From positions 4,092,001 through 4,156,000 of the forward strand of contig NZ_CP014943.1 in the NCBI RefSeq assembly GCF_002077175.1: a stretch of 64,000 nt of DNA, in the 5' to 3' direction. The stretch comes from Colwellia sp. PAMC 21821. Lineage in GTDB: Bacteria > Pseudomonadota > Gammaproteobacteria > Enterobacterales > Alteromonadaceae. Shown here piece after piece: positions 1 to 64,000 of the stretch. The notes beneath the pieces were generated by a model. It ran no database searches. It was not told where the DNA came from and was given only the letters and a program-made list of their open reading frames with translations. Numbering within the stretch: position 1 is the stretch's first letter; each line of letters begins with the position of its first letter. Both the position numbers and the translations under genes were made by a program.

Positions 1-704
1 GCTCACAACTCAGTGATGACGAAAAAACTGCCCCAACAGTAGAAGCGCGAGAACATGCACATGTGTTATTAGACTTTCTAACGCCTATTATTAAAACTTG
101 GCCGTCTGAATACGGCACCAAAGCGAACGATTTAGCAATTCAAGTACTCGGCGGTCATGGTTATATCAACGAACATCCTGTCGAATTGTTTTATCGCGAC
201 AATCGCCTAAACGCTATTCATGAAGGCACTACGGGTATTCAGTCGTTAGATTTATTAACTCGAAAAGTACCCATGTATAAAATGGCCGGATACACGGCAA
301 CACTAGGCGAAATTTATAAAACTATCGAAGTAGCAAAACAAGATAAAAATTTAGATGAATTTTCCACACAACTTATCGAAGCCGTTGAAACTTTAAAGCA
401 AACTACACAAGTGGTATTAGGCGCTATGTCGACCAGTAATATAGATTTGGCATTAGCTAATTCTGTTAAATATTTAGAATTATTTGGTCACGTTATTGTT
501 GCGTGGTTATGGTTAAAACAGGGCATGGTTGCAAACCAAGCACTTAGCAAGCAACCGCATCAAGCAGATGAAAACTTTTATAACGGAAAACTACAAGCAT
601 TGCAGTATTTTTATCGTTTTGAGCTGCCAGAAATAGCAATATGGTCAAGTATTTTAAGCAGCACTGACAGTACAACATATGACATGAAAGCAGACTGGTT
701 TTAA
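1..704 (+). CDS. Acyl-CoA dehydrogenase, C-terminal part (cut by window edge)
   Basis: The reading frame is open from the first bases of the window, so this is the C-terminal part of a longer gene whose start lies outside. The residues LGGHGYINEHPVE, followed by an IHEGTTGIQSLDLLTRK stretch, are the C-terminal hallmark of FAD-dependent acyl-CoA dehydrogenases. In this family the Glu of the EGT motif is the catalytic base that removes the alpha proton of the acyl-CoA. The segment after it resembles the extra C-terminal domain of the roughly 600-residue bacterial subgroup. A full-length paralogue of the same subgroup lies at 12303-14099. The product should act in the cytoplasm in beta-oxidation, which fits the adjacent acyl-CoA ligase. 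Chain-length preference cannot be read from the sequence. Confidence 0.9.
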   Translation, partial: SQLSDDEKTAPTVEAREHAHVLLDFLTPIIKTWPSEYGTKANDLAIQVLGGHGYINEHPVELFYRDNRLNAIHEGTTGIQSLDLLTRKVPMYKMAGYTATLGEIYKTIEVAKQDKNLDEFSTQLIEAVETLKQTTQVVLGAMSTSNIDLALANSVKYLELFGHVIVAWLWLKQGMVANQALSKQPHQADENFYNGKLQALQYFYRFELPEIAIWSSILSSTDSTTYDMKADWF

Positions 705-977
705 AGTTATGTAGATGTCCAAATTTTTGCCATTTCATTAATCATGTGGTCTGTTTTAAACACAATAAAATGGCGAAATATAAGGTATTTACCTTAATAA
801 TGAGCTGTTCACGACAATATGATCCTGCATTGCCAGATAAGCTAAGTTTTGCAGCTATACTGATATAATCAATTACACGTAAGTGGATTATTTCAAACAG
901 AAAAATTGAAAAGATAATGAGAGAGATTGGTGTTATTAAAAAAATTTCTTAAACATGGATAATTGGGGAGATATACA

Positions 978-2636
978 ATGGAAAAAGTTTGGCTTGAGAA
1001 TAGTTATCCACCAGGTGTTGAGTGGGAAATAGACCCAGACAAATATAATTCTTTGGCAGATTTGTTTTTTAAATACACCAAACTTTACGAAAATAATACG
1101 GCATTTATTAATATGGGTGCCAGTATTTCGTATCAAGAATTAGCGCAACAAGCGACTGACTTCGCGGCTTATTTACAACAAGATTTAGGCTACGTAAAAG
1201 GTGATAAATTTGCGATAATGATCCCTAATCTTTTGCAATATCCCGTGGCATTATTTGGTGCACTTATTGCCGGTTTAACTGTGGTAAATGTAAATCCGCT
1301 TTACACAGCGCGTGAATTAGAACATCAATTAAAGAATTCGGGTACTAAAGGTATTCTTATTCTGAAAAATTTTGCTCACGTATTGGAAGTGGTTATTGAT
1401 AAAACTGATGTAGAGCACGTTATTCTTACCGGTGTTGGCGACAGGCTAAGCAAAGTCAAAGGCGTGGTGGTCAATTTCGTACTCAAATACGTGAAAAAAC
1501 AAGTGCCCGCGTATAACTTACCAAACGCAGTAACATTTAATAATGCCATGGCTAAAGGCGCAACACTTAACTATAAACCAGTTGAAATTGTGGGTTCTGA
1601 TCTCGCCTTTTTACAGTATACCGGTGGTACAACCGGTCCATCAAAAGGGGCGATGTTAACGCACCGCAATATGATATCAAACGTAGAACAATCCAACGCA
1701 GCCACAAAAAATGTCTATGAAGTTGGCAAAGAATTAATGGTAACGGCATTACCGCTTTATCATATCTTTGCGTTAACCTCTAACTGTCTTTGTTTTCTGC
1801 CTTTTGGTGGCGTTAATCTGTTAATTACCAATCCAAGAGATATGCCAGGTTTTGTAAAAGAGTTAGAGAAATATCCTTTTACCGCTATAACTGGAGTTAA
1901 CACGTTATTTAACGGCTTATTGCATACCCCAGACTTTGAAAAACTTGACTTTAGTTCATTAAAACTAGGCTTTGCTGGCGGCATGTCAGTGCAACGACCT
2001 GTTGCTGAGTTATGGCAAAAAGTAACGGGGGCACGTTTATTAGAAGGTTATGGCTTAACCGAATGTGCACCCATAGTAACTATGAGCCCTTATAACCAAG
2101 AGAGTTTCAATGGTTCAATTGGTCTTCCTGTTTCCTCAACAGACATTCGCTTAATTGGTGATGATGGCGAAGAGGTGGCATTAGGCCAGCCCGGTGAAAT
2201 GTGGGTAAAAGGCCCACAAGTCATGAAGGGTTATTACAATCGTCAAGACGCAACCGATGAAGTATTAAAAGATGGTTGGTTAGCTACGGGCGATATTGCC
2301 ACCATGAATGAAAAGGGTTTTTTTAAAATTGTTGATCGTAAAAAAGATATGATCATCGTCTCTGGCTTTAACGTTTTTCCCAATGAAATAGAAGAAGTGC
2401 TTGTGATGCATCCCGGTGTCCTTGAAGCCGCGGCTATTGGTGTGAAACATGACGCTACTGGCGAAGCGGTAAAAGTGTTCATTGTTAAAAAAGATGCTAA
2501 TTTAACCGAAAAAGATGTTTTCGATCATTGTCATACATTACTGACTAATTATAAATGTCCAAAGTTTGTTGAATTTATGGATGATTTACCCAAAACCAAT
2601 GTTGGTAAAGTATTAAGAAAAGAATTACGAAAATAG
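978..2636 (+). CDS. fadD: Long-chain acyl-CoA synthetase (AMP-forming), FadD-like
   Basis: This 552-residue enzyme activates free fatty acids to acyl-CoA, using ATP through an acyl-adenylate, and so feeds beta-oxidation. The AMP-binding P-loop-like motif [12 protein letters not shown] lies near residue 213. The FadD-type segment with DGWLATGDI and [18 protein letters not shown] lies around residues 430-465, and the C-terminal [10 protein letters not shown] supplies the late catalytic lysine. The start is the ATG at 978, with GGGGAG about eight bases upstream; a TTG 15 bases earlier overlaps that ribosome binding site. It follows the partial acyl-CoA dehydrogenase on the same strand, with 270 bp between them that can hold its own promoter. 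The length and motif set match E. coli FadD-type ligases. Confidence 0.9.
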
Positions 2637-2811
2637 GCAGTTGAATTGCAACTATTTGCCATTATTGGCTACATAAAATTTATGACTGCTTTATGTAAAT
2701 TTTAATACCTAATGATCGACTGTGGTTAAACGTGCTTTGATTATTAGGCCGTGTTTTTTTGCAGTCTTCATTAACCTTATTCATAGATAAAAAATAACAA
2801 AGAGAAACAAG

Positions 2812-3810
2812 ATGACTACTTATAACGCAATTAATTTAATCGCCCGCCCAACTGGCGGTCCTATTGGTCCTGAACTATTTGAAATAGTGGAAAAAGAGCT
2901 GCCAAGCATCGGCAAAGGGCAATTTTTAGTTAAACAAAATCATATGTCACTTGATCCTGCTATGTTCGGTTGGATGAGCCCTGACACTGAAAGTTATATT
3001 CCACCTGTCGCATTAGGCGATGTAATGCGCAGCTCAGGCATAGGTGAAGTTGTAGAGAGTAACCATGAAGGCTTTCAAATAGGCGATCGGGTGATGGGCT
3101 TAATGGGCTGGACACAATATTATTTATCTGACGGTACCGGCTTAAATAAAGTTGCGGCACCATTACCTGATGAAGCCATTCTATCGGTATTCGCGCTACC
3201 GGGTTTAACGGCTACACAAGGTTTGTACAGTATTGGTAAGCCAAAAAGTGGTGAAACACTGGTTGTTTCTGGCGCTGCGGGTTCTGTCGGCTCAATTGTA
3301 GGGCAGTTAGCTAAAGCCGATGGCCTAACGGTTATTGGTATTGTGGGTAGTGATGAGAAAGCCGATTGGATTATTAACGAATTAGGCTTTGACGGCGCAG
3401 TTAATTATAAAACAGATAATTTAGCTGAAAAGTTAGCTGAACTAACACCAAACGGTATTGACGTTTACTTTGAAAACACCGGTGGACCAATACAGCACCA
3501 CGTATATGAGCGAATGAATGCCCATGGCCGTATTGCCGTTTGTGGCATGATCGCTGATTACTCGAAAGAAGTACCAGATTTAGCACCAAGTTGGATTAAC
3601 ATCATCAAAAAGCGCTTAACTATACAAGGTTTTACCATGCCAGATCATTTTGGTGAAATACCTACGTTATTGGAAAAACTTACCCCCTATGTTATGCAAG
3701 GTAAAATAAAGCATCGTGCCCATGTTTTACTGGGGCTAGAGTCTGCAATTACCGGCTTGAACTTGTTTTTCACCGGTAAGAATAAAGGTAAGTTAATCGT
3801 TAAACTTTAA
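2812..3810 (+). CDS. NADP-dependent MDR-family oxidoreductase (CurA / PTGR-like)
   Basis: This 332-residue protein belongs to the zinc-independent medium-chain dehydrogenase/reductase group that includes curcumin reductase CurA and prostaglandin reductases. These enzymes reduce the carbon-carbon double bond of enones with NADPH. The cofactor-binding glycine motif VSGAAGSVGSIVGQ lies near residues 150-164, and the N-terminal segment QNHMSLDPAMFGWM is typical of the CurA/leukotriene B4 dehydrogenase branch. No cysteine cluster for structural zinc is visible. AGAGAAAC just upstream of the ATG serves as the ribosome binding site. The natural substrate is unknown; the fatty-acid neighbourhood suggests detoxification of unsaturated lipid aldehydes or ketones, which is inference. 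Confidence 0.85.
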   Translation: MTTYNAINLIARPTGGPIGPELFEIVEKELPSIGKGQFLVKQNHMSLDPAMFGWMSPDTESYIPPVALGDVMRSSGIGEVVESNHEGFQIGDRVMGLMGWTQYYLSDGTGLNKVAAPLPDEAILSVFALPGLTATQGLYSIGKPKSGETLVVSGAAGSVGSIVGQLAKADGLTVIGIVGSDEKADWIINELGFDGAVNYKTDNLAEKLAELTPNGIDVYFENTGGPIQHHVYERMNAHGRIAVCGMIADYSKEVPDLAPSWINIIKKRLTIQGFTMPDHFGEIPTLLEKLTPYVMQGKIKHRAHVLLGLESAITGLNLFFTGKNKGKLIVKL

Positions 3811-3992
3811 TCTGATAGGCGAAATATACGCTACAGCCATGCGGTGATAATACTTGCGTTAATAAAGCTAGGTGATAGCGCAAATAACATTTTAAGCAGA
3901 CATTTTATCGTAATTTAAAGGAATCTACGGTGACTACATCGATTAGTAACCAGCACCAATCGATATAGTCATTGTTAAGTTAGGCAATATTT

Positions 3993-6110
3993 ATGAGCGA
4001 AATTAAAACCCATTACCGAAATTGTAATATTTGCGAAGCTATGTGTGGTTTGGAAATTAAGTATCAAGACAAAAATATAATTTCCATTAAAGGCGATCAA
4101 AAAGATCCATTCAGTAAAGGATATAATTGCCCTAAAGCCACTGCCTTACAAGACTTCTATGAAGATAAAGACCGTTTAAAAACACCGATTAGACGCACGG
4201 CAACAGGTTGGGAAGATATTTCTTGGGAAGAAGCCTACACAGAAATTGCTGAAAAATTTAAAACTATCCAAGCTAAACACGGCAAAAATGCCTTGGCTTT
4301 GTATTTAGGAAACCCCAATGCTCACAACCTTGGTAACACACTCTTTTTAAAACCCTTTATGAAATCCTTAGGTAGTATTAATCGTTTTAGTTCTGCTTCA
4401 ACTGACCAAATGCCGCACCATGTTGCCTCTAACTTTATGTTTGGTGCAGGCATGTTAATTCCAGTACCTGATATTGACCGAACTGATTTTATGTTAATTA
4501 TTGGGGGTAATCCTGTTGTTTCCAACGGCAGTATGATGACAGCACCTAATGTTATAGGCCGTTTAAAAGCGATTCAAAAGCGCTCAGGTAAAGTTGTGGT
4601 GATAGATCCACGAAGGACTCATACCGCGAAAGTAGCGGATAAACATTTGTTTATTCGTCCTGAGAAAGATGCACTATTATTACTTGCCTTGATCAATCGT
4701 GTTTTCGCGACGAATGCTGTTAACTTACGACACTTAGATAACCTAGTTGATGGTATAGATGGCTTTGATGAACTCACAAAAGCTTATTCTGCCGAGTCTG
4801 TTGCTGAATTTGTCGGTATTGACGCTAAAGAAATTTGTACCTTAGCTGACGATTTTATGACAGCAAATTCCGCTGTGTGCTACAGCCGCATGGGCGCTTC
4901 AACACAAACCTTTGGTGGCTTGTGTCAATGGCTTACCAATGTGCTTAATATTATAACCGGTAATTTTGACCGGGCTGGCGGGGCAATGTTTCCTCAACCG
5001 GCTTTTGATTTATTGAGAAATCATAAAAAAGGCTTTAAAAGTACATTTGGAGAGTACCACACGCGGGTACGGAAACTGCCGTTTTTTAATGGTGAATTTC
5101 CAGTCGCGGCACTAGCCGAAGAAATACAAACTGCAGGTGAAGGCCAAATTAAAAGTTTGATCACCATTGCAGGTAACCCGGTGCTTTCAAGTCCTAGTGG
5201 TCATAAGTTAGCTGAAGCCTTCAAAGGCTTAGACTATATGGTTAGCGTTGATATTTATTTAAACGAAACCACCAAATACGCTAATATAATTTTACCGGCG
5301 ACTACCGGTATTGAAAATTCGCACTATGATATTTTCTTTAATTCTTTTTCAGTACGTAATACCGTAAAATATTCAGCGCCATTGTTTGCAAGAGAAGAAT
5401 ATCAACGTAACGACTATGAAATATTAAAAGAACTAACCCAAAGAATGACTAATGAGGATATTCCAGCGCATTTGAAAAACCTCACGCCTGAAATTATATT
5501 AGATATGGAATTAAAAAATGGCCCTTACGGTGAGCAAGGATTAAGTTTACAAAAACTTATCGATAATCCTCACGGTATAGATATTGGGCCTTTAATGCCG
5601 TGTTTAGCCGCGCGTATTAAAACGGCAGACGGTAAAGTCAATTTAGTTCCACAACTCTATGTTGATGACTTACCACGGTTAAATGCGGTAATGTCAAAGC
5701 CGGCCCGTGATTATGATTATCCCTTTGATTTAATTGGTCGTCGATTAGTTAAAAGTCACAATACGTGGACACAAAATTCTGCTCGTTTAGTCAAAGGTAA
5801 AAATCCGTGTACGTTAGAGGTTCATCCTGACGATGCAATAAAATTGGGTATTTCAAATGGGCAGCTATTAAGTGTTAGTTCAATCTCGGGCGAAGTATTA
5901 ATTAATGCCGTTATTACCGATGATATTCAACAAGGTGTGGTCAGTATGCCGCAAGGATGGGGACATAATCAAAAAGACACTAATATGTCAGTAGCGGCTA
6001 CTCAACCGGGTGTTAGTATTAATGACTTAACGGATGTTAATCGAGTAGATTTACTGACAGGTAATGCGGCACTTAACGGAACACCCGTAGCGATAAAAGT
6101 TGCTACATAG
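3993..6110 (+). CDS. Molybdopterin-dependent oxidoreductase with an N-terminal [4Fe-4S] domain
   Basis: This 705-residue protein belongs to the DMSO reductase/formate dehydrogenase superfamily of bis-MGD molybdenum or tungsten enzymes. Cys11, Cys14, Cys18 and Cys46 form a CxxCxxxC(27)C cluster motif. The middle part carries the usual molybdopterin regions (GGNPVVSNGSMMTAP, VIDPRRTHTAK), and the C-terminal dinucleotide-binding domain contains NTWTQNSARLV and LEVHPDDA. I see no obvious Cys or selenocysteine at the usual metal-ligand position, so the redox substrate is unclear. There is no Tat signal, so it should be cytoplasmic. It is followed by a MoxR-type ATPase and a VWA protein, a pair known to assist metallocofactor enzymes. 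No partner electron-transfer subunit is encoded next to it. Confidence 0.85.
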   Translation: MSEIKTHYRNCNICEAMCGLEIKYQDKNIISIKGDQKDPFSKGYNCPKATALQDFYEDKDRLKTPIRRTATGWEDISWEEAYTEIAEKFKTIQAKHGKNALALYLGNPNAHNLGNTLFLKPFMKSLGSINRFSSASTDQMPHHVASNFMFGAGMLIPVPDIDRTDFMLIIGGNPVVSNGSMMTAPNVIGRLKAIQKRSGKVVVIDPRRTHTAKVADKHLFIRPEKDALLLLALINRVFATNAVNLRHLDNLVDGIDGFDELTKAYSAESVAEFVGIDAKEICTLADDFMTANSAVCYSRMGASTQTFGGLCQWLTNVLNIITGNFDRAGGAMFPQPAFDLLRNHKKGFKSTFGEYHTRVRKLPFFNGEFPVAALAEEIQTAGEGQIKSLITIAGNPVLSSPSGHKLAEAFKGLDYMVSVDIYLNETTKYANIILPATTGIENSHYDIFFNSFSVRNTVKYSAPLFAREEYQRNDYEILKELTQRMTNEDIPAHLKNLTPEIILDMELKNGPYGEQGLSLQKLIDNPHGIDIGPLMPCLAARIKTADGKVNLVPQLYVDDLPRLNAVMSKPARDYDYPFDLIGRRLVKSHNTWTQNSARLVKGKNPCTLEVHPDDAIKLGISNGQLLSVSSISGEVLINAVITDDIQQGVVSMPQGWGHNQKDTNMSVAATQPGVSINDLTDVNRVDLLTGNAALNGTPVAIKVAT

Positions 6111-6217
6111 TTATGAATAAACAACAAACGGCCGGCGTAATTTCTGGCCATATAAATTTGTAAATCAATTTTTATTGATGCCTAACAATAATCGGCATCA
6201 TTTTTAAAGGTAAAGAC

Positions 6218-7051
6218 ATGTTTAAAAGTACAGAAAATTATATTGCATCAGATGAACTTCGCTTAGCGGTAAACGCGGCAATTACTTTAGAAAAACCATT
6301 ACTGATCAAAGGCGAACCAGGTACGGGTAAAACCCAACTTGCAGAAGAATTAGCAAAATCACTTAACTGTAAGTTATATCAATGGCATATTAAATCGACC
6401 ACAAAAGCACAGCAGGGGCTTTATGAATATGACGCGGTGTCGCGTTTACGAGATAGCCAATTAGGGGATGAAAAAGTTAATGATATTTCGAATTATATTA
6501 TTAAAGGCAAACTTTGGCAGGCATTTGAAGAAGAACAACGCCCGATATTATTAATTGATGAAATAGACAAAGCGGATATAGAATTCCCCAACGATTTATT
6601 GCAAGAACTTGATAAGATGGAATTTTTTGTATATGAAACTCAACAAGTGATCAAAGCAAAACAACGTCCAATTATTATTATTACCTCAAATAATGAAAAA
6701 GAGCTTCCGGATGCATTTTTACGCCGCTGTTTCTTTCATTACATAAAATTTCCGACCAAAGTAGAGATGGAACAGATTATTGCGGTTCATCATCCTCATG
6801 TTAAACAAGACTTGCTCGCGCATACTTTAGAAGTGTTTTTTAATCTTAGAGACTTACAAGGCATTAAGAAAAAGCCGTCAACGTCAGAGTTGATTGATTG
6901 GTTAAAACTGCTGGTTGCAGACGATGTTGCTCAAGACGTATTAATTAATAAAAAGTCAGACATAATCCCTTTATTTGGTGCCTTACTTAAAAATGAGCAA
7001 GATGTGTCATTACTTGAAAAACTTGCTTTTATCAGTCGCAGAAACAGGTAA
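6218..7051 (+). CDS. MoxR-family AAA+ ATPase
   Basis: This is a 277-residue AAA+ ATPase. Walker A is GEPGTGKT at residues 32-39, Walker B is LLIDEID near residue 112, and the sensor region ITSNNEKELPDAFLRRC lies near residues 155-171. MoxR ATPases usually pair with a VWA-domain protein and act as chaperones that insert or activate metal cofactors, as in CoxD/CoxE and NorQ/NorD. The VWA partner begins five bases after this stop codon, so the two are almost certainly co-translated. AAAGG precedes the ATG. The gene lies about 110 bp after the molybdopterin oxidoreductase, making that enzyme the likely client; this is inferred from context only. Confidence 0.9.
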   Translation: MFKSTENYIASDELRLAVNAAITLEKPLLIKGEPGTGKTQLAEELAKSLNCKLYQWHIKSTTKAQQGLYEYDAVSRLRDSQLGDEKVNDISNYIIKGKLWQAFEEEQRPILLIDEIDKADIEFPNDLLQELDKMEFFVYETQQVIKAKQRPIIIITSNNEKELPDAFLRRCFFHYIKFPTKVEMEQIIAVHHPHVKQDLLAHTLEVFFNLRDLQGIKKKPSTSELIDWLKLLVADDVAQDVLINKKSDIIPLFGALLKNEQDVSLLEKLAFISRRNR

Positions 7052-7056
7052 TAAAC

Positions 7057-8229
7057 GTGTTTATAGATTTATTTCTAACCCTGAGAAAACACAAAGTCCC
7101 GGTAAGTTTACGCGAATTACTAGATTTGATTGCGTTATTAAAAAAAGGCGTTGTGTTTGCCGATGTTGAAGCTTTTTATCATTTAGCGAAAATAGTGATG
7201 GTGAAAGACGAAATCCATTACGACAAATTCGACGGTGCCTTCGCAGAATACTTTGACGGTGTACAAAAAATCGATATTTTCGATAACGTTATTCCTGAAG
7301 AATGGCTCAGAAAAAAGTTTGAAAACGAGCTGAGTCAGGAAGAAAAAGACAAGTTAACGGCGCTAGGTGGTCTTGACGAGTTAATGAAAACCTTAAAGGA
7401 GCGCCTCGCAGAGCAAGAGAAGCGACACGAAGGTGGTAGTAAATGGGTTGGTACTGGCGGTAAATCACCGTTTGGCGCTTATGGCTATAATCCAGAAGGT
7501 ATTCGCGTAGGTCAAGACGGCAATCGCAATAACCGCGCGGTAAAAGTGTGGGATAAACGAGAGTTTAAAAACTTCGATCAAGACCGAGAACTAGGTACTC
7601 GCAATATAAAATTAGCGCTCAAAAAACTCAGAAAGTTTGCCCGAACAGGTGCAAGTGAGAAGCTTGATATCAATACGACCATTCGCTCTACAGCAAAAAA
7701 TGGTGGCTTACTCGATGTGCATATGGAACCCGAGCGCCATAATTCGGTAAAAGTACTCATGTTTTTTGATATTGGTGGCTCAATGGATGAATACATTCAT
7801 ACTTGTGAAGAGCTATTCTCTGCCGCACATACCGAATTTAAACATCTTGAGTTTTTCTATTTTCATAATTGCGTTTACGAGCGTTTATGGAAAGACAACA
7901 GCCGTCGCCGCCATGACACGGTTGATTTAGAAGAAGTAATTAGAACTTTCGGGAGCGATTATAAGGTTATTTTTGTCGGTGACGCCACTATGGGGCCTTA
8001 TGAAATAGTTGCACCCGGTGGTAGTGTTGAGCATTGGAATGAAAAGCCTGGGGTAGATTATATGCAGCGAATTTTGGGGCATTTCAATAAAGTTGCATGG
8101 TTAAACCCACAGCCAGAAAACCAATGGGATTATTATCATTCAATATCAATTATTAAAAGTTTAATCGGCGATAAAATGTTTCCATTAACGGTTGATGGTA
8201 TTGGTCGAGCCATTAAAGAAATTAGTTAA
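7057..8229 (+). CDS. VWA-domain (CoxE-like) protein, partner of the MoxR ATPase
   Basis: This 390-residue protein has a C-terminal von Willebrand A domain. The metal-binding MIDAS signature is DIGGSMD near residues 237-243, the DxGxS variant common in CoxE-like proteins. The N-terminal part is helical and highly charged, followed by a glycine-rich linker around residues 128-155. A GTG start at 7057 with AGG just upstream fits tight coupling to the preceding ATPase, whose stop codon is five bases away. The pair probably acts on a metalloenzyme, and the adjacent molybdenum oxidoreductase is the obvious candidate. A strong hairpin at 8276-8302 follows the gene. Confidence 0.88.
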   Translation: MFIDLFLTLRKHKVPVSLRELLDLIALLKKGVVFADVEAFYHLAKIVMVKDEIHYDKFDGAFAEYFDGVQKIDIFDNVIPEEWLRKKFENELSQEEKDKLTALGGLDELMKTLKERLAEQEKRHEGGSKWVGTGGKSPFGAYGYNPEGIRVGQDGNRNNRAVKVWDKREFKNFDQDRELGTRNIKLALKKLRKFARTGASEKLDINTTIRSTAKNGGLLDVHMEPERHNSVKVLMFFDIGGSMDEYIHTCEELFSAAHTEFKHLEFFYFHNCVYERLWKDNSRRRHDTVDLEEVIRTFGSDYKVIFVGDATMGPYEIVAPGGSVEHWNEKPGVDYMQRILGHFNKVAWLNPQPENQWDYYHSISIIKSLIGDKMFPLTVDGIGRAIKEIS

Positions 8230-8275
8230 GGGCGGGAATATATAAAGCTAGAAAGATATCTATCAAGTAAATAAC

Positions 8276-8302
8276 ATGTGGCACGAGTTACTCGTGCCAC
8301 AT
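8276..8302. terminator. Hairpin between convergent genes
   Basis: Two perfect 12-base arms (ATGTGGCACGAG and its complement) are separated by TTA. The hairpin sits between the VWA gene and the oppositely oriented crotonase gene, so it may terminate both transcripts. The T-run after it is short, so termination strength is uncertain. Confidence 0.6.
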
Positions 8303-8343
8303 TTACATAAGTACATATGCGAAATATAAACGCTGATAAAAAC

Positions 8344-9036
8344 CTATAAAGAAATAACCATTGCTGCATCAAGTTCGATTGCTGCATCTAACGCCGTTAA
8401 AATTTCTTTTCTTTCTTTTAATTTAGTACCGTGATGCGCTTTCATATTCAATGTTTGCATATGAGTTGCAAGGGCCTTAGCTGTTGCCATTAACTCTTCT
8501 GGTTCAACTAGAGTATCTAAAAAGCCTGCAGAAACCGCTGTTTCTGGTGAGAATAATTCCGCGTTAATTACTGAACGCGTTAAATAGTTACTCGGTAAAC
8601 GATTTCGGGCTATTTCAATACCTGCTTGATGCATAGTCATGCCAATGGTGACTTCATTTAAGCCGATTTTAAATTTCCCTAAACTGCCGATACGATGATC
8701 ACAACTGAGTAATAAAAACGCGCCTTTAGCAATAGCATGGCCTGAACAAGCGCCAATAATTGGAAATGGAAATGACAACATACGTCGCGATAAAGTAGAG
8801 CCAGCGGTAACCAATGCCACAGCTGATTCTGAACTTTCTTTCATCGTTTTCAAGTCAAACCCTGCAGAGAACATGCCCGGTTGGCCGGTTAATATAACGA
8901 CTGCACCCGCTGACTCTGCTTGATCTAAAGCGTCATTAATTTCGGCAATTACTTGGTGGGAAATAGCATTAACTTTGCCATTTTTTAAGGTTATTGTTGC
9001 TATGTTTTCACTAATGTCTAAATCGATTAATTCCAC
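8344..9036 (-). CDS. Enoyl-CoA hydratase/isomerase (crotonase) family protein
   Basis: This cytoplasmic crotonase-fold protein of about 230 residues handles acyl-CoA thioesters. The pattern TGQPGMFSAGFDLK forms the oxyanion-hole region, and CSGHAIAKGAFLLLSCDHRIG is the second conserved segment. The usual catalytic Glu positions are not clearly conserved: NEVTIGMTMHQAGIE replaces the typical ExxxG pattern. The exact reaction (hydratase, isomerase or hydrolase) is therefore open. I chose the GTG at 9036 as start because AGGAAG lies at the right distance. The in-frame TTG 21 bases upstream has no ribosome binding site and adds residues atypical for the family. Confidence 0.85.
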   Translation of the reverse strand: MELIDLDISENIATITLKNGKVNAISHQVIAEINDALDQAESAGAVVILTGQPGMFSAGFDLKTMKESSESAVALVTAGSTLSRRMLSFPFPIIGACSGHAIAKGAFLLLSCDHRIGSLGKFKIGLNEVTIGMTMHQAGIEIARNRLPSNYLTRSVINAELFSPETAVSAGFLDTLVEPEELMATAKALATHMQTLNMKAHHGTKLKERKEILTALDAAIELDAAMVISL

Positions 9037-9499
9037 GGTGCTTCCTATCGTTATCAAATTTACAAAATATTATCATAATTCCAAACTTAAAGTCGGGTAT
9101 GCAATATTTTTAATAAAGTTAAGCTTCATTTTTAAATCATTACATCATGATATCAGCAAGCCAAAAGCAATCGCCAGCGAAATATGTATGTTTATTGGAA
9201 CGTTTAAATATATTAAAACGGTTAATATGGTGTTTATTTATCATTTTAATCTCGTAAAATTTAAATCATTCTTCTCACTATTAGCTTAAAATCAGCTCAG
9301 ATCATGTAATGTTTCGGTTAAAAGATAAATAGATGATAAAAATGGTTATTTAACAATGTTTTTCTATAAATATTAACTAATATTAAAAGTATAAGTATTT
9401 GCAAGATAGTCAGTTTATAGTAAAGAAACAGTTTATTAATTTATATAATATCTACAAAGATACCGTTAAATTTAAAAAGCGTAAAAAGAGATCTTACTC
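9037..9499. other. AT-rich divergent intergenic region
   Basis: About 460 bases separate the divergent crotonase and receiver-hemerythrin genes. The stretch is very AT-rich and must hold both promoters. I see no conserved gene, RNA or clear inverted repeat in it. A short open frame here has the composition of random AT-rich DNA. Confidence 0.5.
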
Positions 9500-11101
9500 A
9501 TGAACCCGGTGAAAATTACTAATCAACCTGACATTGTCATGATATATCAAGAGCGCGATAGTGTAGAGCCAGCCATTCAGCAAATAACTGAATTAGGGCT
9601 GGACTTTAAAGCTTACAAATTTAACCCAGAAAAATTAAATAGTTTAACGGCAATGACACCTAAAGTTTTATTGCTCTCTTCGAACAATATTAAAAGTACC
9701 ATCGAATTTTACATCAATTACCTAGAAGAATATGAACAGAACATAGCTCCTCATAGTGCCATTTTATTGATCAACAACCGTGAAACATTTCGTGCCTATT
9801 TAGCCTGTGAAAATGGCTTATTTGACGACTACGCCATTATTAATCCTTTAAACGAGCCTTATCGTTTAAAACTTGTTTTATTAAAAGAATTAAAATTAAT
9901 TGAAAATCGTAAAAATGACAGTTTAGAGCAACTGGTTAATGATGGTGAAGACGAGCTTGCTTCATGTATAGAACATGGTGTTGCGCTTAAAAAGTCATTT
10001 ATATCAAGTGTTAATAAGTGTGAAAAAGATATTTTATCTGCGACAGGTATTGCGGTAGAAAATAAAGAAGCTAAAGCTGTATTACAAAACCTGATTGGTT
10101 TGTCTCTAGGGCAAATGAACGAAAATGCTTCAAGCAGTATTCAATACATTCTAGATCAGTTACTTGAATTAAAAGCGAGTCATGAAGACATAAAAGCAAA
10201 TGTTGTTGAAAGTAATCAACCTGAGCATAAAACAGTTATAGGTGTAAATACGGCACTGTTAACTTCAGATGACCAAGACTTAGAAAACCTACAGAGCACT
10301 TGCTATAAAGTGTTGGTAGCGGAGCCTTCTGATATGTTTACGCGTGTCATTGATAAAATATTCTCTGATACCGTATTTAAACATGTCTTAGTTAATGACG
10401 GTAAAGAAGCACTAGATGAAATACACAACTTTAAACCAGACGTTGTACTTTTAGCTTATGATTTACCTACATTAAATGGTATTGAAGTGACTAAAATAAT
10501 TCGTCAAGAGGGTAATAAAGTCCCTATTATTGCTTATACTCAACATCGTGACAGAGAGTCAATTAAACGTTGGTTTCCATTGGGTTTAAGCGGTTATTTA
10601 ATAAAACCTTCTAAGAAAAGTGCCATCTTAAAAAGTATCAATAAAGCAATACAATCACCAACAGAGGTACTTGAGTATCACGCAAAAGAAAACCAAAAAG
10701 TCTTCCAATGGTTACCAAAGTACATGGTAGGTAATAAGGAAATAGACGATCAACATAAAATGATATTTACCATGCTAAATGATTTTTATCACAAAGATAA
10801 TAAGCAGTCAGCTATTATGCTAGCCCAACATTTGGCTTCATATATAGACTTACAATTTGAATCTGAGGAGAACTTGTTAAGACAAATAAATTATCCTGAT
10901 ACTCAAAGCCATCTCAAAGAGCATTTAGCGTTCAAAGAAAATCTTTTGGCACTGATAAAGAAACTTGATCATTATAATCTTGAAATACAGCATAAAATTG
11001 CGATGTTTGTATACACTTGGCTTAGCCAACATATATTACAATCAGATATGGCGATTAAGGCTTATGCATTGTCAATTGAAGAAGAAAGCTTTATGGAGTG
11101 A
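9500..11101 (+). CDS. Receiver-like domain fused to bacteriohemerythrin, with altered phosphoacceptor and one altered metal ligand
   Basis: This 533-residue soluble protein has three parts. Residues 1-130 look like a strongly diverged receiver-type alpha/beta domain. After a helical linker, residues 271-390 form a recognisable response-regulator receiver. Residues 403-530 form a hemerythrin-like four-helix bundle that in this family binds a di-iron centre and O2 or NO. In the receiver the usual phosphoacceptor Asp is Ala319, with an Asp two residues later, and the acidic pair reads EP; the conserved Lys and Thr remain. In the bundle, His419, Glu456, His471, His475, His511 and Asp516 match six of seven ligands, but the expected His before FxxEE is Gln452. 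There is no transmembrane segment. A redox or oxygen-linked signalling role is inferred. The gene stands alone. Confidence 0.85.
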   Translation: MNPVKITNQPDIVMIYQERDSVEPAIQQITELGLDFKAYKFNPEKLNSLTAMTPKVLLLSSNNIKSTIEFYINYLEEYEQNIAPHSAILLINNRETFRAYLACENGLFDDYAIINPLNEPYRLKLVLLKELKLIENRKNDSLEQLVNDGEDELASCIEHGVALKKSFISSVNKCEKDILSATGIAVENKEAKAVLQNLIGLSLGQMNENASSSIQYILDQLLELKASHEDIKANVVESNQPEHKTVIGVNTALLTSDDQDLENLQSTCYKVLVAEPSDMFTRVIDKIFSDTVFKHVLVNDGKEALDEIHNFKPDVVLLAYDLPTLNGIEVTKIIRQEGNKVPIIAYTQHRDRESIKRWFPLGLSGYLIKPSKKSAILKSINKAIQSPTEVLEYHAKENQKVFQWLPKYMVGNKEIDDQHKMIFTMLNDFYHKDNKQSAIMLAQHLASYIDLQFESEENLLRQINYPDTQSHLKEHLAFKENLLALIKKLDHYNLEIQHKIAMFVYTWLSQHILQSDMAIKAYALSIEEESFME

Positions 11102-11253
11102 TCATTAGTCGATAATGGTTTATTCCCTAAGTGTAAAAATTAGATATTGCCGCATTTACAACAAGTGGGTTGTTCATTTGGCAGTATATTTAAATTTACG
11201 TTAAGCCTTCTTTTTTTAACTGTTTGCTTTATCTGTTGGTGAACACATAGCCT

Positions 11254-11916
11254 TTAATTAAAAAAACTAACGGCATTATCAATAGATTCACGATCAGTAC
11301 GAGTATTATTTACGGCGGCGCTTTCATCGGCATAGCCAAAAGACATTCCGAACAACACACCCCGTTGCTCAGGTAAGTTAAGCGCTTTTTTTATTGGATC
11401 TGGAAATTGACCAAGTGCGCCTTGCATACAGCATGATAATCCATGCTCTGCTAGGATTAATGACAAGGTTTGTGCATAAATACCCAAGTCAACCGCGCCC
11501 ATAATATCTAAGTATTTATCCATGGTGAAAAAGGCGACGTGTGGCGCATCAAAAAACTGCCAGTTTCGAATCATTGCCATTTGTCGGCCTTTTTTATCCT
11601 CTCGTGTTACACCGATAGCGCTATAAAGTGCATTAGCAGAACCAAATTGACGATCACGATGAATACCTTCATATTTAGGTAGCCAATTAAAATCAGGGTT
11701 AGGTGATTCACCTTTCATTACGGTGGCGATTAAGTCATTTTTTAATTGCTCTTTCTGATCTCCAGATACTACACATGTTTGCCAAGGCTGCACATTACAG
11801 TTTGATGGCGCTTGTTGCGCTTGTTTAAAAATGGCTTCAAGTAACGCTTGTCGAACGGGCTTATTTAAATAAGCGCGAGCAGAATATCGTTCTTCTAACA
11901 GGGAAATCACTGACAT
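11254..11916 (-). CDS. Nitroreductase-family NAD(P)H:FMN oxidoreductase
   Basis: This 220-residue flavoprotein has the nitroreductase fold. The N-terminal ERYSARAYLNKPV and QQAPSNCNVQPWQTCVV segments are the FMN-binding pattern, and the C-terminal GVLFGMSFGYAD is also characteristic. Family members reduce nitro-aromatics, quinones or enones with NAD(P)H. The length is close to the family norm. A GATGCCC sequence precedes the start, and no operon partner is evident. The physiological substrate cannot be stated. Confidence 0.88.
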   Translation of the reverse strand: MSVISLLEERYSARAYLNKPVRQALLEAIFKQAQQAPSNCNVQPWQTCVVSGDQKEQLKNDLIATVMKGESPNPDFNWLPKYEGIHRDRQFGSANALYSAIGVTREDKKGRQMAMIRNWQFFDAPHVAFFTMDKYLDIMGAVDLGIYAQTLSLILAEHGLSCCMQGALGQFPDPIKKALNLPEQRGVLFGMSFGYADESAAVNNTRTDRESIDNAVSFFN

Positions 11917-12302
11917 AGGGCATCCTTTATGAACATATAAAATATGATTATCAATACTTCAACAATAGCTTATAAAAATAAGCATACTTTAATGATGTTA
12001 AATCCAATATCTTTATAAAACCAATGAATAATTATAATGATGTTGTATTCCAATTAAATATAGTAGGAGAGGCATGACAATATAAAAGCCTGAAAAAACT
12101 AGAATAATATAATAAAAGCAAGGTATTCAAATCAGAGCAGTTGCGTCATATTGTTAGTTAAAATCTCTTTTGTGTATACGAATTTTTGATAGATGTTGAT
12201 AAGAAATATTCATTTGTTTTATATCTATGTTGTGATTAGCATATGAATTATATGATTCAATAATCATCATGTTTGTCTTACCGTAATTTGGAGAATGAAT
12301 AA
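11917..12302. other. AT-rich divergent promoter region
   Basis: About 385 bases lie between the divergent nitroreductase and acyl-CoA dehydrogenase genes. The stretch is AT-rich and carries the upstream regions of both. I found no convincing gene or strong palindrome in it. Confidence 0.45.
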
Positions 12303-14099
12303 ATGCCTGAGTATAAAGCGCCCATAAGAGATATAAAGTTCGTTATGCAAGAATTGTTAGACTGCGACAAACATTACCAACAACTTGGCTACAATGATGC
12401 TAGTGAAGACATGGTAGATGCTATTCTCACAGAAGCGGCTAAATTTACCGAGCAGGTTATAGCACCGCTAAATCAAATTGGAGACCAACAAGGGTGTACT
12501 TGGACCGACGGCAAAGTAACAACACCTGACGGTTTTAAAGATGCTTATCAACAGTATGTTGCTGGCGGTTGGCCAACATTGTCACAAAGTGTGGAGTTTG
12601 GTGGCCAAGGGTTACCTCATTCATTGAATAGTGCGATTAGTGAAATGATGTCAGCAGCAAACCACAGTTTTGCTATGTATCCAGGCCTTAGTCATGGTGC
12701 ATTAGCCACTATTGAAGCACATGGAACTGAAACTCAAAAACAACAATTTATGCCTAACTTGGTTGAAGGCAGTTGGACAGGCACCATGTGCTTAACCGAA
12801 GCCCATTGTGGTACCGACTTAGGCATGTTGCGCACCAAAGCTGAGTTAAATGACGATGGAAGTTATGCTTTAACGGGATCAAAAATATTTATTTCTGCCG
12901 GAGAACATGACTTATCTGACAACATTGTACATATTGTTATTGCACGTATTCCGGGTTCACCTGAAGGTAGTAAAGGTATTTCACTCTTTATAGTGCCAAA
13001 ATTTAACGTCAATGATGACGGTACAATAGCGGACAGAAATGGCGTTAGTTGTGGCTCTATTGAGCATAAAATGGGTATTAACGCGAACGCGACATGTGTT
13101 ATTAATTTCGATAACGCCAAAGGCTATTTAATTGGTGAAGTTAATCGCGGCTTAAATTGTATGTTCACCTTTATGAATTCAGCGCGCTTAGCCGTGGCAC
13201 TTGAAGGTACAGCAGCAACAGAGGCGTCTTTTCAAGGGGCGTTAGCTTATGCGAAAGATCGTCTACAAATGCGTTCAATTAGTGGGATTAAAAATCCAAA
13301 TGGCCCAGCGGACCCGATCATTGTGCATCCCGATGTGCGCAGAATGTTGCTCACGCAAAAATCTATCGCTGAAGGTGGCCGAGCGCTTATTGGCTATTTG
13401 TCACAGTTAGTTGATATAACACACGCTGAAAAAGATAAACCTACAGTTGTTAATGCAGAAACAAAACTGGCCTTATTAACGCCAATAGCAAAAGCACTAT
13501 TAAGTGAGTTAGGTTTTGAATGTACTAGTCACGGTGTACAAATATTTGGTGGTCACGGCTTTATAAAAGAGTGGGGCATGGAGCAACTAATGCGCGACAC
13601 TAAAATAAGCTGCTTATATGAAGGCACGACTGGTATTCAAGCATTAGATTTACTCGCCCGTAAAATTTTAGGCAGTAAAGGTGCAATTTTACAGCCTTTT
13701 ATGGCTGATGTTGGTGCTTTCTGCCAAAAAAATGCTGATAACACGGCAATGGCTGAACAAATACAAACATTGAGTGCATACTTTGAACAATGGCAAGCTA
13801 TAACCGCTACCGTGGGTAAAAAGGCCATGACTAACGCGGATGAAATTGGTGGCGCATCGGTTGACTATTTAATGTTTGCTGGCTACGTTACATTAGCTTA
13901 TTTTTGGGCGCAAATGGCATCAGTAGCACACAGTAAACTAAAAAGCGGTGCTGAAGATAAAGCCTTTTATCAAGCAAAACTTCATACCTGCGAGTTTTAC
14001 TTTAAACGCATATTACCTCGTGCAAAGGGACATGCGGCTTGTATTGAAGGTGGTGTTGATTCAATGATGGCATTAGCCAGTGAAGACTTTGCATTTTAA
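12303..14099 (+). CDS. Acyl-CoA dehydrogenase, long (about 600-residue) subgroup
   Basis: This 598-residue FAD enzyme oxidises acyl-CoA to trans-2-enoyl-CoA in beta-oxidation. CLTEAHCGTDLGMLRTKAEL near residue 160 is the flavin and substrate loop, IFGGHGFIKEWGMEQLMRDTKI near residue 415 is the conserved C-terminal core, and LYEGTTGIQALD supplies the catalytic Glu. The extra C-terminal domain of about 130 residues places it in the subgroup that differs from classical 380-residue enzymes. GGAG lies close to the ATG. It is a paralogue of the gene truncated at the window start, so two such enzymes occur within 12 kb. A strong terminator follows at 14122-14159. Confidence 0.92.
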   Translation: MPEYKAPIRDIKFVMQELLDCDKHYQQLGYNDASEDMVDAILTEAAKFTEQVIAPLNQIGDQQGCTWTDGKVTTPDGFKDAYQQYVAGGWPTLSQSVEFGGQGLPHSLNSAISEMMSAANHSFAMYPGLSHGALATIEAHGTETQKQQFMPNLVEGSWTGTMCLTEAHCGTDLGMLRTKAELNDDGSYALTGSKIFISAGEHDLSDNIVHIVIARIPGSPEGSKGISLFIVPKFNVNDDGTIADRNGVSCGSIEHKMGINANATCVINFDNAKGYLIGEVNRGLNCMFTFMNSARLAVALEGTAATEASFQGALAYAKDRLQMRSISGIKNPNGPADPIIVHPDVRRMLLTQKSIAEGGRALIGYLSQLVDITHAEKDKPTVVNAETKLALLTPIAKALLSELGFECTSHGVQIFGGHGFIKEWGMEQLMRDTKISCLYEGTTGIQALDLLARKILGSKGAILQPFMADVGAFCQKNADNTAMAEQIQTLSAYFEQWQAITATVGKKAMTNADEIGGASVDYLMFAGYVTLAYFWAQMASVAHSKLKSGAEDKAFYQAKLHTCEFYFKRILPRAKGHAACIEGGVDSMMALASEDFAF

Positions 14100-14121
14100 T
14101 CATTAGACTTTTTATAACCAA

Positions 14122-14159
14122 AAAAGCGTTATTAATTTCTTGTAATTAATAACGCTTTT
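14122..14159. terminator. Bidirectional rho-independent terminator
   Basis: A perfect 16-base stem (AAAAGCGTTATTAATT and its complement) with a six-base loop ends in TTTT. It lies between the acyl-CoA dehydrogenase and the convergent RES-toxin gene. Confidence 0.8.
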
Positions 14160-14226
14160 GACATTGTATCAAGGTGTAAAGGTGCCTTGGTTTAGTTGAT
14201 AGGTACATAAAGGTAAATAATTTATG

Positions 14227-14931
14227 CTATTCACTAACGAGCTCTCTCACTTTAGATATTGATTTTCCGTCAAAGATAAACTCGAAGTGCTTAGTTTGTA
14301 TGGCTTTAGAGACATGAATCGGGGAAAAGAGCCCCCAACATGTTGAACCCTGATTTCTTACCGAGAGATATTGAAAACCTTGCTCAGCATTTTTCTTAAG
14401 CTCTGCACCAAGGATCCTTGGTTTCGAGTAATCTTCAGATTCACCAATCCCTTCAACCTTTGAACAATCGACAACATTGGCACTGAAAGTGACTTTTAAA
14501 CATCGCATATCCACCGTATCGTAATGTAAACCTTGTATGTTTTGAAAGTACTTCTGTTGATGATAAAGCGTTTCTTTAATGGCGGTCTTAATAGTGTCTG
14601 CAAGATAAAGTACGCCAAACTCACCCTGGCTAAAGCGTGAGCCATCAGGATTAATGTGGGTAAAAGGCGCGGTGACATAATTTACGCCATCAATGCCAAA
14701 AGGAATTTCGTTGGTTGCAAGTAGGGATAAGTCACCAAGCTGATTTAATATTCTGGGGTTGGTTAATGCTTGAATAGCGTAAACTGTTTCAAAGTCGTCT
14801 TTGCTGATCACATCATCAAAAAGGGTAATAGGGGGAAACTTTGAATTAACTAACCTAAATGCCACTTTATTAACAAGTTTTACTGTTTTAGTGCCTTCCA
14901 TCACGTTACCACTGACCATTACGCATAGCAT
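14227..14931 (-). CDS. RES-domain toxin of a RES/Xre toxin-antitoxin pair
   Basis: This protein of up to 234 residues has RES-domain features: FRLVNSKF near the N-terminus (Arg), IKETLYH with Glu in the middle, and SVRNQGSTCWGLFS containing the late conserved Ser. Characterised RES toxins degrade NAD+ in the cell, and activity is held off by the antitoxin encoded just upstream. The reading frame overlaps the antitoxin gene end. Possible starts are at 14931, at 14919 (ATG, 14-base overlap) and at 14901 (ATG just after the antitoxin stop). The domain begins only about residue 17, so the downstream starts are equally plausible. NAD+ depletion here is inferred from the family. Confidence 0.8.
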   Translation of the reverse strand: MLCVMVSGNVMEGTKTVKLVNKVAFRLVNSKFPPITLFDDVISKDDFETVYAIQALTNPRILNQLGDLSLLATNEIPFGIDGVNYVTAPFTHINPDGSRFSQGEFGVLYLADTIKTAIKETLYHQQKYFQNIQGLHYDTVDMRCLKVTFSANVVDCSKVEGIGESEDYSKPRILGAELKKNAEQGFQYLSVRNQGSTCWGLFSPIHVSKAIQTKHFEFIFDGKSISKVRELVSE

Positions 14932-15301
14932 CTATACGCTTGAAAACTTCGTATAAGGTGCCAAATTTTCCAGTCGAGATAAGCGATAGCGGTGAGTTAC
15001 CATTAAAAAATGGATTATCATTCTTCATCGCCATAAAGCCATAAACGTTGTCAGGATTAGAGAAAACCATTTTTAATGCTTGATGAATATTAGCTATATA
15101 ACTAATACGCTCTAACTGATCGTTAGAAAGCGTTGCACTCTCATTGTTTTGAAACCGATAATAGCTACTTTTGGTCAATCCAAGAATAGCTTGCTTATCG
15201 CCCGCGCTGCATCGCCACTTTTCTAAGATATTACTACCAAGTTTAAAAGCAACCAAACTGTTAATTTTTGGCGTTTTATTTTGATAATTTGAAACATTCA
15301 T
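14906..15301 (-). CDS. Xre/MbcA/ParS-type antitoxin of the RES toxin
   Basis: This 131-residue protein has the layout of RES-associated antitoxins. A helix-turn-helix region with the pattern KQAILGLTKSSYYRFQNNES lies near residues 38-57. The C-terminal toxin-binding segment contains RISYIANIHQALKMVFSNPDNVYGFM and NPFFNGNSPLSLI; this NxxFxGxSPL motif is typical of the MbcA/ParS/Xre antitoxin C-terminal domain. It would bind the toxin and repress its own promoter. The gene lies directly before the toxin gene and overlaps its longest frame, the usual antitoxin-first order. Confidence 0.85.
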   Translation of the reverse strand: MNVSNYQNKTPKINSLVAFKLGSNILEKWRCSAGDKQAILGLTKSSYYRFQNNESATLSNDQLERISYIANIHQALKMVFSNPDNVYGFMAMKNDNPFFNGNSPLSLISTGKFGTLYEVFKRIDAMRNGQW

Positions 15302-15456
15302 ATCACAGTCCTAGTCAAGATTGATAAGCTGATTATAGTCTCAGTTGAAACTAAAATCAATTAATAGTCTTAAATGGGAGGCTGTATGTAGTAAAGAGGA
15401 GTGGAGTGTAAAATTTGAATGATAAGTCACATAAAGAATAACTACCCACAACGAAA

Positions 15457-16197
15457 TTAAAACTTGGGGTCGGCTTTTTGTTTAGTCATTAATTTCATCG
15501 TTTTCTCAGACAACAGGAGAAAAATAACCGCAGAAATTATCGCTGAAGCAAAGATCATGCACATCACTATAATTTGATATCTAGCAGCAATTAAAGGCGA
15601 AACACCTGATAAAATTTGTCCTGTCATCATGCCGGGTATTGATACCAAACCAACTGCAAATAAAGTATTAATTACCGGTATTGTTGCCGCGTTTAGAGCA
15701 TTTTTTCTAGCTTCTGGATATGGTACTTGATTATTCATTTCAGAAAATAAGCGCTCAGCACATAAGCTAATGCTATTCATGGCCGTAGCAAATATCATCC
15801 CCGCAAGTGGAATAAGCACTTGTGCTTGATACCATGGACTGAGTGCCAGCGCGCCTTGGCTTATAAAAAACAAGGTAAAGCCGCCACCACATAATATGGC
15901 CATAAACCCATGTTTGAATAACCGAAGTCGATATGTAGGCAGGGTGCGCAACGCTATCCAACAAGAAATACCGACCATAGCGAATAAAATAGCGGTTATA
16001 AGCCAAACATTATCAGAATAAAAAATATAACTTAGTGCGTAACCAATAAGTAATAACTGTATTAACATTCTAGAAAGTGCGTAGCTCGCTTGTTTTACAT
16101 TTAAAGACCATATATATAGAAAAAACAGAGCGATAATAACAGGGATAAAAGCAATGGATAGGTCAACTAAGCTGATCATTTGCAATGTATTGTTCAT
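15457..16197 (-). CDS. FetB/YbbM-like ABC transporter permease
   Basis: This hydrophobic protein of about 246 residues has roughly seven membrane segments and the UPF0014/FetB signature regions: LIPLAGMIFATAMNSISLCAERL and GLVSIPGMMTGQILSGVSPLIAARYQIIVM. FetB is the membrane part of the FetAB exporter implicated in iron homeostasis and oxidative stress in E. coli. No ATPase (FetA) gene is adjacent, so it must pair with an ATPase from elsewhere or act differently. I prefer the ATG at 16197; the in-frame TTG at 16218 adds seven residues without a good ribosome binding site. Confidence 0.82.
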   Translation of the reverse strand: MNNTLQMISLVDLSIAFIPVIIALFFLYIWSLNVKQASYALSRMLIQLLLIGYALSYIFYSDNVWLITAILFAMVGISCWIALRTLPTYRLRLFKHGFMAILCGGGFTLFFISQGALALSPWYQAQVLIPLAGMIFATAMNSISLCAERLFSEMNNQVPYPEARKNALNAATIPVINTLFAVGLVSIPGMMTGQILSGVSPLIAARYQIIVMCMIFASAIISAVIFLLLSEKTMKLMTKQKADPKF

Positions 16198-16319
16198 GGT
16201 TGCTAATTGTATTTCCAATAGTGGAACTATTATTTAGTATATTCCCCTTACATACAAATTTAGTGTATAAACACTGCCGTAGAATAATTTAAAAAAATTT
16301 ACATTAACAAGGATACTAA

Positions 16320-17015
16320 GTGAAGCACATCAGACACAATTTCATTCGATCTCTGCTGATAATAATTGGGGTATTCACTTCATTTTCATTGTTAGCCCAT
16401 GGCGTAGACGATGCTACAAAGCAGTTTTTAGAAGCTAATCAAGGGAGCGCAATATTTCCCTTTATTTATATTGGCGCTAAACACATGCTAACGGGTTACG
16501 ACCACTTGTTATTTCTAGTTGGCGTGGTGTTCTTTTTATTTCGAAGTAAAGATGTACTGTTATATGTCAGTTTGTTTACGCTAGGCCACAGTTTAACTTT
16601 ACTCTATGGTGTGTTTAGCAATATTGAAATTAATCCTTATATAATTGACGCCATTATTGGGCTTTCTGTGGTCTATAAAGGTTTTGATAATTTAGGCGGC
16701 TTTCAGCGTTTATTTAACTGCCAACCTAATACTAAAATTGCTGTGACGGTGTTTGGGCTATTTCATGGCTTTGGATTAGCCACAAAAATTCAAGAATTTC
16801 AATTACCGAGTGATGGCTTAATTAGCAATATTATTTCATTCAACGTTGGTGTTGAAATAGGCCAATTTTTAGCACTTGCTTTGGTGTTAATTATATTAAA
16901 TTTTTGGCGTAGACACAGCAGTTATCTAAGCTTTGCAACAGTCACCAATACGGCATTGATGAGTGCTGGCTTTATGCTGGTAGGTTTGCAACTAACGGGC
17001 TACTTTATAAATTAG
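16320..17015 (+). CDS. HupE/UreJ-family membrane protein
   Basis: This protein of about 231 residues has an N-terminal signal peptide and about six membrane segments. The signature GAKHMLTGYDHLLFLVGVVFFLF and the later TLGHSLTLLYG and GLFHGFGLA are the His-rich motifs of the HupE/UreJ_2 family, some members of which take up nickel or cobalt. The start is GTG at 16320, with AAGGATACTAA just upstream. No urease, hydrogenase or cobalamin gene is nearby, so the metal role is unproven. The next gene encodes a single-pass anchored protein and probably forms a pair with it. Confidence 0.85.
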   Translation: MKHIRHNFIRSLLIIIGVFTSFSLLAHGVDDATKQFLEANQGSAIFPFIYIGAKHMLTGYDHLLFLVGVVFFLFRSKDVLLYVSLFTLGHSLTLLYGVFSNIEINPYIIDAIIGLSVVYKGFDNLGGFQRLFNCQPNTKIAVTVFGLFHGFGLATKIQEFQLPSDGLISNIISFNVGVEIGQFLALALVLIILNFWRRHSSYLSFATVTNTALMSAGFMLVGLQLTGYFIN

Positions 17016-17104
17016 TGTAGCTTGTTATCAAGATAAACAAATTTCAGCTCAAAGTGCTCTTGGCTTTAGCGTCAATAATAATGAATAAAAATTTAGGATT
17101 TAAC

Positions 17105-17641
17105 ATGAACGAATTCAATATCCCTGTACATACTACCCGCACATTGATTAAAGCCGGCGTTATCGCGTTTTTAGTAGCAACAACGCTACTTGTTACTTGT
17201 ATTTTACCGGCAGAATATAATATTGACCCAACGGGCATTGGTAAAACACTAGGGCTTACCGCGATAGCTGAAGCATCTGAAAAATCACCAACGCTTGTCA
17301 TAGAGCGAGGCACACAAAATGATGCATTAAGAACCGATGATGTTGAAATTATCGTGCCAGCGGGCAATGGATTAGAGTATAAATTAAATATGGAAAAACA
17401 TGCCCATGTTGAATATGAATGGAAAACTGACGGTGAAGCCCTTTATTTCGATTTTCACGGTGAGCCTGCAGGAGATAAAACGGGATATTTTGAAAGTTTT
17501 TCAATTACCACTTCAAGCAATATGAAAGGCTCGCTCACTACGCCTTTTAAAGGTTCTCATGGCTGGTATTGGAAAAATCAAAGTCAGCAACCTGTAACGG
17601 TGTCATTATCAATTAAGGGTTATTACACCATTAAAGGTTAA
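17105..17641 (+). CDS. Membrane-anchored extracytoplasmic protein paired with HupE
   Basis: The 178-residue protein has one N-terminal transmembrane helix (ALVATTLLV-like stretch near residues 15-35), then a periplasmic domain with KLNMEKHAHVEYEWKTDGEALYFDFHGEP and a C-terminal part rich in Trp and Gly. Similar anchored proteins are often found beside HupE-like genes, but I know of no established function. The start at 17105 is supported by AGGA six bases upstream; two earlier in-frame starts have no ribosome binding site. The gene begins 90 bases after hupE on the same strand and ends at a clear terminator, so the two are likely co-transcribed. Confidence 0.7.
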   Translation: MNEFNIPVHTTRTLIKAGVIAFLVATTLLVTCILPAEYNIDPTGIGKTLGLTAIAEASEKSPTLVIERGTQNDALRTDDVEIIVPAGNGLEYKLNMEKHAHVEYEWKTDGEALYFDFHGEPAGDKTGYFESFSITTSSNMKGSLTTPFKGSHGWYWKNQSQQPVTVSLSIKGYYTIKG

Positions 17642-17658
17642 GCGTTGTTGCTTCATGT

Positions 17659-17693
17659 AAGCCGTTATTAACAATCTTATTAACGGCTTTTTT
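17659..17693 (+). terminator. Rho-independent terminator
   Basis: The arms AAGCCGTTA and TAACGGCTT are separated by 13 bases, with a T-run directly after the second arm. It lies 17 bases after the stop of the anchored protein gene. Confidence 0.8.
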
Positions 17694-18010
17694 CATTAGC
17701 TATTTTATTCACAGTTCACATATCATTCTGGTATTAAAAAACTGGTTTTTGCACTTTTCCGACTAAAGCTTTCAATGCTGTCATTCTCTTCATAGTTATT
17801 ACTTCACCACAAAATTCGGAAATACTGAGAAATTAGTACTGGCTTTTTGAGCATAAAATATTGAGCAATATTGGCCATTTTATTCACCATACGATAAAAC
17901 TGAGCTCTGGTGATGTAATTTATGAAAATTCATCCATTTAGTGAATATATTAGCTATATTTCTTTACTTATTAATCCTATTATTAAAGCATTATATTCCC
18001 TAAGGAAACA
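17694..18010. other. Intergenic region upstream of the SulP transporter gene
   Basis: About 315 AT-rich bases lie between the terminator and the SulP gene. AAGGA immediately before the GTG start is the ribosome binding site. I see no other recognisable element. Confidence 0.4.
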
Positions 18011-19741
18011 GTGTTGTTATCACGTTTATATAATTTCATGCCCGGTTTGAATGTATTATTCAATTATGAGCGCCAATGGTTTGCTGATGATGCTAGAGCA
18101 GCATTGTCTGTTGCTGCAGTCGCTTTGCCCGTTGCTATTGCTTATGCACAACTTACCGGCGTAAATGCGGTTGTTGGCTTATATTCTTGCGTTTTACCCA
18201 TGATAATATATGCGCTATTTGGTACGTCAAAACAACTCATTGTTGGCCCTGATGCGGCAACCTGTGCTGTTATTGCCGCCGTGGTAACCCCCTTAGCAGC
18301 GGGAGACATTGTTAAGCATTGGCAATTAGTGATCACCATGACCGCCATGACAGGTTTTTGGTGCATAATTGCCAGTCGTTTTAAACTTGGCGTATTGGCT
18401 GATTTTTTATCTAAACCTATTTTAATGGGGCTGTTAAATGGTGTCGCTATCACCATTATTGTTGGACAATTTTCTAAAGTGTTTGGTTTTACCTTCGACG
18501 AAAGGCATTTACTTGAACGGTTAGGAAGTGTGCCTGATTATTTATCGCAAGCACATGTACCGACCTTACTCATGGCTTTACTAACGGTGAGTATTTATTT
18601 TGTTATAAAACGCATAAAGCCTACATGGCCGGCTTCTATGTTCGCAATCGCTTTTGGCGCCGCCATGGTTTGGGGATTTAATCTAGAGCAGTTTGACATA
18701 AAAACCATTGGCATTGTCGATGGAGGCTTACCCTTATTTAAAGCGCCTGACTTTAACGTTGGTATTATTCGTGAGTTAGTCATGCCCGCACTTAACCTCG
18801 CCATAGTAAGCTTTGTCAGTATGATGCTTACTGCGCGCAGCTTTGCCGCTAAAAATGGTTACGACATTGATGCAGATAAAGAATTCATGGCGCTTGGTAT
18901 AGCAAATTTTGCTTCTGCTTTATCACAAGGCTTTGCCGTAAGTGGTGCAGACTCGCGCACGGCAGTTAATGATGCTAATGGCGGTAAAACCCAATTAGTG
19001 TCGATTATAGCCGCAGTTATTATTGCCATCATTGCTATTTACTTAACCGCGCCTTTAGAGTTTATTCCCAGTGCAGCACTGGGTGTAGTCTTGATTATTG
19101 CTTCAGTACATCTTTTAGATTTAAAAGCAGTTTGGAAACTAAGATTAAAAGACAAACAGGCATTTTATTTAACGTTAACCACCTTATTTGCTGTGCTTTT
19201 TATTGGTGTAATCCCAGGTATAACGCTAGCGGTATTACTGGGTTTATTCCAATTTATCCGCACAGTAATGCGACCAACAGACCATATATTGGGTGTAGAT
19301 ATAAATGGTGTTGTTAGAAGTTTAGATACCAGCGATAAAGCAAAACCGATAGACGGTATTTTTATCTACCGTTTTAATTCGCCGTTAACTTACTTTAATT
19401 CTAGTTTTTTTAAACGAAGACTATTAGAACAATATGCCAGACAAAAAGACGATATTGAATGCGTTATCATCGATGCGGTACCGTGCTTCACCCATTTAGA
19501 CTTAAGCGTGATGGCAATGCTGGCTGACTTAAACGTTATATTCCAAAAGCGAGGAGTGCGCTTTGAAATTGCTGGAAGAAAACGTCAATTGCTTGCATGG
19601 TTTGTAAAAGCAGAAATAAGATCAGGCAACGAAGGCATATATGTTCATTCCGACTTGTATTTAGCATTAAGAATTAATCAAGCCAAGCAACTAGCAGCTA
19701 AAGAAGCCCAAGAGGCCCATGAAGTACAAGTGGAAGAGTAA
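18011..19741 (+). CDS. SulP-family inorganic anion transporter with a STAS domain
   Basis: This 576-residue inner-membrane transporter has the SulP fold of many membrane helices (residues about 20-420). The conserved ALPVAIAYAQLTGVNAVVGLYS segment and the FAVSGADSRTAVNDANGGKTQL motif are visible, with a cytoplasmic STAS domain at about residues 440-555. SulP proteins move sulfate, bicarbonate or other anions, usually with Na+ or H+. No carbonic anhydrase or sulfate assimilation gene is adjacent, so the anion is unknown. The start is GTG at 18011 with AAGGA five bases before it. Two hairpins lie downstream at 19842-19883 and 19950-19987. Confidence 0.9.
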   Translation: MLLSRLYNFMPGLNVLFNYERQWFADDARAALSVAAVALPVAIAYAQLTGVNAVVGLYSCVLPMIIYALFGTSKQLIVGPDAATCAVIAAVVTPLAAGDIVKHWQLVITMTAMTGFWCIIASRFKLGVLADFLSKPILMGLLNGVAITIIVGQFSKVFGFTFDERHLLERLGSVPDYLSQAHVPTLLMALLTVSIYFVIKRIKPTWPASMFAIAFGAAMVWGFNLEQFDIKTIGIVDGGLPLFKAPDFNVGIIRELVMPALNLAIVSFVSMMLTARSFAAKNGYDIDADKEFMALGIANFASALSQGFAVSGADSRTAVNDANGGKTQLVSIIAAVIIAIIAIYLTAPLEFIPSAALGVVLIIASVHLLDLKAVWKLRLKDKQAFYLTLTTLFAVLFIGVIPGITLAVLLGLFQFIRTVMRPTDHILGVDINGVVRSLDTSDKAKPIDGIFIYRFNSPLTYFNSSFFKRRLLEQYARQKDDIECVIIDAVPCFTHLDLSVMAMLADLNVIFQKRGVRFEIAGRKRQLLAWFVKAEIRSGNEGIYVHSDLYLALRINQAKQLAAKEAQEAHEVQVEE

Positions 19742-19841
19742 TTTCGAGGATTTAGTACTCAAGCGCATAAATCAACTTACAGCAAGCTATAACATGTAGG
19801 TCGGTATTTATGCCGTCAATCTAACACACAATGCCCAACTA

Positions 19842-19883
19842 GCATTGATGAAATTGATAACCAAATACCAATTTCATCAATGC
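19842..19883. repeat. Intergenic inverted repeat (REP-like candidate)
   Basis: The 15-base arms GCATTGATGAAATTG and CAATTTCATCAATGC flank a 12-base spacer. There is no T-run, so it is not a standard terminator. It may be a REP-like dispersed element, though no second copy is obvious in this window. Confidence 0.5.
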
Positions 19884-19949
19884 ATCATACTAAAGACATT
19901 ATATTTTAGCCTGTTCGATTTGATAAATTAACCACAATATCGTAACCAA

Positions 19950-19987
19950 AAAAATGCCGTTAATCCTATTATATTAACGGCATTTTT
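19950..19987. terminator. Bidirectional rho-independent terminator
   Basis: A perfect 15-base stem (AAAAATGCCGTTAAT and its complement) with an eight-base loop ends in TTTTT on either strand. It separates the convergent SulP and MATE genes. Confidence 0.85.
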
Positions 19988-20003
19988 ATCACACTATTTA
20001 ATA

Positions 20004-21467
20004 TCAGGTCTTCGGCGCTGTTAGCGGTTGTTCTTGCTCTTGATTGAAAACTTCAAAGCAGTCATTGGCTTCCTGATAATCTATGCGCTCATTGAGAGTA
20101 GGCTCATGCACAGGTAGTTCTTCAACATACACACCTTTAGTGCGCCATATACCAGTATTCCATCGCTTCAGCGCAATAACACCACGAATACATTCATCTA
20201 AACTGGTAGCTAGCCAAATACCCACCAAGCCATAAGCAAAATGTAGACCTAATAGCCAGGCTAATGGTAGGGCGATAAACCACATAATTGCAAATCCAAA
20301 CATTGACACATAACGTGCATCGCCAGACGCACGTAATGACGCCCCAACAATCAAATTAAAACTGCGGCCAAACTCACCAATAATAGCCACAAATAAGATT
20401 AATTTCCCCAAAGCCCAAATATCAGTATTACTAGTAAATATCGAGAATAGTTGATCCGACAATATAAGTAAGGTGAAAACAAAAAACATCGCGCCAGCAA
20501 TACCCAATTTTAGACCTAGCATTAATTGTTTATGAGCGTCATCAAAGCGTTTGGCACCAATGTAATGTGCAACTTTAATTTGTACGCCAGCACTGACCGC
20601 AAAACCATAAAGAATGGCTGTAAAGAGTAAGTTAAAGCTATAAATACGGGTAGCTAACGCGAGTTCACCCATGGTAACTATCATCACCGTCATTAATATT
20701 TGGGTCAGCTGCCACGACATTGGATCTAACACTGACGGCATGGCAATTTTTAAAATAGGGGCGCTATCTTTTTTAAATAACAGCCAACTTTTGGGTAACG
20801 CAATCTTGATTTTCAAATGTTTGGTGATAATCAAAAGGGTAAAGCATAAACTGACAAGCCAAGCGATAACTGATGCATAAGCGACGCCTTGTACACCTAG
20901 GTCAGGAAATCCGTGTTTACCGTCGATAAGTAGGTAGTTAAACAGTATATTGACTATGGTCATGACGAAAGTAGACCACATGTTCCAATGTGTTTTGCCT
21001 TGAGAGGTTAAAACCGCTGCAGCAGCAAATCTTACGGCTAAAATCCAAGTGCCCATGCCAATTGTCGTAAGGTAAATACTGGCCATGGCAGCCATATCAT
21101 CTGTTAATCCCATCCATTGAGCGAATGTCGGCGAAAACGACAGCATGATAATGGTTAATAAAATACCACCAAATAAAAGAATGGCGAACAGCGCACCATA
21201 AGTTGTAGCTAATTTGTGGAAGTCTCCAGCTCCAATACGTTGTGAGGCAACACTACTGCCACCCTGATGCAAAGTACTGTAAAGCGCAAAGGCAATACCT
21301 AAAATAGGCATAATAGCGCCAATAGAAGCTGCAGCAGTATCGGATATACGACTTAAAAACCAAGCGTCAGCGACATTAATCATAAAAATGAAAAATAGAT
21401 CAATAAAAATGGGCCAAGTTAAACTTAATAGACTTCTATCAGCAACTGATTGACTAGATTTTGCCAC
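20004..21467 (-). CDS. MATE-family multidrug/toxin efflux transporter
   Basis: This 487-residue protein has about twelve membrane helices in two MatE repeats. The first begins near LLSLTWPIFIDLFFIFMINVADAWFLSRISDTAAASIG, and the second begins around residue 240. MATE proteins export cationic drugs or metabolites with a Na+ or H+ gradient. The C-terminus has a longer acidic soluble tail than usual. The start is GTG at 21467, with AGGAAA four bases upstream. It stands alone between a terminator and tRNA-Ser. A second, less similar MATE gene lies at 38615-39964. Confidence 0.88.
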   Translation of the reverse strand: MAKSSQSVADRSLLSLTWPIFIDLFFIFMINVADAWFLSRISDTAAASIGAIMPILGIAFALYSTLHQGGSSVASQRIGAGDFHKLATTYGALFAILLFGGILLTIIMLSFSPTFAQWMGLTDDMAAMASIYLTTIGMGTWILAVRFAAAAVLTSQGKTHWNMWSTFVMTIVNILFNYLLIDGKHGFPDLGVQGVAYASVIAWLVSLCFTLLIITKHLKIKIALPKSWLLFKKDSAPILKIAMPSVLDPMSWQLTQILMTVMIVTMGELALATRIYSFNLLFTAILYGFAVSAGVQIKVAHYIGAKRFDDAHKQLMLGLKLGIAGAMFFVFTLLILSDQLFSIFTSNTDIWALGKLILFVAIIGEFGRSFNLIVGASLRASGDARYVSMFGFAIMWFIALPLAWLLGLHFAYGLVGIWLATSLDECIRGVIALKRWNTGIWRTKGVYVEELPVHEPTLNERIDYQEANDCFEVFNQEQEQPLTAPKT

Positions 21468-21744
21468 AATGTTTCCTGAAAAATTTGTAATAGCATATTA
21501 TAGCAGCTGAATAAGTAATTACTGTTGCATACGTTTGTTACAAATCGTATTCATGAAGATAAAAAAATAAAGGTACTATAAATGACAAGAAAGGGCGGTC
21601 ACAAATCATAATTTGATGGTTTATTCAGCACTTGGTAATAAAAATCACATAAAATGCCTATTATTAGTAATTAGCACTTTACAAAGTAGTGAACAGTATT
21701 TATTATTCGCCCCGTTCTGAAGCAGCAATGCTTTTGAACTTCAG

Positions 21745-21834
21745 GTGAGATGGCTGAGTGGTCGAAAGCACCGGTCTTGAAAACCGGCAAGGGTTTGTAG
21801 CCCTTCTAGAGTTCAAATCTCTATCTCACCGCCA
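21745..21834 (+). tRNA. tRNA-Ser(TGA)
   Basis: The acceptor stem GGTGAGA pairs with TCTCACC, followed by discriminator G and an encoded CCA. The anticodon stem-loop CCGGTCTTGAAAACCGG gives anticodon TGA. A long variable arm (GGGTTTGTAGCCC) and the T-arm GAGTTCAAATCTC complete a class II serine tRNA. Its 3' end is partly repeated at 34422-34452 and 34538-34557, so it is the likely integration site of the accessory element to its right. Confidence 0.96.
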
Positions 21835-21838
21835 CATT
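21808..21838 (+). other. Candidate left attachment site (attL) in the tRNA-Ser 3' end
   Basis: The 31 bases covering the tRNA T-arm, acceptor 3' strand and CCA recur at 34422-34452 with one mismatch. Tyrosine integrases commonly recombine into tRNA 3' ends and regenerate the tRNA, so the tRNA copy would be attL and the distant copy attR. Confidence 0.65.
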
Positions 21839-21839
21839 C

Positions 21840-21866
21840 AAAGGGCTGCACAATGTGCAGCCCTTT
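21840..21866 (+). terminator. Terminator of tRNA-Ser
   Basis: The arms AAAGGGCTGCAC and GTGCAGCCCTTT are separated by AAT, and CTCGTTTT follows. The hairpin starts six bases after the tRNA CCA end. Confidence 0.8.
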
Positions 21867-21928
21867 CTCGTTTTAGCACTTCCGAATACTTTCCGAATAT
21901 ATTTTCCGAATATAATGGCTAATTCAGC

Positions 21929-22678
21929 TTAATTATTGATAAATTCATCATAAGATTTAGTTTCCTTCAAAGCCGACTTTAGCCGCAAATAATATATTTT
22001 ATGAAGTGATAATTTATCGGGCATTAAAGTTAATAGCTCAGAATAACCTTCAAAACGAGAAAATTTATGTATGACTAATTCTTCTTGTTTTAGCTCTGTT
22101 AGCATGACTTGCTCAGCCTGAAAACATTTGTGTAGTTCAGTATGAAGGTACTTAATGATCACAGTGCCTTTTGGAAGAGACTTTTTACGCTCGGAAGCTG
22201 CAAGGAACTTTGAAATACCTATCTTGAGATAATATATGTCGCCAATGGGCACTTTAGCGAGATAGATACAGCCAATAGTGTTTGCCAATATAGGATCCGC
22301 TTTAAATCGCCCGATAGAATATTTACCATGACCTTTCGGTATAACCTTAACTATTGAGCGCATTTTAAACGCTTTTTTAGCTACCTTTTTACCTTTAGAA
22401 TACTGTTTAACCATTTCTGCATGAAAGCGCTTAATAAGCACTACAGACTCTCTAACTTTATTGATGACTTTAAAAAGTAATGGTGATTTAAGTAATAGCG
22501 CATTATCTGAGTATGATTTTCTGATACTGCCATGCTTGTCAGTAAGTACGGCTTTTTCAGGTGACCAACCATAGGTTTTTATTCGAGTATAAACAAGCTG
22601 TCGATCCTTTCCAAAGTCAGCAGCTAATGCTGTGTAAGTAGGGTATTGCGTATTAAATGCGATAATTGGCTTTGTCAT
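21929..22678 (-). CDS. GIY-YIG-like (T5orf172/MUG113-type) protein with an N-terminal HTH-like segment
   Basis: This 249-residue protein sits at the tRNA end of the accessory element. Residues 136-140 (GCIYL) and 149-154 (YYLKIG), then Arg164 in SERKKSL and a later AEQVMLTEL plus EGYSELL segment, resemble the spaced motifs of the T5orf172/GIY-YIG nuclease-like domain. The N-terminal 45 residues (AADFGKDRQLVYTRIKTYGWSPEKAV) look like the small HTH modules found with mobile nucleases. It starts two bases after the stop of the 87-residue gene upstream, so they form an operon. A DNA-processing role is inferred; nuclease activity is unproven. Confidence 0.55.
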   Translation of the reverse strand: MTKPIIAFNTQYPTYTALAADFGKDRQLVYTRIKTYGWSPEKAVLTDKHGSIRKSYSDNALLLKSPLLFKVINKVRESVVLIKRFHAEMVKQYSKGKKVAKKAFKMRSIVKVIPKGHGKYSIGRFKADPILANTIGCIYLAKVPIGDIYYLKIGISKFLAASERKKSLPKGTVIIKYLHTELHKCFQAEQVMLTELKQEELVIHKFSRFEGYSELLTLMPDKLSLHKIYYLRLKSALKETKSYDEFINN

Positions 22679-22680
22679 GA

Positions 22681-22944
22681 TTACACTCCAGTTCCTGTGA
22701 TAGTTTGCGCAACTAAATCTTTCAACTTACGATCAAATGTTGTCGTAATATGAGCTTTAATGAACAACTCAAGTTGGTCATTGAATTCAATTAATTCGTT
22801 ATCAATAAATTCAGCGACTAGATCTTCCTCATCAATAAAAGAATCAGAAGTTACTTGTAATGCGAATTTGGCAAAAACATCATCATCTAACTTTGCGGCT
22901 AACTCTTTAATTAAACTTTCTCTTTCGAACTTATATATGCACAT
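22681..22944 (-). CDS. Small acidic protein of unknown function
   Basis: The 87-residue product is acidic and probably helical, with segments EELAAKLDDDVFAKFAL-like and EDLVAEFIDNELIEFNDQLELFIKA. I do not recognise a family. It is transcribed just ahead of the GIY-YIG-like gene with a two-base gap, and GGAG near its end provides the ribosome binding site of that next gene. An XRE regulator is encoded divergently and may control both. ATG at 22944 is preceded by AGGAG. Confidence 0.6.
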   Translation of the reverse strand: MCIYKFERESLIKELAAKLDDDVFAKFALQVTSDSFIDEEDLVAEFIDNELIEFNDQLELFIKAHITTTFDRKLKDLVAQTITGTGV

Positions 22945-23081
22945 TTAAGTACTCCTGTTATTCAATTGATGCGTATAATGCACATTTGAATATACAGTTG
23001 AGATCGGGAATGTCAAGAGTTATTTGATATTTTAATAATACCAATGTAGAGTTAAAGCATCTTAATTAGAGCAAAAAGCAA

Positions 23082-23306
23082 ATGATTAGATTTAAATTAA
23101 AAGAGTTAATTGCAGAAAAATCCTTTCAAGAAGGGCGCAGAGTTACGATTGAAGAGATCAGTAAATCAACTGGCATTCATAGGACGACCTTATCTAAGTT
23201 ATCCAATATTAAAGGATATAACGCATCTACAGATGTCTTGGATAAATTATGTGCTTTCTTTGATGTGAAAATTTCAGATGTAGCTGTTTTTATTAAGGAT
23301 GAATAG
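23082..23306 (+). CDS. XRE-family transcriptional regulator (small HTH)
   Basis: The 74-residue protein is a single helix-turn-helix domain of the Cro/CI-like type. ITIEEISKSTGIHRTTLSKLSN-type residues form the HTH at about residues 23-45, followed by LDKLCAFFDVKISDV. It is divergent from the two-gene operon ending at 21929 and probably autoregulates or represses that operon. It is short but complete for this family. Confidence 0.82.
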   Translation: MIRFKLKELIAEKSFQEGRRVTIEEISKSTGIHRTTLSKLSNIKGYNASTDVLDKLCAFFDVKISDVAVFIKDE

Positions 23307-23416
23307 AAAGTTATGGTTTAGTTTGGTTATACAATCACTTTGAATCATGTATTCAAAGTGACAAATCAAGTATCTCTTATTCCATATTTATTAAATGCTG
23401 AATAACTATTATTGTC

Positions 23417-23457
23417 ATAAATGCACCTCTGGATAAATGCACCTCTGGATAAATGCA
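23417..23457. repeat. 16-bp tandem repeat, about 2.5 copies
   Basis: The unit ATAAATGCACCTCTGG occurs twice in full, followed by ATAAATGCA. The copies are identical, which suggests recent slippage or a small array. Confidence 0.8.
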
Positions 23458-23734
23458 TTAACAATGACACTTTATTAGATTAGAACTGCCGGTTATTGCC
23501 AATCACTACTGCTATCAAATAACCTTTATTTAGACCATCAATTATTCAAAAATAAAAAGAGATTTTTTAGTAAACAGTAGATCTTTAGGTTTTTCCACCT
23601 CTAAGAAAACATAGGTCAAACTTTATCCTGATAGACAACTAAGCCATGTGATTTCGGTCGTTCAAGCTTTAGGCTTTAAAGGCAGCTTATCCGACAATGC
23701 GGACATTAGGTGTTTACGGCAGTAGCTAGCCATT

Positions 23735-23756
23735 AGCGGTCATTAGCTTATGAGTT
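23735..23756. repeat. Dispersed repeat A, copy 1
   Basis: A 22-base segment beginning AGCGGTCATTAGCTT matches 27720-27741 at 21 of 22 positions. Both copies lie in non-coding parts of the accessory region, in a similar context of CATTAG phrases. Confidence 0.65.
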
Positions 23757-23905
23757 AATGCAGCAGGGCAGAGATTCTAAAGTTTCTTTTTTACACTTAA
23801 AAATTCACATCCATTCACAACTAAAGTTATGACTAAAACTTTTGTTTGGCGTCAGAAATAAAATCCCCGAAGCGGACATTAGAATCATTCAAATTTTAAT
23901 TGAAT

Positions 23906-24076
23906 TTAAAGTATTAAGTTTATGGCGCTATCGCCCTGTACGTAACCAATATGGTTAATCGCATTACGCGCCCCTTCCAAACCACTGCCATAAGCTTGTG
24001 TCTGTAACAAAGCTTGTGCTGACAGAGCAAGGCAACGTAAATGCGCTAGCTCTTGAGGGTGTTTAATTTTAATCAT
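23906..24076 (-). pseudogene. Truncated YcaQ-like (winged-helix, DUF1006) gene
   Basis: A 56-codon frame from ATG at 24076 to TAA at 23906 encodes the first part of a YcaQ-type protein: residues MIKIKHPQELAHLRCLALSA and then GSGLEGARNAINHIGYVQGDS. This matches the family N-terminus of HTH_42 winged-helix DNA repair proteins of around 400 residues. After GDS the family sequence (normally IS/VVERAHH) is lost and the frame soon stops. Only about one seventh of the gene remains, so it should be non-functional. It sits in the repeat-rich part of the accessory region. Confidence 0.7.
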
Positions 24077-24132
24077 ATTTGCCTAAGAGATAATTAACGA
24101 GTATCCGTGCAATGTGTAAACCTAAACCTATT

Positions 24133-24501
24133 TTAATGGTTTTGGTTTAAGCCTAGCTCTTTTTGTATTTTCTTTGTTAGGCCTAATGAAACAAGTCGAT
24201 AAGACTCTTTAAGGTAATATGATAAGTCGTCATCAGTATATTCCGTACTTTCATAATGTTGTATCCATTTCATTCCTCGGGAAGCAAAATATGGTGCCGG
24301 TTTATATCCTGGTAATTCACTGAGAAAATGAAAGTTAAGTTCAGATGTTTTAAAAATAAATGCTGGTTTATCATCTTTTCCCAACCCTCCGATAGCAAAA
24401 ACCTTGCCGCCGACTTTCCATACATGAGAATTATGCCATTGGACCACATAAGTGGTTGCTTCTAATCCGTGGCAGAAATCATTAAATTCTTTATAATTCA
24501 T
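24133..24501 (-). CDS. MmcQ/YjbR-family DNA-binding protein
   Basis: The 122-residue protein has the YjbR/CyaY-like fold signature. FNDFCHGLEATTYVVQW is at the N-terminus, KVGGKVFAIGG in the middle strand, and FKTSELNFHFLSELPGYKPAPYFASRGMKWI at the end. The family is widespread and thought to bind DNA, but no precise role is known. It is preceded by an unrelated membrane protein gene on the same strand with a 70-base gap. It may be cargo of the element. Confidence 0.88.
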   Translation of the reverse strand: MNYKEFNDFCHGLEATTYVVQWHNSHVWKVGGKVFAIGGLGKDDKPAFIFKTSELNFHFLSELPGYKPAPYFASRGMKWIQHYESTEYTDDDLSYYLKESYRLVSLGLTKKIQKELGLNQNH

Positions 24502-24570
24502 CTTGTCGCTCTTTGGCTATAGCCCCACTAACAGAGGCTAAAGTAAATAGAATTGGCCACCTTTATTATT

Positions 24571-25002
24571 CTAGCGATAACGAGCGTATAGCTTACTGGC
24601 TAAAAATGCGCCAATGAGCATTTCAAGCCATGCGATTGGAACCAAGGTATATGCCATTTCCCACGTTCCTAATCCTGAGTTTACCGATCCGATCCAAAAA
24701 ACACCTAGCGTTGCCATACAAGTTACAGTGGCTGAGATAATGATAGATTTTACATTGTTACCAAAGCTTTGAGCGCATAACCAGTAGATAAATACTATCG
24801 TACTCGCCAGTATGGTGTCCCAGATTCCCCATATCAATGCATTACTTACTGCCATTGGTCCAACCGCTAACTTTCCGGCATAGAAGGCTTCCATCATGGG
24901 AAACGCAACTAATATAGCTCTTGCCACTTCGGCTACGTGGATCCAAATACTCGTCAGTAACATTACAATGATGAATTGTTTCAATTTAAATGTGTTATTC
25001 AA
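24571..25002 (-). CDS. Four-helix integral membrane protein of unknown function
   Basis: The 143-residue protein has about four transmembrane segments: residues 8-30, 50-70, 83-105 and 115-135. Charged residues are few and a short basic tail (KLYARYR) ends it. I do not recognise the family with certainty. It sits between yjbR and the TetR regulator on the same strand, so it might be co-regulated, but the spacing does not prove an operon. Confidence 0.65.
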   Translation of the reverse strand: MNNTFKLKQFIIVMLLTSIWIHVAEVARAILVAFPMMEAFYAGKLAVGPMAVSNALIWGIWDTILASTIVFIYWLCAQSFGNNVKSIIISATVTCMATLGVFWIGSVNSGLGTWEMAYTLVPIAWLEMLIGAFLASKLYARYR

Positions 25003-25087
25003 AATATCCTATATGTCCTGATTTTTTAGAGTTAGTTAAATTTATCTTCTGTAGTGAATGGTACGAATACCAAATTCTTAATTAGTG

Positions 25088-25690
25088 TTAACTAAAAATG
25101 GAATTCAACGTATGATCCATGGTTGACTTTAACTCCTCTTCTGTCTGACCTGCTTTTGCTTGAACTGCCAGTCCATAACTAACGGATAAAATATAATTAG
25201 CCAGTTTTTCAGCCGTTTGGCCTTTTGGCATATCAGTCTTCGCAATACCAGACGCGAACAAATTCGTTAATATTTGCTTGGTTTCAGTGCCTAATTCTCT
25301 GATATAAACAACAACGTCTTCCGGAAATGCAATACTCTCTGATTCATTAACGCTTTTTACAAGCAAGCATCCACGGGGAGTCTCATTATTGGTGAATAGC
25401 TCAATAAGCCCATAGAAACAAGCTTGTAATCGTTCTTTTAATGTTACATCTGATGGCTCTACTAGGTGTTTATAGTTAGCTTCTACATATTGCTTTACAT
25501 AGTGAACCAGTGACTCTTTGAATAACTGTTCTTTATTACCAAACGTTCCATACAAACTCGACGTATTTAGTCCAAGCTCAGAAGATAGATTGGCAACAGA
25601 AGTACTTGAATACCCATTTGTCCAAAATAACCGCATCGCTTTATCTAATACTACCTCTTTATCAAATGCTCTTTTTCGTCCTACTTTCAC
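25088..25690 (-). CDS. TetR/AcrR-family transcriptional regulator
   Basis: The roughly 200-residue protein has the TetR N-terminal HTH (GRKRAFDKEVVLDKAMRLFWTNGYSSTSVANLSSELGLNTSSLYGTFGNKEQLF) and a C-terminal ligand-binding domain with CLLVKSVNES. The subgroup that starts VGRKRAFD controls oxidative or detoxification genes. I chose the GTG at 25690 because GAGGG lies seven bases upstream and the protein then begins with the usual VKVGRKRAF; in-frame starts up to 25726 add an unusual leader. It is divergent from a small membrane protein and a haloalkane dehalogenase gene, and three operator-like boxes lie between. Confidence 0.9.
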   Translation of the reverse strand: MKVGRKRAFDKEVVLDKAMRLFWTNGYSSTSVANLSSELGLNTSSLYGTFGNKEQLFKESLVHYVKQYVEANYKHLVEPSDVTLKERLQACFYGLIELFTNNETPRGCLLVKSVNESESIAFPEDVVVYIRELGTETKQILTNLFASGIAKTDMPKGQTAEKLANYILSVSYGLAVQAKAGQTEEELKSTMDHTLNSIFS

Positions 25691-25728
25691 TCTTTCACCC
25701 TCAAAAATCATAATTAATGATACCATTC

Positions 25729-25744
25729 TGAAGTAATCACTTCA
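25729..25744. promoter_or_regulatory. TetR operator-like box 1
   Basis: The box reads TGAAGTAATCACTTCA. It is the core of a longer perfect inverted repeat, with 11-base arms at 25724-25734 and 25739-25749. It overlaps the start region of the tetR gene and would suit autorepression. Confidence 0.7.
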
Positions 25745-25771
25745 GAATGTCAATTCAACCTATTGACATTT

Positions 25772-25787
25772 TAAAGTGATCGTTTCA
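25772..25787. promoter_or_regulatory. TetR operator-like box 2
   Basis: TAAAGTGATCGTTTCA matches the palindromic consensus TGAAGTGATCACTTCA at 13 of 16 positions. It lies midway between the divergent genes. Confidence 0.55.
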
Positions 25788-25802
25788 TAATAGATTTAAT
25801 TC

Positions 25803-25818
25803 TAAAGCGATCACTTCA
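25803..25818. promoter_or_regulatory. TetR operator-like box 3
   Basis: TAAAGCGATCACTTCA matches TGAAGTGATCACTTCA at 14 of 16 positions. It lies about 47 bases before the start of the membrane protein gene, a position suited to repressing the dehalogenase operon. Confidence 0.6.
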
Positions 25819-25864
25819 TATTAGTGTCATATAGATAACCTATAGGTTAAAAGGTAAATTAAAT

Positions 25865-26245
25865 ATGTTTAAAAAATTCGTACAAATTACTGCGCTATTC
25901 AACTTTCCAATCGCGCTAGGAATGATTATTTCAGTGATGATAGCACCTCAAGCAGACACCTTTATTATCACGGTGGTATTAGGTGCATCTTTTATGCTCA
26001 TGGGGGCTGCATTACTTTGGGCCACGTCAGATATTAAAGCCCGTGCATCTATTATCGTTTGGAACGGATTAGTAATAATGGTCGGCTTTATTGCGGTAAC
26101 TTACGCAGCATCATTAGGGTTGGCACCAAAGGTCTTTGTCTATATCTCAGTAATGGATCTTGTTGCTGCGCTTGTTTTTATCATTGGTAGTATGCGCGTA
26201 TCCGAACTCCCTTTTAAATCCCTATTTTTAGGTAAAACCCAGTAA
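25865..26245 (+). CDS. Small four-helix membrane protein ahead of the dehalogenase
   Basis: The 126-residue protein has about four hydrophobic helices (near residues 8-28, 35-54, 63-85 and 90-110) with short loops. I do not recognise a named family. It is the first gene of a likely two-gene operon with the dehalogenase, which starts 51 bases later. A helper role such as substrate entry or halide export is speculation. TetR-type boxes lie upstream. Confidence 0.65.
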   Translation: MFKKFVQITALFNFPIALGMIISVMIAPQADTFIITVVLGASFMLMGAALLWATSDIKARASIIVWNGLVIMVGFIAVTYAASLGLAPKVFVYISVMDLVAALVFIIGSMRVSELPFKSLFLGKTQ

Positions 26246-26296
26246 CTTTAGAATAAATAACCATAACTTAAACAAACTACTTTCAGGATAAATATT

Positions 26297-27208
26297 ATGA
26301 CGATTAAAGCATTAAGAACACCAGAAGAAAGATTCTCTGTATTACCAGCTTTTCCTTACCAACCTAACTACATTGATGATTTATCGGGTTTTGAGTCTTT
26401 ACGTATGGCCTACATCGACGAGGGTGATTCATCATCCGAGACAACTTTTTTATGTTTACACGGTGAGCCTTCATGGAGCTACTTATACCGAAAAATGATC
26501 CCCATATTTACAGGGGCAGGCCATCGTGTTGTTGCGCCAGATCTGTTTGGCTTTGGTCGCTCAGATAAACCCGTTGATGAATCAGTCTATACCTTTGATT
26601 TTCACCGTGACAGTTTAATGCAATTTATTGAACGCCTTGATCTGAGAAATATTACGCTGGTCTGTCAAGATTGGGGCGGCTTATTAGGGTTAACGATCCC
26701 AATGGATATGCAAGACCGATTTAAAAACTTGATTGTCATGAACACGGCAATATCGGTTGGTGAAACCGCTTCTGAAGGTTTTTATCAGTGGCGAGATATG
26801 TGCGCCAATGTGCCCGAAATTCCAGTAGGTGGTTTATTTGCATGTGACGCAGGGGCAGCAGTGTCTGTGATGGATGTTATAGCTTACGATGCGCCATTTC
26901 CAGACAACAGCTATAAAGCAGGCGTAAGACGCTTTCCCGCCATGGTGCCTGTCGAGCCAACGATGGATGGTGTTGAACACGGAAAACGAGCAAGAGAATT
27001 TTGGTCAAAAGAGTGGAACGGTCAAAGTTTTATGGCGATTGGCATGAAAGACACCGCATTAGGAGAAGGCCCAATGGAGAAATTAAGAAGCTTTATTAAA
27101 GGCTGCCCTGAACCATTAAAAATTGCAGAGGCAGGACACTTTGTTCAAGAATACGGTGTTGAAATTGCTGAAAAAGCGCTTGTTCACTTTGGGATAGCTA
27201 ATCAATAA
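26297..27208 (+). CDS. Haloalkane dehalogenase (HLD-I-like alpha/beta hydrolase)
   Basis: The 303-residue enzyme has the alpha/beta hydrolase fold of haloalkane dehalogenases, which hydrolyse carbon-halogen bonds to alcohol and halide in the cytoplasm. The nucleophile is Asp125 in CQDWGG, Trp126 and Trp165 (FYQWRD) match the halide-binding tryptophans of the HLD-I group, and Asp252 (GMKDTALG) and His281 (EAGHFVQE) complete the triad. HGEPSWSYLYRKM forms the oxyanion-hole region. All key residues are intact. It follows a small membrane protein and is divergent from a TetR regulator. The substrate range is not readable, and haloacetate or other hydrolase activity cannot be excluded. Confidence 0.88.
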   Translation: MTIKALRTPEERFSVLPAFPYQPNYIDDLSGFESLRMAYIDEGDSSSETTFLCLHGEPSWSYLYRKMIPIFTGAGHRVVAPDLFGFGRSDKPVDESVYTFDFHRDSLMQFIERLDLRNITLVCQDWGGLLGLTIPMDMQDRFKNLIVMNTAISVGETASEGFYQWRDMCANVPEIPVGGLFACDAGAAVSVMDVIAYDAPFPDNSYKAGVRRFPAMVPVEPTMDGVEHGKRAREFWSKEWNGQSFMAIGMKDTALGEGPMEKLRSFIKGCPEPLKIAEAGHFVQEYGVEIAEKALVHFGIANQ

Positions 27209-27653
27209 AGCCACATCCCTAACAAATCCATTAGATTAAACATTCAATGGCTTGAAGATTTCGAAGAAATCCGTATGGCCTTTTTTGTTAATATTATATC
27301 CAAAATAAACTTTAGAAAAGTATTGTAGCTAGTAACTTTAATGGACAATTAATTTGGCCATCTCTTAATAGGAATTAATCAATATATTCTAAGGCGCTAA
27401 GTGCCCCATTGCGAGATAGAAAGTTAATTTTTCATGCCTACAATTTCTAACGTTAGAATGTCCGCTTTCAGAGTTTTAAGTAAACTTTAGTATTGATTGT
27501 GCAAGTTTGAAAATGGGGATCTATAAAAAATTCATTATCTAATTTTGTATTTATGTGGGGTCAGGTACACTTTATTAATTATCAGACTACCCATAATAAC
27601 TTCAACAGCAGCAATATTTTAAATTCGGTGTTTTTATTCTGCCCATGTAGTCT

Positions 27654-27675
27654 GCTTTAGGCTCTTTTAAGCCTT
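27654..27675. repeat. Dispersed repeat B, copy 1
   Basis: A 22-base segment beginning GCTTTAGGCTCTTTTAAG is identical to 28460-28481. It contains the short inverted repeat AGGCTcttttAAGCCT and lies 45 bases before repeat A copy 2. Confidence 0.7.
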
Positions 27676-27719
27676 TAGCATATGACTAACTAAAGACAAG
27701 AGTTCTGACATTAGCCAAA

Positions 27720-27741
27720 AGCGGTCATTAGCTTTTGAGTT
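27720..27741. repeat. Dispersed repeat A, copy 2
   Basis: It matches 23735-23756 at 21 of 22 bases. With repeat B close upstream, the pair may be parts of one longer composite repeat. Confidence 0.65.
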
Positions 27742-27852
27742 GCTAACGAAAGTTCAGAGCACTAAGAGATCGTTAAAAGTTGAATAATGACTGACCACTT
27801 TGGTGGCTTTAAGACTGTCAGGTTTGAACTAATTTATGTTAACTATTGAAAT

Positions 27853-28284
27853 TTACTTAGTGTGCACATCTTCATCAATACTATCTTGTAAAGATTCATC
27901 ATCACTAACATTTTCGTTAATATTAACATCTGATAGAATGCTTTTTTCCGATCCTTTTACTTTTTCAATAATTTCTTCTTGCTCTATCATAAAACTATCT
28001 GAAACTAATCCGAATCTTTCATCTGACGAATCTTTTGTTTCATCAAACATGAATTCTGTTCTACGTAGATCTCTCAGTGCATTCAGCGCTGTTTTAAAGC
28101 AACTCTCGCACAAGTCGAGCTGATAGATCTTGCCATCTTCTTTCGAGCCATAGCCAAAATTTGCTCTTAACTCACCAGATTCTTCATATTTGTATTTATT
28201 TACTTCGATCATTACGCTCTGTTCGCAAACATCACAAATCTTATCTACTACAGTTTCAACGAGTTTTTCTGCATAAACTTTCAT
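27853..28284 (-). CDS. Putative zinc-ribbon-like protein of unknown function
   Basis: The 143-residue protein has two CxxC motifs, CDVC near residue 18 and CESC near residue 60, that could bind one zinc ion. The C-terminal third is acidic and low in complexity. I recognise no named family; similar small proteins occur in phage and mobile-element regions. AAGGAATT precedes the ATG. It stands alone between repeat-bearing non-coding stretches. Confidence 0.6.
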   Translation of the reverse strand: MKVYAEKLVETVVDKICDVCEQSVMIEVNKYKYEESGELRANFGYGSKEDGKIYQLDLCESCFKTALNALRDLRRTEFMFDETKDSSDERFGLVSDSFMIEQEEIIEKVKGSEKSILSDVNINENVSDDESLQDSIDEDVHTK

Positions 28285-28597
28285 TAATAATTCCTTGTTG
28301 GCTTTAGCGACGCTCAGTGATAAATATAATGCGTTAGTAGTGAGCTAATCAAGTGATATGACTACTTTAGTTGCTTTAGTGTCTATTATGATAAAAGTAT
28401 AAGGTGCTCGTATCAAAGTGATTTTTTTGGACGTGGCTTTTAGTGGCTGATTTTTGTCCGCTTTAGGCTCTTTTAAGCCTTAAACTATTAAAACTAAACA
28501 GGCATCATAGAACTTGAAACTGTCTGGCAGATGAAGCTAAATCTTGCTATTAGAAATCGCCAGATAAAGTCTTAGCTATTAAAACTTAATGCTCTAT
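28285..28597. other. Gene-free stretch with dispersed repeat B
   Basis: About 310 AT-rich bases contain repeat B copy 2 at 28460-28481 and nothing else I can identify. Confidence 0.4.
28460..28481. repeat. Dispersed repeat B, copy 2
   Basis: It is identical over 22 bases to 27654-27675, including the internal hairpin-forming AGGCTcttttAAGCCT. Confidence 0.7.
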
Positions 28598-29047
28598 TTA
28601 ACCGAATTTTTGTACGTAACTATACAATTTATCAATCCCATGCTGAGTATAAAAATATTCTCTCGGTGCACCTTCAAAATATTCATTTTCAGTATTCATC
28701 CAATGATGAATAAATTCTATGTTCCCACCACAAAAACTATCAAGATAAAGGTAAATTTGAATAAGCTTTGTTAATATGTCAGTTTCTTCCTGTGTTAATT
28801 TCATCTTCTCTGGCGCTTTTACATTTAACGCCTCTTTTAGGCCAAGCGATATGAATAGACGCCTTTCATCAATCATTAAAATGTGACATGTTTTCAAAAC
28901 TGATTTGATTAATAATAAATCTTTTTCTGTTTTTAGCATTAGCGCCTCAGCTTGTGGATTGAACATTATTCTGGTCACATCAGAAATAAGCAGAGCGAAT
29001 TTAACCATGTCGTGAGCCAATAAAAATGGATACGGACATTTATTCAC
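28598..29047 (-). CDS. Hypothetical cytoplasmic protein
   Basis: The 149-residue protein is mostly helical by composition, with no signal peptide or transmembrane segment and no motif I recognise. Residues 80-110 (PEKMKLTQEETDILTKLIQIYLYLDSF) form an amphipathic helix pattern. It is likely cargo of the element, upstream of the integrase gene in map order but with no visible operon link. Real coding status is probable from length and absence of a better frame. Confidence 0.5.
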   Translation of the reverse strand: MNKCPYPFLLAHDMVKFALLISDVTRIMFNPQAEALMLKTEKDLLLIKSVLKTCHILMIDERRLFISLGLKEALNVKAPEKMKLTQEETDILTKLIQIYLYLDSFCGGNIEFIHHWMNTENEYFEGAPREYFYTQHGIDKLYSYVQKFG

Positions 29048-29215
29048 GTTAGTATTTTTCTAGCTCGTTCAGTGTGAAATTAGCTAGCGTAAAATCATGA
29101 TTAATCGATGAATATAAAAAACGTAATGCACCATACTTTATTTGTTAGTTCAGTTAACGGTATTCATCCGCATAAAAATATATTTTAGCGGTAGAGCCGA
29201 TATCACTGTTAATAC

Positions 29216-29250
29216 CTCAAGCCTTGAAAAAGTATCCATCAAGGCTTGAG
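29216..29250. terminator. Hairpin downstream of the integrase gene
   Basis: Perfect 12-base arms CTCAAGCCTTGA and TCAAGGCTTGAG flank an 11-base spacer, 11 bases after the integrase stop. No T-run follows on the minus strand, so function as a terminator is likely but not certain. Confidence 0.6.
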
Positions 29251-29260
29251 ATAAACGTCA

Positions 29261-30286
29261 TTAACTCACTTTTTTTAACTTGGATGTTTCAACGGTATCA
29301 ACGGTGACAGGCTTACGCTGATAATCTTTAGTTTGTTGAATATTCGTATGACCAGCCGCTTCTTGCTTTTCTGCTAGACTGCCTTCGAAATCTGAAATAG
29401 ATTTTGCTTTGAAATCGTGAATAGTAAAATCCAACTTTTTACCTGTGGCTGCTAAAATTTTTGCTTTCAGATTCGCAAAACGTTCATCAAACCCAGATTT
29501 AGTGTATCTGCGCCCATTAGCTGGCTGAAATATCACATATTCACTGGTTATATCAGGATAGGTGACTTTAAGCAGATTAACCGCCGCTCTTAGTCTTGGC
29601 CCCCAGCGTTTGATTTGCGATACGGCCGTTTTGGATTGTTCGATAAATAGCCCTTCGTCACGACAGTCAGCATATTTCATCTTTAATACATCTTGCGGCC
29701 GAGCGGCACATAAATACATGATTTCTAATAATGCTAATACAACCGGGCAGGCAAACTTTTTCACTAAAAAGTATTCTTCATCGCTGATATATTTCTTTCG
29801 AGCAACTTCCTTTAATTTTTTTACACCGACGCAAGGGTTGATTTTACTTTGTTCATATACAACGGCCCAAGCAAAAACGACTTGTAATGCTGATTTATGT
29901 CGATTTGCTTGGGCGTTACCAGACTTGATCGCTTTTGCATCGATAAACTTTTTTACATCAAGCGGTTTTACCGCTCTAGTATTCATATGGCCAAAAGCTT
30001 TTATCAAATCTTTTTTGTATTGATGGTAGTCCTTTTGGGTTCTAGGGGACTTTTCCTTAAAATCAGTCGATTCAAGATACTCATTTATTAAATGCATCAC
30101 TGTATTGGTGTTACTTGTCAGTAAAAGCGCTTCCTCGTATGCTTTATAAACGACTGATAGTGATGCATCTAGATCGCAAAGCTTAAAACATTTGCCTGCT
30201 TTAGCTCTAAACTCAAATGCACATTTACCACGATATACTCGCTCAGGCAGTTTATTATCAGCACTATTTTTACGTTTTCTACCCAT
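29261..30286 (-). CDS. Tyrosine recombinase (integrase)
   Basis: The 341-residue site-specific recombinase has an N-terminal arm-binding region, a SAM-like core-binding domain (residues about 60-155) and a catalytic domain. Catalytic residues are Arg196 (CAARPQDVL), the HxxR position as His290-Asp-Phe-Lys293, His313 (AGHTN) and Tyr322. The HxxR Arg is replaced by Lys, a variant I believe occurs in this integrase group. It probably integrates the element into tRNA-Ser. A small excisionase-like gene lies 11 bases upstream on the same strand. Unlike many such elements, the gene is about 7.4 kb from the tRNA end and 4 kb from the right repeat. Confidence 0.92.
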   Translation of the reverse strand: MGRKRKNSADNKLPERVYRGKCAFEFRAKAGKCFKLCDLDASLSVVYKAYEEALLLTSNTNTVMHLINEYLESTDFKEKSPRTQKDYHQYKKDLIKAFGHMNTRAVKPLDVKKFIDAKAIKSGNAQANRHKSALQVVFAWAVVYEQSKINPCVGVKKLKEVARKKYISDEEYFLVKKFACPVVLALLEIMYLCAARPQDVLKMKYADCRDEGLFIEQSKTAVSQIKRWGPRLRAAVNLLKVTYPDITSEYVIFQPANGRRYTKSGFDERFANLKAKILAATGKKLDFTIHDFKAKSISDFEGSLAEKQEAAGHTNIQQTKDYQRKPVTVDTVETSKLKKVS

Positions 30287-30297
30287 AATAATCTCCT

Positions 30298-30525
30298 TTA
30301 AAAGTCTAAGTTCACTTTATCGTTAGTAGCGAAATGATTTGAATAAGGTGCTTGTTCAAGCCACTTTGACGTCGTGTAAATTTTGCCATCCTTGCCTGTT
30401 ATATAGTAAATTTTATGTTCACTTAAGCATTTAGCTTGCTTGCTGGAGCAGTTGTACCCCGTAAGACTTTGGATCGATGTGAAGCCGAGGATATCGATTT
30501 TTGTTAAGGGGTTATTGTCTTTCAT
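30298..30525 (-). CDS. Excisionase-like protein (DUF4224-type)
   Basis: The 75-residue protein resembles the small DUF4224-type proteins found directly before integrase genes: ILGFTSIQSLTGYNCSSKQAKCLSEHKIYYITGKDGKIYTT. They are thought to act as excisionases or integrase regulators. It starts with AAAAGGAG at a good distance and ends 11 bases before the integrase start. Function is inferred from position and pattern. Confidence 0.6.
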   Translation of the reverse strand: MKDNNPLTKIDILGFTSIQSLTGYNCSSKQAKCLSEHKIYYITGKDGKIYTTSKWLEQAPYSNHFATNDKVNLDF

Positions 30526-30965
30526 AGTCAGCTCCTTTTACACGAAGTGACTTGACGATTGGTTTTGCTGAGCAATGTTTTTTATTCAAAATACGGTTTA
30601 ATTGGTACATAGAGTACACCTCGTCAACCCCCTTTAATATGCTGTGAGCAGGAAGATGACAATTGGCTATAGCTTTACTCACCTTTATAGATTACCACGC
30701 TTTCTGAAATATGCAACACGTTGTTTTTTATCGTTTTTATGTTACTATCTAATTTTACTTGACGTATTTTTTAAATGTGTTTCTATTAAAGTCACTTTTA
30801 ACTTAATATGTTATTATTATTTTTGTAACACATTGTTAATAAATGCTTTATCTTGATTTTTCTCGGTATAAGCAATCGATTGACAAAATGAAGCTAAAAT
30901 CTACCATCCAATCTATCCTCCAATTTATTTTTAAATTATTTTTTTATTTTTAATAATCATCTTAA

Positions 30966-30987
30966 AAATGTGACATTTTTCACATTT
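30966..30987. promoter_or_regulatory. CRP-like site upstream of the mobilization genes
   Basis: TGTGACATTTTTCACA, flanked by AAA and TTT, fits the CRP consensus TGTGA-N6-TCACA exactly with symmetric flanks. It lies about 220 bases before the MobC-like gene and may link element transfer to carbon status. It could instead be a site of another CRP/FNR-family regulator. Confidence 0.6.
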
Positions 30988-31020
30988 ATGAATCGAAAGT
31001 TTAGAAGGGGCCTTTACGGG

Positions 31021-31126
31021 GGGCGTTTAAGTATGAAATGATAAAAAGGTCGATAAGCGTCTGCGAGGTATGTATTTGTCGAACAAATACGCTCGATTTT
31101 GTCTGACGACAAAATATTAAACGCCT
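31021..31126. other. Candidate oriT region: nested inverted repeats
   Basis: An outer pair GGCGTTTAA/TTAAACGCC (31022-31030 and 31118-31126) encloses two hairpins, GTATTTGTcgaACAAATAC (31072-31090) and ATTTTGTctgacgACAAAAT (31096-31115). It lies about 80 bases before the MobC-like and relaxase genes, a usual oriT location. I cannot name the nic site. Confidence 0.5.
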
Positions 31127-31206
31127 GTCGGCTAGAAACAAACAACAACGAAAAGATTTTTTAAATAGAAGTTTTATAAAAATATTATTTTTTTGAGGTT
31201 GTTGTT

Positions 31207-31893
31207 ATGTTGAAGTTTATTAAGTTATTTTTAAGAAAAATTAAAAAAGTAGAAGCAAAAAAAGTACAGGCTCTAGTGCCTGAAAAACAAAAGTTAACAC
31301 CTAAACTACAAAGTAGAAAGGTTAAGAAAAGGCGGAATGTAACGTCGGGACATGCAGACCTTGCTCCTGAAGTAACATTAACGAAAGAGTCTAGGCCTAC
31401 TCCTGTCATTCCATCTATATGCGATTCTCCTGTATCTGCAATAGAAATTCGAACAAATGACAATACGCTTGCAGTAAATAAAGTTTCCGCGCGTAAAACG
31501 CGTAGTAAGCGATCCTCTAAGTCATCTGTGAAGTTAGCCAAGCGCCTCGCTTTTCGGGTGAGTGAAACAGAATATAGCGATTTTAATGGATATGCTAAAG
31601 ACAAGCATTTGACGACCTCAGTCATATTAAGGCGATTTGTTCAAGATCCTTCTTGTGCCAATCAAAACGTCAGTTCCCCAATTAAGTGCAGCCATAGTGA
31701 TAATATTACCAATCAGTTACACCACTTAAAACGGATCGGGAATAACCTAAATCAAGCGACACGAGCGTTAAATACTATCAAGCTTAACCAACAAGATGAG
31801 GTTAGCGTGTCGCATTTGGTGGTTAATCTAAATGCAACCCTAGGGGATTTACAAACCCTATTTTCTAAAATGCTTGATGAAAGTGACTTATGA
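31207..31893 (+). CDS. MobC-like relaxosome accessory protein
   Basis: The 228-residue protein has a basic, low-complexity N-terminal 100 residues and then a MobC-type pattern: AKRLAFRVSETEYSDFNGYAKDKHL suggests a ribbon-helix-helix fold, and NQLHHLKRIGNNLNQATRALN matches the conserved helix of mobilization accessory proteins. Such proteins open DNA at oriT and help the relaxase. GAGG lies eight bases before the ATG. Its stop overlaps the relaxase start (ATGA), so translation is coupled. Confidence 0.8.
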   Translation: MLKFIKLFLRKIKKVEAKKVQALVPEKQKLTPKLQSRKVKKRRNVTSGHADLAPEVTLTKESRPTPVIPSICDSPVSAIEIRTNDNTLAVNKVSARKTRSKRSSKSSVKLAKRLAFRVSETEYSDFNGYAKDKHLTTSVILRRFVQDPSCANQNVSSPIKCSHSDNITNQLHHLKRIGNNLNQATRALNTIKLNQQDEVSVSHLVVNLNATLGDLQTLFSKMLDESDL

Positions 31894-34160
31894 TCATAAA
31901 GCTTTTAAAAAGGGACTATAAAGCGGTTCAAAATGTTCGTATAGAATATGTTATAGGCTTAAGTGATGACGCGAAGGTTGAGCAAGTAGAGTGGTTGGGC
32001 AGCAATTGCATAACACCATCACCTATTGTCATTATTAATGATAAAAAGGTCATTGATAAAGTCATTCTTGCTCGGTTAAAACAAGAAATGTCATTGCCAA
32101 ATGAGTTTAATCAACGAGCAAAAAATACATCTGATCATATTGTTATCTCTCTTGCTAAAAATGAAGCGCTTTCAAATGAAGATTGGCTCTTGATCATTAA
32201 TGATTACCTCGATTATATGGGGTACAGTGGTTGTAGCTGGATCGCAACAAAACATAATGACACCTTGCAAGAACATGCACATATAGTGATCAATAACCTT
32301 AAACTCGACGAAGAAAATTCTCGTTATGTACAAGTAAAGAGCAGTAACAATCAACATCGTTCAATGAAAGCAAGAGTCAACATTGAACGCGCCCTTCAAA
32401 AAAAAGGGTTAGTAATAAGCGCTGCACCAACACAAAAAGAATCACCGTCAAAAGTAGTGCTTAGTTCAAGAAGTAAATATTGTCGTCAGCAAGTCATTAG
32501 ATTAAAAGAAAGTGTAAATACCGCGCAAAAAGAGGGTGCTAGCGCGTTGACTAAAGTCAATATACCGGCAGTTCAACAGTCAGTAAATAAGCTCAATCAT
32601 GTGGTTAAATCAGACATTCATTATCAAAACAGTCAAAGCAAGCTTATTCAATTAATAAAGCAGGCACAGACTTACGCGTTAAATAAAAATAAACCCGTTG
32701 AAAGCTTTTTGTTGTACTTGCGCTCGAGGCAAGTATCACCGCACTTACAATTTAGGCTTGATAAAAATAATGAGCAAAAATGTATAAATGGCATTAGCTT
32801 TTTATTTAAGGGGTGTCCCTATAGAGGGAGTAAACTTGAGGTTTCATTGGGACATGAAAAATTTAACAAACCCTTTAGCGCCGCCAGTCTATTTAGTGGC
32901 ATAAACACTCAGGAACATTCACAAAAACTACATTTCAAACAAAATGAGATTGAGAGGTTAACTGCAATAAGTGATAGAAATTATGACGTCAAAAGGGCGT
33001 TATCGTCAGTCACTTTCGCCGAAAAAGAAAACTTCATTTTCCCATTAGCGCCTGATGAAGAAAAGGTACTAATGCAGACAACTCGTCAAATTAATACAGC
33101 GGCTCATGTGTTACCTTCACAAACATTGCCTTTCCCTGGAACTCCCCCTGAAACGGCTATTCAAACGTTGCTTCCTTTAAGTAAAAAAGTGCATATCCCC
33201 GTAAAAGTAGCCGTTAACCCCGTGCCTATTCAAACCGTGCAAAATACACCTTCATTCACCGTCGATAATTCATCTCAAGATTTTTTTCCGCAAACAAACT
33301 TTATCGTTGCTGAGCTTTCCCCAGTCATGTTTAAAAAATTGAATGCACTAAAGCAGAAAACGACTGAATTTAGGCAGAATAAAAAATTTGACCCCAACTT
33401 TATGCTCTTTAGACGTTCACAGCGTTGTTATTTTGTCCTTCAACCCAATTGGGCAGAAACGTATAGTTTTATATATAAAAAGGACGAATTAGTACGTCAA
33501 AAACGTCTCACCGATAAAGAAATACAGCGGTTCGTTGAGCTTTTACTCGCCTTAGTAAAAGCCTTTCTTCAGTTTGTAAAAGAATTGCTCGGCATACCAG
33601 ACACTCATTTGTTAGGCACAGTAACGAATGAAAAAGACCCTCATGTTATTGACGTTAAACGGCAAAGTGCGGTGGATGTAAAACAACTGTTTGATGAAAG
33701 TGACTATCATGAACGTGAAGCGCAATTTAATAAACTAACGCCAGAAACTTTCTATGTTGAATCGATACATAACAAAAGGGCATTAGCGGCGTTGTTTATG
33801 TCAACGCTACATAACGTACCCGCTCACCATTGGCTAACATTTTATAACGTCAAGCATGATAATCCCTTATTAAAGGCAATAGGACAGCATGCTTATGAAG
33901 TGTGTAAGCAGAATGCGCTTAAGATAGGGAATAGTGTGAGTGATCAATCGTTATCAAAAGATATGCTGTATTATTTATCGCAAAACTTTGGGATAATTTA
34001 TGAGCCGGACTCCGCTATAGGCATAAATAATTTAAAGAAAGAACATATAATCAAAGCGGTAGAGTTGGCTTTTGAAAGTTATCAAGTTGAATTAACAATA
34101 CCGGTAAACGTCGAGAATAATCGTAAGTTTGAAAGTGGGCCATATACACGATATTTGTAA
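31890..34160 (+). CDS. MobA/VirD2-type relaxase (MOBP-like)
   Basis: The 756-residue protein carries an N-terminal relaxase domain with the three-His metal motif: His122, then His129 and His131 in KHNDTLQEHAHIVINNL. Tyr10 or Tyr20 is the candidate nucleophile. Relaxases of this type nick one strand at oriT and lead it into a recipient through a type IV secretion system. The long C-terminal half shows no domain I can name. No secretion or coupling genes are present, so the element would need a helper. It starts within the MobC stop (ATGA). Confidence 0.85.
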   Translation: MIIKLLKRDYKAVQNVRIEYVIGLSDDAKVEQVEWLGSNCITPSPIVIINDKKVIDKVILARLKQEMSLPNEFNQRAKNTSDHIVISLAKNEALSNEDWLLIINDYLDYMGYSGCSWIATKHNDTLQEHAHIVINNLKLDEENSRYVQVKSSNNQHRSMKARVNIERALQKKGLVISAAPTQKESPSKVVLSSRSKYCRQQVIRLKESVNTAQKEGASALTKVNIPAVQQSVNKLNHVVKSDIHYQNSQSKLIQLIKQAQTYALNKNKPVESFLLYLRSRQVSPHLQFRLDKNNEQKCINGISFLFKGCPYRGSKLEVSLGHEKFNKPFSAASLFSGINTQEHSQKLHFKQNEIERLTAISDRNYDVKRALSSVTFAEKENFIFPLAPDEEKVLMQTTRQINTAAHVLPSQTLPFPGTPPETAIQTLLPLSKKVHIPVKVAVNPVPIQTVQNTPSFTVDNSSQDFFPQTNFIVAELSPVMFKKLNALKQKTTEFRQNKKFDPNFMLFRRSQRCYFVLQPNWAETYSFIYKKDELVRQKRLTDKEIQRFVELLLALVKAFLQFVKELLGIPDTHLLGTVTNEKDPHVIDVKRQSAVDVKQLFDESDYHEREAQFNKLTPETFYVESIHNKRALAALFMSTLHNVPAHHWLTFYNVKHDNPLLKAIGQHAYEVCKQNALKIGNSVSDQSLSKDMLYYLSQNFGIIYEPDSAIGINNLKKEHIIKAVELAFESYQVELTIPVNVENNRKFESGPYTRYL

Positions 34161-34421
34161 ATCTATTTTGTTATTAATGTATAACTTCAATGGTAGTAGT
34201 TTAAATTCGGGATGAATAAAAATTGTTGGCTTAGTTTTATATACAGCTAAGGTAAATCATGCCTTTCAGAGCTATAAAGTAAAGTTCAGTTGACGGTCTA
34301 AGAGTAACAGTTAAGTGTCTATGTTAAGAAAAACTTATTTGCTGAGCGTGATTTATGATAACAAATAGATACTCCGGTTTGGTTTCAGTCTTGGTAACTG
34401 GCAAGTGTTTGTAGCCTTCTA

Positions 34422-34452
34422 AGAGTTCAAATCTCTATCTCAGCGCCACATT
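34422..34452 (+). other. Candidate right attachment site (attR)
   Basis: It matches 21808-21838 over 31 bases with one mismatch. Similarity, with small gaps and changes, extends upstream to about 34388 through the variable arm and anticodon stem of tRNA-Ser, so this is a partial tRNA remnant. It is not an intact tRNA. Confidence 0.6.
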
Positions 34453-34461
34453 AAGAGAAGC

Positions 34462-34492
34462 CCGTTAATTCGAAAGAGTTAACGGATTTTTT
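34462..34492 (+). terminator. Terminator-like hairpin after the tRNA remnant
   Basis: CCGTTAA and TTAACGG are separated by ten bases and followed by ATTTTTT. It stands where the tRNA terminator would be, but its sequence differs from that at 21840-21866. Confidence 0.65.
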
Positions 34493-34537
34493 GCTTTTCT
34501 GGGTTTAAAAAGGGTTTGTAGCGCTAAACCTTCGAGT

Positions 34538-34557
34538 AGAGTTCAAATCTCTATCTC
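34538..34557 (+). repeat. Third partial copy of the tRNA-Ser 3' end
   Basis: Twenty bases are identical to the tRNA T-arm and acceptor strand, with a variable-arm-like stretch GGGTTTGTAG at 34512-34521. It lacks the CCA end. Confidence 0.6.
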
Positions 34558-34601
34558 TAGTTTTTATCTATAAAACGTGCACTTGTTTCTAGAGGTAATG
34601 T

Positions 34602-35990
34602 TTATTTATTTTCATTTAATAAAGAGAATATTTTTTTAGCAATGTCGGTATTATCTTGAAAACCATTAAATAATTCTTTGTTGGCACCCATAGCAAATAC
34701 AGGTACATCAACGGCTGTGTGGCCTGAAGATGTCCAACCGCTGTTTGTTCTGGTATTAATGATTGCTTTTACCGCAATATATAATGCAGTGTTAACATCA
34801 ATAGTTTTAGATTTTTCTCTATCGGTAATACTGATAATTTTATTAGCGGCAATTGCGTCGATTTTAGCGGTTATTAATGATGATAACTCATCTTTTGTTA
34901 GTTCAAAATTAAACAAAGTATTCACGTTTATTTGCGTTATATCCTTCATTTCCAATGTGTTGGCAATTGAATGAGTAGACTGTTTCATCGTTCTAAGTAT
35001 TTCGGGCTTCCATTCAAAAGCCCCGTTTGCTGCTAACGTAAAACCGCCAGTGCTATGATCTGCTGTTACTACAATCAATGTATCAGGGTGACTTTTAACG
35101 TAAGACTCTAAGTATTCAAGTGTTTTAGCTAAATCATCAATTTCTCCCATTGCGAAAGCTATATCATTAGAGTGTCCACCCCAGTCAATTTGGCTTGCTT
35201 CTATCAACATAAAGTAACCGTTTTCGTTTTCTAGTTGTTTAGTTGCTGCTTTAGTCATAGTTGAAAGGCGATGCTTATTAGAATCATCTAATGCCGAAGA
35301 TAATCCACTATCACCAAATAAACCTAACAAAGGTTTTGACTCAGTTATTGTTTCAAGCGCTTGATAGGTATCAACGTATGTAAATCCTTTTTCTTTAAAT
35401 TCGTTAACTAAGTTTCTGTCTTCTCTTATAAAGTACTTCCAACCACCACCAAGGTATAGATCAGCTTTAATACCATTATCTAAAAAGCTATCGGCAATTT
35501 CATTGTAACTATAACGGCTTTCGTTATGTGTTAAATATGAAGCAGGCGTTGCATGATTAATTTGAGAAGTAACCACTATACCCGTTTTTTTTCCTACTGA
35601 TTTTGCTCGTTCTAATACGGTTTCTACAGCGTTTTTATTGATATCGACACCAACAGCACCGTTATATGTTTTAATACCGCTCGATAATGCTGTAGCACTT
35701 GCAGCAGAGTCTGTTACGTAATGATGCTGGGTATCGGGGTATGTACTGCTCATACCAACAAGATGTCTGTCGAATACGGTATTTTCTACTTTAGGTGTAT
35801 TTGGATCATCTTTAAAATAACGATAAGCGGTTGTATAAGCAGGGCCCATACCATCACCAATAATCATAATGATATTTTTAGGTGTTGAATAGGTTGTAAC
35901 GCTTTGTGTATCAACTTCTGTACTTTTATGATCATTGGCACAAGAAAGGGTAAAGCAAGTCAGTGCGAAAGTAGCAAATATTTTATTCAT
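34602..35990 (-). CDS. Alkaline phosphatase (PhoA-family), exported
   Basis: The 462-residue enzyme is a metal-dependent phosphomonoesterase of the alkaline phosphatase superfamily. IIMIIGDGMGPAY near the N-terminus is the first metal site, TDSAASATALSSG contains the nucleophilic Ser, and VTADHSTGGF and SGHTAVDVPVFAMG supply later metal ligands. The N-terminus MNKIFATFALTCFTLSC is a signal sequence, possibly of a lipoprotein although the lipobox is weak. ATG at 35990 begins that signal; the 35-codon upstream extension has no signal character. It would release phosphate in the periplasm. No Pho box was sought. Confidence 0.88.
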   Translation of the reverse strand: MNKIFATFALTCFTLSCANDHKSTEVDTQSVTTYSTPKNIIMIIGDGMGPAYTTAYRYFKDDPNTPKVENTVFDRHLVGMSSTYPDTQHHYVTDSAASATALSSGIKTYNGAVGVDINKNAVETVLERAKSVGKKTGIVVTSQINHATPASYLTHNESRYSYNEIADSFLDNGIKADLYLGGGWKYFIREDRNLVNEFKEKGFTYVDTYQALETITESKPLLGLFGDSGLSSALDDSNKHRLSTMTKAATKQLENENGYFMLIEASQIDWGGHSNDIAFAMGEIDDLAKTLEYLESYVKSHPDTLIVVTADHSTGGFTLAANGAFEWKPEILRTMKQSTHSIANTLEMKDITQINVNTLFNFELTKDELSSLITAKIDAIAANKIISITDREKSKTIDVNTALYIAVKAIINTRTNSGWTSSGHTAVDVPVFAMGANKELFNGFQDNTDIAKKIFSLLNENK

Positions 35991-36378
35991 AATGTCTCTA
36001 GTAATCCTTAAATGAGTTAAATAGGGTGTGTTGATCTTTCGAGTATGTTTTTTAACAGTATGGTGAAATGGTATAATTTGCTTGCTGCTCAACAATTTTC
36101 TGTAACGTAGAAGATTTTACTGAAACAACATCATCATTAACTGCCAGCCCTATTTTGAATTATGGCGTAAATGCTGAATTTAATAGTAACTTATCTTAAA
36201 GTAAGGAGTCACTTTAACTTACTGTTTATTAGGCTATTAATTTAAAAATCTTCATTGTTTATTCTTATCTGTAACTTTTATGTTAAACACATCTTATAGT
36301 CAACTTGACAAATACACAAGTTGAAATATGATGTGTTCTTAATTCAACATGATAATAAATTTGTAAATGGAATAAACA
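35991..36378. promoter_or_regulatory. Divergent promoter region with an inverted repeat
   Basis: About 390 bases lie between the phosphatase and the lactonase-like gene. The inverted repeat TCAACTTG, nine bases, CAAGTTGA occupies 36300-36324, about 55 bases before the lactonase start, and could be an operator. No xylose-type palindrome is present here. Confidence 0.5.
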
Positions 36379-37338
36379 ATGAACTTTAAATACCTATGTA
36401 GCTTTGCATTACTAACTACTTCACTTGTATTCTCAATAAATAGTGAAGCAAAAAACATTAGAGGTTATTGCCAGGCTGATTATATTCCTATCGGTAGTCA
36501 AAATAAGCTCAAACTTGTCAGTGACGATTTTACTTTTTTAGAAGGTCCTACTTGGTCAAAAAAAGAAAATGCGTTTTATTTTTCAGAAATGGATTTTAGT
36601 GGTTCACAAAAGAACGGTCCTAAATCTACTCTTCATAAGTTAATTTTACCAAATGAAGTCACTATCTATAAAGAAGATGCAGGTACTAACGGTTTACTGT
36701 CGGTTGGTGAGTTTATTTATACAATGAATCATGTCACTCGCTCTTTGTCGAAAATACATATTGCTTCTGGGGAAAATGAAACAATTGTTGATAATTATCA
36801 ACAACTAAAATTCAACTCACCAAACGACTTAGTATATTCAACGAATGGAACGATATATTTCACTGATCCAGACTGGCAACTTAGCGGTCGTACGCAAGAA
36901 ACACCTTATACTGGCGTTTATGCGATAACGTCTGACGGCACATTGATGTTACTCGACAAGTCATTAAATAAACCAAATGGTATTGTGTTATCTCCTGATG
37001 AAAAAACACTTTATGTGGGTAGTCTCAATCATGAGATTGTTAAATATCAAATAGGCAAACATGGCAAGGTTGGTGAAAAAGAACCATTTATTCTTGTTAA
37101 CTCACCTGATGGTATGGCTGTAGATTGCATGGGGAATATCTACATAGCTAGCCATACTGAAGGCGTTATATATATATACTCTAGTGAAGGAAAAGTTTTA
37201 GATAAAATTTCAGTAGGTCCTAAAGCAACTAATATTTCTTTTGGTGGTAGGGATATGAAAACACTATTAATAACGACAACCCATGGTTTGTATACTATAG
37301 ATGTGAATATTCCCGGTCTTGTTTATACCGATAAATGA
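36379..37338 (+). CDS. SMP-30/gluconolactonase-family protein, exported
   Basis: The 319-residue protein has a signal peptide (cleavage near SEA-KN at residue 25) and a six-bladed beta-propeller pattern. FLEGPTWSKKENAFYFSEM and FNSPNDLVYSTNGTIYFTDPDW are the metal-binding family hallmarks of SMP-30/gluconolactonase enzymes, which hydrolyse sugar lactones with a divalent metal. Close to a xylose operon, an aldonolactone (for example xylonolactone) is a plausible substrate; this is inference. It lies just upstream of the LacI regulator on the same strand with a 156-base gap. Confidence 0.82.
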   Translation: MNFKYLCSFALLTTSLVFSINSEAKNIRGYCQADYIPIGSQNKLKLVSDDFTFLEGPTWSKKENAFYFSEMDFSGSQKNGPKSTLHKLILPNEVTIYKEDAGTNGLLSVGEFIYTMNHVTRSLSKIHIASGENETIVDNYQQLKFNSPNDLVYSTNGTIYFTDPDWQLSGRTQETPYTGVYAITSDGTLMLLDKSLNKPNGIVLSPDEKTLYVGSLNHEIVKYQIGKHGKVGEKEPFILVNSPDGMAVDCMGNIYIASHTEGVIYIYSSEGKVLDKISVGPKATNISFGGRDMKTLLITTTHGLYTIDVNIPGLVYTDK

Positions 37339-37432
37339 TAAACGAAAAATGAACTTGAATGATGTTGCCTCTTTTAGATAAGTTCTATTATTTAATAGAA
37401 TAATTTTTTTGTAGATAAAGTAACTCATTTAA

Positions 37433-37446
37433 TGTTATCGCTACCA
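37433..37446. promoter_or_regulatory. Weak LacI operator-like site before the lacI-type gene
   Basis: TGTTATCGCTACCA matches TGTTAGCGCTAACA at 12 of 14 positions, about 50 bases before the regulator start. It would fit autoregulation. Confidence 0.5.
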
Positions 37447-37494
37447 AAATTTGTTAAAATATAGAATAAAATAATTAATAGGGGTCTTATATTA

Positions 37495-38535
37495 GTGAAT
37501 GTATCTAAACGAGCTCGAATAAAAGATGTAGCCGAAAGGGCAGGTGTATCGAGCATGACAGTCTCGAGAGTGCTTAGCCAGGATACTAAGGTGAGTAATG
37601 CGAAAAAAGAGTTGGTTATGGAAGCTGTTAAAGCCTTGAATTATCGCCCTAACGTTGCAGCCCGCCGATTAGCGAGTAATAAGTCTTTTTTTATCGGCTT
37701 ACTTTATTTTGATTCAGATACTTCCTATGTTAGTAAATTTTTATTACGCGGTTTAAAAAGCTGTCGAACGACAGGGCATCACTTAATTGTTGATGAAATA
37801 GATGACGATATTGAAAAGTCTCTGGCGTCTGTTACAGACCTAATAGAAGTAACTCAAGTTGATGGACTAATTTTGTTACCGCCTGTTTGTGATAACGTTA
37901 AACTACTCGCTACTTTGAAAGAAGCTAATATAACTTTTGTGCGTATTTCCCCTGATACACAATTAAATATATCTCCTTATATATGTATGGACGATTATCA
38001 AGCCAGCTTTGAAATGACAGAGCTATTAATTAGTAAAGGTCATACCAAAATAGGGCATATTATTGGTAATACTAACCAAGGGGTAAGTCGATTACGATAT
38101 CAAGGCTACCTTGATGCATTACGTTCTAATAAAATTAATGTCCCTCCTGAGTATATAGAGCAAGGTTTCTTTACCTATGAATCTGGGTTAGTTGCCGCTA
38201 AGAAAATGCTCGCATTAGACGATAAACCAACAGCTATTGTTGCTGCAAACGATGAAATGGCTGCCGCTGTTTTAGCTGTTGCTAATATGAATAGAATTGC
38301 AGTACCAGCAGAACTATCAATTACAGGGGTTGATGATGGTAATGTTGCGGTAACCGTTTCTCCTAACTTAACAACCGTTAGGCAGCCAATTCAACAAATG
38401 GCTGAGTTAGCGATTGATATTATTGCCTCAGGTAAATTTTCAGATTTATCAAAAGCAAATAATCGTGAGTTTAGAAATGTGCTTGATTTTAAAATTATTG
38501 AACGTGAATCAACGGCTGAAGCACCAACGAACTAA
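37495..38535 (+). CDS. LacI-family transcriptional regulator, probable xylose regulator
   Basis: The 346-residue repressor has an N-terminal LacI HTH (RIKDVAERAGVSSMTVSRVLSQDTKVS, residues 8-34), a hinge with YRPNVAARRLAS and a periplasmic-binding-protein-like effector domain. It starts at GTG 37495. Its position between a lactonase gene and the xyl operon, and the repeated palindrome TGTTAGCGCTAACA near xylB, the TonB receptor and halogenase genes, make it the likely regulator of all these. The effector (xylose or a xylo-sugar) is inferred. Confidence 0.88.
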   Translation: MNVSKRARIKDVAERAGVSSMTVSRVLSQDTKVSNAKKELVMEAVKALNYRPNVAARRLASNKSFFIGLLYFDSDTSYVSKFLLRGLKSCRTTGHHLIVDEIDDDIEKSLASVTDLIEVTQVDGLILLPPVCDNVKLLATLKEANITFVRISPDTQLNISPYICMDDYQASFEMTELLISKGHTKIGHIIGNTNQGVSRLRYQGYLDALRSNKINVPPEYIEQGFFTYESGLVAAKKMLALDDKPTAIVAANDEMAAAVLAVANMNRIAVPAELSITGVDDGNVAVTVSPNLTTVRQPIQQMAELAIDIIASGKFSDLSKANNREFRNVLDFKIIERESTAEAPTN

Positions 38536-38614
38536 TCAACCAAAAAATCTCTGTTGACTCAACTAATTAACTCTATCTTATAATTTTTATCTCTATTTAA
38601 GAGTCTTTAACACA

Positions 38615-39964
38615 ATGTTTACTATCGGTTTTTTTAAAAAAGCATCGAAACTTGCTTGGCCTATTTCACTACAAAGTATTTTAGTTACCTTACTTGGGAT
38701 GATCGATATCATTATGGTATCTCATCTTGGAGATAGTGCGGTTGCATCTGTTGGCATTAGTAACCGTATATTTTTTGTATTTTTAATTGTTATTACCGGC
38801 ATTGCTTCAGGTGTGGGCGTATTATCCTCACAGTACTTTGGCGCCGGGCAAATTAACAGAATAAAAAATACAATTATTATGGCTATAAGCTTTGCTTTAA
38901 GCGTACTCTTACCCATTGTTATACTTGCCTTTTATTATGCCGATAGTGTATTGATGCTAGCCAGCTCTGATCCTGAAGTTATCGCTATTGGCGAGCAATA
39001 TTTATGGATTACTTTTCCCAGTTTATTTTTTCTTGCAGTTATTATTATTTTTGAAAATGCTTTACGCGGCACTGGCCAAGTAAAGTTGCCTATGGTGTTT
39101 AGTTCCTTGGCGATTGGTCTAAATGTTGTTTTGAATTACTGGCTGATTAATGGGGGTTTAGGTATTGAGCCTATGGGGGTTAATGGCGCTGCTTGGGCGA
39201 CTACTATTTCACGCTTAATGCATTTATTAGTGATAGTGTGTTTTTTGAAAAAAATAGCGCATCCCATCTTTCCTCAACGCGCTAGCTTTAGTGAAATTAA
39301 TGACCGAGTTCAATGGAAGAAATTCATTAAGCTTATTTTTCCTATTATGATCAGCTTTGGTGTTTGGTCTTTAGGCACCTTTGTTTATCAATTAATTTAC
39401 GGACAAATGGGGACAAAAGAATTAGCAGTAATGAGCATGTTAACGCCAATAGAAGGCGTACTAATGGCATTTTTTATTGGTTTTTCTTCAGCTTGTTCTA
39501 TTATTGTGGGCAATAAGTTAGGGGCTAATAACTTTAAAGAAGCTTGGCAAACCGGTGTGGTTTTTTCTGTTGGGTCACCTATTATTACGTTTTTATTAGC
39601 GTTAATTATATATTCATTTCAAGATGTTATTTTTATGCCGTTTAAGCTAATGGCACAGGATACCCTGGCATTAGCGTCAGACATATTCTTACTTATTATA
39701 TTTTCGACCTGTATTAAAGTGCTTAATATGACATTGTCGATGGGGATTTTACGTGCGGGAGGTGATAACAAAAAATGTCTATTAATCGACTTTATTGGCC
39801 TTTGGGTTGTTAGTATTCCACTGACTTTTTTAGCCGCTTTTTACTTTCAATGGCCATTATTTTGGGTGGTGGTTACGGCTTATTCAGAAGAGTTTTGTAA
39901 AGCAGGAATGTTTATCTTTAGAATGAGACAAAAACGTTGGTTAAGAAATCTCGCAGCTGATTAG
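38615..39964 (+). CDS. MATE-family transporter
   Basis: The 449-residue integral membrane protein has about twelve helices and the MATE pattern: KLAWPISLQSILVTLLGMIDIIMVSHLGDSAVASVGISNRIFF in repeat one and LIFPIMISFGVWSLGTFVYQLIYGQMG in repeat two. Such proteins are cation-coupled exporters of drugs or metabolites. It follows the LacI gene by 79 bases on the same strand, and no operator is seen in the gap, so it could be co-transcribed with the regulator. Whether it serves sugar metabolism is unknown. It is distinct from the MATE gene at 20004-21467. Confidence 0.85.
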   Translation: MFTIGFFKKASKLAWPISLQSILVTLLGMIDIIMVSHLGDSAVASVGISNRIFFVFLIVITGIASGVGVLSSQYFGAGQINRIKNTIIMAISFALSVLLPIVILAFYYADSVLMLASSDPEVIAIGEQYLWITFPSLFFLAVIIIFENALRGTGQVKLPMVFSSLAIGLNVVLNYWLINGGLGIEPMGVNGAAWATTISRLMHLLVIVCFLKKIAHPIFPQRASFSEINDRVQWKKFIKLIFPIMISFGVWSLGTFVYQLIYGQMGTKELAVMSMLTPIEGVLMAFFIGFSSACSIIVGNKLGANNFKEAWQTGVVFSVGSPIITFLLALIIYSFQDVIFMPFKLMAQDTLALASDIFLLIIFSTCIKVLNMTLSMGILRAGGDNKKCLLIDFIGLWVVSIPLTFLAAFYFQWPLFWVVVTAYSEEFCKAGMFIFRMRQKRWLRNLAAD

Positions 39965-40010
39965 GTTTTTAAATTTGTACTCTAAATTAGCACTTCAAAT
40001 TACTACTAAA

Positions 40011-40067
40011 AGACATAGTTTGTTAACTGCTATGTCTCTGAGCTCAGCTTGTGACCTAAGCTGAGCT
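40011..40067. terminator. Two adjacent hairpins between convergent genes
   Basis: AGACATA/TATGTCT (40011-40037) is followed by AGCTCAGCTT/AAGCTGAGCT with a seven-base loop (40041-40067). They lie between the MATE gene and the end of the xylose operon. T-runs are weak. Confidence 0.6.
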
Positions 40068-40113
40068 ATTCTACTGCTTATTCCTACCAACTATTGCTCT
40101 GACTAATACTTGT

Positions 40114-41088
40114 TTACTTCGTTAGTTTATAACTAATGATTGTATTTAGAGGTTGCTCTGGCGAGGTAAAATGAAACGGAAAGTTTACTTGATTAGGACT
40201 GTCAGGGCTAAATTGTGGCTCTAAACAAATGCCTTGGTTTTTGGTAAAAGGTGCCTTTAAATGCATACCTGTATATACCTGAACCGCCGGATAATTTGAA
40301 CTAGCATGTAGTGTTAATTTTTTATCGTTACTCTCAATGCTAGCGAGTTTAAAACAGCTTAAATCAGTTGTGGTATCAGTCAATGAAACAAGAAAGTTAT
40401 GATCAAGTTGTTGTGAGTTATTGCTTGAAGAAACTTCTTTTGAATATCTAAAATCAAATTCTGTATTTTGTACGGATTTTATTTCGCCAGTAGGAATTCC
40501 TTTATCATTAACCGGAGTGTAATGATCGCTAAATATTTGTACATTATGTGCTTTAGGCTGAACATAATGGTCAAGTTCTTTATTTAAATTGAAATAAGGA
40601 TGAGCCGTCGGGCCAACAATAGTGAATTTCGACGATTCCACATGAATGCTGATGATTAACTCGCTAGCTTCTGAAATATGATACTTAACCTCTACGGTAA
40701 TACTACCAGGATAACCATTAAACCCATCAGCTAATGTGCAGGTTAGGGTTACCGAGCTTTCATCATGTTGACTACATTGCCAAAATTGGTGAGCTAATGC
40801 ATTGTCACCACCATGTAATTGATTTTGATCTTCATTAGCCGTTAAAGTAATTTCTTCACCGCCAACTGTACTTCGAGCGAAGGCTATTCTATTCGCGTAA
40901 GGCCCAACAATTGCGCCCATATAAAAAGGGTCGGTAAGGTAATCTTCAAGTGTCTTATACCCTAAAACAATATTACGAATTTCATCGTTAACTGTGGTTT
41001 GCCAACTTGTCAGGCGTGCGCCAAAGTTTATGATGGTCAATCTATCATTCTGATGATTACTGATATCATATGTTTTAATTTTCGTCAT
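40114..41088 (-). CDS. galM: Aldose 1-epimerase (mutarotase)
   Basis: The 324-residue enzyme interconverts alpha and beta anomers of aldoses such as glucose or xylose. VGPTAHPYFNL contains the catalytic His and GICLEPQFSPDSPN the catalytic Glu; FGARLTSWQ near the N-terminus and GPYANRIAFAR are also family-specific. No signal peptide is evident. It is the last gene of the xyl operon on this strand, 82 bases after pgi, and would prepare xylose or glucose anomers for downstream enzymes. Confidence 0.9.
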   Translation of the reverse strand: MTKIKTYDISNHQNDRLTIINFGARLTSWQTTVNDEIRNIVLGYKTLEDYLTDPFYMGAIVGPYANRIAFARSTVGGEEITLTANEDQNQLHGGDNALAHQFWQCSQHDESSVTLTCTLADGFNGYPGSITVEVKYHISEASELIISIHVESSKFTIVGPTAHPYFNLNKELDHYVQPKAHNVQIFSDHYTPVNDKGIPTGEIKSVQNTEFDFRYSKEVSSSNNSQQLDHNFLVSLTDTTTDLSCFKLASIESNDKKLTLHASSNYPAVQVYTGMHLKAPFTKNQGICLEPQFSPDSPNQVNFPFHFTSPEQPLNTIISYKLTK

Positions 41089-41170
41089 GAGAAACGTAGT
41101 TTCCTTATTGTTTTTTAGCTATCCAATTACCTAACATAACCATTACCTATTTTTTACCTAAGCTAGAGAA

Positions 41171-42826
41171 TTATTTCAACCGTTTACGTTCTTGATAAAA
41201 GCTCATTAACCCTTTTGTTGAACTGTCATGTTTTTCGTTTATTGTTTCTTTGGCTAACTCCGCTTGAATATTATTAGCAAGGCCTTTACCTAATTCAACT
41301 CCCCATTGGTCAAATGAACATATTTTCAAAAGAATACCTTGGGTAAATATTTTATGTTCATATAAAGCAATTAAACTCCCTATTGAACGGGGTGATATAC
41401 GATCCATCAAAATTGTATTGGTAGGTCTATTGCCTTTATGTACTTTGTGCGGCGCAACTTTATCAATGTATTCGGATGTTCTGCCTTTTGCTTTTAAATC
41501 TTCTCTAACTTGTTGCTCATTAACACCTTGCATTAATGCTTGAGTTTGGGCAAAAAAGTTAGCCATAAGAGTTTGATGATGACCTTTTACGGGTGTAACA
41601 CTCTCTACAGAGCCAATGAAATCTGCCGGAACAATATTATTACTTTGGTGTAAGTATTGATAAAAAGCATGTTGACCATTAATGCCTATTTCGCCCCAAA
41701 TAGTCGGTACAGTGGGGTATTCAATTGTTTCACCATCCCAAGAAACAGACTTACCATTACTTTCCATTTCAGCTTGTTGTAAATATGCGGACAACATATG
41801 TAAAGACTGATCATAAGGGAGTATTGCTTGAGATTGTGCCCCTAGAAAGGTGCAATTCCATAAACTTAATAAAGCTAAAATGACCGGAGCATTATCTTCT
41901 AACGGCGCATCACAGAAGTGATTATCAATATCATGCGCTCCTTCTAAAAGCTCAATAAATTTCTCAAAACCAAGATCTATTGCGATAGGTAAACCGATTG
42001 CCGACCATAAAGAGAAACGACCGCCAACCCAGTCCCACATATCAAAAATATTTTCTGGTTCGATACCAAACTCAGTCGCATTCTTTTTGTTAGATGAAAC
42101 GGCAACAAAGTGTTTTGCAATGGCTGAGTCATCAAATGAAGAAGCAACCAACCAACGCATTGCTGTTTTAGCATTAGTCATAGTTTCGGTGGTAGTAAAT
42201 GTTTTACTCGACACAATGAATAAGGTTTTTTCTGGATTTAAAGGTCTTAATACATTGGCTATTTGAGTGCCATCAACATTTGAAACATAATGCACATTAA
42301 CACTATTATCACTATATTGTTTAAGTGCTTCTGTAACCATTTGAGGGCCTAAATTAGAACCACCAACACCGATACTAACAACATCGGTAATGCGTTTCCC
42401 TGAATATCCTTTCCAGCGTCCTTGACGTATATTGTCTGAAAATATTTTCATTTTATTCAGTGCTTGTTGCACATCTTCGTCAACATTTTTACCTTCAAGG
42501 GTAATGGGTTTATGAGAGCGGTTACGCAAAGCAACATGTAATACAGAACGGTCTTCGGTGGGGTTTATACGTTCACCAGCAAACATTTTTTTGCGCCATC
42601 CTTCAATGTCACATTCTTTAGCTAGCTCTAAAAGTTTGGTCATGGTTTGCTTGTCGATTACGTTTTTAGAGTAATCAAGTAAGAATGGAGCCAATTTAAT
42701 AGAAAACTGATTAAAACGTTGAGGATTTTCTTTAAATAAATCACTCATGTGTTGGTTTTTCATTTTTTCGGCGTGATCAACTAATGCCTGCCAGCTTTTC
42801 AATGAAGTTCTAGGTTGCATATTCAT
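41171..42826 (-). CDS. pgi: Glucose-6-phosphate isomerase
   Basis: The 551-residue enzyme interconverts glucose 6-phosphate and fructose 6-phosphate. VSIGVGGSNLGPQMV, VSSKTFTTTETMTNA and DQWGVELGKGLAN are the phosphate-site and signature motifs, and length matches the bacterial enzyme. It sits in the xyl operon downstream of tkt, where it would draw off fructose 6-phosphate made by transketolase and transaldolase. A degenerate LacI box lies about 80 bases before the start. Confidence 0.95.
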   Translation of the reverse strand: MNMQPRTSLKSWQALVDHAEKMKNQHMSDLFKENPQRFNQFSIKLAPFLLDYSKNVIDKQTMTKLLELAKECDIEGWRKKMFAGERINPTEDRSVLHVALRNRSHKPITLEGKNVDEDVQQALNKMKIFSDNIRQGRWKGYSGKRITDVVSIGVGGSNLGPQMVTEALKQYSDNSVNVHYVSNVDGTQIANVLRPLNPEKTLFIVSSKTFTTTETMTNAKTAMRWLVASSFDDSAIAKHFVAVSSNKKNATEFGIEPENIFDMWDWVGGRFSLWSAIGLPIAIDLGFEKFIELLEGAHDIDNHFCDAPLEDNAPVILALLSLWNCTFLGAQSQAILPYDQSLHMLSAYLQQAEMESNGKSVSWDGETIEYPTVPTIWGEIGINGQHAFYQYLHQSNNIVPADFIGSVESVTPVKGHHQTLMANFFAQTQALMQGVNEQQVREDLKAKGRTSEYIDKVAPHKVHKGNRPTNTILMDRISPRSIGSLIALYEHKIFTQGILLKICSFDQWGVELGKGLANNIQAELAKETINEKHDSSTKGLMSFYQERKRLK

Positions 42827-42904
42827 ATTTCCAATGTGATATTAATCTCACTAGTTAGGCTTACTCTTGCTTCGATATAGAATGCTTAACTAGTGAGGTT
42901 GGTA

Positions 42905-42916
42905 ATTAGTGCTAAC
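42905..42916. promoter_or_regulatory. Degenerate LacI operator-like site before pgi
   Basis: ATTAGTGCTAAC matches GTTAGCGCTAAC at 10 of 12 positions, in the tkt-pgi gap. It may be chance in an AT-rich region. Confidence 0.35.
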
Positions 42917-42946
42917 TTTATTTGATTGATAACGTGAGGTATCAAC

Positions 42947-44965
42947 CTAAGCTATTTGATTTCTCTCAATAACCGTTAATGTGGTGGTAATAACATTTTC
43001 AGTGGTAAAGCCAAAATGGTTCAATAAATCAGCGCCAGGAGCCGATTCACCAAAAGATCTCATCGCAATTATTTCACCGGTTCTACCGACATATTTATGC
43101 CAAAAATCAGCATGTGCCGTTTCAATAGCAACAACAGAAGCAATTGATGCCGGTAAAACACTTTCTCGATAATCACTTGATTGCTGATCAAAAAGGGTAG
43201 TACTTGGCATAGAGACAACACGAATGTTTTTTCCCTGCGCGGTTAATGCTTTTGCAGCATCAACTGCTATACCTACTTCAGAGCCTGTGGCAATTAAAAT
43301 AGCGTCAGGCGTGCTCGCACAATCAACTAAAACATAACCACCTTTGGCAATTGCATTAACTTGCGCACTATCACGCTGTTGATGTGGTAAATTTTGGCGA
43401 CTAAAGATTAATGCACTTGGGCCATCTTGTTTTTGAATTGACGCTTTCCAAGCAACCGCTGATTCAACGGCATCACATGGGCGCCATGTCGTTAAATTAG
43501 GTGTCATGCGCAAGTTAGCTATTTGTTCAATAGGTTGATGAGTAGGACCGTCTTCGCCTTGACCTATAGAGTCGTGGGTATAAACAAATATGTTTTGAAT
43601 ACCCATTAATGCCGACATACGTACCGCATTACGTGCATATTCCATAAACATTAAAAACGTAGCGCCGTAGTTGATGAAACCACCATGCAACGACAAACCA
43701 TTCATGATGCCGCTCATACCAAATTCACGTACACCGTAGTAAAGATAGTTACCATCTGCATCATCCGCTGAAATGCCTTTTGAACCCGACCATAAGGTTA
43801 AGTTAGAGCCCGCTAGATCGGCAGAGCCACCTAATAATTCAGGTAAAATAGCGCCAAATTGTTCAATTGAGTTCTGTGATGCTTTACGGCTAGCAATGTT
43901 CTCACCTTGTTGCTGACATTGGCTGATATATTGATCTGCTTTTTGCTCAAATGAGTCAGGTAATTTTTGTTCGATAACACGACGGTTAAATTCACTCGCT
44001 AATTCAGGGTAACTTTCTTGGTAAGCTGAAAATAAGCTAGTCCATGCTGACTCTGCAGTATTACCTTTAGCTTTCGCATCCCAACCGTTATAAACGTCTT
44101 GTGGAATTTCAAATGGCGCATGTGGCCAGTTTAAAAACTCTCTTGCTGCTGCGATTTCATCGTCACCCAACGGTGCACCATGGCAATCATGTGAGCCCGA
44201 TTTATTAGGCGAGCCAAAACCAATGGTGGTTTTACAACAAATCATTGTTGGCTTATCTAAAACCGCTTTAGCTTGTTCAATGGCGCTATTGATGGCAATC
44301 GGGTCATGGCCATCAACGTCGCTGATCACATGCCAGCCATAAGCTTCAAAGCGAGCAGGGGTGTTGTCGGTAAACCAACCTTCTACTTCACCATCAATTG
44401 AAATACCGTTATCGTCCCAAAAGGCGACTAACTTGCCTAAGCCCAGGGTACCGGCTAATGAACAGACTTCATGAGAAATACCTTCCATTAAGCAGCCATC
44501 GCCTAGAAAGCAGTAAGTATAGTGATCAACAACATCAAAGTTAGGGCGGTTAAAATGCGCTGCTAATGTTTTTTCAGCGATAGCCATACCCACAGCATTA
44601 GAAATACCTGCACCTAATGGTCCTGTTGTTGTTTCAACACCAACGGTATAACCATATTCAGGGTGACCAGGGGTTTTTGAATGTAATTGTCTAAATTGTT
44701 TTAATTCATCAATAGGTAAATCATAACCACTTAAATGAAGTAGCGAATAAATTAACATTGAGCCATGACCATTGCTTAATACAAAGCGATCTCTGTCGGT
44801 CCAATTAGGATTTAAAGGATTATGTTTTAAGTGATCATTCCATAATACTTCGGCAATGTCTGCCATGCCCATAGGTGCGCCGGGATGACCTGATTTTGCT
44901 TTTTGTACTGCATCCATTGTTAAAGTGCGGATGGCATTAGCGAGATGCTGCCTTGAAGACGTCAT
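42947..44965 (-). CDS. tkt: Transketolase
   Basis: The 672-residue thiamine-diphosphate enzyme transfers two-carbon units between ketoses and aldoses in the non-oxidative pentose phosphate pathway. It has the N-terminal substrate/TPP region ([19 protein letters not shown]), the TPP motif [15 protein letters not shown] near residue 152 and the pyrimidine-domain segment [29 protein letters not shown] precedes the ATG. In the xyl operon it processes xylulose 5-phosphate with transaldolase. The preceding gene, tal, lies 147 bases upstream. Confidence 0.96.
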
Positions 44966-45112
44966 GATTTTATCCTTTGATTTTGTTGTTTTAACTTAGG
45001 TTTAATGAATACGTTATTAGTTTTACATAAATACTAATAACGTATTCATGATTGAAATAACTCAGTGATAGCTTTTAATTACTGGTTATTTCAATCTTCA
45101 ATAAATATGTAA

Positions 45113-46066
45113 TTATTGTTTAATTAACGCTGTGACCATTTCTTCTAATATGGCTTGGTCTTTAGCAAAGTTTCGAATACCTTCAGATAACTTTTCAGTG
45201 GCCATTGCGTCTTCATTGTGCTGCCAAGCAAAGCTTGATTCTGTCAAAGCTGTTATTGCATCACGAGACTGGCTTCTGATTTTCGTTGCATCTAATTTAG
45301 TTTCCAAGCAACCTTCAGTCTGTTGTAACTGTGTTAATAATGCGGGTGAAATAGTTAATAAATCACAGCCCGCCAACTCTATTATCTCAGAGGTGTTTCT
45401 GAAACTTGCACCCATTACTACTGTGTTGTAGTCATGAGCTTTATAATATTCGTATATGCGAGTAACAGATACTACGCCAGGGTCATCTGCACCGATAAAT
45501 TCTTTGCCTTCTTTCGCCTTGTACCAATCTAAAATACGACCTACAAAAGGAGAAATTAAGGTGACATTAGCTTCTGCACAGGCTACGGCTTGAGCCATAC
45601 TGAACAATAAAGTTAAATTACAAGCGATACCTTCTTTTTCTAGCTGTTCAGCAGCTTTAATACCTTGCCAAGTAGAAGCAAGTTTAATTAAAACACGATC
45701 TTTTGAAATACCGGCTTTCTCATAAAGAGCAATTAACTTACGACCTTTTTCAATACTTGCTTGCGTATCAAAAGATAGTTTTGCGTCAACTTCTGAAGAA
45801 ATTCGACCCGGTACATGCTTTAAAATTTCACAGCCAAAGTTAACAATTAACTGATCACAAACATCGTCGATATCGGCTTCGCCATTAACGCTTGATTTTG
45901 AAATAGCATCATCAATTAAGTGTTTGTATTGTGGCAGTTTTGCCGCTTGTAAAATAAGAGAAGGGTTAGTTGTGGCATCTACTGGGTTTAATGCTTTAAT
46001 TGAGTCTACATCACCACTGTCGGCTACAACTTTTGTTACCTTTTTTAATTGTTCTAATAAATTCAT
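45113..46066 (-). CDS. tal: Transaldolase
   Basis: The 317-residue enzyme moves a dihydroxyacetone unit from sedoheptulose 7-phosphate to glyceraldehyde 3-phosphate. Lys128 in [13 protein letters not shown] is the Schiff-base lysine; [13 protein letters not shown] and [12 protein letters not shown] are further signatures of the TalB type. AAGG upstream of ATG is a good ribosome binding site. It is located between xylA and tkt on the same strand and completes the non-oxidative branch for pentose use. Confidence 0.96.
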
Positions 46067-46180
46067 GTTATTTAACCTTAAGTAGGTTTAATGAGTACCT
46101 GTAATTAAGGACTGCGAATGAGCACTATCGATCATTGGCAATCCTTATATTCAGTTATGTAAACGATTATTTGTTAAAGA

Positions 46181-47500
46181 TTAAACGTATCGATTAACAA
46201 TATTTTCAAGTAGCTCTTGACGACCAGATACTTGTTTCGGGCTGAGTTTCTTCTCTAAAACTAGTGCAGATAAGCTGTCTAAGCTATGATCACCAGACAT
46301 GATGCTCTGACCTAAATCACCTTTCCAGCCAGCATAACGCTCATCAACAAACTTAGTTAATGGTGCATCTTCAATTAATTTAGCTGCGTTAAGTAATGCT
46401 TTAGCCATGGTATCCATGCCGCCAATGTGACCAATGAATAAATCATCACGTTCACATGATTGACGACGAAGTTTAGTATCGAAGTTAAAACCGCCAGTAT
46501 CTAAACCGCCCGCTTTTAAGATTTCGTACATAACTAAAGTACATTCAGCAACGTCGTTAGGGAATTGATCTGTGTCCCAACCGTTTTGCATATCACCACG
46601 GTTAGCATCAACACTACCCAAAATACCTTCAGCACAAGCAACAGCAATTTCATGATGGAAGCTATGGCCCGCAAGTGTTGCATGGTTTGCTTCAATGTTT
46701 ACATGAATTTCACCAGCAATACCGTGCTTGTGCAAGAAACCAGCAACAGTTGCGGTATCGTAATCATATTGATGTTTAGTAGGCTCTTGAGGCTTAGGCT
46801 CAATTAATAACTTACCTTTAAAACCAATTTTATGTTTATGTTCAATAACCATTTTAAGGAAACGTGCGTATTGCTCGCCTTCTTGTGCAAGGTTTGTATT
46901 TAATAACGTATCGTAACCTTCACGACCACCCCAAAGTACGTAATTTTCACCACCTAAACGGTGAGTCACATCCATTGCGTGCTTAACTTGAGCAGCAGCA
47001 TAAGCATATAGATCTGGGTTAGGGTTAGTAGAACCACCCGCACAAAAACGGGCATTTGAGAATAAGTTAGCTGTTCCCCATAAAAGCTTAATACCCGTAC
47101 GTTTCATTTCTTTTTCAAAAATAGCCGCAATATGATCTACATTATCGTGGAACTCTTGTAATGAATCGCCTTCAGGCGCGATATCAGCGTCATGAAAACA
47201 AAAGTATGGTGCACCTAGTTTTTCGAAGAATTCAAAAGCAACTTTCGCTTTTTGTTCAGCAAGTTCTAATTGGTTACCTGTAGATTTGATCCAAGGACGA
47301 TCAAACGTACCTTCACCAAAAATATCAAAACCAGTTGAACAAAAGTTGTGCCAGTAACATGCAGCAAAACGAAGGTGTTCTTTCATTGTTTTGCCAAGTA
47401 CTACTTGGTTTTCATCATAGTAACGAAAAGCTAGTGGGTTAGTGCTATTAGCACCTTCAAATTTGATTTTTTTTACGTTATTAAAAAATTGTTCGCTCAT
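46181..47500 (-). CDS. xylA: Xylose isomerase
   Basis: The 439-residue enzyme converts D-xylose to D-xylulose with divalent metals. [10 protein letters not shown] holds the catalytic His103 and Asp104, and [31 protein letters not shown] and [18 protein letters not shown] contain the metal-binding residues. The length fits the longer class II isomerases of Gram-negative bacteria. TAGGAGAAAA directly before the ATG is a strong ribosome binding site. It is the second gene of the operon, 74 bases after xylB. Confidence 0.97.
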
Positions 47501-47573
47501 GGTTTTCTCCTAATTGAATTTTTCTGTGTCAATGTATTCGGTTTATAAAATGGTTTAAAATATTAATGTCAGC

Positions 47574-49031
47574 CTAAAAATGTTCTTTTAAGCTTTGATA
47601 AAGCTTTTGGTATTTACGTTTTTGTGCTTCATAGTAGTCGCTCATTACTGGGTCAGGTTCTATAACATGAACTATATCTCCAGCTAGGCACACTGTGCTT
47701 GCATCTACTTTATTTACGCCAACTTTAGCTAAACGTGCAGCACCATATGCTGGACCTACTTCGCCACCGTTACGGTAGGTTAATGTTTTGTTTAATACGC
47801 TAGCGAGAATTTTTCCCCATAGCTTGCTACGAGATCCGCCACCGATAACTGAAACCGTGTCGATTTGTGTACCTGCTGCTATTAACGCTTCTTGACCATC
47901 ATTAAATGCGTAAGCTATGCCTTCTAAAACTGCACGACCTAATTCAGCAGCACCAGTGCTGTGGTCTAAGCCAAAGAGAACACCTTGTGCATTCGGGTTG
48001 TTGTGAGGAGTACGTTCGCCAGATAAGTAAGGTAAAAAAATGACTGAAGATGGCACTGAAAAATCAAGTTTTTCTACTTTATCTAATAAGCTTTCTTCGT
48101 CTTTACAACCCGTTAACTCTGTTACCCAAGTTAAACAACTGGCTGCACTTAAAATCACTGACATTTGATGCCAAGTATTAGGAATACAATGACAGAAAGT
48201 ATGAACAGCACTGTCTGGATTTGGGTTGTAAGTTTCGTTAGCAACGAAATAAACACCTGATGTACCTAAAGATAAAAAGGCTTCATTCGGGTTAATAACA
48301 CCAATACCTGCTGCACCAGCGGCATTGTCGCCACCACCAGCAATTACTGGTACTTGGTTCATTCCCCATTGATCTGCAATATCTTTATTTAAGTAACCGG
48401 TAATCTCTGTCCCTTCGAATAATATTGGCATTTGTGCAATGGTCAAATCTGTTGCGGTTAGCATTTGCTCAGACCATTGTCTTTTTTCAACATCAAGCCA
48501 TAACGTGCCAGCACTGTCAGACATGTCTGAAGCAAAATCACCGGTCATTAAAAAGCGTAAATAGTCTTTAGGTAATAAAACTTTAGCCACTTTGTTGAAG
48601 TTTTCAGGTTCGTTTTCTTTTAACCAAACCAATTTAGGCGCAGTAAAGCCTGGCATAGCAATGTTGCCAGTAATAGCACGTGTATTAGGTTCACGCGCTT
48701 CAATGGTTTTACATTGTGCTTCGCATCGTCCGTCATTCCATAAAATGGCAGGGCGGATAATGTTGTTGTTATTATCAAGTAAAGTAGCACCGTGCATTTG
48801 TCCAGATAAGCCAACAGAGACAACAGAAGATAATGCTTCACTGTTTTTAGCTTTTAACGTTGCAATTGCGTCGTTAGTTGCTTGCCACCAGTCACTAGGA
48901 TCTTGTTCAGACCACAACGGAGCAGGGCGGCTAACCGTTAACGAAGCTGATGCTTGTTCAATAATTTTATCGTTATCATCAAGTAAAATAACTTTTACAC
49001 CTGAAGTACCTAAATCAATTCCCAAGTACAT
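47574..49031 (-). CDS. xylB: Xylulokinase
   Basis: The 485-residue FGGY-family kinase phosphorylates D-xylulose to xylulose 5-phosphate. MYLGIDLGTSGVKVILLD is the N-terminal phosphate-binding loop, GLSGQMHGATLLD and AILWNDGRCEAQC the sugar region with catalytic Asp, and SVIGGGSRSKLWGKILA the C-terminal ATP-binding motif. It is the first gene of the inward-facing operon; a perfect 14-bp palindrome lies 29 bases upstream, suited to LacI repression. Confidence 0.96.
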   Translation of the reverse strand: MYLGIDLGTSGVKVILLDDNDKIIEQASASLTVSRPAPLWSEQDPSDWWQATNDAIATLKAKNSEALSSVVSVGLSGQMHGATLLDNNNNIIRPAILWNDGRCEAQCKTIEAREPNTRAITGNIAMPGFTAPKLVWLKENEPENFNKVAKVLLPKDYLRFLMTGDFASDMSDSAGTLWLDVEKRQWSEQMLTATDLTIAQMPILFEGTEITGYLNKDIADQWGMNQVPVIAGGGDNAAGAAGIGVINPNEAFLSLGTSGVYFVANETYNPNPDSAVHTFCHCIPNTWHQMSVILSAASCLTWVTELTGCKDEESLLDKVEKLDFSVPSSVIFLPYLSGERTPHNNPNAQGVLFGLDHSTGAAELGRAVLEGIAYAFNDGQEALIAAGTQIDTVSVIGGGSRSKLWGKILASVLNKTLTYRNGGEVGPAYGAARLAKVGVNKVDASTVCLAGDIVHVIEPDPVMSDYYEAQKRKYQKLYQSLKEHF

Positions 49032-49059
49032 AAAAACTCTCTAATGAATTATGTTTATT

Positions 49060-49073
49060 TGTTAGCGCTAACA
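49060..49073. promoter_or_regulatory. LacI-type operator before xylB
   Basis: TGTTAGCGCTAACA is a perfect 14-bp palindrome, 29 bases upstream of the xylB start. It is of LacI-family type, and related forms recur at 49300-49313, 53824-53837 and 37433-37446. The palindrome resembles XylR (LacI) operators of Proteobacteria as I know them. Confidence 0.85.
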
Positions 49074-49299
49074 TTAGCATTGAGAAAATCATTTGGCAAT
49101 GCTTTGTTCTATCATTTATTAGGTTTTTAGAATGCTTGCAATACGTCTTTAATGATTATACTTAGGTTTTCGCATCCTAACTTATTGTTTATTTGACTAT
49201 TTGGTTTTTTATATTTGTTTATATGGGATGGTATTTTTTTTTATTTTTTTGAACATTAAGTCTTATATTATTACTGAATGTTAGTGTATTTGATAATTA

Positions 49300-49313
49300 A
49301 GGTAGCGCTAACA
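49300..49313. promoter_or_regulatory. LacI-type operator before the dehydrogenase remnant
   Basis: AGGTAGCGCTAACA matches the xylB operator at 12 of 14 positions. It lies directly before the broken Gfo/Idh gene on the plus strand, which suggests that gene once belonged to the regulon. Confidence 0.65.
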
Positions 49314-49319
49314 ATTCAA

Positions 49320-49850
49320 TGTTTGTTTGTTGATGCCGGAGAGATAGTTGCCGGATATGCTAGAAACAGAGAAAATGCGCGTGCTTTTGCAAATACATTA
49401 ATAATGCTTCTGAAGGTTATGAGTCGTTGGTTGATGTTCCTAATGTAGACATTGTTTATATTGTTACACCTTATAATTTCCATGTTGATATTGTGCGTGA
49501 TGCTTTCAACCCTGGAATATCGGTATTGTATGAAAAGCCAATTGCCATAAGTAGTAAAGAAAGTAAGTAATTTATTGACTTAGCAAAGCACAAACAGCTT
49601 TTTTAATGGCCGAGATGTGGGCTTACACTTTACCCGACATTATTACAGCAAAACAATTAAAGCAAAACAATGGGTGAAAGAAGGGCGCATAGATAAAGTT
49701 AAGCATATAAAATCTGACATTTTATCCTATGCCTTATCAATTAGAACCTTTGGAATATAGAATTGACTTAGCAAGTGGATATCTATTAGATATGGGTATT
49801 TATCCGCTCGCACTTGCTCATTTTTTTCAAACGATGCGATGTGCAAATTG
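49320..49850 (+). pseudogene. Remnant of a Gfo/Idh/MocA-family dehydrogenase gene
   Basis: Three shifted frames together give recognisable Gfo/Idh/MocA residues: EIVAGYARNRENARAFANT, then NVDIVYIVTPYNFHVDIVRDA and EKPIA, then MAEMWAYTLPDI, AKQWVKEGRIDKVKHI and SGYLLDMGIYPLALA. The N-terminal GxGxxG part and the C-terminal third are missing, and there are at least two frameshifts and an in-frame stop (near 49568). The family includes NAD(P)-dependent sugar dehydrogenases, including some xylose dehydrogenases. It follows a LacI-type operator. Confidence 0.8.
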
Positions 49851-49937
49851 TGTCTGTTTTTCTTTATAATTGATAATTGATAAGCAAATTTATTTTTTGA
49901 ATTTTTCTTCTAAAATTAGGTTTATCTAACGATGTAT

Positions 49938-50105
49938 TTAATATTGCTTAATAAATCTCTTGTAACTCAAGCAAAATAAACTTTCTGGTAATAAATTGAA
50001 ACCAGTGGATTCATGGCGTGCTTTGTATTTTAAGTCATTTAAACTCGCAGCTAGAATATCAGCGTGATCGAACACCAAAGTAGCTAAGTTGTAAACATCA
50101 AACTA
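49938..50105 (-). pseudogene. Fragment of a Nudix-type transcriptional regulator (NrtR/AraR-like)
   Basis: On the minus strand, a frame ending at 49938 reads LATLVFDHADILAASLNDLK, then HESTGFNLLPESL. This LxFDHxxIL and FxLLP pattern is typical of the region joining the Nudix and winged-helix domains of NrtR/AraR-type regulators. It is bounded by stops upstream (near 50106) and lacks both ends, so only about 50 residues remain. Such regulators often control sugar or NAD genes, which suits a former role in this locus. Confidence 0.55.
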
Positions 50106-50257
50106 TTCACACTCAAGTACATTTTTACCACTAATTAAATTAGCTTCTTTATGCTTAACTAAAGAATAAAAAACAATAGTAATAATTCGACTGACTGGAT
50201 ACTTACAGGTTCATTTTTACTTGTGGGTAATAAGTGTGTTAATTATCTAACTAAAAT

Positions 50258-50286
50258 AGAAATGAAAATGAAAATGAAAATGAAAA
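50258..50286. repeat. GAAAAT hexamer tandem repeat
   Basis: The unit GAAAAT is repeated about four times beside the terminator hairpin. It is a simple-sequence run. Confidence 0.6.
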
Positions 50287-50312
50287 GGGAGAGGTTAACC
50301 TCTCCCTTTTTT
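50287..50312. terminator. Terminator of the TonB receptor gene
   Basis: GGGAGAGGTTAACCTCTCCC is a perfect 20-bp palindrome with AAAA on the left and TTTTTT on the right, so it works on either strand. It lies about 35 bases after the receptor stop codon. Confidence 0.85.
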
Positions 50313-50340
50313 CCTTAAATATACTTATTAACAGCTCAAG

Positions 50341-53300
50341 TTAAAAATTATAAGTTAGGCCTACTTGTATACGGCGATCATTCAAGAAGCTTGAACGCTG
50401 ATAGCGTGTACCGGCTTCATCAACCTGCGTTTCTGACTTGTTCTTCGTATCAGTGATGTTGGCAACTAGCAAATTCGCCGTTAAATTGTCACTAAAGTGA
50501 TATCTAACAGATGCATCGAAAAATCCAGTGGCTTTTTGGAAAACTGGGTTACCAGTTACAAAGTCGCGATATGAATTCAGATACTCTGAACGATAGTTAT
50601 AAATTAAACGAACTTCTAAGTCATCATCTTGATAAATACCAATTAGGTTACCTGTGTGCTCTGATTGCCCAAGCAGATTATCTAAACCGAAACGGAAAGT
50701 AGTATCAGCCGAATCAGGTACACCATCGTCATCAGCATCTAAAAACTGTGGCGGTGGTGTTGCTGATGCGTCAACAAAGGTGTAGTTGGCTTGAATACCA
50801 AAATTGGCCCATATGCCCGGTAAACTAGTAAAGAAGTCTTGATAAGCGACTTCAAAACCAGTAACTTCAGCTTCGGCTAAATTAAGTTGACCGTTGAAGT
50901 TAACATTAACTTGTGTGTTGTCTAAGTTAATAGTGCTAACCGGCTTTACGCCATATTGTACGATGTTTTCAATATCTTTATGAAATACACCAAAGGTAAC
51001 AAAGCCTGTTTCGAAGTACCATTCATATGAAATGTCATAGCTATTCGCAGTAGTCGATACAAGATCTGGATTACCACCATTTATGCGGATATTTGATAAA
51101 CTGCCATCTATTAAACCACGAGGTGCAAAATTAGCCGGGTCATTGGGATCATAATCCGGGTCATTGGGATCAATATTAACGAAACGAGATACACTCGTCT
51201 TGGCACTTATTGACTGCGTCGCACTTAGATCTGACATGTTTGGACGAGTAAGACCTTTGCTCGCACCAAAACGGATGAGCATATCATCGTTAAGGTTCAA
51301 TTTAACATTTATTGAAGGTAACCAATGTTCTTCTGATACGTCAACTCTTCGAGAAGAGTCTGCTGCTTGTAGATACGCTTCTGTCTCAGGCAAAAAGTCA
51401 TTTATTTCATCTGTATCTTCAACTGGGTAAGGGAAAGTCTGCTCCACTCCATCTATTTCGACAGTATAGTCACCTTCCTGTTCATCTATGCCGAATTGGT
51501 TATAACTAAGCACCCCATTTGAACCTAATGTGTTTTTAACATAACGTAAACCAACATTACCTGATAAGTACATTCCATTGTCAAAGTCTTGAGCAAAATT
51601 TACCATAGCATATAAATTGATGGTTTCTTCAACAACATCGGCAATACCGCCTGGCTGATAAATTTTAGTATAGTTACCATCTCTTGAGCGACGCAGTAAG
51701 TCCGAACTAGCTGGATTTTCAGGGTTAAGATTAGTATCAGCCGCGAATGGCGAATATTGTGAATGTGCGAAATCAGGCTCAGCCTGTAAGTAATCGTAGA
51801 ATAAATGTGGGTTACGTAATAGGTCAGCATTAGCATAAAGTAGTGAGGTATTTGCACCACCTACCACACCACCACGAAAGAAATCACTGAAATCTACTTC
51901 TTCGTAAATATTTTTCTCTAACGAGTTTAAAGGAGCTACGCCACCGCCCCATAACGGAGTGACGCCTTTCCAGTTGCCATCTGCTTCTTTGTTGATTTGT
52001 TCACGTTCAGAGTAGCGTGCGCCCATTTTAACAGACTGAAACCAACCGTCTGAGTCGTCAAGTGCATATTCAACGTCAAGCTTAGCCGCTTGTAAATCGC
52101 CTTTGCCTTCTTTGAATGAGTCGTTTGCAAAACCAACATAAGAACCGCCAGGGTCTGCCGGACTAGTAGGCGCTAAGTTTGAACCTTGAACTGTGCCAAG
52201 GTCTTCGATGCGGTTAGTGATGTTATTACGCGGATCAACAGAAAATTCTAAATATGGGTTATCTAAACTAGGACGAGAAAACACGTTTAAGAAAGTATTT
52301 ACACCAATCCATTGTTCTTCGAAAGATGCTTCGGCCGTTGTTCTATGGGCATCAAATTCTACAGTCAATTGGTCAGTAGCACGCCATTTAACGTTAATGC
52401 TAACATCATCAGTTTCTGAATATTCTTGCTTACCTATGCCTAGGTTAGACACTCGCAATCCGTAAGCGCCAGCCCAGCTTCTAAAATCATCTGTAATCAG
52501 GCCCTCTTCAAATATACCACCAGTAACGGGGATTAACTCGTCACATTCACCAGCAGGACTTTCGTTGCTCCCATTACATAAAGGGATACCGCCTGACTCA
52601 AATGGTGACACCACTAATTCACTAACCTCTACCCCTCCTGATCTCACCGTCTCAGCGTCAGCATACCACTCAGAGGTGCGTTCAAGACCATTCACCCGAT
52701 TTTCTACGGTTACGTATTTAACCAATACTTCAACATTGTCGTCAGCACTACGCCATTGACCCGCAAGGTAGATACTTTCTCTATCGCGATCAACTTCGTT
52801 TGTACGTAAATTGAAACCAGGTGCTAAAGCAACAGTCCCTAAAGGCCCTTGACCATCAGCATAACTAGAGGCCGGAATATTATCACGAGGAACAAGCGTC
52901 CCTGCTTGGTAACCATTAATGTTTGACTGTAATTCAGATGAAGAATATGAGCCTACAAATCCAAATTTGCCGTTATCGGTATCAAAGTTTTTACCAAATA
53001 TACCACTAAATGTCGGGCTAAATTCTTCGCGTATATCAGTATAAACAGTATCAACAGAAATTTGCGCTATGCCGTCTTCATTATCGAATGGTGCAAGTGT
53101 TTGTAGATTAATTGTTCCGCCAATACCACCTTCAATAAGGTCAGCTTGTTGGTTTTTAAAAACGTCTACGCGCCCGACAAGTTGTGTAGGTACAGCAGAC
53201 CAATCTAGTGCTCTGCCGCCGTTTGCTGAAAAGGCATCGCGTCCGTTAAATTCTGAACGAATAAAACCAAGACCCCGAATTAAGTTACCTGAACCTTCTG

Positions 53301-53634
53301 GAGAAGGAAAATCGCCAGCAGTTCCACCAGCGGTAAAACGAGAAACAGTAAGACCTGGTATACGCGAAAGAGCCTCAGCAACTGACAAGTCAGGAATGGC
53401 AGATGCGTCAGATGCGGTAATTGAGTCGACAAATGTTGATGATTCACGTTTGATTTCAGCTGCGTTGGCTAGCGCACCACGAATACCAGTAACGCTAATA
53501 ACTTCTATTTGCTTCGCTTCGCTTTTAACCTCTATTTCCTTCGCTTCGCTTTCTTCAGCATAGCCTATAGTTGATAGGGTCATTGATCCTATCGCAGCTA
53601 AGATGGAGGTAGCTAATATCTTTTTATTAAACAT
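50341..53634 (-). CDS. TonB-dependent receptor (large, Caulobacter/Xanthomonas-type)
   Basis: The 1097-residue outer-membrane protein has a signal peptide (residues 1-26), an acidic 9-residue imperfect duplication (SEAKEIEVK/SEAKQIEVI) before the plug, and a plug domain beginning ISVTGIRGALANAAEIKRESSTFVDSITASDASAIPDLSVAEALSRIPGL. A long beta-barrel ends with VGLTYNF, whose terminal Phe is typical. The plug pattern is that of the TonB-Xanth-Caul group used for oligosaccharides. It faces the halogenase-like genes across an intergenic region with a LacI-type operator. GGGGAAA precedes the ATG. A xylan- or plant-glycan substrate is inferred. Confidence 0.92.
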   Translation of the reverse strand: MFNKKILATSILAAIGSMTLSTIGYAEESEAKEIEVKSEAKQIEVISVTGIRGALANAAEIKRESSTFVDSITASDASAIPDLSVAEALSRIPGLTVSRFTAGGTAGDFPSPEGSGNLIRGLGFIRSEFNGRDAFSANGGRALDWSAVPTQLVGRVDVFKNQQADLIEGGIGGTINLQTLAPFDNEDGIAQISVDTVYTDIREEFSPTFSGIFGKNFDTDNGKFGFVGSYSSSELQSNINGYQAGTLVPRDNIPASSYADGQGPLGTVALAPGFNLRTNEVDRDRESIYLAGQWRSADDNVEVLVKYVTVENRVNGLERTSEWYADAETVRSGGVEVSELVVSPFESGGIPLCNGSNESPAGECDELIPVTGGIFEEGLITDDFRSWAGAYGLRVSNLGIGKQEYSETDDVSINVKWRATDQLTVEFDAHRTTAEASFEEQWIGVNTFLNVFSRPSLDNPYLEFSVDPRNNITNRIEDLGTVQGSNLAPTSPADPGGSYVGFANDSFKEGKGDLQAAKLDVEYALDDSDGWFQSVKMGARYSEREQINKEADGNWKGVTPLWGGGVAPLNSLEKNIYEEVDFSDFFRGGVVGGANTSLLYANADLLRNPHLFYDYLQAEPDFAHSQYSPFAADTNLNPENPASSDLLRRSRDGNYTKIYQPGGIADVVEETINLYAMVNFAQDFDNGMYLSGNVGLRYVKNTLGSNGVLSYNQFGIDEQEGDYTVEIDGVEQTFPYPVEDTDEINDFLPETEAYLQAADSSRRVDVSEEHWLPSINVKLNLNDDMLIRFGASKGLTRPNMSDLSATQSISAKTSVSRFVNIDPNDPDYDPNDPANFAPRGLIDGSLSNIRINGGNPDLVSTTANSYDISYEWYFETGFVTFGVFHKDIENIVQYGVKPVSTINLDNTQVNVNFNGQLNLAEAEVTGFEVAYQDFFTSLPGIWANFGIQANYTFVDASATPPPQFLDADDDGVPDSADTTFRFGLDNLLGQSEHTGNLIGIYQDDDLEVRLIYNYRSEYLNSYRDFVTGNPVFQKATGFFDASVRYHFSDNLTANLLVANITDTKNKSETQVDEAGTRYQRSSFLNDRRIQVGLTYNF

Positions 53635-53938
53635 ATATTTCCCCGATTGTTTTATATTTATTCTATTATTGTCTATATGACAATTACACTTTTAACATAA
53701 TATATTCATAATGACAATAAGTCACTTTGGTATATTCGATATAAAAATAAAGTGCTTTAACAAAAATTATTTTATAATTCTCGATTTTAATTACATTATG
53801 CTATATGTTTAATAATAATAAAATGTTAGCGCGAACATTTTGTAAATGACATTATTTAACCTTTATTAACAATGTTTTTTTGTTTGCGGTATTTATAAGA
53901 ACTAAAGCGAAATTTAGTAATAAAAAACAGGTCGAATT
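53635..53938. promoter_or_regulatory. Divergent promoter region of the TonB receptor and halogenase operons
   Basis: This 304-base AT-rich stretch holds both promoters. The clear element is the LacI-type palindrome at 53824-53837. No gene is seen. Confidence 0.65.
53824..53837. promoter_or_regulatory. LacI-type operator between TonB receptor and halogenase genes
   Basis: TGTTAGCGCGAACA differs from the xylB operator at one of 14 positions. It lies about 100 bases before the first halogenase gene and 190 before the receptor gene. Confidence 0.75.
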
Positions 53939-55450
53939 ATGCACTTATGTATAGTGGGAGGAGGCTCTGCTGGATGGATGACAGCGGCAGCACTTGCAAA
54001 GAAATTTTCAAGACTAAAACTTCAAATTACCCTTGTCGAATCCCAAGAGATTGGCACGGTTGGGGTTGGTGAAGCCACTTTGCCACATATAAGATTCTTC
54101 AATCAGACTTTAGGCATAGACGAGCGCGATTTTATGCGTAAAACCAAAGCAACATTTAAATTAGGCATCGAGTTTGTTGACTGGGGAAGCAAGGGAGATA
54201 GTTATATTCATCCTTTTGGTGACTTTGGCGAAAAAATAAATTCAGTCGACTTTTATCAGTATTGGTTGTTAGCTCAAAAAAATAATGACATGGGTAAATT
54301 AGAAGACTATGCATTTGGTATTGCCGCTGCAAAATCTAACAAATTCACTATACCTGAGTTGGGAGCACCAGATTTAAAAAACTCTTTTGGTTATGCCTAT
54401 CAATTTGATTCAAGCTTGTATGCTAAATACTTACGCGAATTTTCATGCAAACTCGGGGTTAATACAATAGAAGGTAAAGTCGTTAACACCTCATTAAATG
54501 AGACAAATGGAAATATTTCAGCATTAACACTGGAGAATGGCCAACGTATTAGCGCCGACTTATTTGTTGATTGTTCAGGTTTTCGTGGTTTACTGATTGA
54601 GCAAAGTCTACAATCTGGCTATCAAGATTGGTCTAACTGGTTACCCTGTGACCGAGCTATTGCTGTGCCTTGTGAACGTACGCAGCAGCTTACTCCTTAT
54701 ACGCGCTCAACCGCTAAAGAAGCTGGTTGGATATGGCGAATTCCGTTACAGCATCGCACAGGGAATGGTCATGTTTATTGCAGTCAGTTTATTAGTGACG
54801 ACGCAGCTCAACATTCACTATTAGAGCAATTAGACGGAAAAGTTTTGGCTGAGCCTCGTAAACTTAGATTTAAAACAGGCCGTAGAAATCACTTTTGGAA
54901 AAACAATGTTATTGCTATCGGATTGTCGGCAGGCTTTTTAGAGCCACTCGAATCAACATCCATTCACTTAATTCAAGAAGGCATTACTAAGTTAATCGAG
55001 CTATTTCCCGCGTTTGATGATCAACAAACCACCTCAAATACACTAACAATAGATGAACTAGATATTACAGAATACAATGCCCAGATGAGCTTAGAATATG
55101 AGCGCATTCGAGATTTTCTATTATTACACTATGTTGCAAATGACCGAAGTGATAGCCCTCTGTGGGCATATTTTAAAAATATGACACTCCCAGATAGCCT
55201 GCAAGAGAAACTAGATTTGTGGATGCATCGAGCCTACATTCAACGCTATGAAATAGGCGCATTTTTACCACCAAGTTGGGTTGCAGTTCTGCTTGGACAA
55301 AACTTGATACCGCATAATGTCGATCCTAGGGTGCAAGCGTTTGGTACTAGTGATATACGTTCTAAAGCAAATGCGATGCGCGAAGATATCAAGCTAGGTT
55401 TACATCAGGCTGAAGGTCATCAGGCTTTTTTGAACCGCTATATATCATGA
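53939..55450 (+). CDS. Flavin-dependent tryptophan-halogenase-like protein 1
   Basis: The 503-residue protein belongs to the FAD-dependent tryptophan halogenase family, which uses reduced flavin, O2 and halide to chlorinate or brominate aromatic compounds. Gly7, Gly9 and Gly12 form the FAD motif; Lys74 (TFKLGIEFVDW) fits the catalytic lysine; WIWRIP (264-269) is the family signature; and Glu338-Ser339 in LEPLESTS fit the catalytic glutamate and chloride-site serine. All key residues are intact. No flavin reductase or biosynthetic gene is adjacent, and TonB-linked members have unknown natural substrates. First of four such genes in a row. Confidence 0.9.
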   Translation: MHLCIVGGGSAGWMTAAALAKKFSRLKLQITLVESQEIGTVGVGEATLPHIRFFNQTLGIDERDFMRKTKATFKLGIEFVDWGSKGDSYIHPFGDFGEKINSVDFYQYWLLAQKNNDMGKLEDYAFGIAAAKSNKFTIPELGAPDLKNSFGYAYQFDSSLYAKYLREFSCKLGVNTIEGKVVNTSLNETNGNISALTLENGQRISADLFVDCSGFRGLLIEQSLQSGYQDWSNWLPCDRAIAVPCERTQQLTPYTRSTAKEAGWIWRIPLQHRTGNGHVYCSQFISDDAAQHSLLEQLDGKVLAEPRKLRFKTGRRNHFWKNNVIAIGLSAGFLEPLESTSIHLIQEGITKLIELFPAFDDQQTTSNTLTIDELDITEYNAQMSLEYERIRDFLLLHYVANDRSDSPLWAYFKNMTLPDSLQEKLDLWMHRAYIQRYEIGAFLPPSWVAVLLGQNLIPHNVDPRVQAFGTSDIRSKANAMREDIKLGLHQAEGHQAFLNRYIS

Positions 55451-55492
55451 CTTTGCGATGTATCGTAAGGAATGTCGTAAGGAATATTGTAA

Positions 55493-57042
55493 ATGAATGA
55501 AAATGATGTGCACGAGGCCAACTACGTTAATAGTGCGAATCCGAAAAAGCTAGATATTGTGATATATGGCCACAGCATTGCTGCTTTTATATCCGCTTTG
55601 ACAATCCATAATGCACTTTCAGATCACGTTACGCTTTCCCTGATATTACCTGCTGATCAGGCGCATAGCGATATACTGTATGGTGGTACGACTGCGCCTG
55701 ATGCTTATAATCTTCATTTGGCAATGGATATTTCTGAGCCGGAGTTATTTCAAGAAACTAACTCAAGTTTTTCGTTTGGAACGCATTATCAAAATTGGAA
55801 CGGGGGGGATTAGACTGGGTGCAAGCGTTTAGTTTACCGTTTACTTTACAGTACGGTATGGGCTTCCACCAGGTCCTGTTAAAGCACAAGCAAAACTTAC
55901 AAGCTTACTTAGTGGGCGCCCAATCTGTGTTACATGATAAGTTTGCTCATCCACCGCAAAATCAACCTGCATCGCCATTGTCTAGGGCTGAATATGGCTA
56001 TAATTTTGATTATCAAAACTACGCACGGTTTTTACTAAAAAAGATTAAGCAGAGAAAAATAAGACTGATTCAATCAGATTTTTTAGAAGCCAAAGTTGCG
56101 GATGAGCATATTACTAGCTTACGACTAAATGACGGCTCGTGCATTGAGTCCGATTTATTCATAGACTGTTCGGGTACTGACGCTAGGTTAATGAGCACTT
56201 TGGGCGTAAAAAAGCGAGTACATTCTAAAATAAACCTTTCGTTATTAACTAACGAAAATGACACCCAAATGAAACCATGTAACATAGTGTCTGGGCATGG
56301 GAATGCTTGGCAGTCGAGGCTTTACTTACAAAGTTCTAGCCAGATATTACAAGCGGCTAGTGCTGTAAATAGCGCTGATAACAGTACTGAGAATAGCGCT
56401 AAAGATACCTCTGCAGAAAATAGAAGTTCTGCCAACACAATCACATCAATTAGCGCTGACATTGGTGAACAAGAGCAAGCTTGGGTAGGTAATTGTGTTG
56501 CAATCAGCCTGAGTGCAGCTGTTCTTGAACCATTTTCAAATGCACCTTTTAGATTGCTTAAGCTTGATGTAGACCGCCTCCTAGCGCTAATTCCTATCTC
56601 GAATAATATGCGCATGGAACAAAAAGAGTACAATCGGCGCTTTAGTTTGGACGTTCAACACGCCAGACTATTTAACTTGGCATTGACCGATACAAGGCAT
56701 TTTTTGCAACATGAGCATTCCACGAAAAATCAGCTTCTTGCTACTGATGTTGATAGTGATACACAAGCATTACTTGATAGAAAATTAGCACAATATTTGC
56801 ACCGTGGATTAATGGTTGCCTACGATTATGAGCCTTTCAATACCGAAGATTGGATAATACTTCACTTTGGTATGAGGCGATTTCCAAGACGCCTCGATAG
56901 TCTATGCGACAACATCGACAATTCAAATGTTAAACAGCATTTATTGCATACAAAAAATGCAATAGCAGCCGTTGTGCCCAAAATGCCACCATGTTCACTA
57001 TATACACAAAAGTTTTTGAATTATTTAAAGAGGCAACCATGA
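55493..57042 (+). pseudogene. Halogenase-like gene 2: frameshifted and lacking active-site motifs
   Basis: Two reading frames (55493-55813 and 55795-57042) together give one protein of about 515 residues, the family length. They break at a run of seven Gs (55802-55808); adding one G restores the frame through NWNGGGLDWVQAF. The gene has an AGGAA ribosome binding site and its stop overlaps the next start (ATGA), so it belongs to the operon. The FAD glycine motif is lost (YGHSIAAF), the WxWxIP segment reads SRLYLQSS, and the Glu-Ser pair is replaced in LEPFSNAP. A pseudoenzyme is likely even if the frame is intact in the living strain. The shift may be a sequencing error, mutation or slippage. 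Confidence 0.8.
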
Positions 57043-58556
57043 ATCAGTCATCTACCAATCGTATCCGCAAAATTGTTATAGCTGGCGGAGGAACTGCAGG
57101 TTGGATGTCTGCGGCGGCGCTTTCAAGCATGCTAAGGCCTGATGACGTACAAATTGTACTAGTAGAATCTGAAGAAATAGGCACGGTTGGTGTAGGTGAA
57201 GCGACCATTCCCGATATTATAAGTTTCAATCGCATGTTGGGCATTGATGAAGCTGAATTTTTAAAGGCGACAAACGCTACTTTTAAGCTGGGCATAGAGT
57301 TTAGTGATTGGGGTAAACTTGGAGATAAATACTTTCATCCATTTGGTAACCACGGCGCAGACATGAACGGTATTGATTTTCATCAATATTGGCTGCATAC
57401 CAGGCAAGCGGGAAACACCAATAGTTTGGAAGAATATAGCATGTGTGCGGTAGCGGCTAAAAGTATGAAGTTTGCGCTACCTAACGATAATCCACGGTCA
57501 CTTTTATCGCAAATTGGTTATGCCTACCATTTTGATGCCACTGCATACGCTTTGTTTCTAAGAAACTACGCCCAAAAGCGCGGCGTAATACGAATCGAAG
57601 GGCGTATCGATCTAGTTTTGCTTAATGAGCAAACTGAAAATATTTCTGCACTTGTCATGCAAAACAATGAGCGTGTTGAGGGTGATTTCTTTTTTGATTG
57701 CACGGGTTTTAAGTCTAAGCTGTTAGGTGAAACACTGGGCGTACCATTTCACGATTGGTCAAAGTGGCTGCCATGCAACAGTGCTCAAGCAGTGCCAAGC
57801 GAACGCCGTGGTGAATTACTACCTTACACTAAGTCGATGGCCAAAACCGCTGGTTGGCAATGGCGTATTCCGACTCAGCATAGAACTGGAAATGGTCATA
57901 TTTATAGCACTGATTTTATGAATGATCAGCAAGCTACAGATATACTTATGCAGGGACTTGATGCTCCAGCACTTTCTGATCCACGTACCCTAAGATTTAC
58001 CACGGGGTGCCGCGATAAATTCTGGCATAAAAACTGTTTGGCAATTGGTCTTGCGAGCGGTTTTCTAGAACCTTTAGAATCGACTTCTATTTTCTTAATA
58101 CAACAAGGGATCAGCCGCTTTATTTCGTTATATCCGTCTTTAACGCCGGCTCCTAAAGTAGTAGAAGAATACAATCGTTTAATGACTCGTGAATTTCATC
58201 AAGTTAGAGATTTTATTATATTGCATTACAAAGCTACACAACGCACAGACAGTGAGTTTTGGCGCTATTGTAAAAACATGTCGATACCTGACTCTTTGCA
58301 ACACAAAATGGAGTTATTTCAGTGCGCTGGACGAGTATTTAGAGATGATCATGAGTTATTCTCAACTTCTAGCTGGGTAGCTGTGATGTTGGGTCAAAAC
58401 ATTTATCCTGAAACAGCTGACCCAATGTTGCTTGGAGTGCCTATTCAAAACATTGAACAGAGCTTACAAAGTATGCAACGTGCAATGCAACAAACAAGCT
58501 TGCAAATGCCAACCCATGCCGAGTTTATAAAAAACTATGCTGGCTCTTCGGTTTAA
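57039..58556 (+). CDS. Flavin-dependent tryptophan-halogenase-like protein 3
   Basis: The 505-residue protein has the intact FAD motif Gly16, Gly18, Gly21, a fitting catalytic Lys83 (TFKLGIEFSDW), WQWRIP (273-278) and Glu347-Ser348 in LEPLESTS. ATG at 57039 overlaps the previous stop codon as ATGA and has AAAGAGG upstream, so translation is coupled; a start 48 bases upstream lies inside the previous gene. The enzyme should be active as a flavin halogenase if reduced flavin is supplied from elsewhere. Substrate unknown. Confidence 0.9.
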   Translation: MNQSSTNRIRKIVIAGGGTAGWMSAAALSSMLRPDDVQIVLVESEEIGTVGVGEATIPDIISFNRMLGIDEAEFLKATNATFKLGIEFSDWGKLGDKYFHPFGNHGADMNGIDFHQYWLHTRQAGNTNSLEEYSMCAVAAKSMKFALPNDNPRSLLSQIGYAYHFDATAYALFLRNYAQKRGVIRIEGRIDLVLLNEQTENISALVMQNNERVEGDFFFDCTGFKSKLLGETLGVPFHDWSKWLPCNSAQAVPSERRGELLPYTKSMAKTAGWQWRIPTQHRTGNGHIYSTDFMNDQQATDILMQGLDAPALSDPRTLRFTTGCRDKFWHKNCLAIGLASGFLEPLESTSIFLIQQGISRFISLYPSLTPAPKVVEEYNRLMTREFHQVRDFIILHYKATQRTDSEFWRYCKNMSIPDSLQHKMELFQCAGRVFRDDHELFSTSSWVAVMLGQNIYPETADPMLLGVPIQNIEQSLQSMQRAMQQTSLQMPTHAEFIKNYAGSSV

Positions 58557-58617
58557 ATTCTAAGGTTAAGCAGGTAATTAAGCAGGTCGTTTAGACGTTA
58601 ATTAAATAGGTAATTTT

Positions 58618-60117
58618 ATGCAAAGTATGGACGTTAAAAATGTCGTCATTGTCGGTGGTGGAACTGCAGGGTGGATGTCAGCAGCAGCGATGTCGAAACT
58701 ACTCGGTAGCAAAAAAATTAATATACGCGTAATCGAATCTGAATCGATAGGCACAGTAGGCGTTGGGGAAGCCACCGTCCCGCATATTCAGTATTTTAAT
58801 CGACTATTAGGCATAGATGAAAATAGTTTTATTAAAAAAACAAATGCGACCTTTAAATACGGGATCGAGTTTGTTGACTGGCATAAACGTGGTGAGTCTT
58901 ATTTTCATTCATTTGGCCCTTATGGAATGGATATGGAAGGTATTCATTTTCATCATATGTGGTTACGCCAACAGCAAGCAGGTACTGCCAAGCCAATCGA
59001 CGAATTTAACCTACAGATTCAAGCAGCCAAGGCGGGAAAATACATGCCTGCACGTCCTGAGTTGCAGGGTAGTCCATTAAGCGCGCTTTCGTATGCATTT
59101 CAATTTGACGCGGCATTATATGCTGCCTTTTTACGAGATTATTCCGAAAAGAACGGGGTGACTAGAATCGAGGGAAAAATTGTTAACGTTACTCAAGCTG
59201 CAAATACTGGTCATATTGAATCGGTTACATTGGAAGATGGCGAATGTATTAAGGGTGACTTGTTTATTGATTGTTCTGGCTTTAAGGGCTTATTGATCGA
59301 AGAAACGTTAAAAACTGGATATGATGACTGGTCACTTTACTTGCCTTGTGACAGTGCTGTTACACGCCTTAGCGAGCGTATGGCCGAGCTTCCTCCATAT
59401 ACTCGAGCGACGGCTAAAGCGGCAGGTTGGCAGTGGCGGATTCCTCTACAGTCGAGAACGGGTAATGGCTATGTTTACTCAAGCCAATTTTTAAGTGATG
59501 AGGATGCAATCGAAAGCTTAAACAAAGACCTTGATACCGCCCCAATATCAGATCCTCGTCAGTTGAAGTTTAAAACAGGTATTAGAAAGCAGACGTGGAA
59601 CAAAAATGTGGTTTCGATAGGTCTTTCTTCTGGTTTTTTAGAGCCGCTTGAATCGACATCGATCCACTTAATACAAACCGCTATTGCAAGATTAATGACT
59701 AACTTCCCAGATATGTCATTTAATCAACCGGATATTGATTACTATAATGAGCGAACCAAGGCTGAGTATATGCAAATTAGAGATTTCTTAATTCTGCATT
59801 ATAAAGCAACTACACGGGACGATAGCCCTTTTTGGGACTACGTACGCGAAATGGATATTCCAGTGTCGTTAGAGAAGCGCATAGCTATTTACAAGGAAAA
59901 CGCGCGTTTATATAGCGAAGACAAAGTGTTATTTAATCACAGCAGTTGGTTTGCAGTATTTAATGGTCAAGGTATTCACCCGCAACGTTATCATCCTATC
60001 GCCAATTTTTTAGAAGAAAAAGAGATGGAAAGGCGTATGGCTGAAATTCACACCGTGACACAAAAATGCTTAAGCATTATGCCATCACATGATGAGTTTT
60101 TATCGAAGATGATTTAG
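58618..60117 (+). CDS. Flavin-dependent tryptophan-halogenase-like protein 4
   Basis: The 499-residue protein keeps all halogenase hallmarks: Gly13, Gly15, Gly18, Lys80 (TFKYGIEFVDW), WQWRIP (271-276) and Glu345-Ser346 in LEPLESTS. AGGTAA lies before the ATG. It begins 61 bases after the previous gene and is the last of the run. Sequence differences along the length suggest old duplications rather than a recent one. Natural substrate is not readable. Confidence 0.9.
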   Translation: MQSMDVKNVVIVGGGTAGWMSAAAMSKLLGSKKINIRVIESESIGTVGVGEATVPHIQYFNRLLGIDENSFIKKTNATFKYGIEFVDWHKRGESYFHSFGPYGMDMEGIHFHHMWLRQQQAGTAKPIDEFNLQIQAAKAGKYMPARPELQGSPLSALSYAFQFDAALYAAFLRDYSEKNGVTRIEGKIVNVTQAANTGHIESVTLEDGECIKGDLFIDCSGFKGLLIEETLKTGYDDWSLYLPCDSAVTRLSERMAELPPYTRATAKAAGWQWRIPLQSRTGNGYVYSSQFLSDEDAIESLNKDLDTAPISDPRQLKFKTGIRKQTWNKNVVSIGLSSGFLEPLESTSIHLIQTAIARLMTNFPDMSFNQPDIDYYNERTKAEYMQIRDFLILHYKATTRDDSPFWDYVREMDIPVSLEKRIAIYKENARLYSEDKVLFNHSSWFAVFNGQGIHPQRYHPIANFLEEKEMERRMAEIHTVTQKCLSIMPSHDEFLSKMI

Positions 60118-60515
60118 CTTCGCTAACCAACAATACAGAAAAGGTTTTATGTATTAAAGACGCTTATTTTACTAGCTAAGTTAATTCTTTGTTGTGGTAT
60201 TACTTTATTTAAATGCAAAAAGTTGAACGTTCAAACTTTATGGTAATCGCGTATTTAGTCGTTTTAATTCAATACTATTGGTAAGTTATCATTATATTCA
60301 TAATAACAATGGTGTGATTTTTATCATGACAAAAAAACGATTAATATCTGTTTATATTCTTACCTCTGCGATGATGGTAAGTACAATATAGCGGGTTGTA
60401 ATATAAGTAGTGTTACAAAAATACTTTATAAATATGTGCATAAAAAGCAGCATTTAAACTCGGCTATTTATTTTCATATTATAAGAGTTATACGATTTAC
60501 AAAGGAAACTAGATA
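60118..60515. promoter_or_regulatory. Upstream region of the GH3 gene
   Basis: About 400 AT-rich bases hold a perfect 12-bp palindrome TTGAACGTTCAA (60223-60234) and a weak CRP-like half TGTGA-N6-TCATG (60313-60328). Neither LacI-type box nor gene is seen. AAAGGAAACTAG before the ATG is the ribosome binding site. Confidence 0.45.
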
Positions 60516-63089
60516 ATGAAAAAAAACACTTGCCTGACCCGAAATCCAATTTCATATTACGGCGCAGCTCTATTCATCGTTGTTTTATCTGGTTGTTCGA
60601 ACAAAGACGTTGACCTAAGACCGAAAGACTCTACCCACGCTGCCCATGATATCACCCTATGGCCAACCTTAACTCAACCCGCTACCAAAAACTTAGAAGT
60701 AGATCAGCGTGTTAAAGATCTGCTTGCACAAATGACATTAGCCCAAAAAGTGGGGCAAATGACCCAAGCTGAAATTACCTGGGTGACCCCTGAAGAAGTT
60801 AAAAAATACCATCTTGGTTCAGTTTTAAACGGTGGCGGAACTTTTTTACATGGTAAGCGTCATGCGACTGTTCAAGAATGGGTAAATTATATGGATGTTC
60901 TTTATGACGCCTCTATGGATACTTCTGACGGCGGTTTAGAAATTCCTATGACTTATGGCATCGATGCCGTTCATGGTAATAATAAGTTCGGAAGCGCCAC
61001 AATATTTCCACACAACATTGGTCTTGGTGCTGCGAACAATCCTGCGTTGCTCAATAAAATAGGTAAGGTTACCGCTTTAGAAGTATTGGTCACCGGTATT
61101 GATTGGACATTTGCTCCTACACTAGCCGTTGTTCGTGACGACCGCTGGGGCAGAGCCTATGAAGGTTATTCAGAAGATCCAAGCATTGTTGCAAAGTATG
61201 CAAAAGCAATGACCGAAGGCGTTCAAGGTATACCGGGTGAAGACTCTTTTCTAGATGAGCACCATGTATATGCTACGGCTAAACACTGGGTTGGAGATGG
61301 CGGCACCAACAATGGCATCGATCAAGGCGACAATATACTAAGCGAAAAAGATCTCATCCGATTACAAGCGGCAGCTTACTTTCCATCGTTAGAAGCTGGT
61401 ATTCAGTCCATTATGGTCAGTCACAATGGCTGGCACGGTGAAAAACTACACGGTCACAAATATCTTATCACTGAGGTACTAAAAGGAAAACTAGGGTTTG
61501 ATGGTTTTGTCGTTGGCGACTGGAATGCTCATGCCAACGTAAAAGGTTGTACTGCTGACAGTTGTGCGCAAGCGGTTAATGCCGGTATTGATCTATTTAT
61601 GGTAGTAGAAGACTATAAAGCCTTTATTGATAATACTATTGCTGACGTAAACTCTGGCGCTATTCCACTGTCTCGCATCGATGATGCCGTTAGCCGAATT
61701 TTACGTGTGAAAATTCGCTCAGGTTTATTTGAAAAAGGACGTCCTAGTTCACGTACATATGCAGGACAAAGTGAACTGATGGGGGCTGAATCTCATCGAG
61801 AAATTGCTCGTCAAGCGGTAAGAGAATCTCTGGTGTTACTTAAAAACAATAAGAGCACACTACCATTAAATCCGAACCAACATATTTTAGTTACTGGAGA
61901 CGGTGCCGACAATATGGCTAAACAAGCGGGAGGCTGGACAATAAGCTGGCAAGGTACTGAAGTTATTAAAGACGATTTTGTTGGCGCATCAACGATTTTA
62001 GATGGCATAAGAACTACCGTAGAAGCAGCAGATGGTAGTCTAGAATATTCTGTTAATGGTGAATACAAGTCGAAGCCCGACGCAGCAATTGTTGTCTTTG
62101 GTGAAAAACCTTACGCAGAATGGTTTGGTGATGTGAAAACGCTAGCCTATTCTCCGTATTCTGACAAAGACGCCAAATTATTAGAAAAACTAAAAGCCGA
62201 TGGTATTCCTGTTGTCGCCGTATTTTTAAGCGGACGACCTCTTTGGGTAAATCGCGAGATAAACGCCGCTGATGCTTTTGTGGCTGCGTGGCTTCCTGGT
62301 TCTGAAGGCAAGGCAGTTGCTGATGTATTATTTAGTGATAAAGCTGGTGTTATTCAACATGATTTTACAGGAACACTTAGCTTTAGTTGGCCTAAAAAGG
62401 CGTCACAAAATATTTTAAATGTCGGAGATCAAGATTATGACCCATTGTTTGCCTACGGTTATGGTTTACGCTATATCGACACCGTTGAATTAGCTGTACT
62501 CGATACAGTAAATGACAACATTATTAAACTCGACTTAGAAGCGCCATATGACGTACTGGCAGGGAAAATAACAGAGCCATGGCAGTTAATGATGGACGAT
62601 AAAAATTCGATTCAATACCTAAATTCATCTCGTACAGAAACCGATGTTGCATCAATAATGGAAGCTGATAAGACTGTTCAAGGTAACTCTCAAGAGTTTC
62701 ATTGGTCAGGCACTGCAAAAGCCACCTTGGGTATTAGCTCAAAAACATACGACCACGACTTGATGAGATACCTTGGTCAAGACGGTTTCCTGCAGTTTGA
62801 CGTACGCACAATAGCCTCGCCTTTAGGTGATGTAAATATAGCACTTAGCTGTAACGCAACTGGAGGTTACTGCGGAGATATACCATTGACCTCCTATTTA
62901 CCAACGGTTGAGAGTAAAGAATGGGCGACAATATCCATTGATTTGTTATGTTTTGCTAAAAAAGGTGTCGATTTTGAACGCGTGGCAGTACCATTTTCAT
63001 TAACATCCGATGCAGAAGCTACGCTACGTATAGCTAATATTAGATACATTACTGAAAAGCCTGAATCTATAACTGTCAGCTGCACATAG
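60516..63089 (+). CDS. Glycoside hydrolase family 3 exo-beta-glucanase/glucosidase, lipoprotein
   Basis: The 857-residue enzyme has a lipoprotein signal (LSGC, Cys27). The GH3 N-terminal barrel contains RWGRAYEGYSEDP, KHWVGDGGTNNGIDQGD and the catalytic nucleophile Asp335 in FVVGDWNAH. A second GH3 domain (residues about 430-640) is followed by a C-terminal beta-sandwich like that of marine ExoP-type exo-1,3/1,4-beta-glucanases. It probably releases glucose from beta-glucans at the cell surface or periplasm; a xylosidase role is not supported by motif. It stands at the end of the halogenase run but has its own promoter region. Confidence 0.88.
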   Translation: MKKNTCLTRNPISYYGAALFIVVLSGCSNKDVDLRPKDSTHAAHDITLWPTLTQPATKNLEVDQRVKDLLAQMTLAQKVGQMTQAEITWVTPEEVKKYHLGSVLNGGGTFLHGKRHATVQEWVNYMDVLYDASMDTSDGGLEIPMTYGIDAVHGNNKFGSATIFPHNIGLGAANNPALLNKIGKVTALEVLVTGIDWTFAPTLAVVRDDRWGRAYEGYSEDPSIVAKYAKAMTEGVQGIPGEDSFLDEHHVYATAKHWVGDGGTNNGIDQGDNILSEKDLIRLQAAAYFPSLEAGIQSIMVSHNGWHGEKLHGHKYLITEVLKGKLGFDGFVVGDWNAHANVKGCTADSCAQAVNAGIDLFMVVEDYKAFIDNTIADVNSGAIPLSRIDDAVSRILRVKIRSGLFEKGRPSSRTYAGQSELMGAESHREIARQAVRESLVLLKNNKSTLPLNPNQHILVTGDGADNMAKQAGGWTISWQGTEVIKDDFVGASTILDGIRTTVEAADGSLEYSVNGEYKSKPDAAIVVFGEKPYAEWFGDVKTLAYSPYSDKDAKLLEKLKADGIPVVAVFLSGRPLWVNREINAADAFVAAWLPGSEGKAVADVLFSDKAGVIQHDFTGTLSFSWPKKASQNILNVGDQDYDPLFAYGYGLRYIDTVELAVLDTVNDNIIKLDLEAPYDVLAGKITEPWQLMMDDKNSIQYLNSSRTETDVASIMEADKTVQGNSQEFHWSGTAKATLGISSKTYDHDLMRYLGQDGFLQFDVRTIASPLGDVNIALSCNATGGYCGDIPLTSYLPTVESKEWATISIDLLCFAKKGVDFERVAVPFSLTSDAEATLRIANIRYITEKPESITVSCT

Positions 63090-63095
63090 CTCATA

Positions 63096-63127
63096 GTTCA
63101 AAGGCCACATCATTGTGGCCTTTGAAC
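63096..63127. terminator. Hairpin after the GH3 gene
   Basis: Perfect 14-base arms GTTCAAAGGCCACA and complement with a four-base loop lie seven bases after the stop codon. A T-run is missing, so termination strength is uncertain. Confidence 0.65.
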
Positions 63128-63409
63128 GTATTATCCTGAATGGTGAGTAGTGTAAAATAAACTAAAAACCTGTTCTATACGACAGGTCAGCTTTTCTTGA
63201 GTTTTAGTTTTACAATCTGGCTTTTGGTTTAGGTAGTTATTGGATGAAATGACAACTCAGATTATTCGAAGTATGAAATATGGAACTTCGAGTCCAACAA
63301 ACCCAATAATTCTCATCCTAGTAGCAAGAGTGTATGAACAGTGGGAATAAATGAATATCAATTTCACGTTAAGCTCCCCAGCAGTCGGTGTTAGCACGCC
63401 ATGTGTTTT
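63128..63409. other. Intergenic region between convergent hydrolase genes
   Basis: About 280 bases separate the GH3 gene hairpin and the end of the glycoside hydrolase gene on the other strand. I see no gene or strong repeat. Confidence 0.4.
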
Positions 63410-64000
63410 TTATTTTTTAGGCGTAAACCTTATCAAATCATAAGTACCTTTCGTATGATGAATATATTGTTTTTCAGCCATTTTCTCTAACCAACGTTCC
63501 TTTAACTCAGGGTTCGTTTCTATACGAGAATCGCCCCAGCCATCCCACATAGGTTGAGCATCCCAATCAGTATTTATATAAGATACCGCTTTAATAACAT
63601 CACTATTAGCTTCTATATGATCGAATAATATTTGGAACCAATCAGACCAAATTAAACTATTTTTGGTTTTATTTAACCAAAATCCACGAGGGGTTGTTTC
63701 AGCGATAAAAATAGGTTTGTTTTTTTTACGCGCCAATTCCAGTGATACTTGAGGTGCAATGCTATTTGCCCAATATGAATAACCAATCCAATCTACATAT
63801 TCATCACCAGGCCAATATTCTAACCACTTATTCATCTTGAGATATGGACTAGAACTAGCAAATACGGTTGCAAAATTATTAAGTTTTTTTTCATTCAAAG
63901 CATCTACAATTCGACGCCAAGCTAGTTTGAAATTTGGCGCGTCGTAGTCATTCCACGCTCCATCAAACTCGTAACCAATTCTAATAAAAAAGGGTACATC
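63410..64000 (-). CDS. Glycoside hydrolase, C-terminal part (cut by window edge; GH26-like)
   Basis: The frame is open to the last base, so the N-terminal part lies outside. About 197 residues remain. RIGYEFDGAWNDYDAPNFK near the edge has the acid/base Glu pattern of GH26 and related clan-A enzymes, WPGDEYVDWIGYSYW follows, and KPIFIAETTPRGF contains the likely nucleophile Glu. Beta-mannanase and beta-1,3-xylanase activities occur in GH26, but the family assignment rests on short motifs. It ends 320 bases from the convergent GH3 gene, extending the glycan-use locus. Confidence 0.65.
   Translation of the reverse strand, partial: DVPFFIRIGYEFDGAWNDYDAPNFKLAWRRIVDALNEKKLNNFATVFASSSPYLKMNKWLEYWPGDEYVDWIGYSYWANSIAPQVSLELARKKNKPIFIAETTPRGFWLNKTKNSLIWSDWFQILFDHIEANSDVIKAVSYINTDWDAQPMWDGWGDSRIETNPELKERWLEKMAEKQYIHHTKGTYDLIRFTPKK

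Follow-up and report, generated by a model that had tools for sequence, protein, structure and literature searches.

A conserved receptor-halogenase unit with a non-catalytic paralogue and a putative link to xylose regulation in Colwellia sp. PAMC 21821

Why flavin-dependent halogenase genes should stand in a carbohydrate locus is the question raised by the 64 kb stretch of Colwellia sp. PAMC 21821 DNA analysed here (the window). A sequence-only reading had described four tandem halogenase-like genes, three intact and one degenerate, beside a TonB receptor and sugar genes, with no flavin reductase or biosynthetic partner, and had supposed that the enzymes might modify a plant aromatic released from xylan or might have lost halogenation altogether.

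Three live copies and a non-catalytic paralogue

By profile search, four PF04820 (Trp_halogenase) genes were found at 53939-60117 on the + strand, position and strand as first noted (Table 1). Xylose isomerase, xylulokinase, tal and tkt genes all lie on the receptor side of the array, and the GH3 gene is associated with the unit but outside its minimal form. The description of the array and its neighbours was thus confirmed. The ORF of copy 3 spans 56991-58556, but its start is most likely at 57039, where an ATG overlaps the copy 2 stop.

Table 1. Features of the receptor-halogenase locus (positions in the window)
Feature	Coordinates	Strand	Evidence or remark
LacI-family regulator, candidate reader of the putative operator	37495-38535	+	LacI and Peripla_BP_3 domains
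xylA and xylB, xylose isomerase and xylulokinase, same putative operator	46181-49031	-	TIGR02630 and TIGR01312, both above cut-off
Palindrome, second copy, 27 bases upstream of xylB	49058-49075		2 mismatches
TonB-dependent receptor (TBDR) of TIGR01782 (Xanth-Caul) type, transcribed divergently from the halogenase genes	50341-53634	-	plug, barrel and TIGR01782 matches
Palindrome AATGTTAGCGCGAACATT, putative operator of LacI type in the receptor/copy 1 gap	53822-53839		source of the search pattern; own match by construction
Copy 1, flavin-dependent halogenase with every catalytic motif	53939-55450	+	PF04820 607 bits; motifs; 58% identity to Henriciella unit gene 1
Copy 2 (psi), conserved non-catalytic halogenase paralogue, frame broken in this genome	55493-57042	+	two ORFs, PF04820 30 and 138 bits
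Copy 3, flavin-dependent halogenase with every catalytic motif	57039-58556	+	PF04820 598 bits; motifs; 59% identity to Henriciella unit gene 3
Copy 4, flavin-dependent halogenase with every catalytic motif	58618-60117	+	PF04820 631 bits; motifs; 61% identity to Henriciella unit gene 4
GH3 family glycoside hydrolase, associated, outside the minimal unit	60516-63089	+	Glyco_hydro_3, 3_C and Exop_C domains

Copies 1, 3 and 4 scored 598-631 bits against a PF04820 cut-off of 21, and the GxGxxG flavin motif, the catalytic Lys, WxWxIP and Glu-Ser were all found in them, as had been noted. These copies look catalytically able from their residues, and a complete loss of halogenation is not favoured for them. 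Among the fetched loci, 158 of 179 halogenase ORFs likewise retained Lys, Glu and WxW (only ORFs of 360 aa or longer were counted, so that broken copies elsewhere would escape). No signal peptide was visible by eye on the halogenases. A flavin reductase was absent from the unit; the three PF01613 genes of the genome all lie outside the window. No biosynthetic partner was found among the scanned window proteins (31890-63898), and there was no synthetase-sized ORF at 1-44000, where the longest ORF was 756 aa. These two absences agree with the earlier description. Rfam gave nothing at gathering score in 44000-64000, and no precursor peptide was recognised within the unit, where the gaps at 53635-53938 and 60118-60515 were surrounded by ORFs of 15-37 aa only.

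The reading frame of copy 2 is shifted at a run of seven G (55802-55808), the sole G/C run of seven or more in the whole 64 kb. None of the four motifs is intact, and Ser replaces both the catalytic Lys and the catalytic Glu in copy 2 and in its orthologue in a sister species (G008, Colwellia sp. C1TZA3), whose frame is open. The dN/dS of copy 2 between G000 and G008 was calculated to be 0.17 (405 codons) and 0.20 (100 codons), above the 0.04-0.07 of copies 1, 3 and 4 but without the relaxed selection of a decaying pseudogene. Neither the catalytic Lys nor the catalytic Glu was found in any of the 120 homologues listed out of 395, a set that includes the query and the piece from the window itself; among these matches 75 columns were at least 93% conserved and FAHPP was kept in 120 of 120. 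The structure model of the G008 orthologue (pLDDT 87.5) indicated that the halogenase fold was retained, and its best fold match was BrvH (TM 0.82-0.87), in line with the PF04820 matches of both pieces of copy 2. All 21 Glu-less copies of the fetched loci adjoin a live copy. A tree of live and psi copies set the psi copies apart by a branch whose support was only 82, and its end branches were very long. Judged by these comparisons, copy 2 is a member of a conserved subfamily without catalytic residues and not a case of mere decay; the sequence-only reading had called this copy degenerate, and taking that to mean decay is not supported. Because the frame is broken in the window genome, either the unit works without copy 2 or there is an error in the assembly. 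The latter option is kept alive by a further frameshift, again by comparison with G008, in another receptor gene of this genome.

A conserved unit, its receptor and a shared palindrome

A Henriciella metagenome-assembled genome, which belongs to another class, was found to carry the same arrangement of a TBDR divergent from 1-psi-3-4, with a counterpart for every gene. Identities to the Henriciella orthologues were 58%, 36%, 59% and 61% for genes 1 to 4, the value for gene 2 being that of the second piece of copy 2, and 46% for the receptor (over 709 residues; the Henriciella receptor is cut by the contig end). On the Henriciella contig no other gene intervenes between the receptor and the four halogenases, and another genome (G202) carries the receptor with 1-psi-3. 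By gene order and orthology, the four halogenase-like genes and the receptor are a conserved unit.

The linkage to a TonB receptor is a general feature of these halogenase islands. All seven islands of this genome adjoin one, and a receptor lies within 700 bp in 65 of 76 islands from this genome and its relatives, so that homologues do not consistently stand beside an aromatic biosynthetic cluster, the finding that the earlier reading had named as its refutation. SapC, Cupin_8 or DUF6445, the only families sought, were contained in 35 of the 76. The model of SapC, a partner in sister islands, was confident (pLDDT 94.6), and it resembled no solved structure (best E 0.007, TM 0.12) and had no sequence match to one.

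Proximity had been the ground for placing the array in a xylose/xylan locus; a common palindrome now supports that placement beyond proximity. With at most two mismatches, the pattern occurred at four places in the genome, three of them within 16 kb at this locus: before xylB, in the promoter region of receptor and copy 1, from which the pattern was drawn, and roughly 0.46 kb upstream of a GH10 gene. Allowing three mismatches gave 19 places, versus 4 for the reversed pattern. Similar sites were present at the receptor/copy 1 position in G008, G085 and L199, and upstream of xylB in G008 and L040:11185. Xylose genes and a xylanase gene thus share the palindrome, as expected of a LacI-type xylose regulon, with one of the three sites being the pattern source. 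A LacI-family regulator encoded in the window, which matched no NCBIfam equivalog above cut-off, may read it. On this basis the unit looks xylose-regulated. In the sister units L095, L097 and L210 a search allowing four mismatches did not find the palindrome, and for the L093, L097 and L210 units no carbohydrate genes were recognised among the scanned neighbours; the xylan link may therefore hold for some units only. Xylan genes were also not seen among the few neighbours scanned of the other halogenase islands of this genome.

Known relatives and alternative explanations

The closest solved sequence to copy 4 was, by its PDB title, a tryptophan halogenase of Pseudoalteromonas sp. L11 (PDB 9luq, 513 bits), followed by BrvH of Brevundimonas sp. 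BAL3 (PDB 6frl, 476 bits), which has the same Lys and WxWxIP as the live copies; Xcc4156 of X. campestris (PDB 6y1w, 455 bits) was also close. The free-tryptophan halogenases PrnA, RebH, Thal and PyrH share fold and family but scored lower (about 260-306 bits). BrvH brominates indole and loses activity when the catalytic Lys is replaced; its gene has a second halogenase gene upstream, and the accessible text of the report mentions no receptor, regulon or non-catalytic partner, unlike the unit described here (PMC5945002). The three X. campestris halogenases, Xcc4156 among them, are described, in the text available, as using indole derivatives and not free tryptophan. In contrast to the receptor-linked unit here, the words TonB and operon do not occur in the main text of that paper.

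Several other explanations were weighed. The target might be a polypeptide, most simply the receptor or another envelope protein, with Trp or another aromatic residue modified before export, so that the receptor linkage would be one of enzyme and substrate. With no signal peptide seen by eye on the halogenases, such action would have to precede export. The Henriciella unit, a receptor and four halogenases with no gene between, fits this idea, as does the Cupin_8 protein added in sister islands, which is related to FIH and JMJD5. FIH and JMJD5 are protein hydroxylases. A precedent in the same family is MibH (PDB 5uao), by its PDB title a lanthipeptide-tryptophan halogenase and part of a lanthipeptide pathway, although it is distant from copy 4 (182 bits). 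Eight Trp positions were invariant across five aligned receptors of four-gene units, a figure confounded by kinship. Between window and Henriciella receptors 8 of 10 Trp were conserved, which exceeds the mean of 324 control pairs, themselves not independent, by 1.7 sd and weighs little either way. No Trp column was common to six of the seven halogenase-linked receptors of this genome, nor was the Trp content of halogenase-linked receptors raised, and we regard a polypeptide target as unlikely, if worth keeping in mind. It is improbable that, rather than halogenating in vivo, the proteins are kept as flavin monooxygenases or oxygen-consuming flavoproteins for another oxidation: weak matches to the monooxygenase QhpG, far below cut-off, would suit such a role, but the wide retention of Lys, Glu and WxW does not.

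Plain tandem duplication in decay, with copy 2 a pseudogene and the others redundant, would account for the frameshift, the missing motifs and the higher dN/dS of copy 2. Purifying selection on copy 2, gene-by-gene orthology across classes, psi-specific conserved columns and the open frames of the other 20 psi copies in the fetched loci (ORFs of at least 360 aa only, so that broken copies would be missed) speak against it; selection, orthology and psi conservation largely refute it, and we give it very little credence. Equally little can be granted to a natural-product cluster whose remaining genes are located elsewhere. Many known halogenases of the PF04820 family serve such clusters. The accessible part of one report puts this at 20 of 103 genomic halogenases (PMC8269204). 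The receptor linkage, the partner families of the islands and the lack of a synthetase-sized ORF at 1-44000 argue otherwise, and no synthetases were seen among the scanned neighbours (for one neighbour set, 25 of 72 families listed).

A proposed role in xylan feeding

The preferred explanation, to which we give slightly less than an even chance, is a receptor-halogenase unit under xylose/xylan regulation whose live copies and non-catalytic partner act on an aromatic. A LacI-type repressor would leave the common palindrome in the presence of xylan sugars, and the divergent receptor gene and the operon 1-psi-3-4 would then be switched on along with the xylose genes and the gene for the GH10 xylanase. 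The three live copies would work as cytoplasmic flavin-dependent halogenases, with a reductase encoded elsewhere supplying reduced flavin. With O2 and halide (probably bromide, by analogy with BrvH) this flavin would yield hypohalous acid, which would reach an electron-rich aromatic ring by way of the catalytic lysine. Copy 2, whose translation would be coupled to that of copy 3, would keep the fold without the chemistry and would most likely be the non-catalytic partner of a neighbour, as scaffold, substrate holder or regulator. The most likely target would be an aromatic entering the cell with xylan breakdown products, which is the weakest step of the proposal; a plant aromatic from xylan, as first supposed, is a possible candidate. 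As a whole, the sequence-only reading was partly supported.

A bolder reading, which we put forward tentatively, makes psi an obligate partner without catalysis of its own inside a hetero-oligomeric flavin-dependent halogenase. The assembly would serve the uptake of polysaccharides through TonB receptors and would modify either the receptor polypeptide or aromatic cargo. In the literature searched (most subscription journals lie outside it), we found no description of a non-catalytic paralogue of these halogenases or of a halogenase assembly that includes a dedicated but dead subunit, and no report connecting the enzymes with TonB receptors at carbohydrate loci.

If this last reading is true, halogenation here would be tied to carbohydrate feeding and not to natural-product synthesis. 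The BrvH/Xcc4156 group has solved structures, but the literature, in the text available, names neither native substrates for BrvH and the X. campestris halogenases nor a natural role for the group. The unit, the putative xylose operator and the dead paralogue would provide a place and a condition for the substrate hunt, and some halogenases of this group may need to be tested together with their partner.

Organization of the halogenase unit

The window spans positions 4092001–4156000 of a 4.88 Mb genome (G000). The sequence-only reading had described four tandem halogenase-like genes beside a TonB receptor, and this was borne out: all four matched PF04820, the divergent receptor was of the TIGR01782 kind, and the motifs were intact in three of the four. 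The flavin motif, catalytic Lys, WxWxIP and Glu-Ser were all present in copies 1, 3 and 4 and all absent from copy 2, whose reading frame was broken by a frameshift at a seven-G run (55802–55808). The start of copy 3 overlapped the stop of copy 2 at 57039–57042, and comparable short overlaps were found at the junctions of such non-catalytic paralogues (psi) in several relatives.

Features of the halogenase unit and matches to its palindrome
Feature	Position	Strand	Remark
Copies 1–4, PF04820 (four, tandem)	53939–60117	+	family match
TonB receptor, TIGR01782 kind, divergent from the PF04820 genes	50341–53634	-	family match
Palindrome, source of search pattern	53822–53839		between receptor and copy 1
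Palindrome, second match	49058–49075		ahead of xylB
Palindrome, third match	G000:C1:4156547		~0.46 kb ahead of GH10 gene, GH43 gene next

A different, perfect 18-base palindrome, GGAGAGGTTAACCTCTCC, lies directly 3' of the receptor gene (50288–50305) and is perhaps a terminator. A gene for a MobA/VirD2-type relaxase at 31890–34160 is a possible mobile-element trace.

Its authors report that BrvH brominates indole and loses activity when its catalytic Lys is replaced, and they doubt that indole is the native substrate (PMC5945002); this Lys is the same as in copies 1, 3 and 4. On the basis of their motifs and the likeness to BrvH, these three copies are predicted to be halogenases. According to published accounts, no native substrate is known for BrvH or for three Xanthomonas enzymes (PMC7336383), 83 of 103 genomic halogenases lay outside biosynthetic clusters (PMC8269204), and halogenase transcripts were assigned to Colwellia and phages, with two hypotheses put forward (PMC11337851).

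A conserved copy without catalytic residues

The sister species Colwellia sp. C1TZA3 (G008; locus L197 is a 100% match to it) carries the receptor and all four genes, with copy 2 open (512 aa) and 92% identical to the 415-aa piece of window copy 2. By a custom Nei–Gojobori script, dN/dS between the two genomes was 0.168 for the 405 codons of copy 2 past the break and 0.204 for the 100 codons ahead of it. The receptor gave 0.083, and copies 1, 3 and 4 gave 0.074, 0.041 and 0.068, respectively. Copy 2 is clearly under purifying selection, weaker than in its neighbours. The lost motifs and the broken frame agree with the earlier description of copy 2 as degenerate; decay was not supported, given these ratios, the conserved homologues and the open copy in G008. 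In another halogenase island (L014 near 3897, G000:C1 ~4186897), the gene for the receptor was likewise frameshifted relative to G008, and because of this second frameshift indel errors are possible in the G000 assembly.

A search with the G008 copy 2 protein found 395 proteins at E ≤ 1e-10 from 7998 candidates, and the best 120 of the 395, including the query and the window's own piece, were analysed. Among these 120, the catalytic Lys was found in none (the position held Ser in 91, Thr in 21 and other residues in 7, with one gap), nor was the catalytic Glu (86 Thr, 34 Ser), and no GxGxxG was detected in 101, some sequences being truncated. Nevertheless, 75 columns were at least 93% conserved, partly common to live enzymes (those keeping the catalytic residues) and partly not, as exemplified by FAHPP (positions 151–155), kept in all 120. 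The predicted structure of G008 psi, built from a 37-row alignment that included live copies, retained the halogenase fold (pLDDT 87.5) and was nearest to BrvH, 9luq and Xcc4156.

Halogenase ORFs of ≥360 aa were counted in the window, L013–L018, L040–L059, L093–L166, L199, L210 and L211 (L197, L198, L212 and L213 were left out); such a count would miss broken psi copies. Lys, Glu and WxW were kept in 158 of 179, and 21, spread over 19 genomes, lacked Glu, a share that is not a prevalence because the loci were partly picked with a psi profile. Lys was also missing in 18 of the 21 (in the window, Ser in the first piece) and retained in L048, L050 and L094. All 21 adjoined a live copy: 18 were flanked by two (one of the two in L095 being a contig-end fragment) and three (L050, L101, L102) were terminal in a pair. 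The psi copies of three-gene units diverged more than those of four-gene units. This conserved place beside live copies, the kept fold and the lost chemistry suggest that psi is a putative partner. Among the papers listed in literature searches, most of them judged by their listed entries, none was found to describe the receptor–halogenase unit or a non-catalytic halogenase paralogue.

Receptor linkage and spread of the unit

G000 contains 11 halogenase genes in 7 places (islands). All seven islands adjoin one of 44 plug-domain matches, where 0.6–0.7 were expected, and none of 100000 random placements gave seven. The seven receptors all belong to the 12 above-cut-off TIGR01782 receptors of G000, and a halogenase neighbour was found for 0 of the 32 other plug genes (Fisher p = 2e-5). 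In the comparison of homologue neighbourhoods proposed in the sequence-only reading, the loci taken for full-length halogenase matches in G000 and related genomes, with 19 weak, partial hits to other proteins set aside, held 76 islands. A receptor lay within 700 bp in 65 of them and within 5 kb in 69, these islands not being independent because many are orthologues within one genus. Among the remaining seven, L101 and L138 are near a contig end, the gene in L041 is truncated, and the receptor profile found none in the fetched stretches of L050, L115, L143 and L145.

SapC, Cupin_8 or DUF6445 was present in 35 of the 76 islands, and none of them in the window's island. At L014:7289–12964 (G000:C1:4190289–4195964) and similar places, a receptor island with two halogenases has SapC (PF07277), an FIH-related Cupin_8 and DUF6445 adjacent. 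SapC gave a confident predicted model, for which a search found no solved relative. Mostly in such islands, a second halogenase type (L014:7289–8887, L018:9721–11247 and others) has mostly GWxWDI(G/S/A) and EPLEA replacing WxWxIP and EPLES. A 2OG-Fe(II) oxygenase gene (L045:16196–17038), another oxygenase close to such a unit, adjoins a receptor/psi triplet.

An 8.6 kb contig of a Henriciella MAG (L199), which from its name we take to be alphaproteobacterial, carries a divergent receptor, cut by the contig end, followed by 1-psi-3-4. Window copies 1–4 best matched the L199 genes in the same positions (58, 36, 59 and 61%), and the receptor matched at 46%. G202, outside the window's class, has the receptor with 1-psi-3. 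Judged from these sequences, the receptor–halogenase unit is old.

A shared palindrome and the xylan link

The palindrome between the receptor and copy 1, which we take to be similar to the Caulobacter xylose operator, matched twice in the window (once as the pattern source) against 0.12 expected. Allowing ≤3 mismatches, 19 matches were found in G000 versus 4 for a reversed control; at ≤2 mismatches there were four, three of them the receptor/copy 1, xylB and GH10 sites. The receptor/copy 1 palindrome was also found in G008, Pseudocolwellia sp. AS88 (G085, L198) and L199 (3 mismatches), and was not found in L095, L097 or L210. Among 11 three-gene or psi-pair loci scanned, eight had none and L102 and L106 had weaker matches; in L048, a three-gene psi unit with a LacI-family gene in the same locus, a 3-mismatch palindrome (14877–14894) lies directly 5' of the receptor.

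Xylose genes neighbour the unit in the window and G008; none were recognised near the units in L093, L097 and L210, where some scanned ORFs are possibly spurious. Of 11 loci with three-gene or pair units whose neighbours were scanned, 4 had GH43, GH115 or GH10 (L052, L102, L103, L104), and others had GH5, GH9, GH1, GH97 or a xylose-isomerase-like protein; the scanned neighbours in L047 and L098 included no sugar-related glycosidase. The xylan link is thus firm at this locus of the window and in its close relatives, and uncertain elsewhere. Because of this uncertainty, we lowered our estimate that the window unit is a xylose/xylan-regulated receptor–halogenase unit from an even chance to slightly below it. 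Xylan regulation favours a target arriving with xylan, and the general receptor link favours a receptor-tied target.
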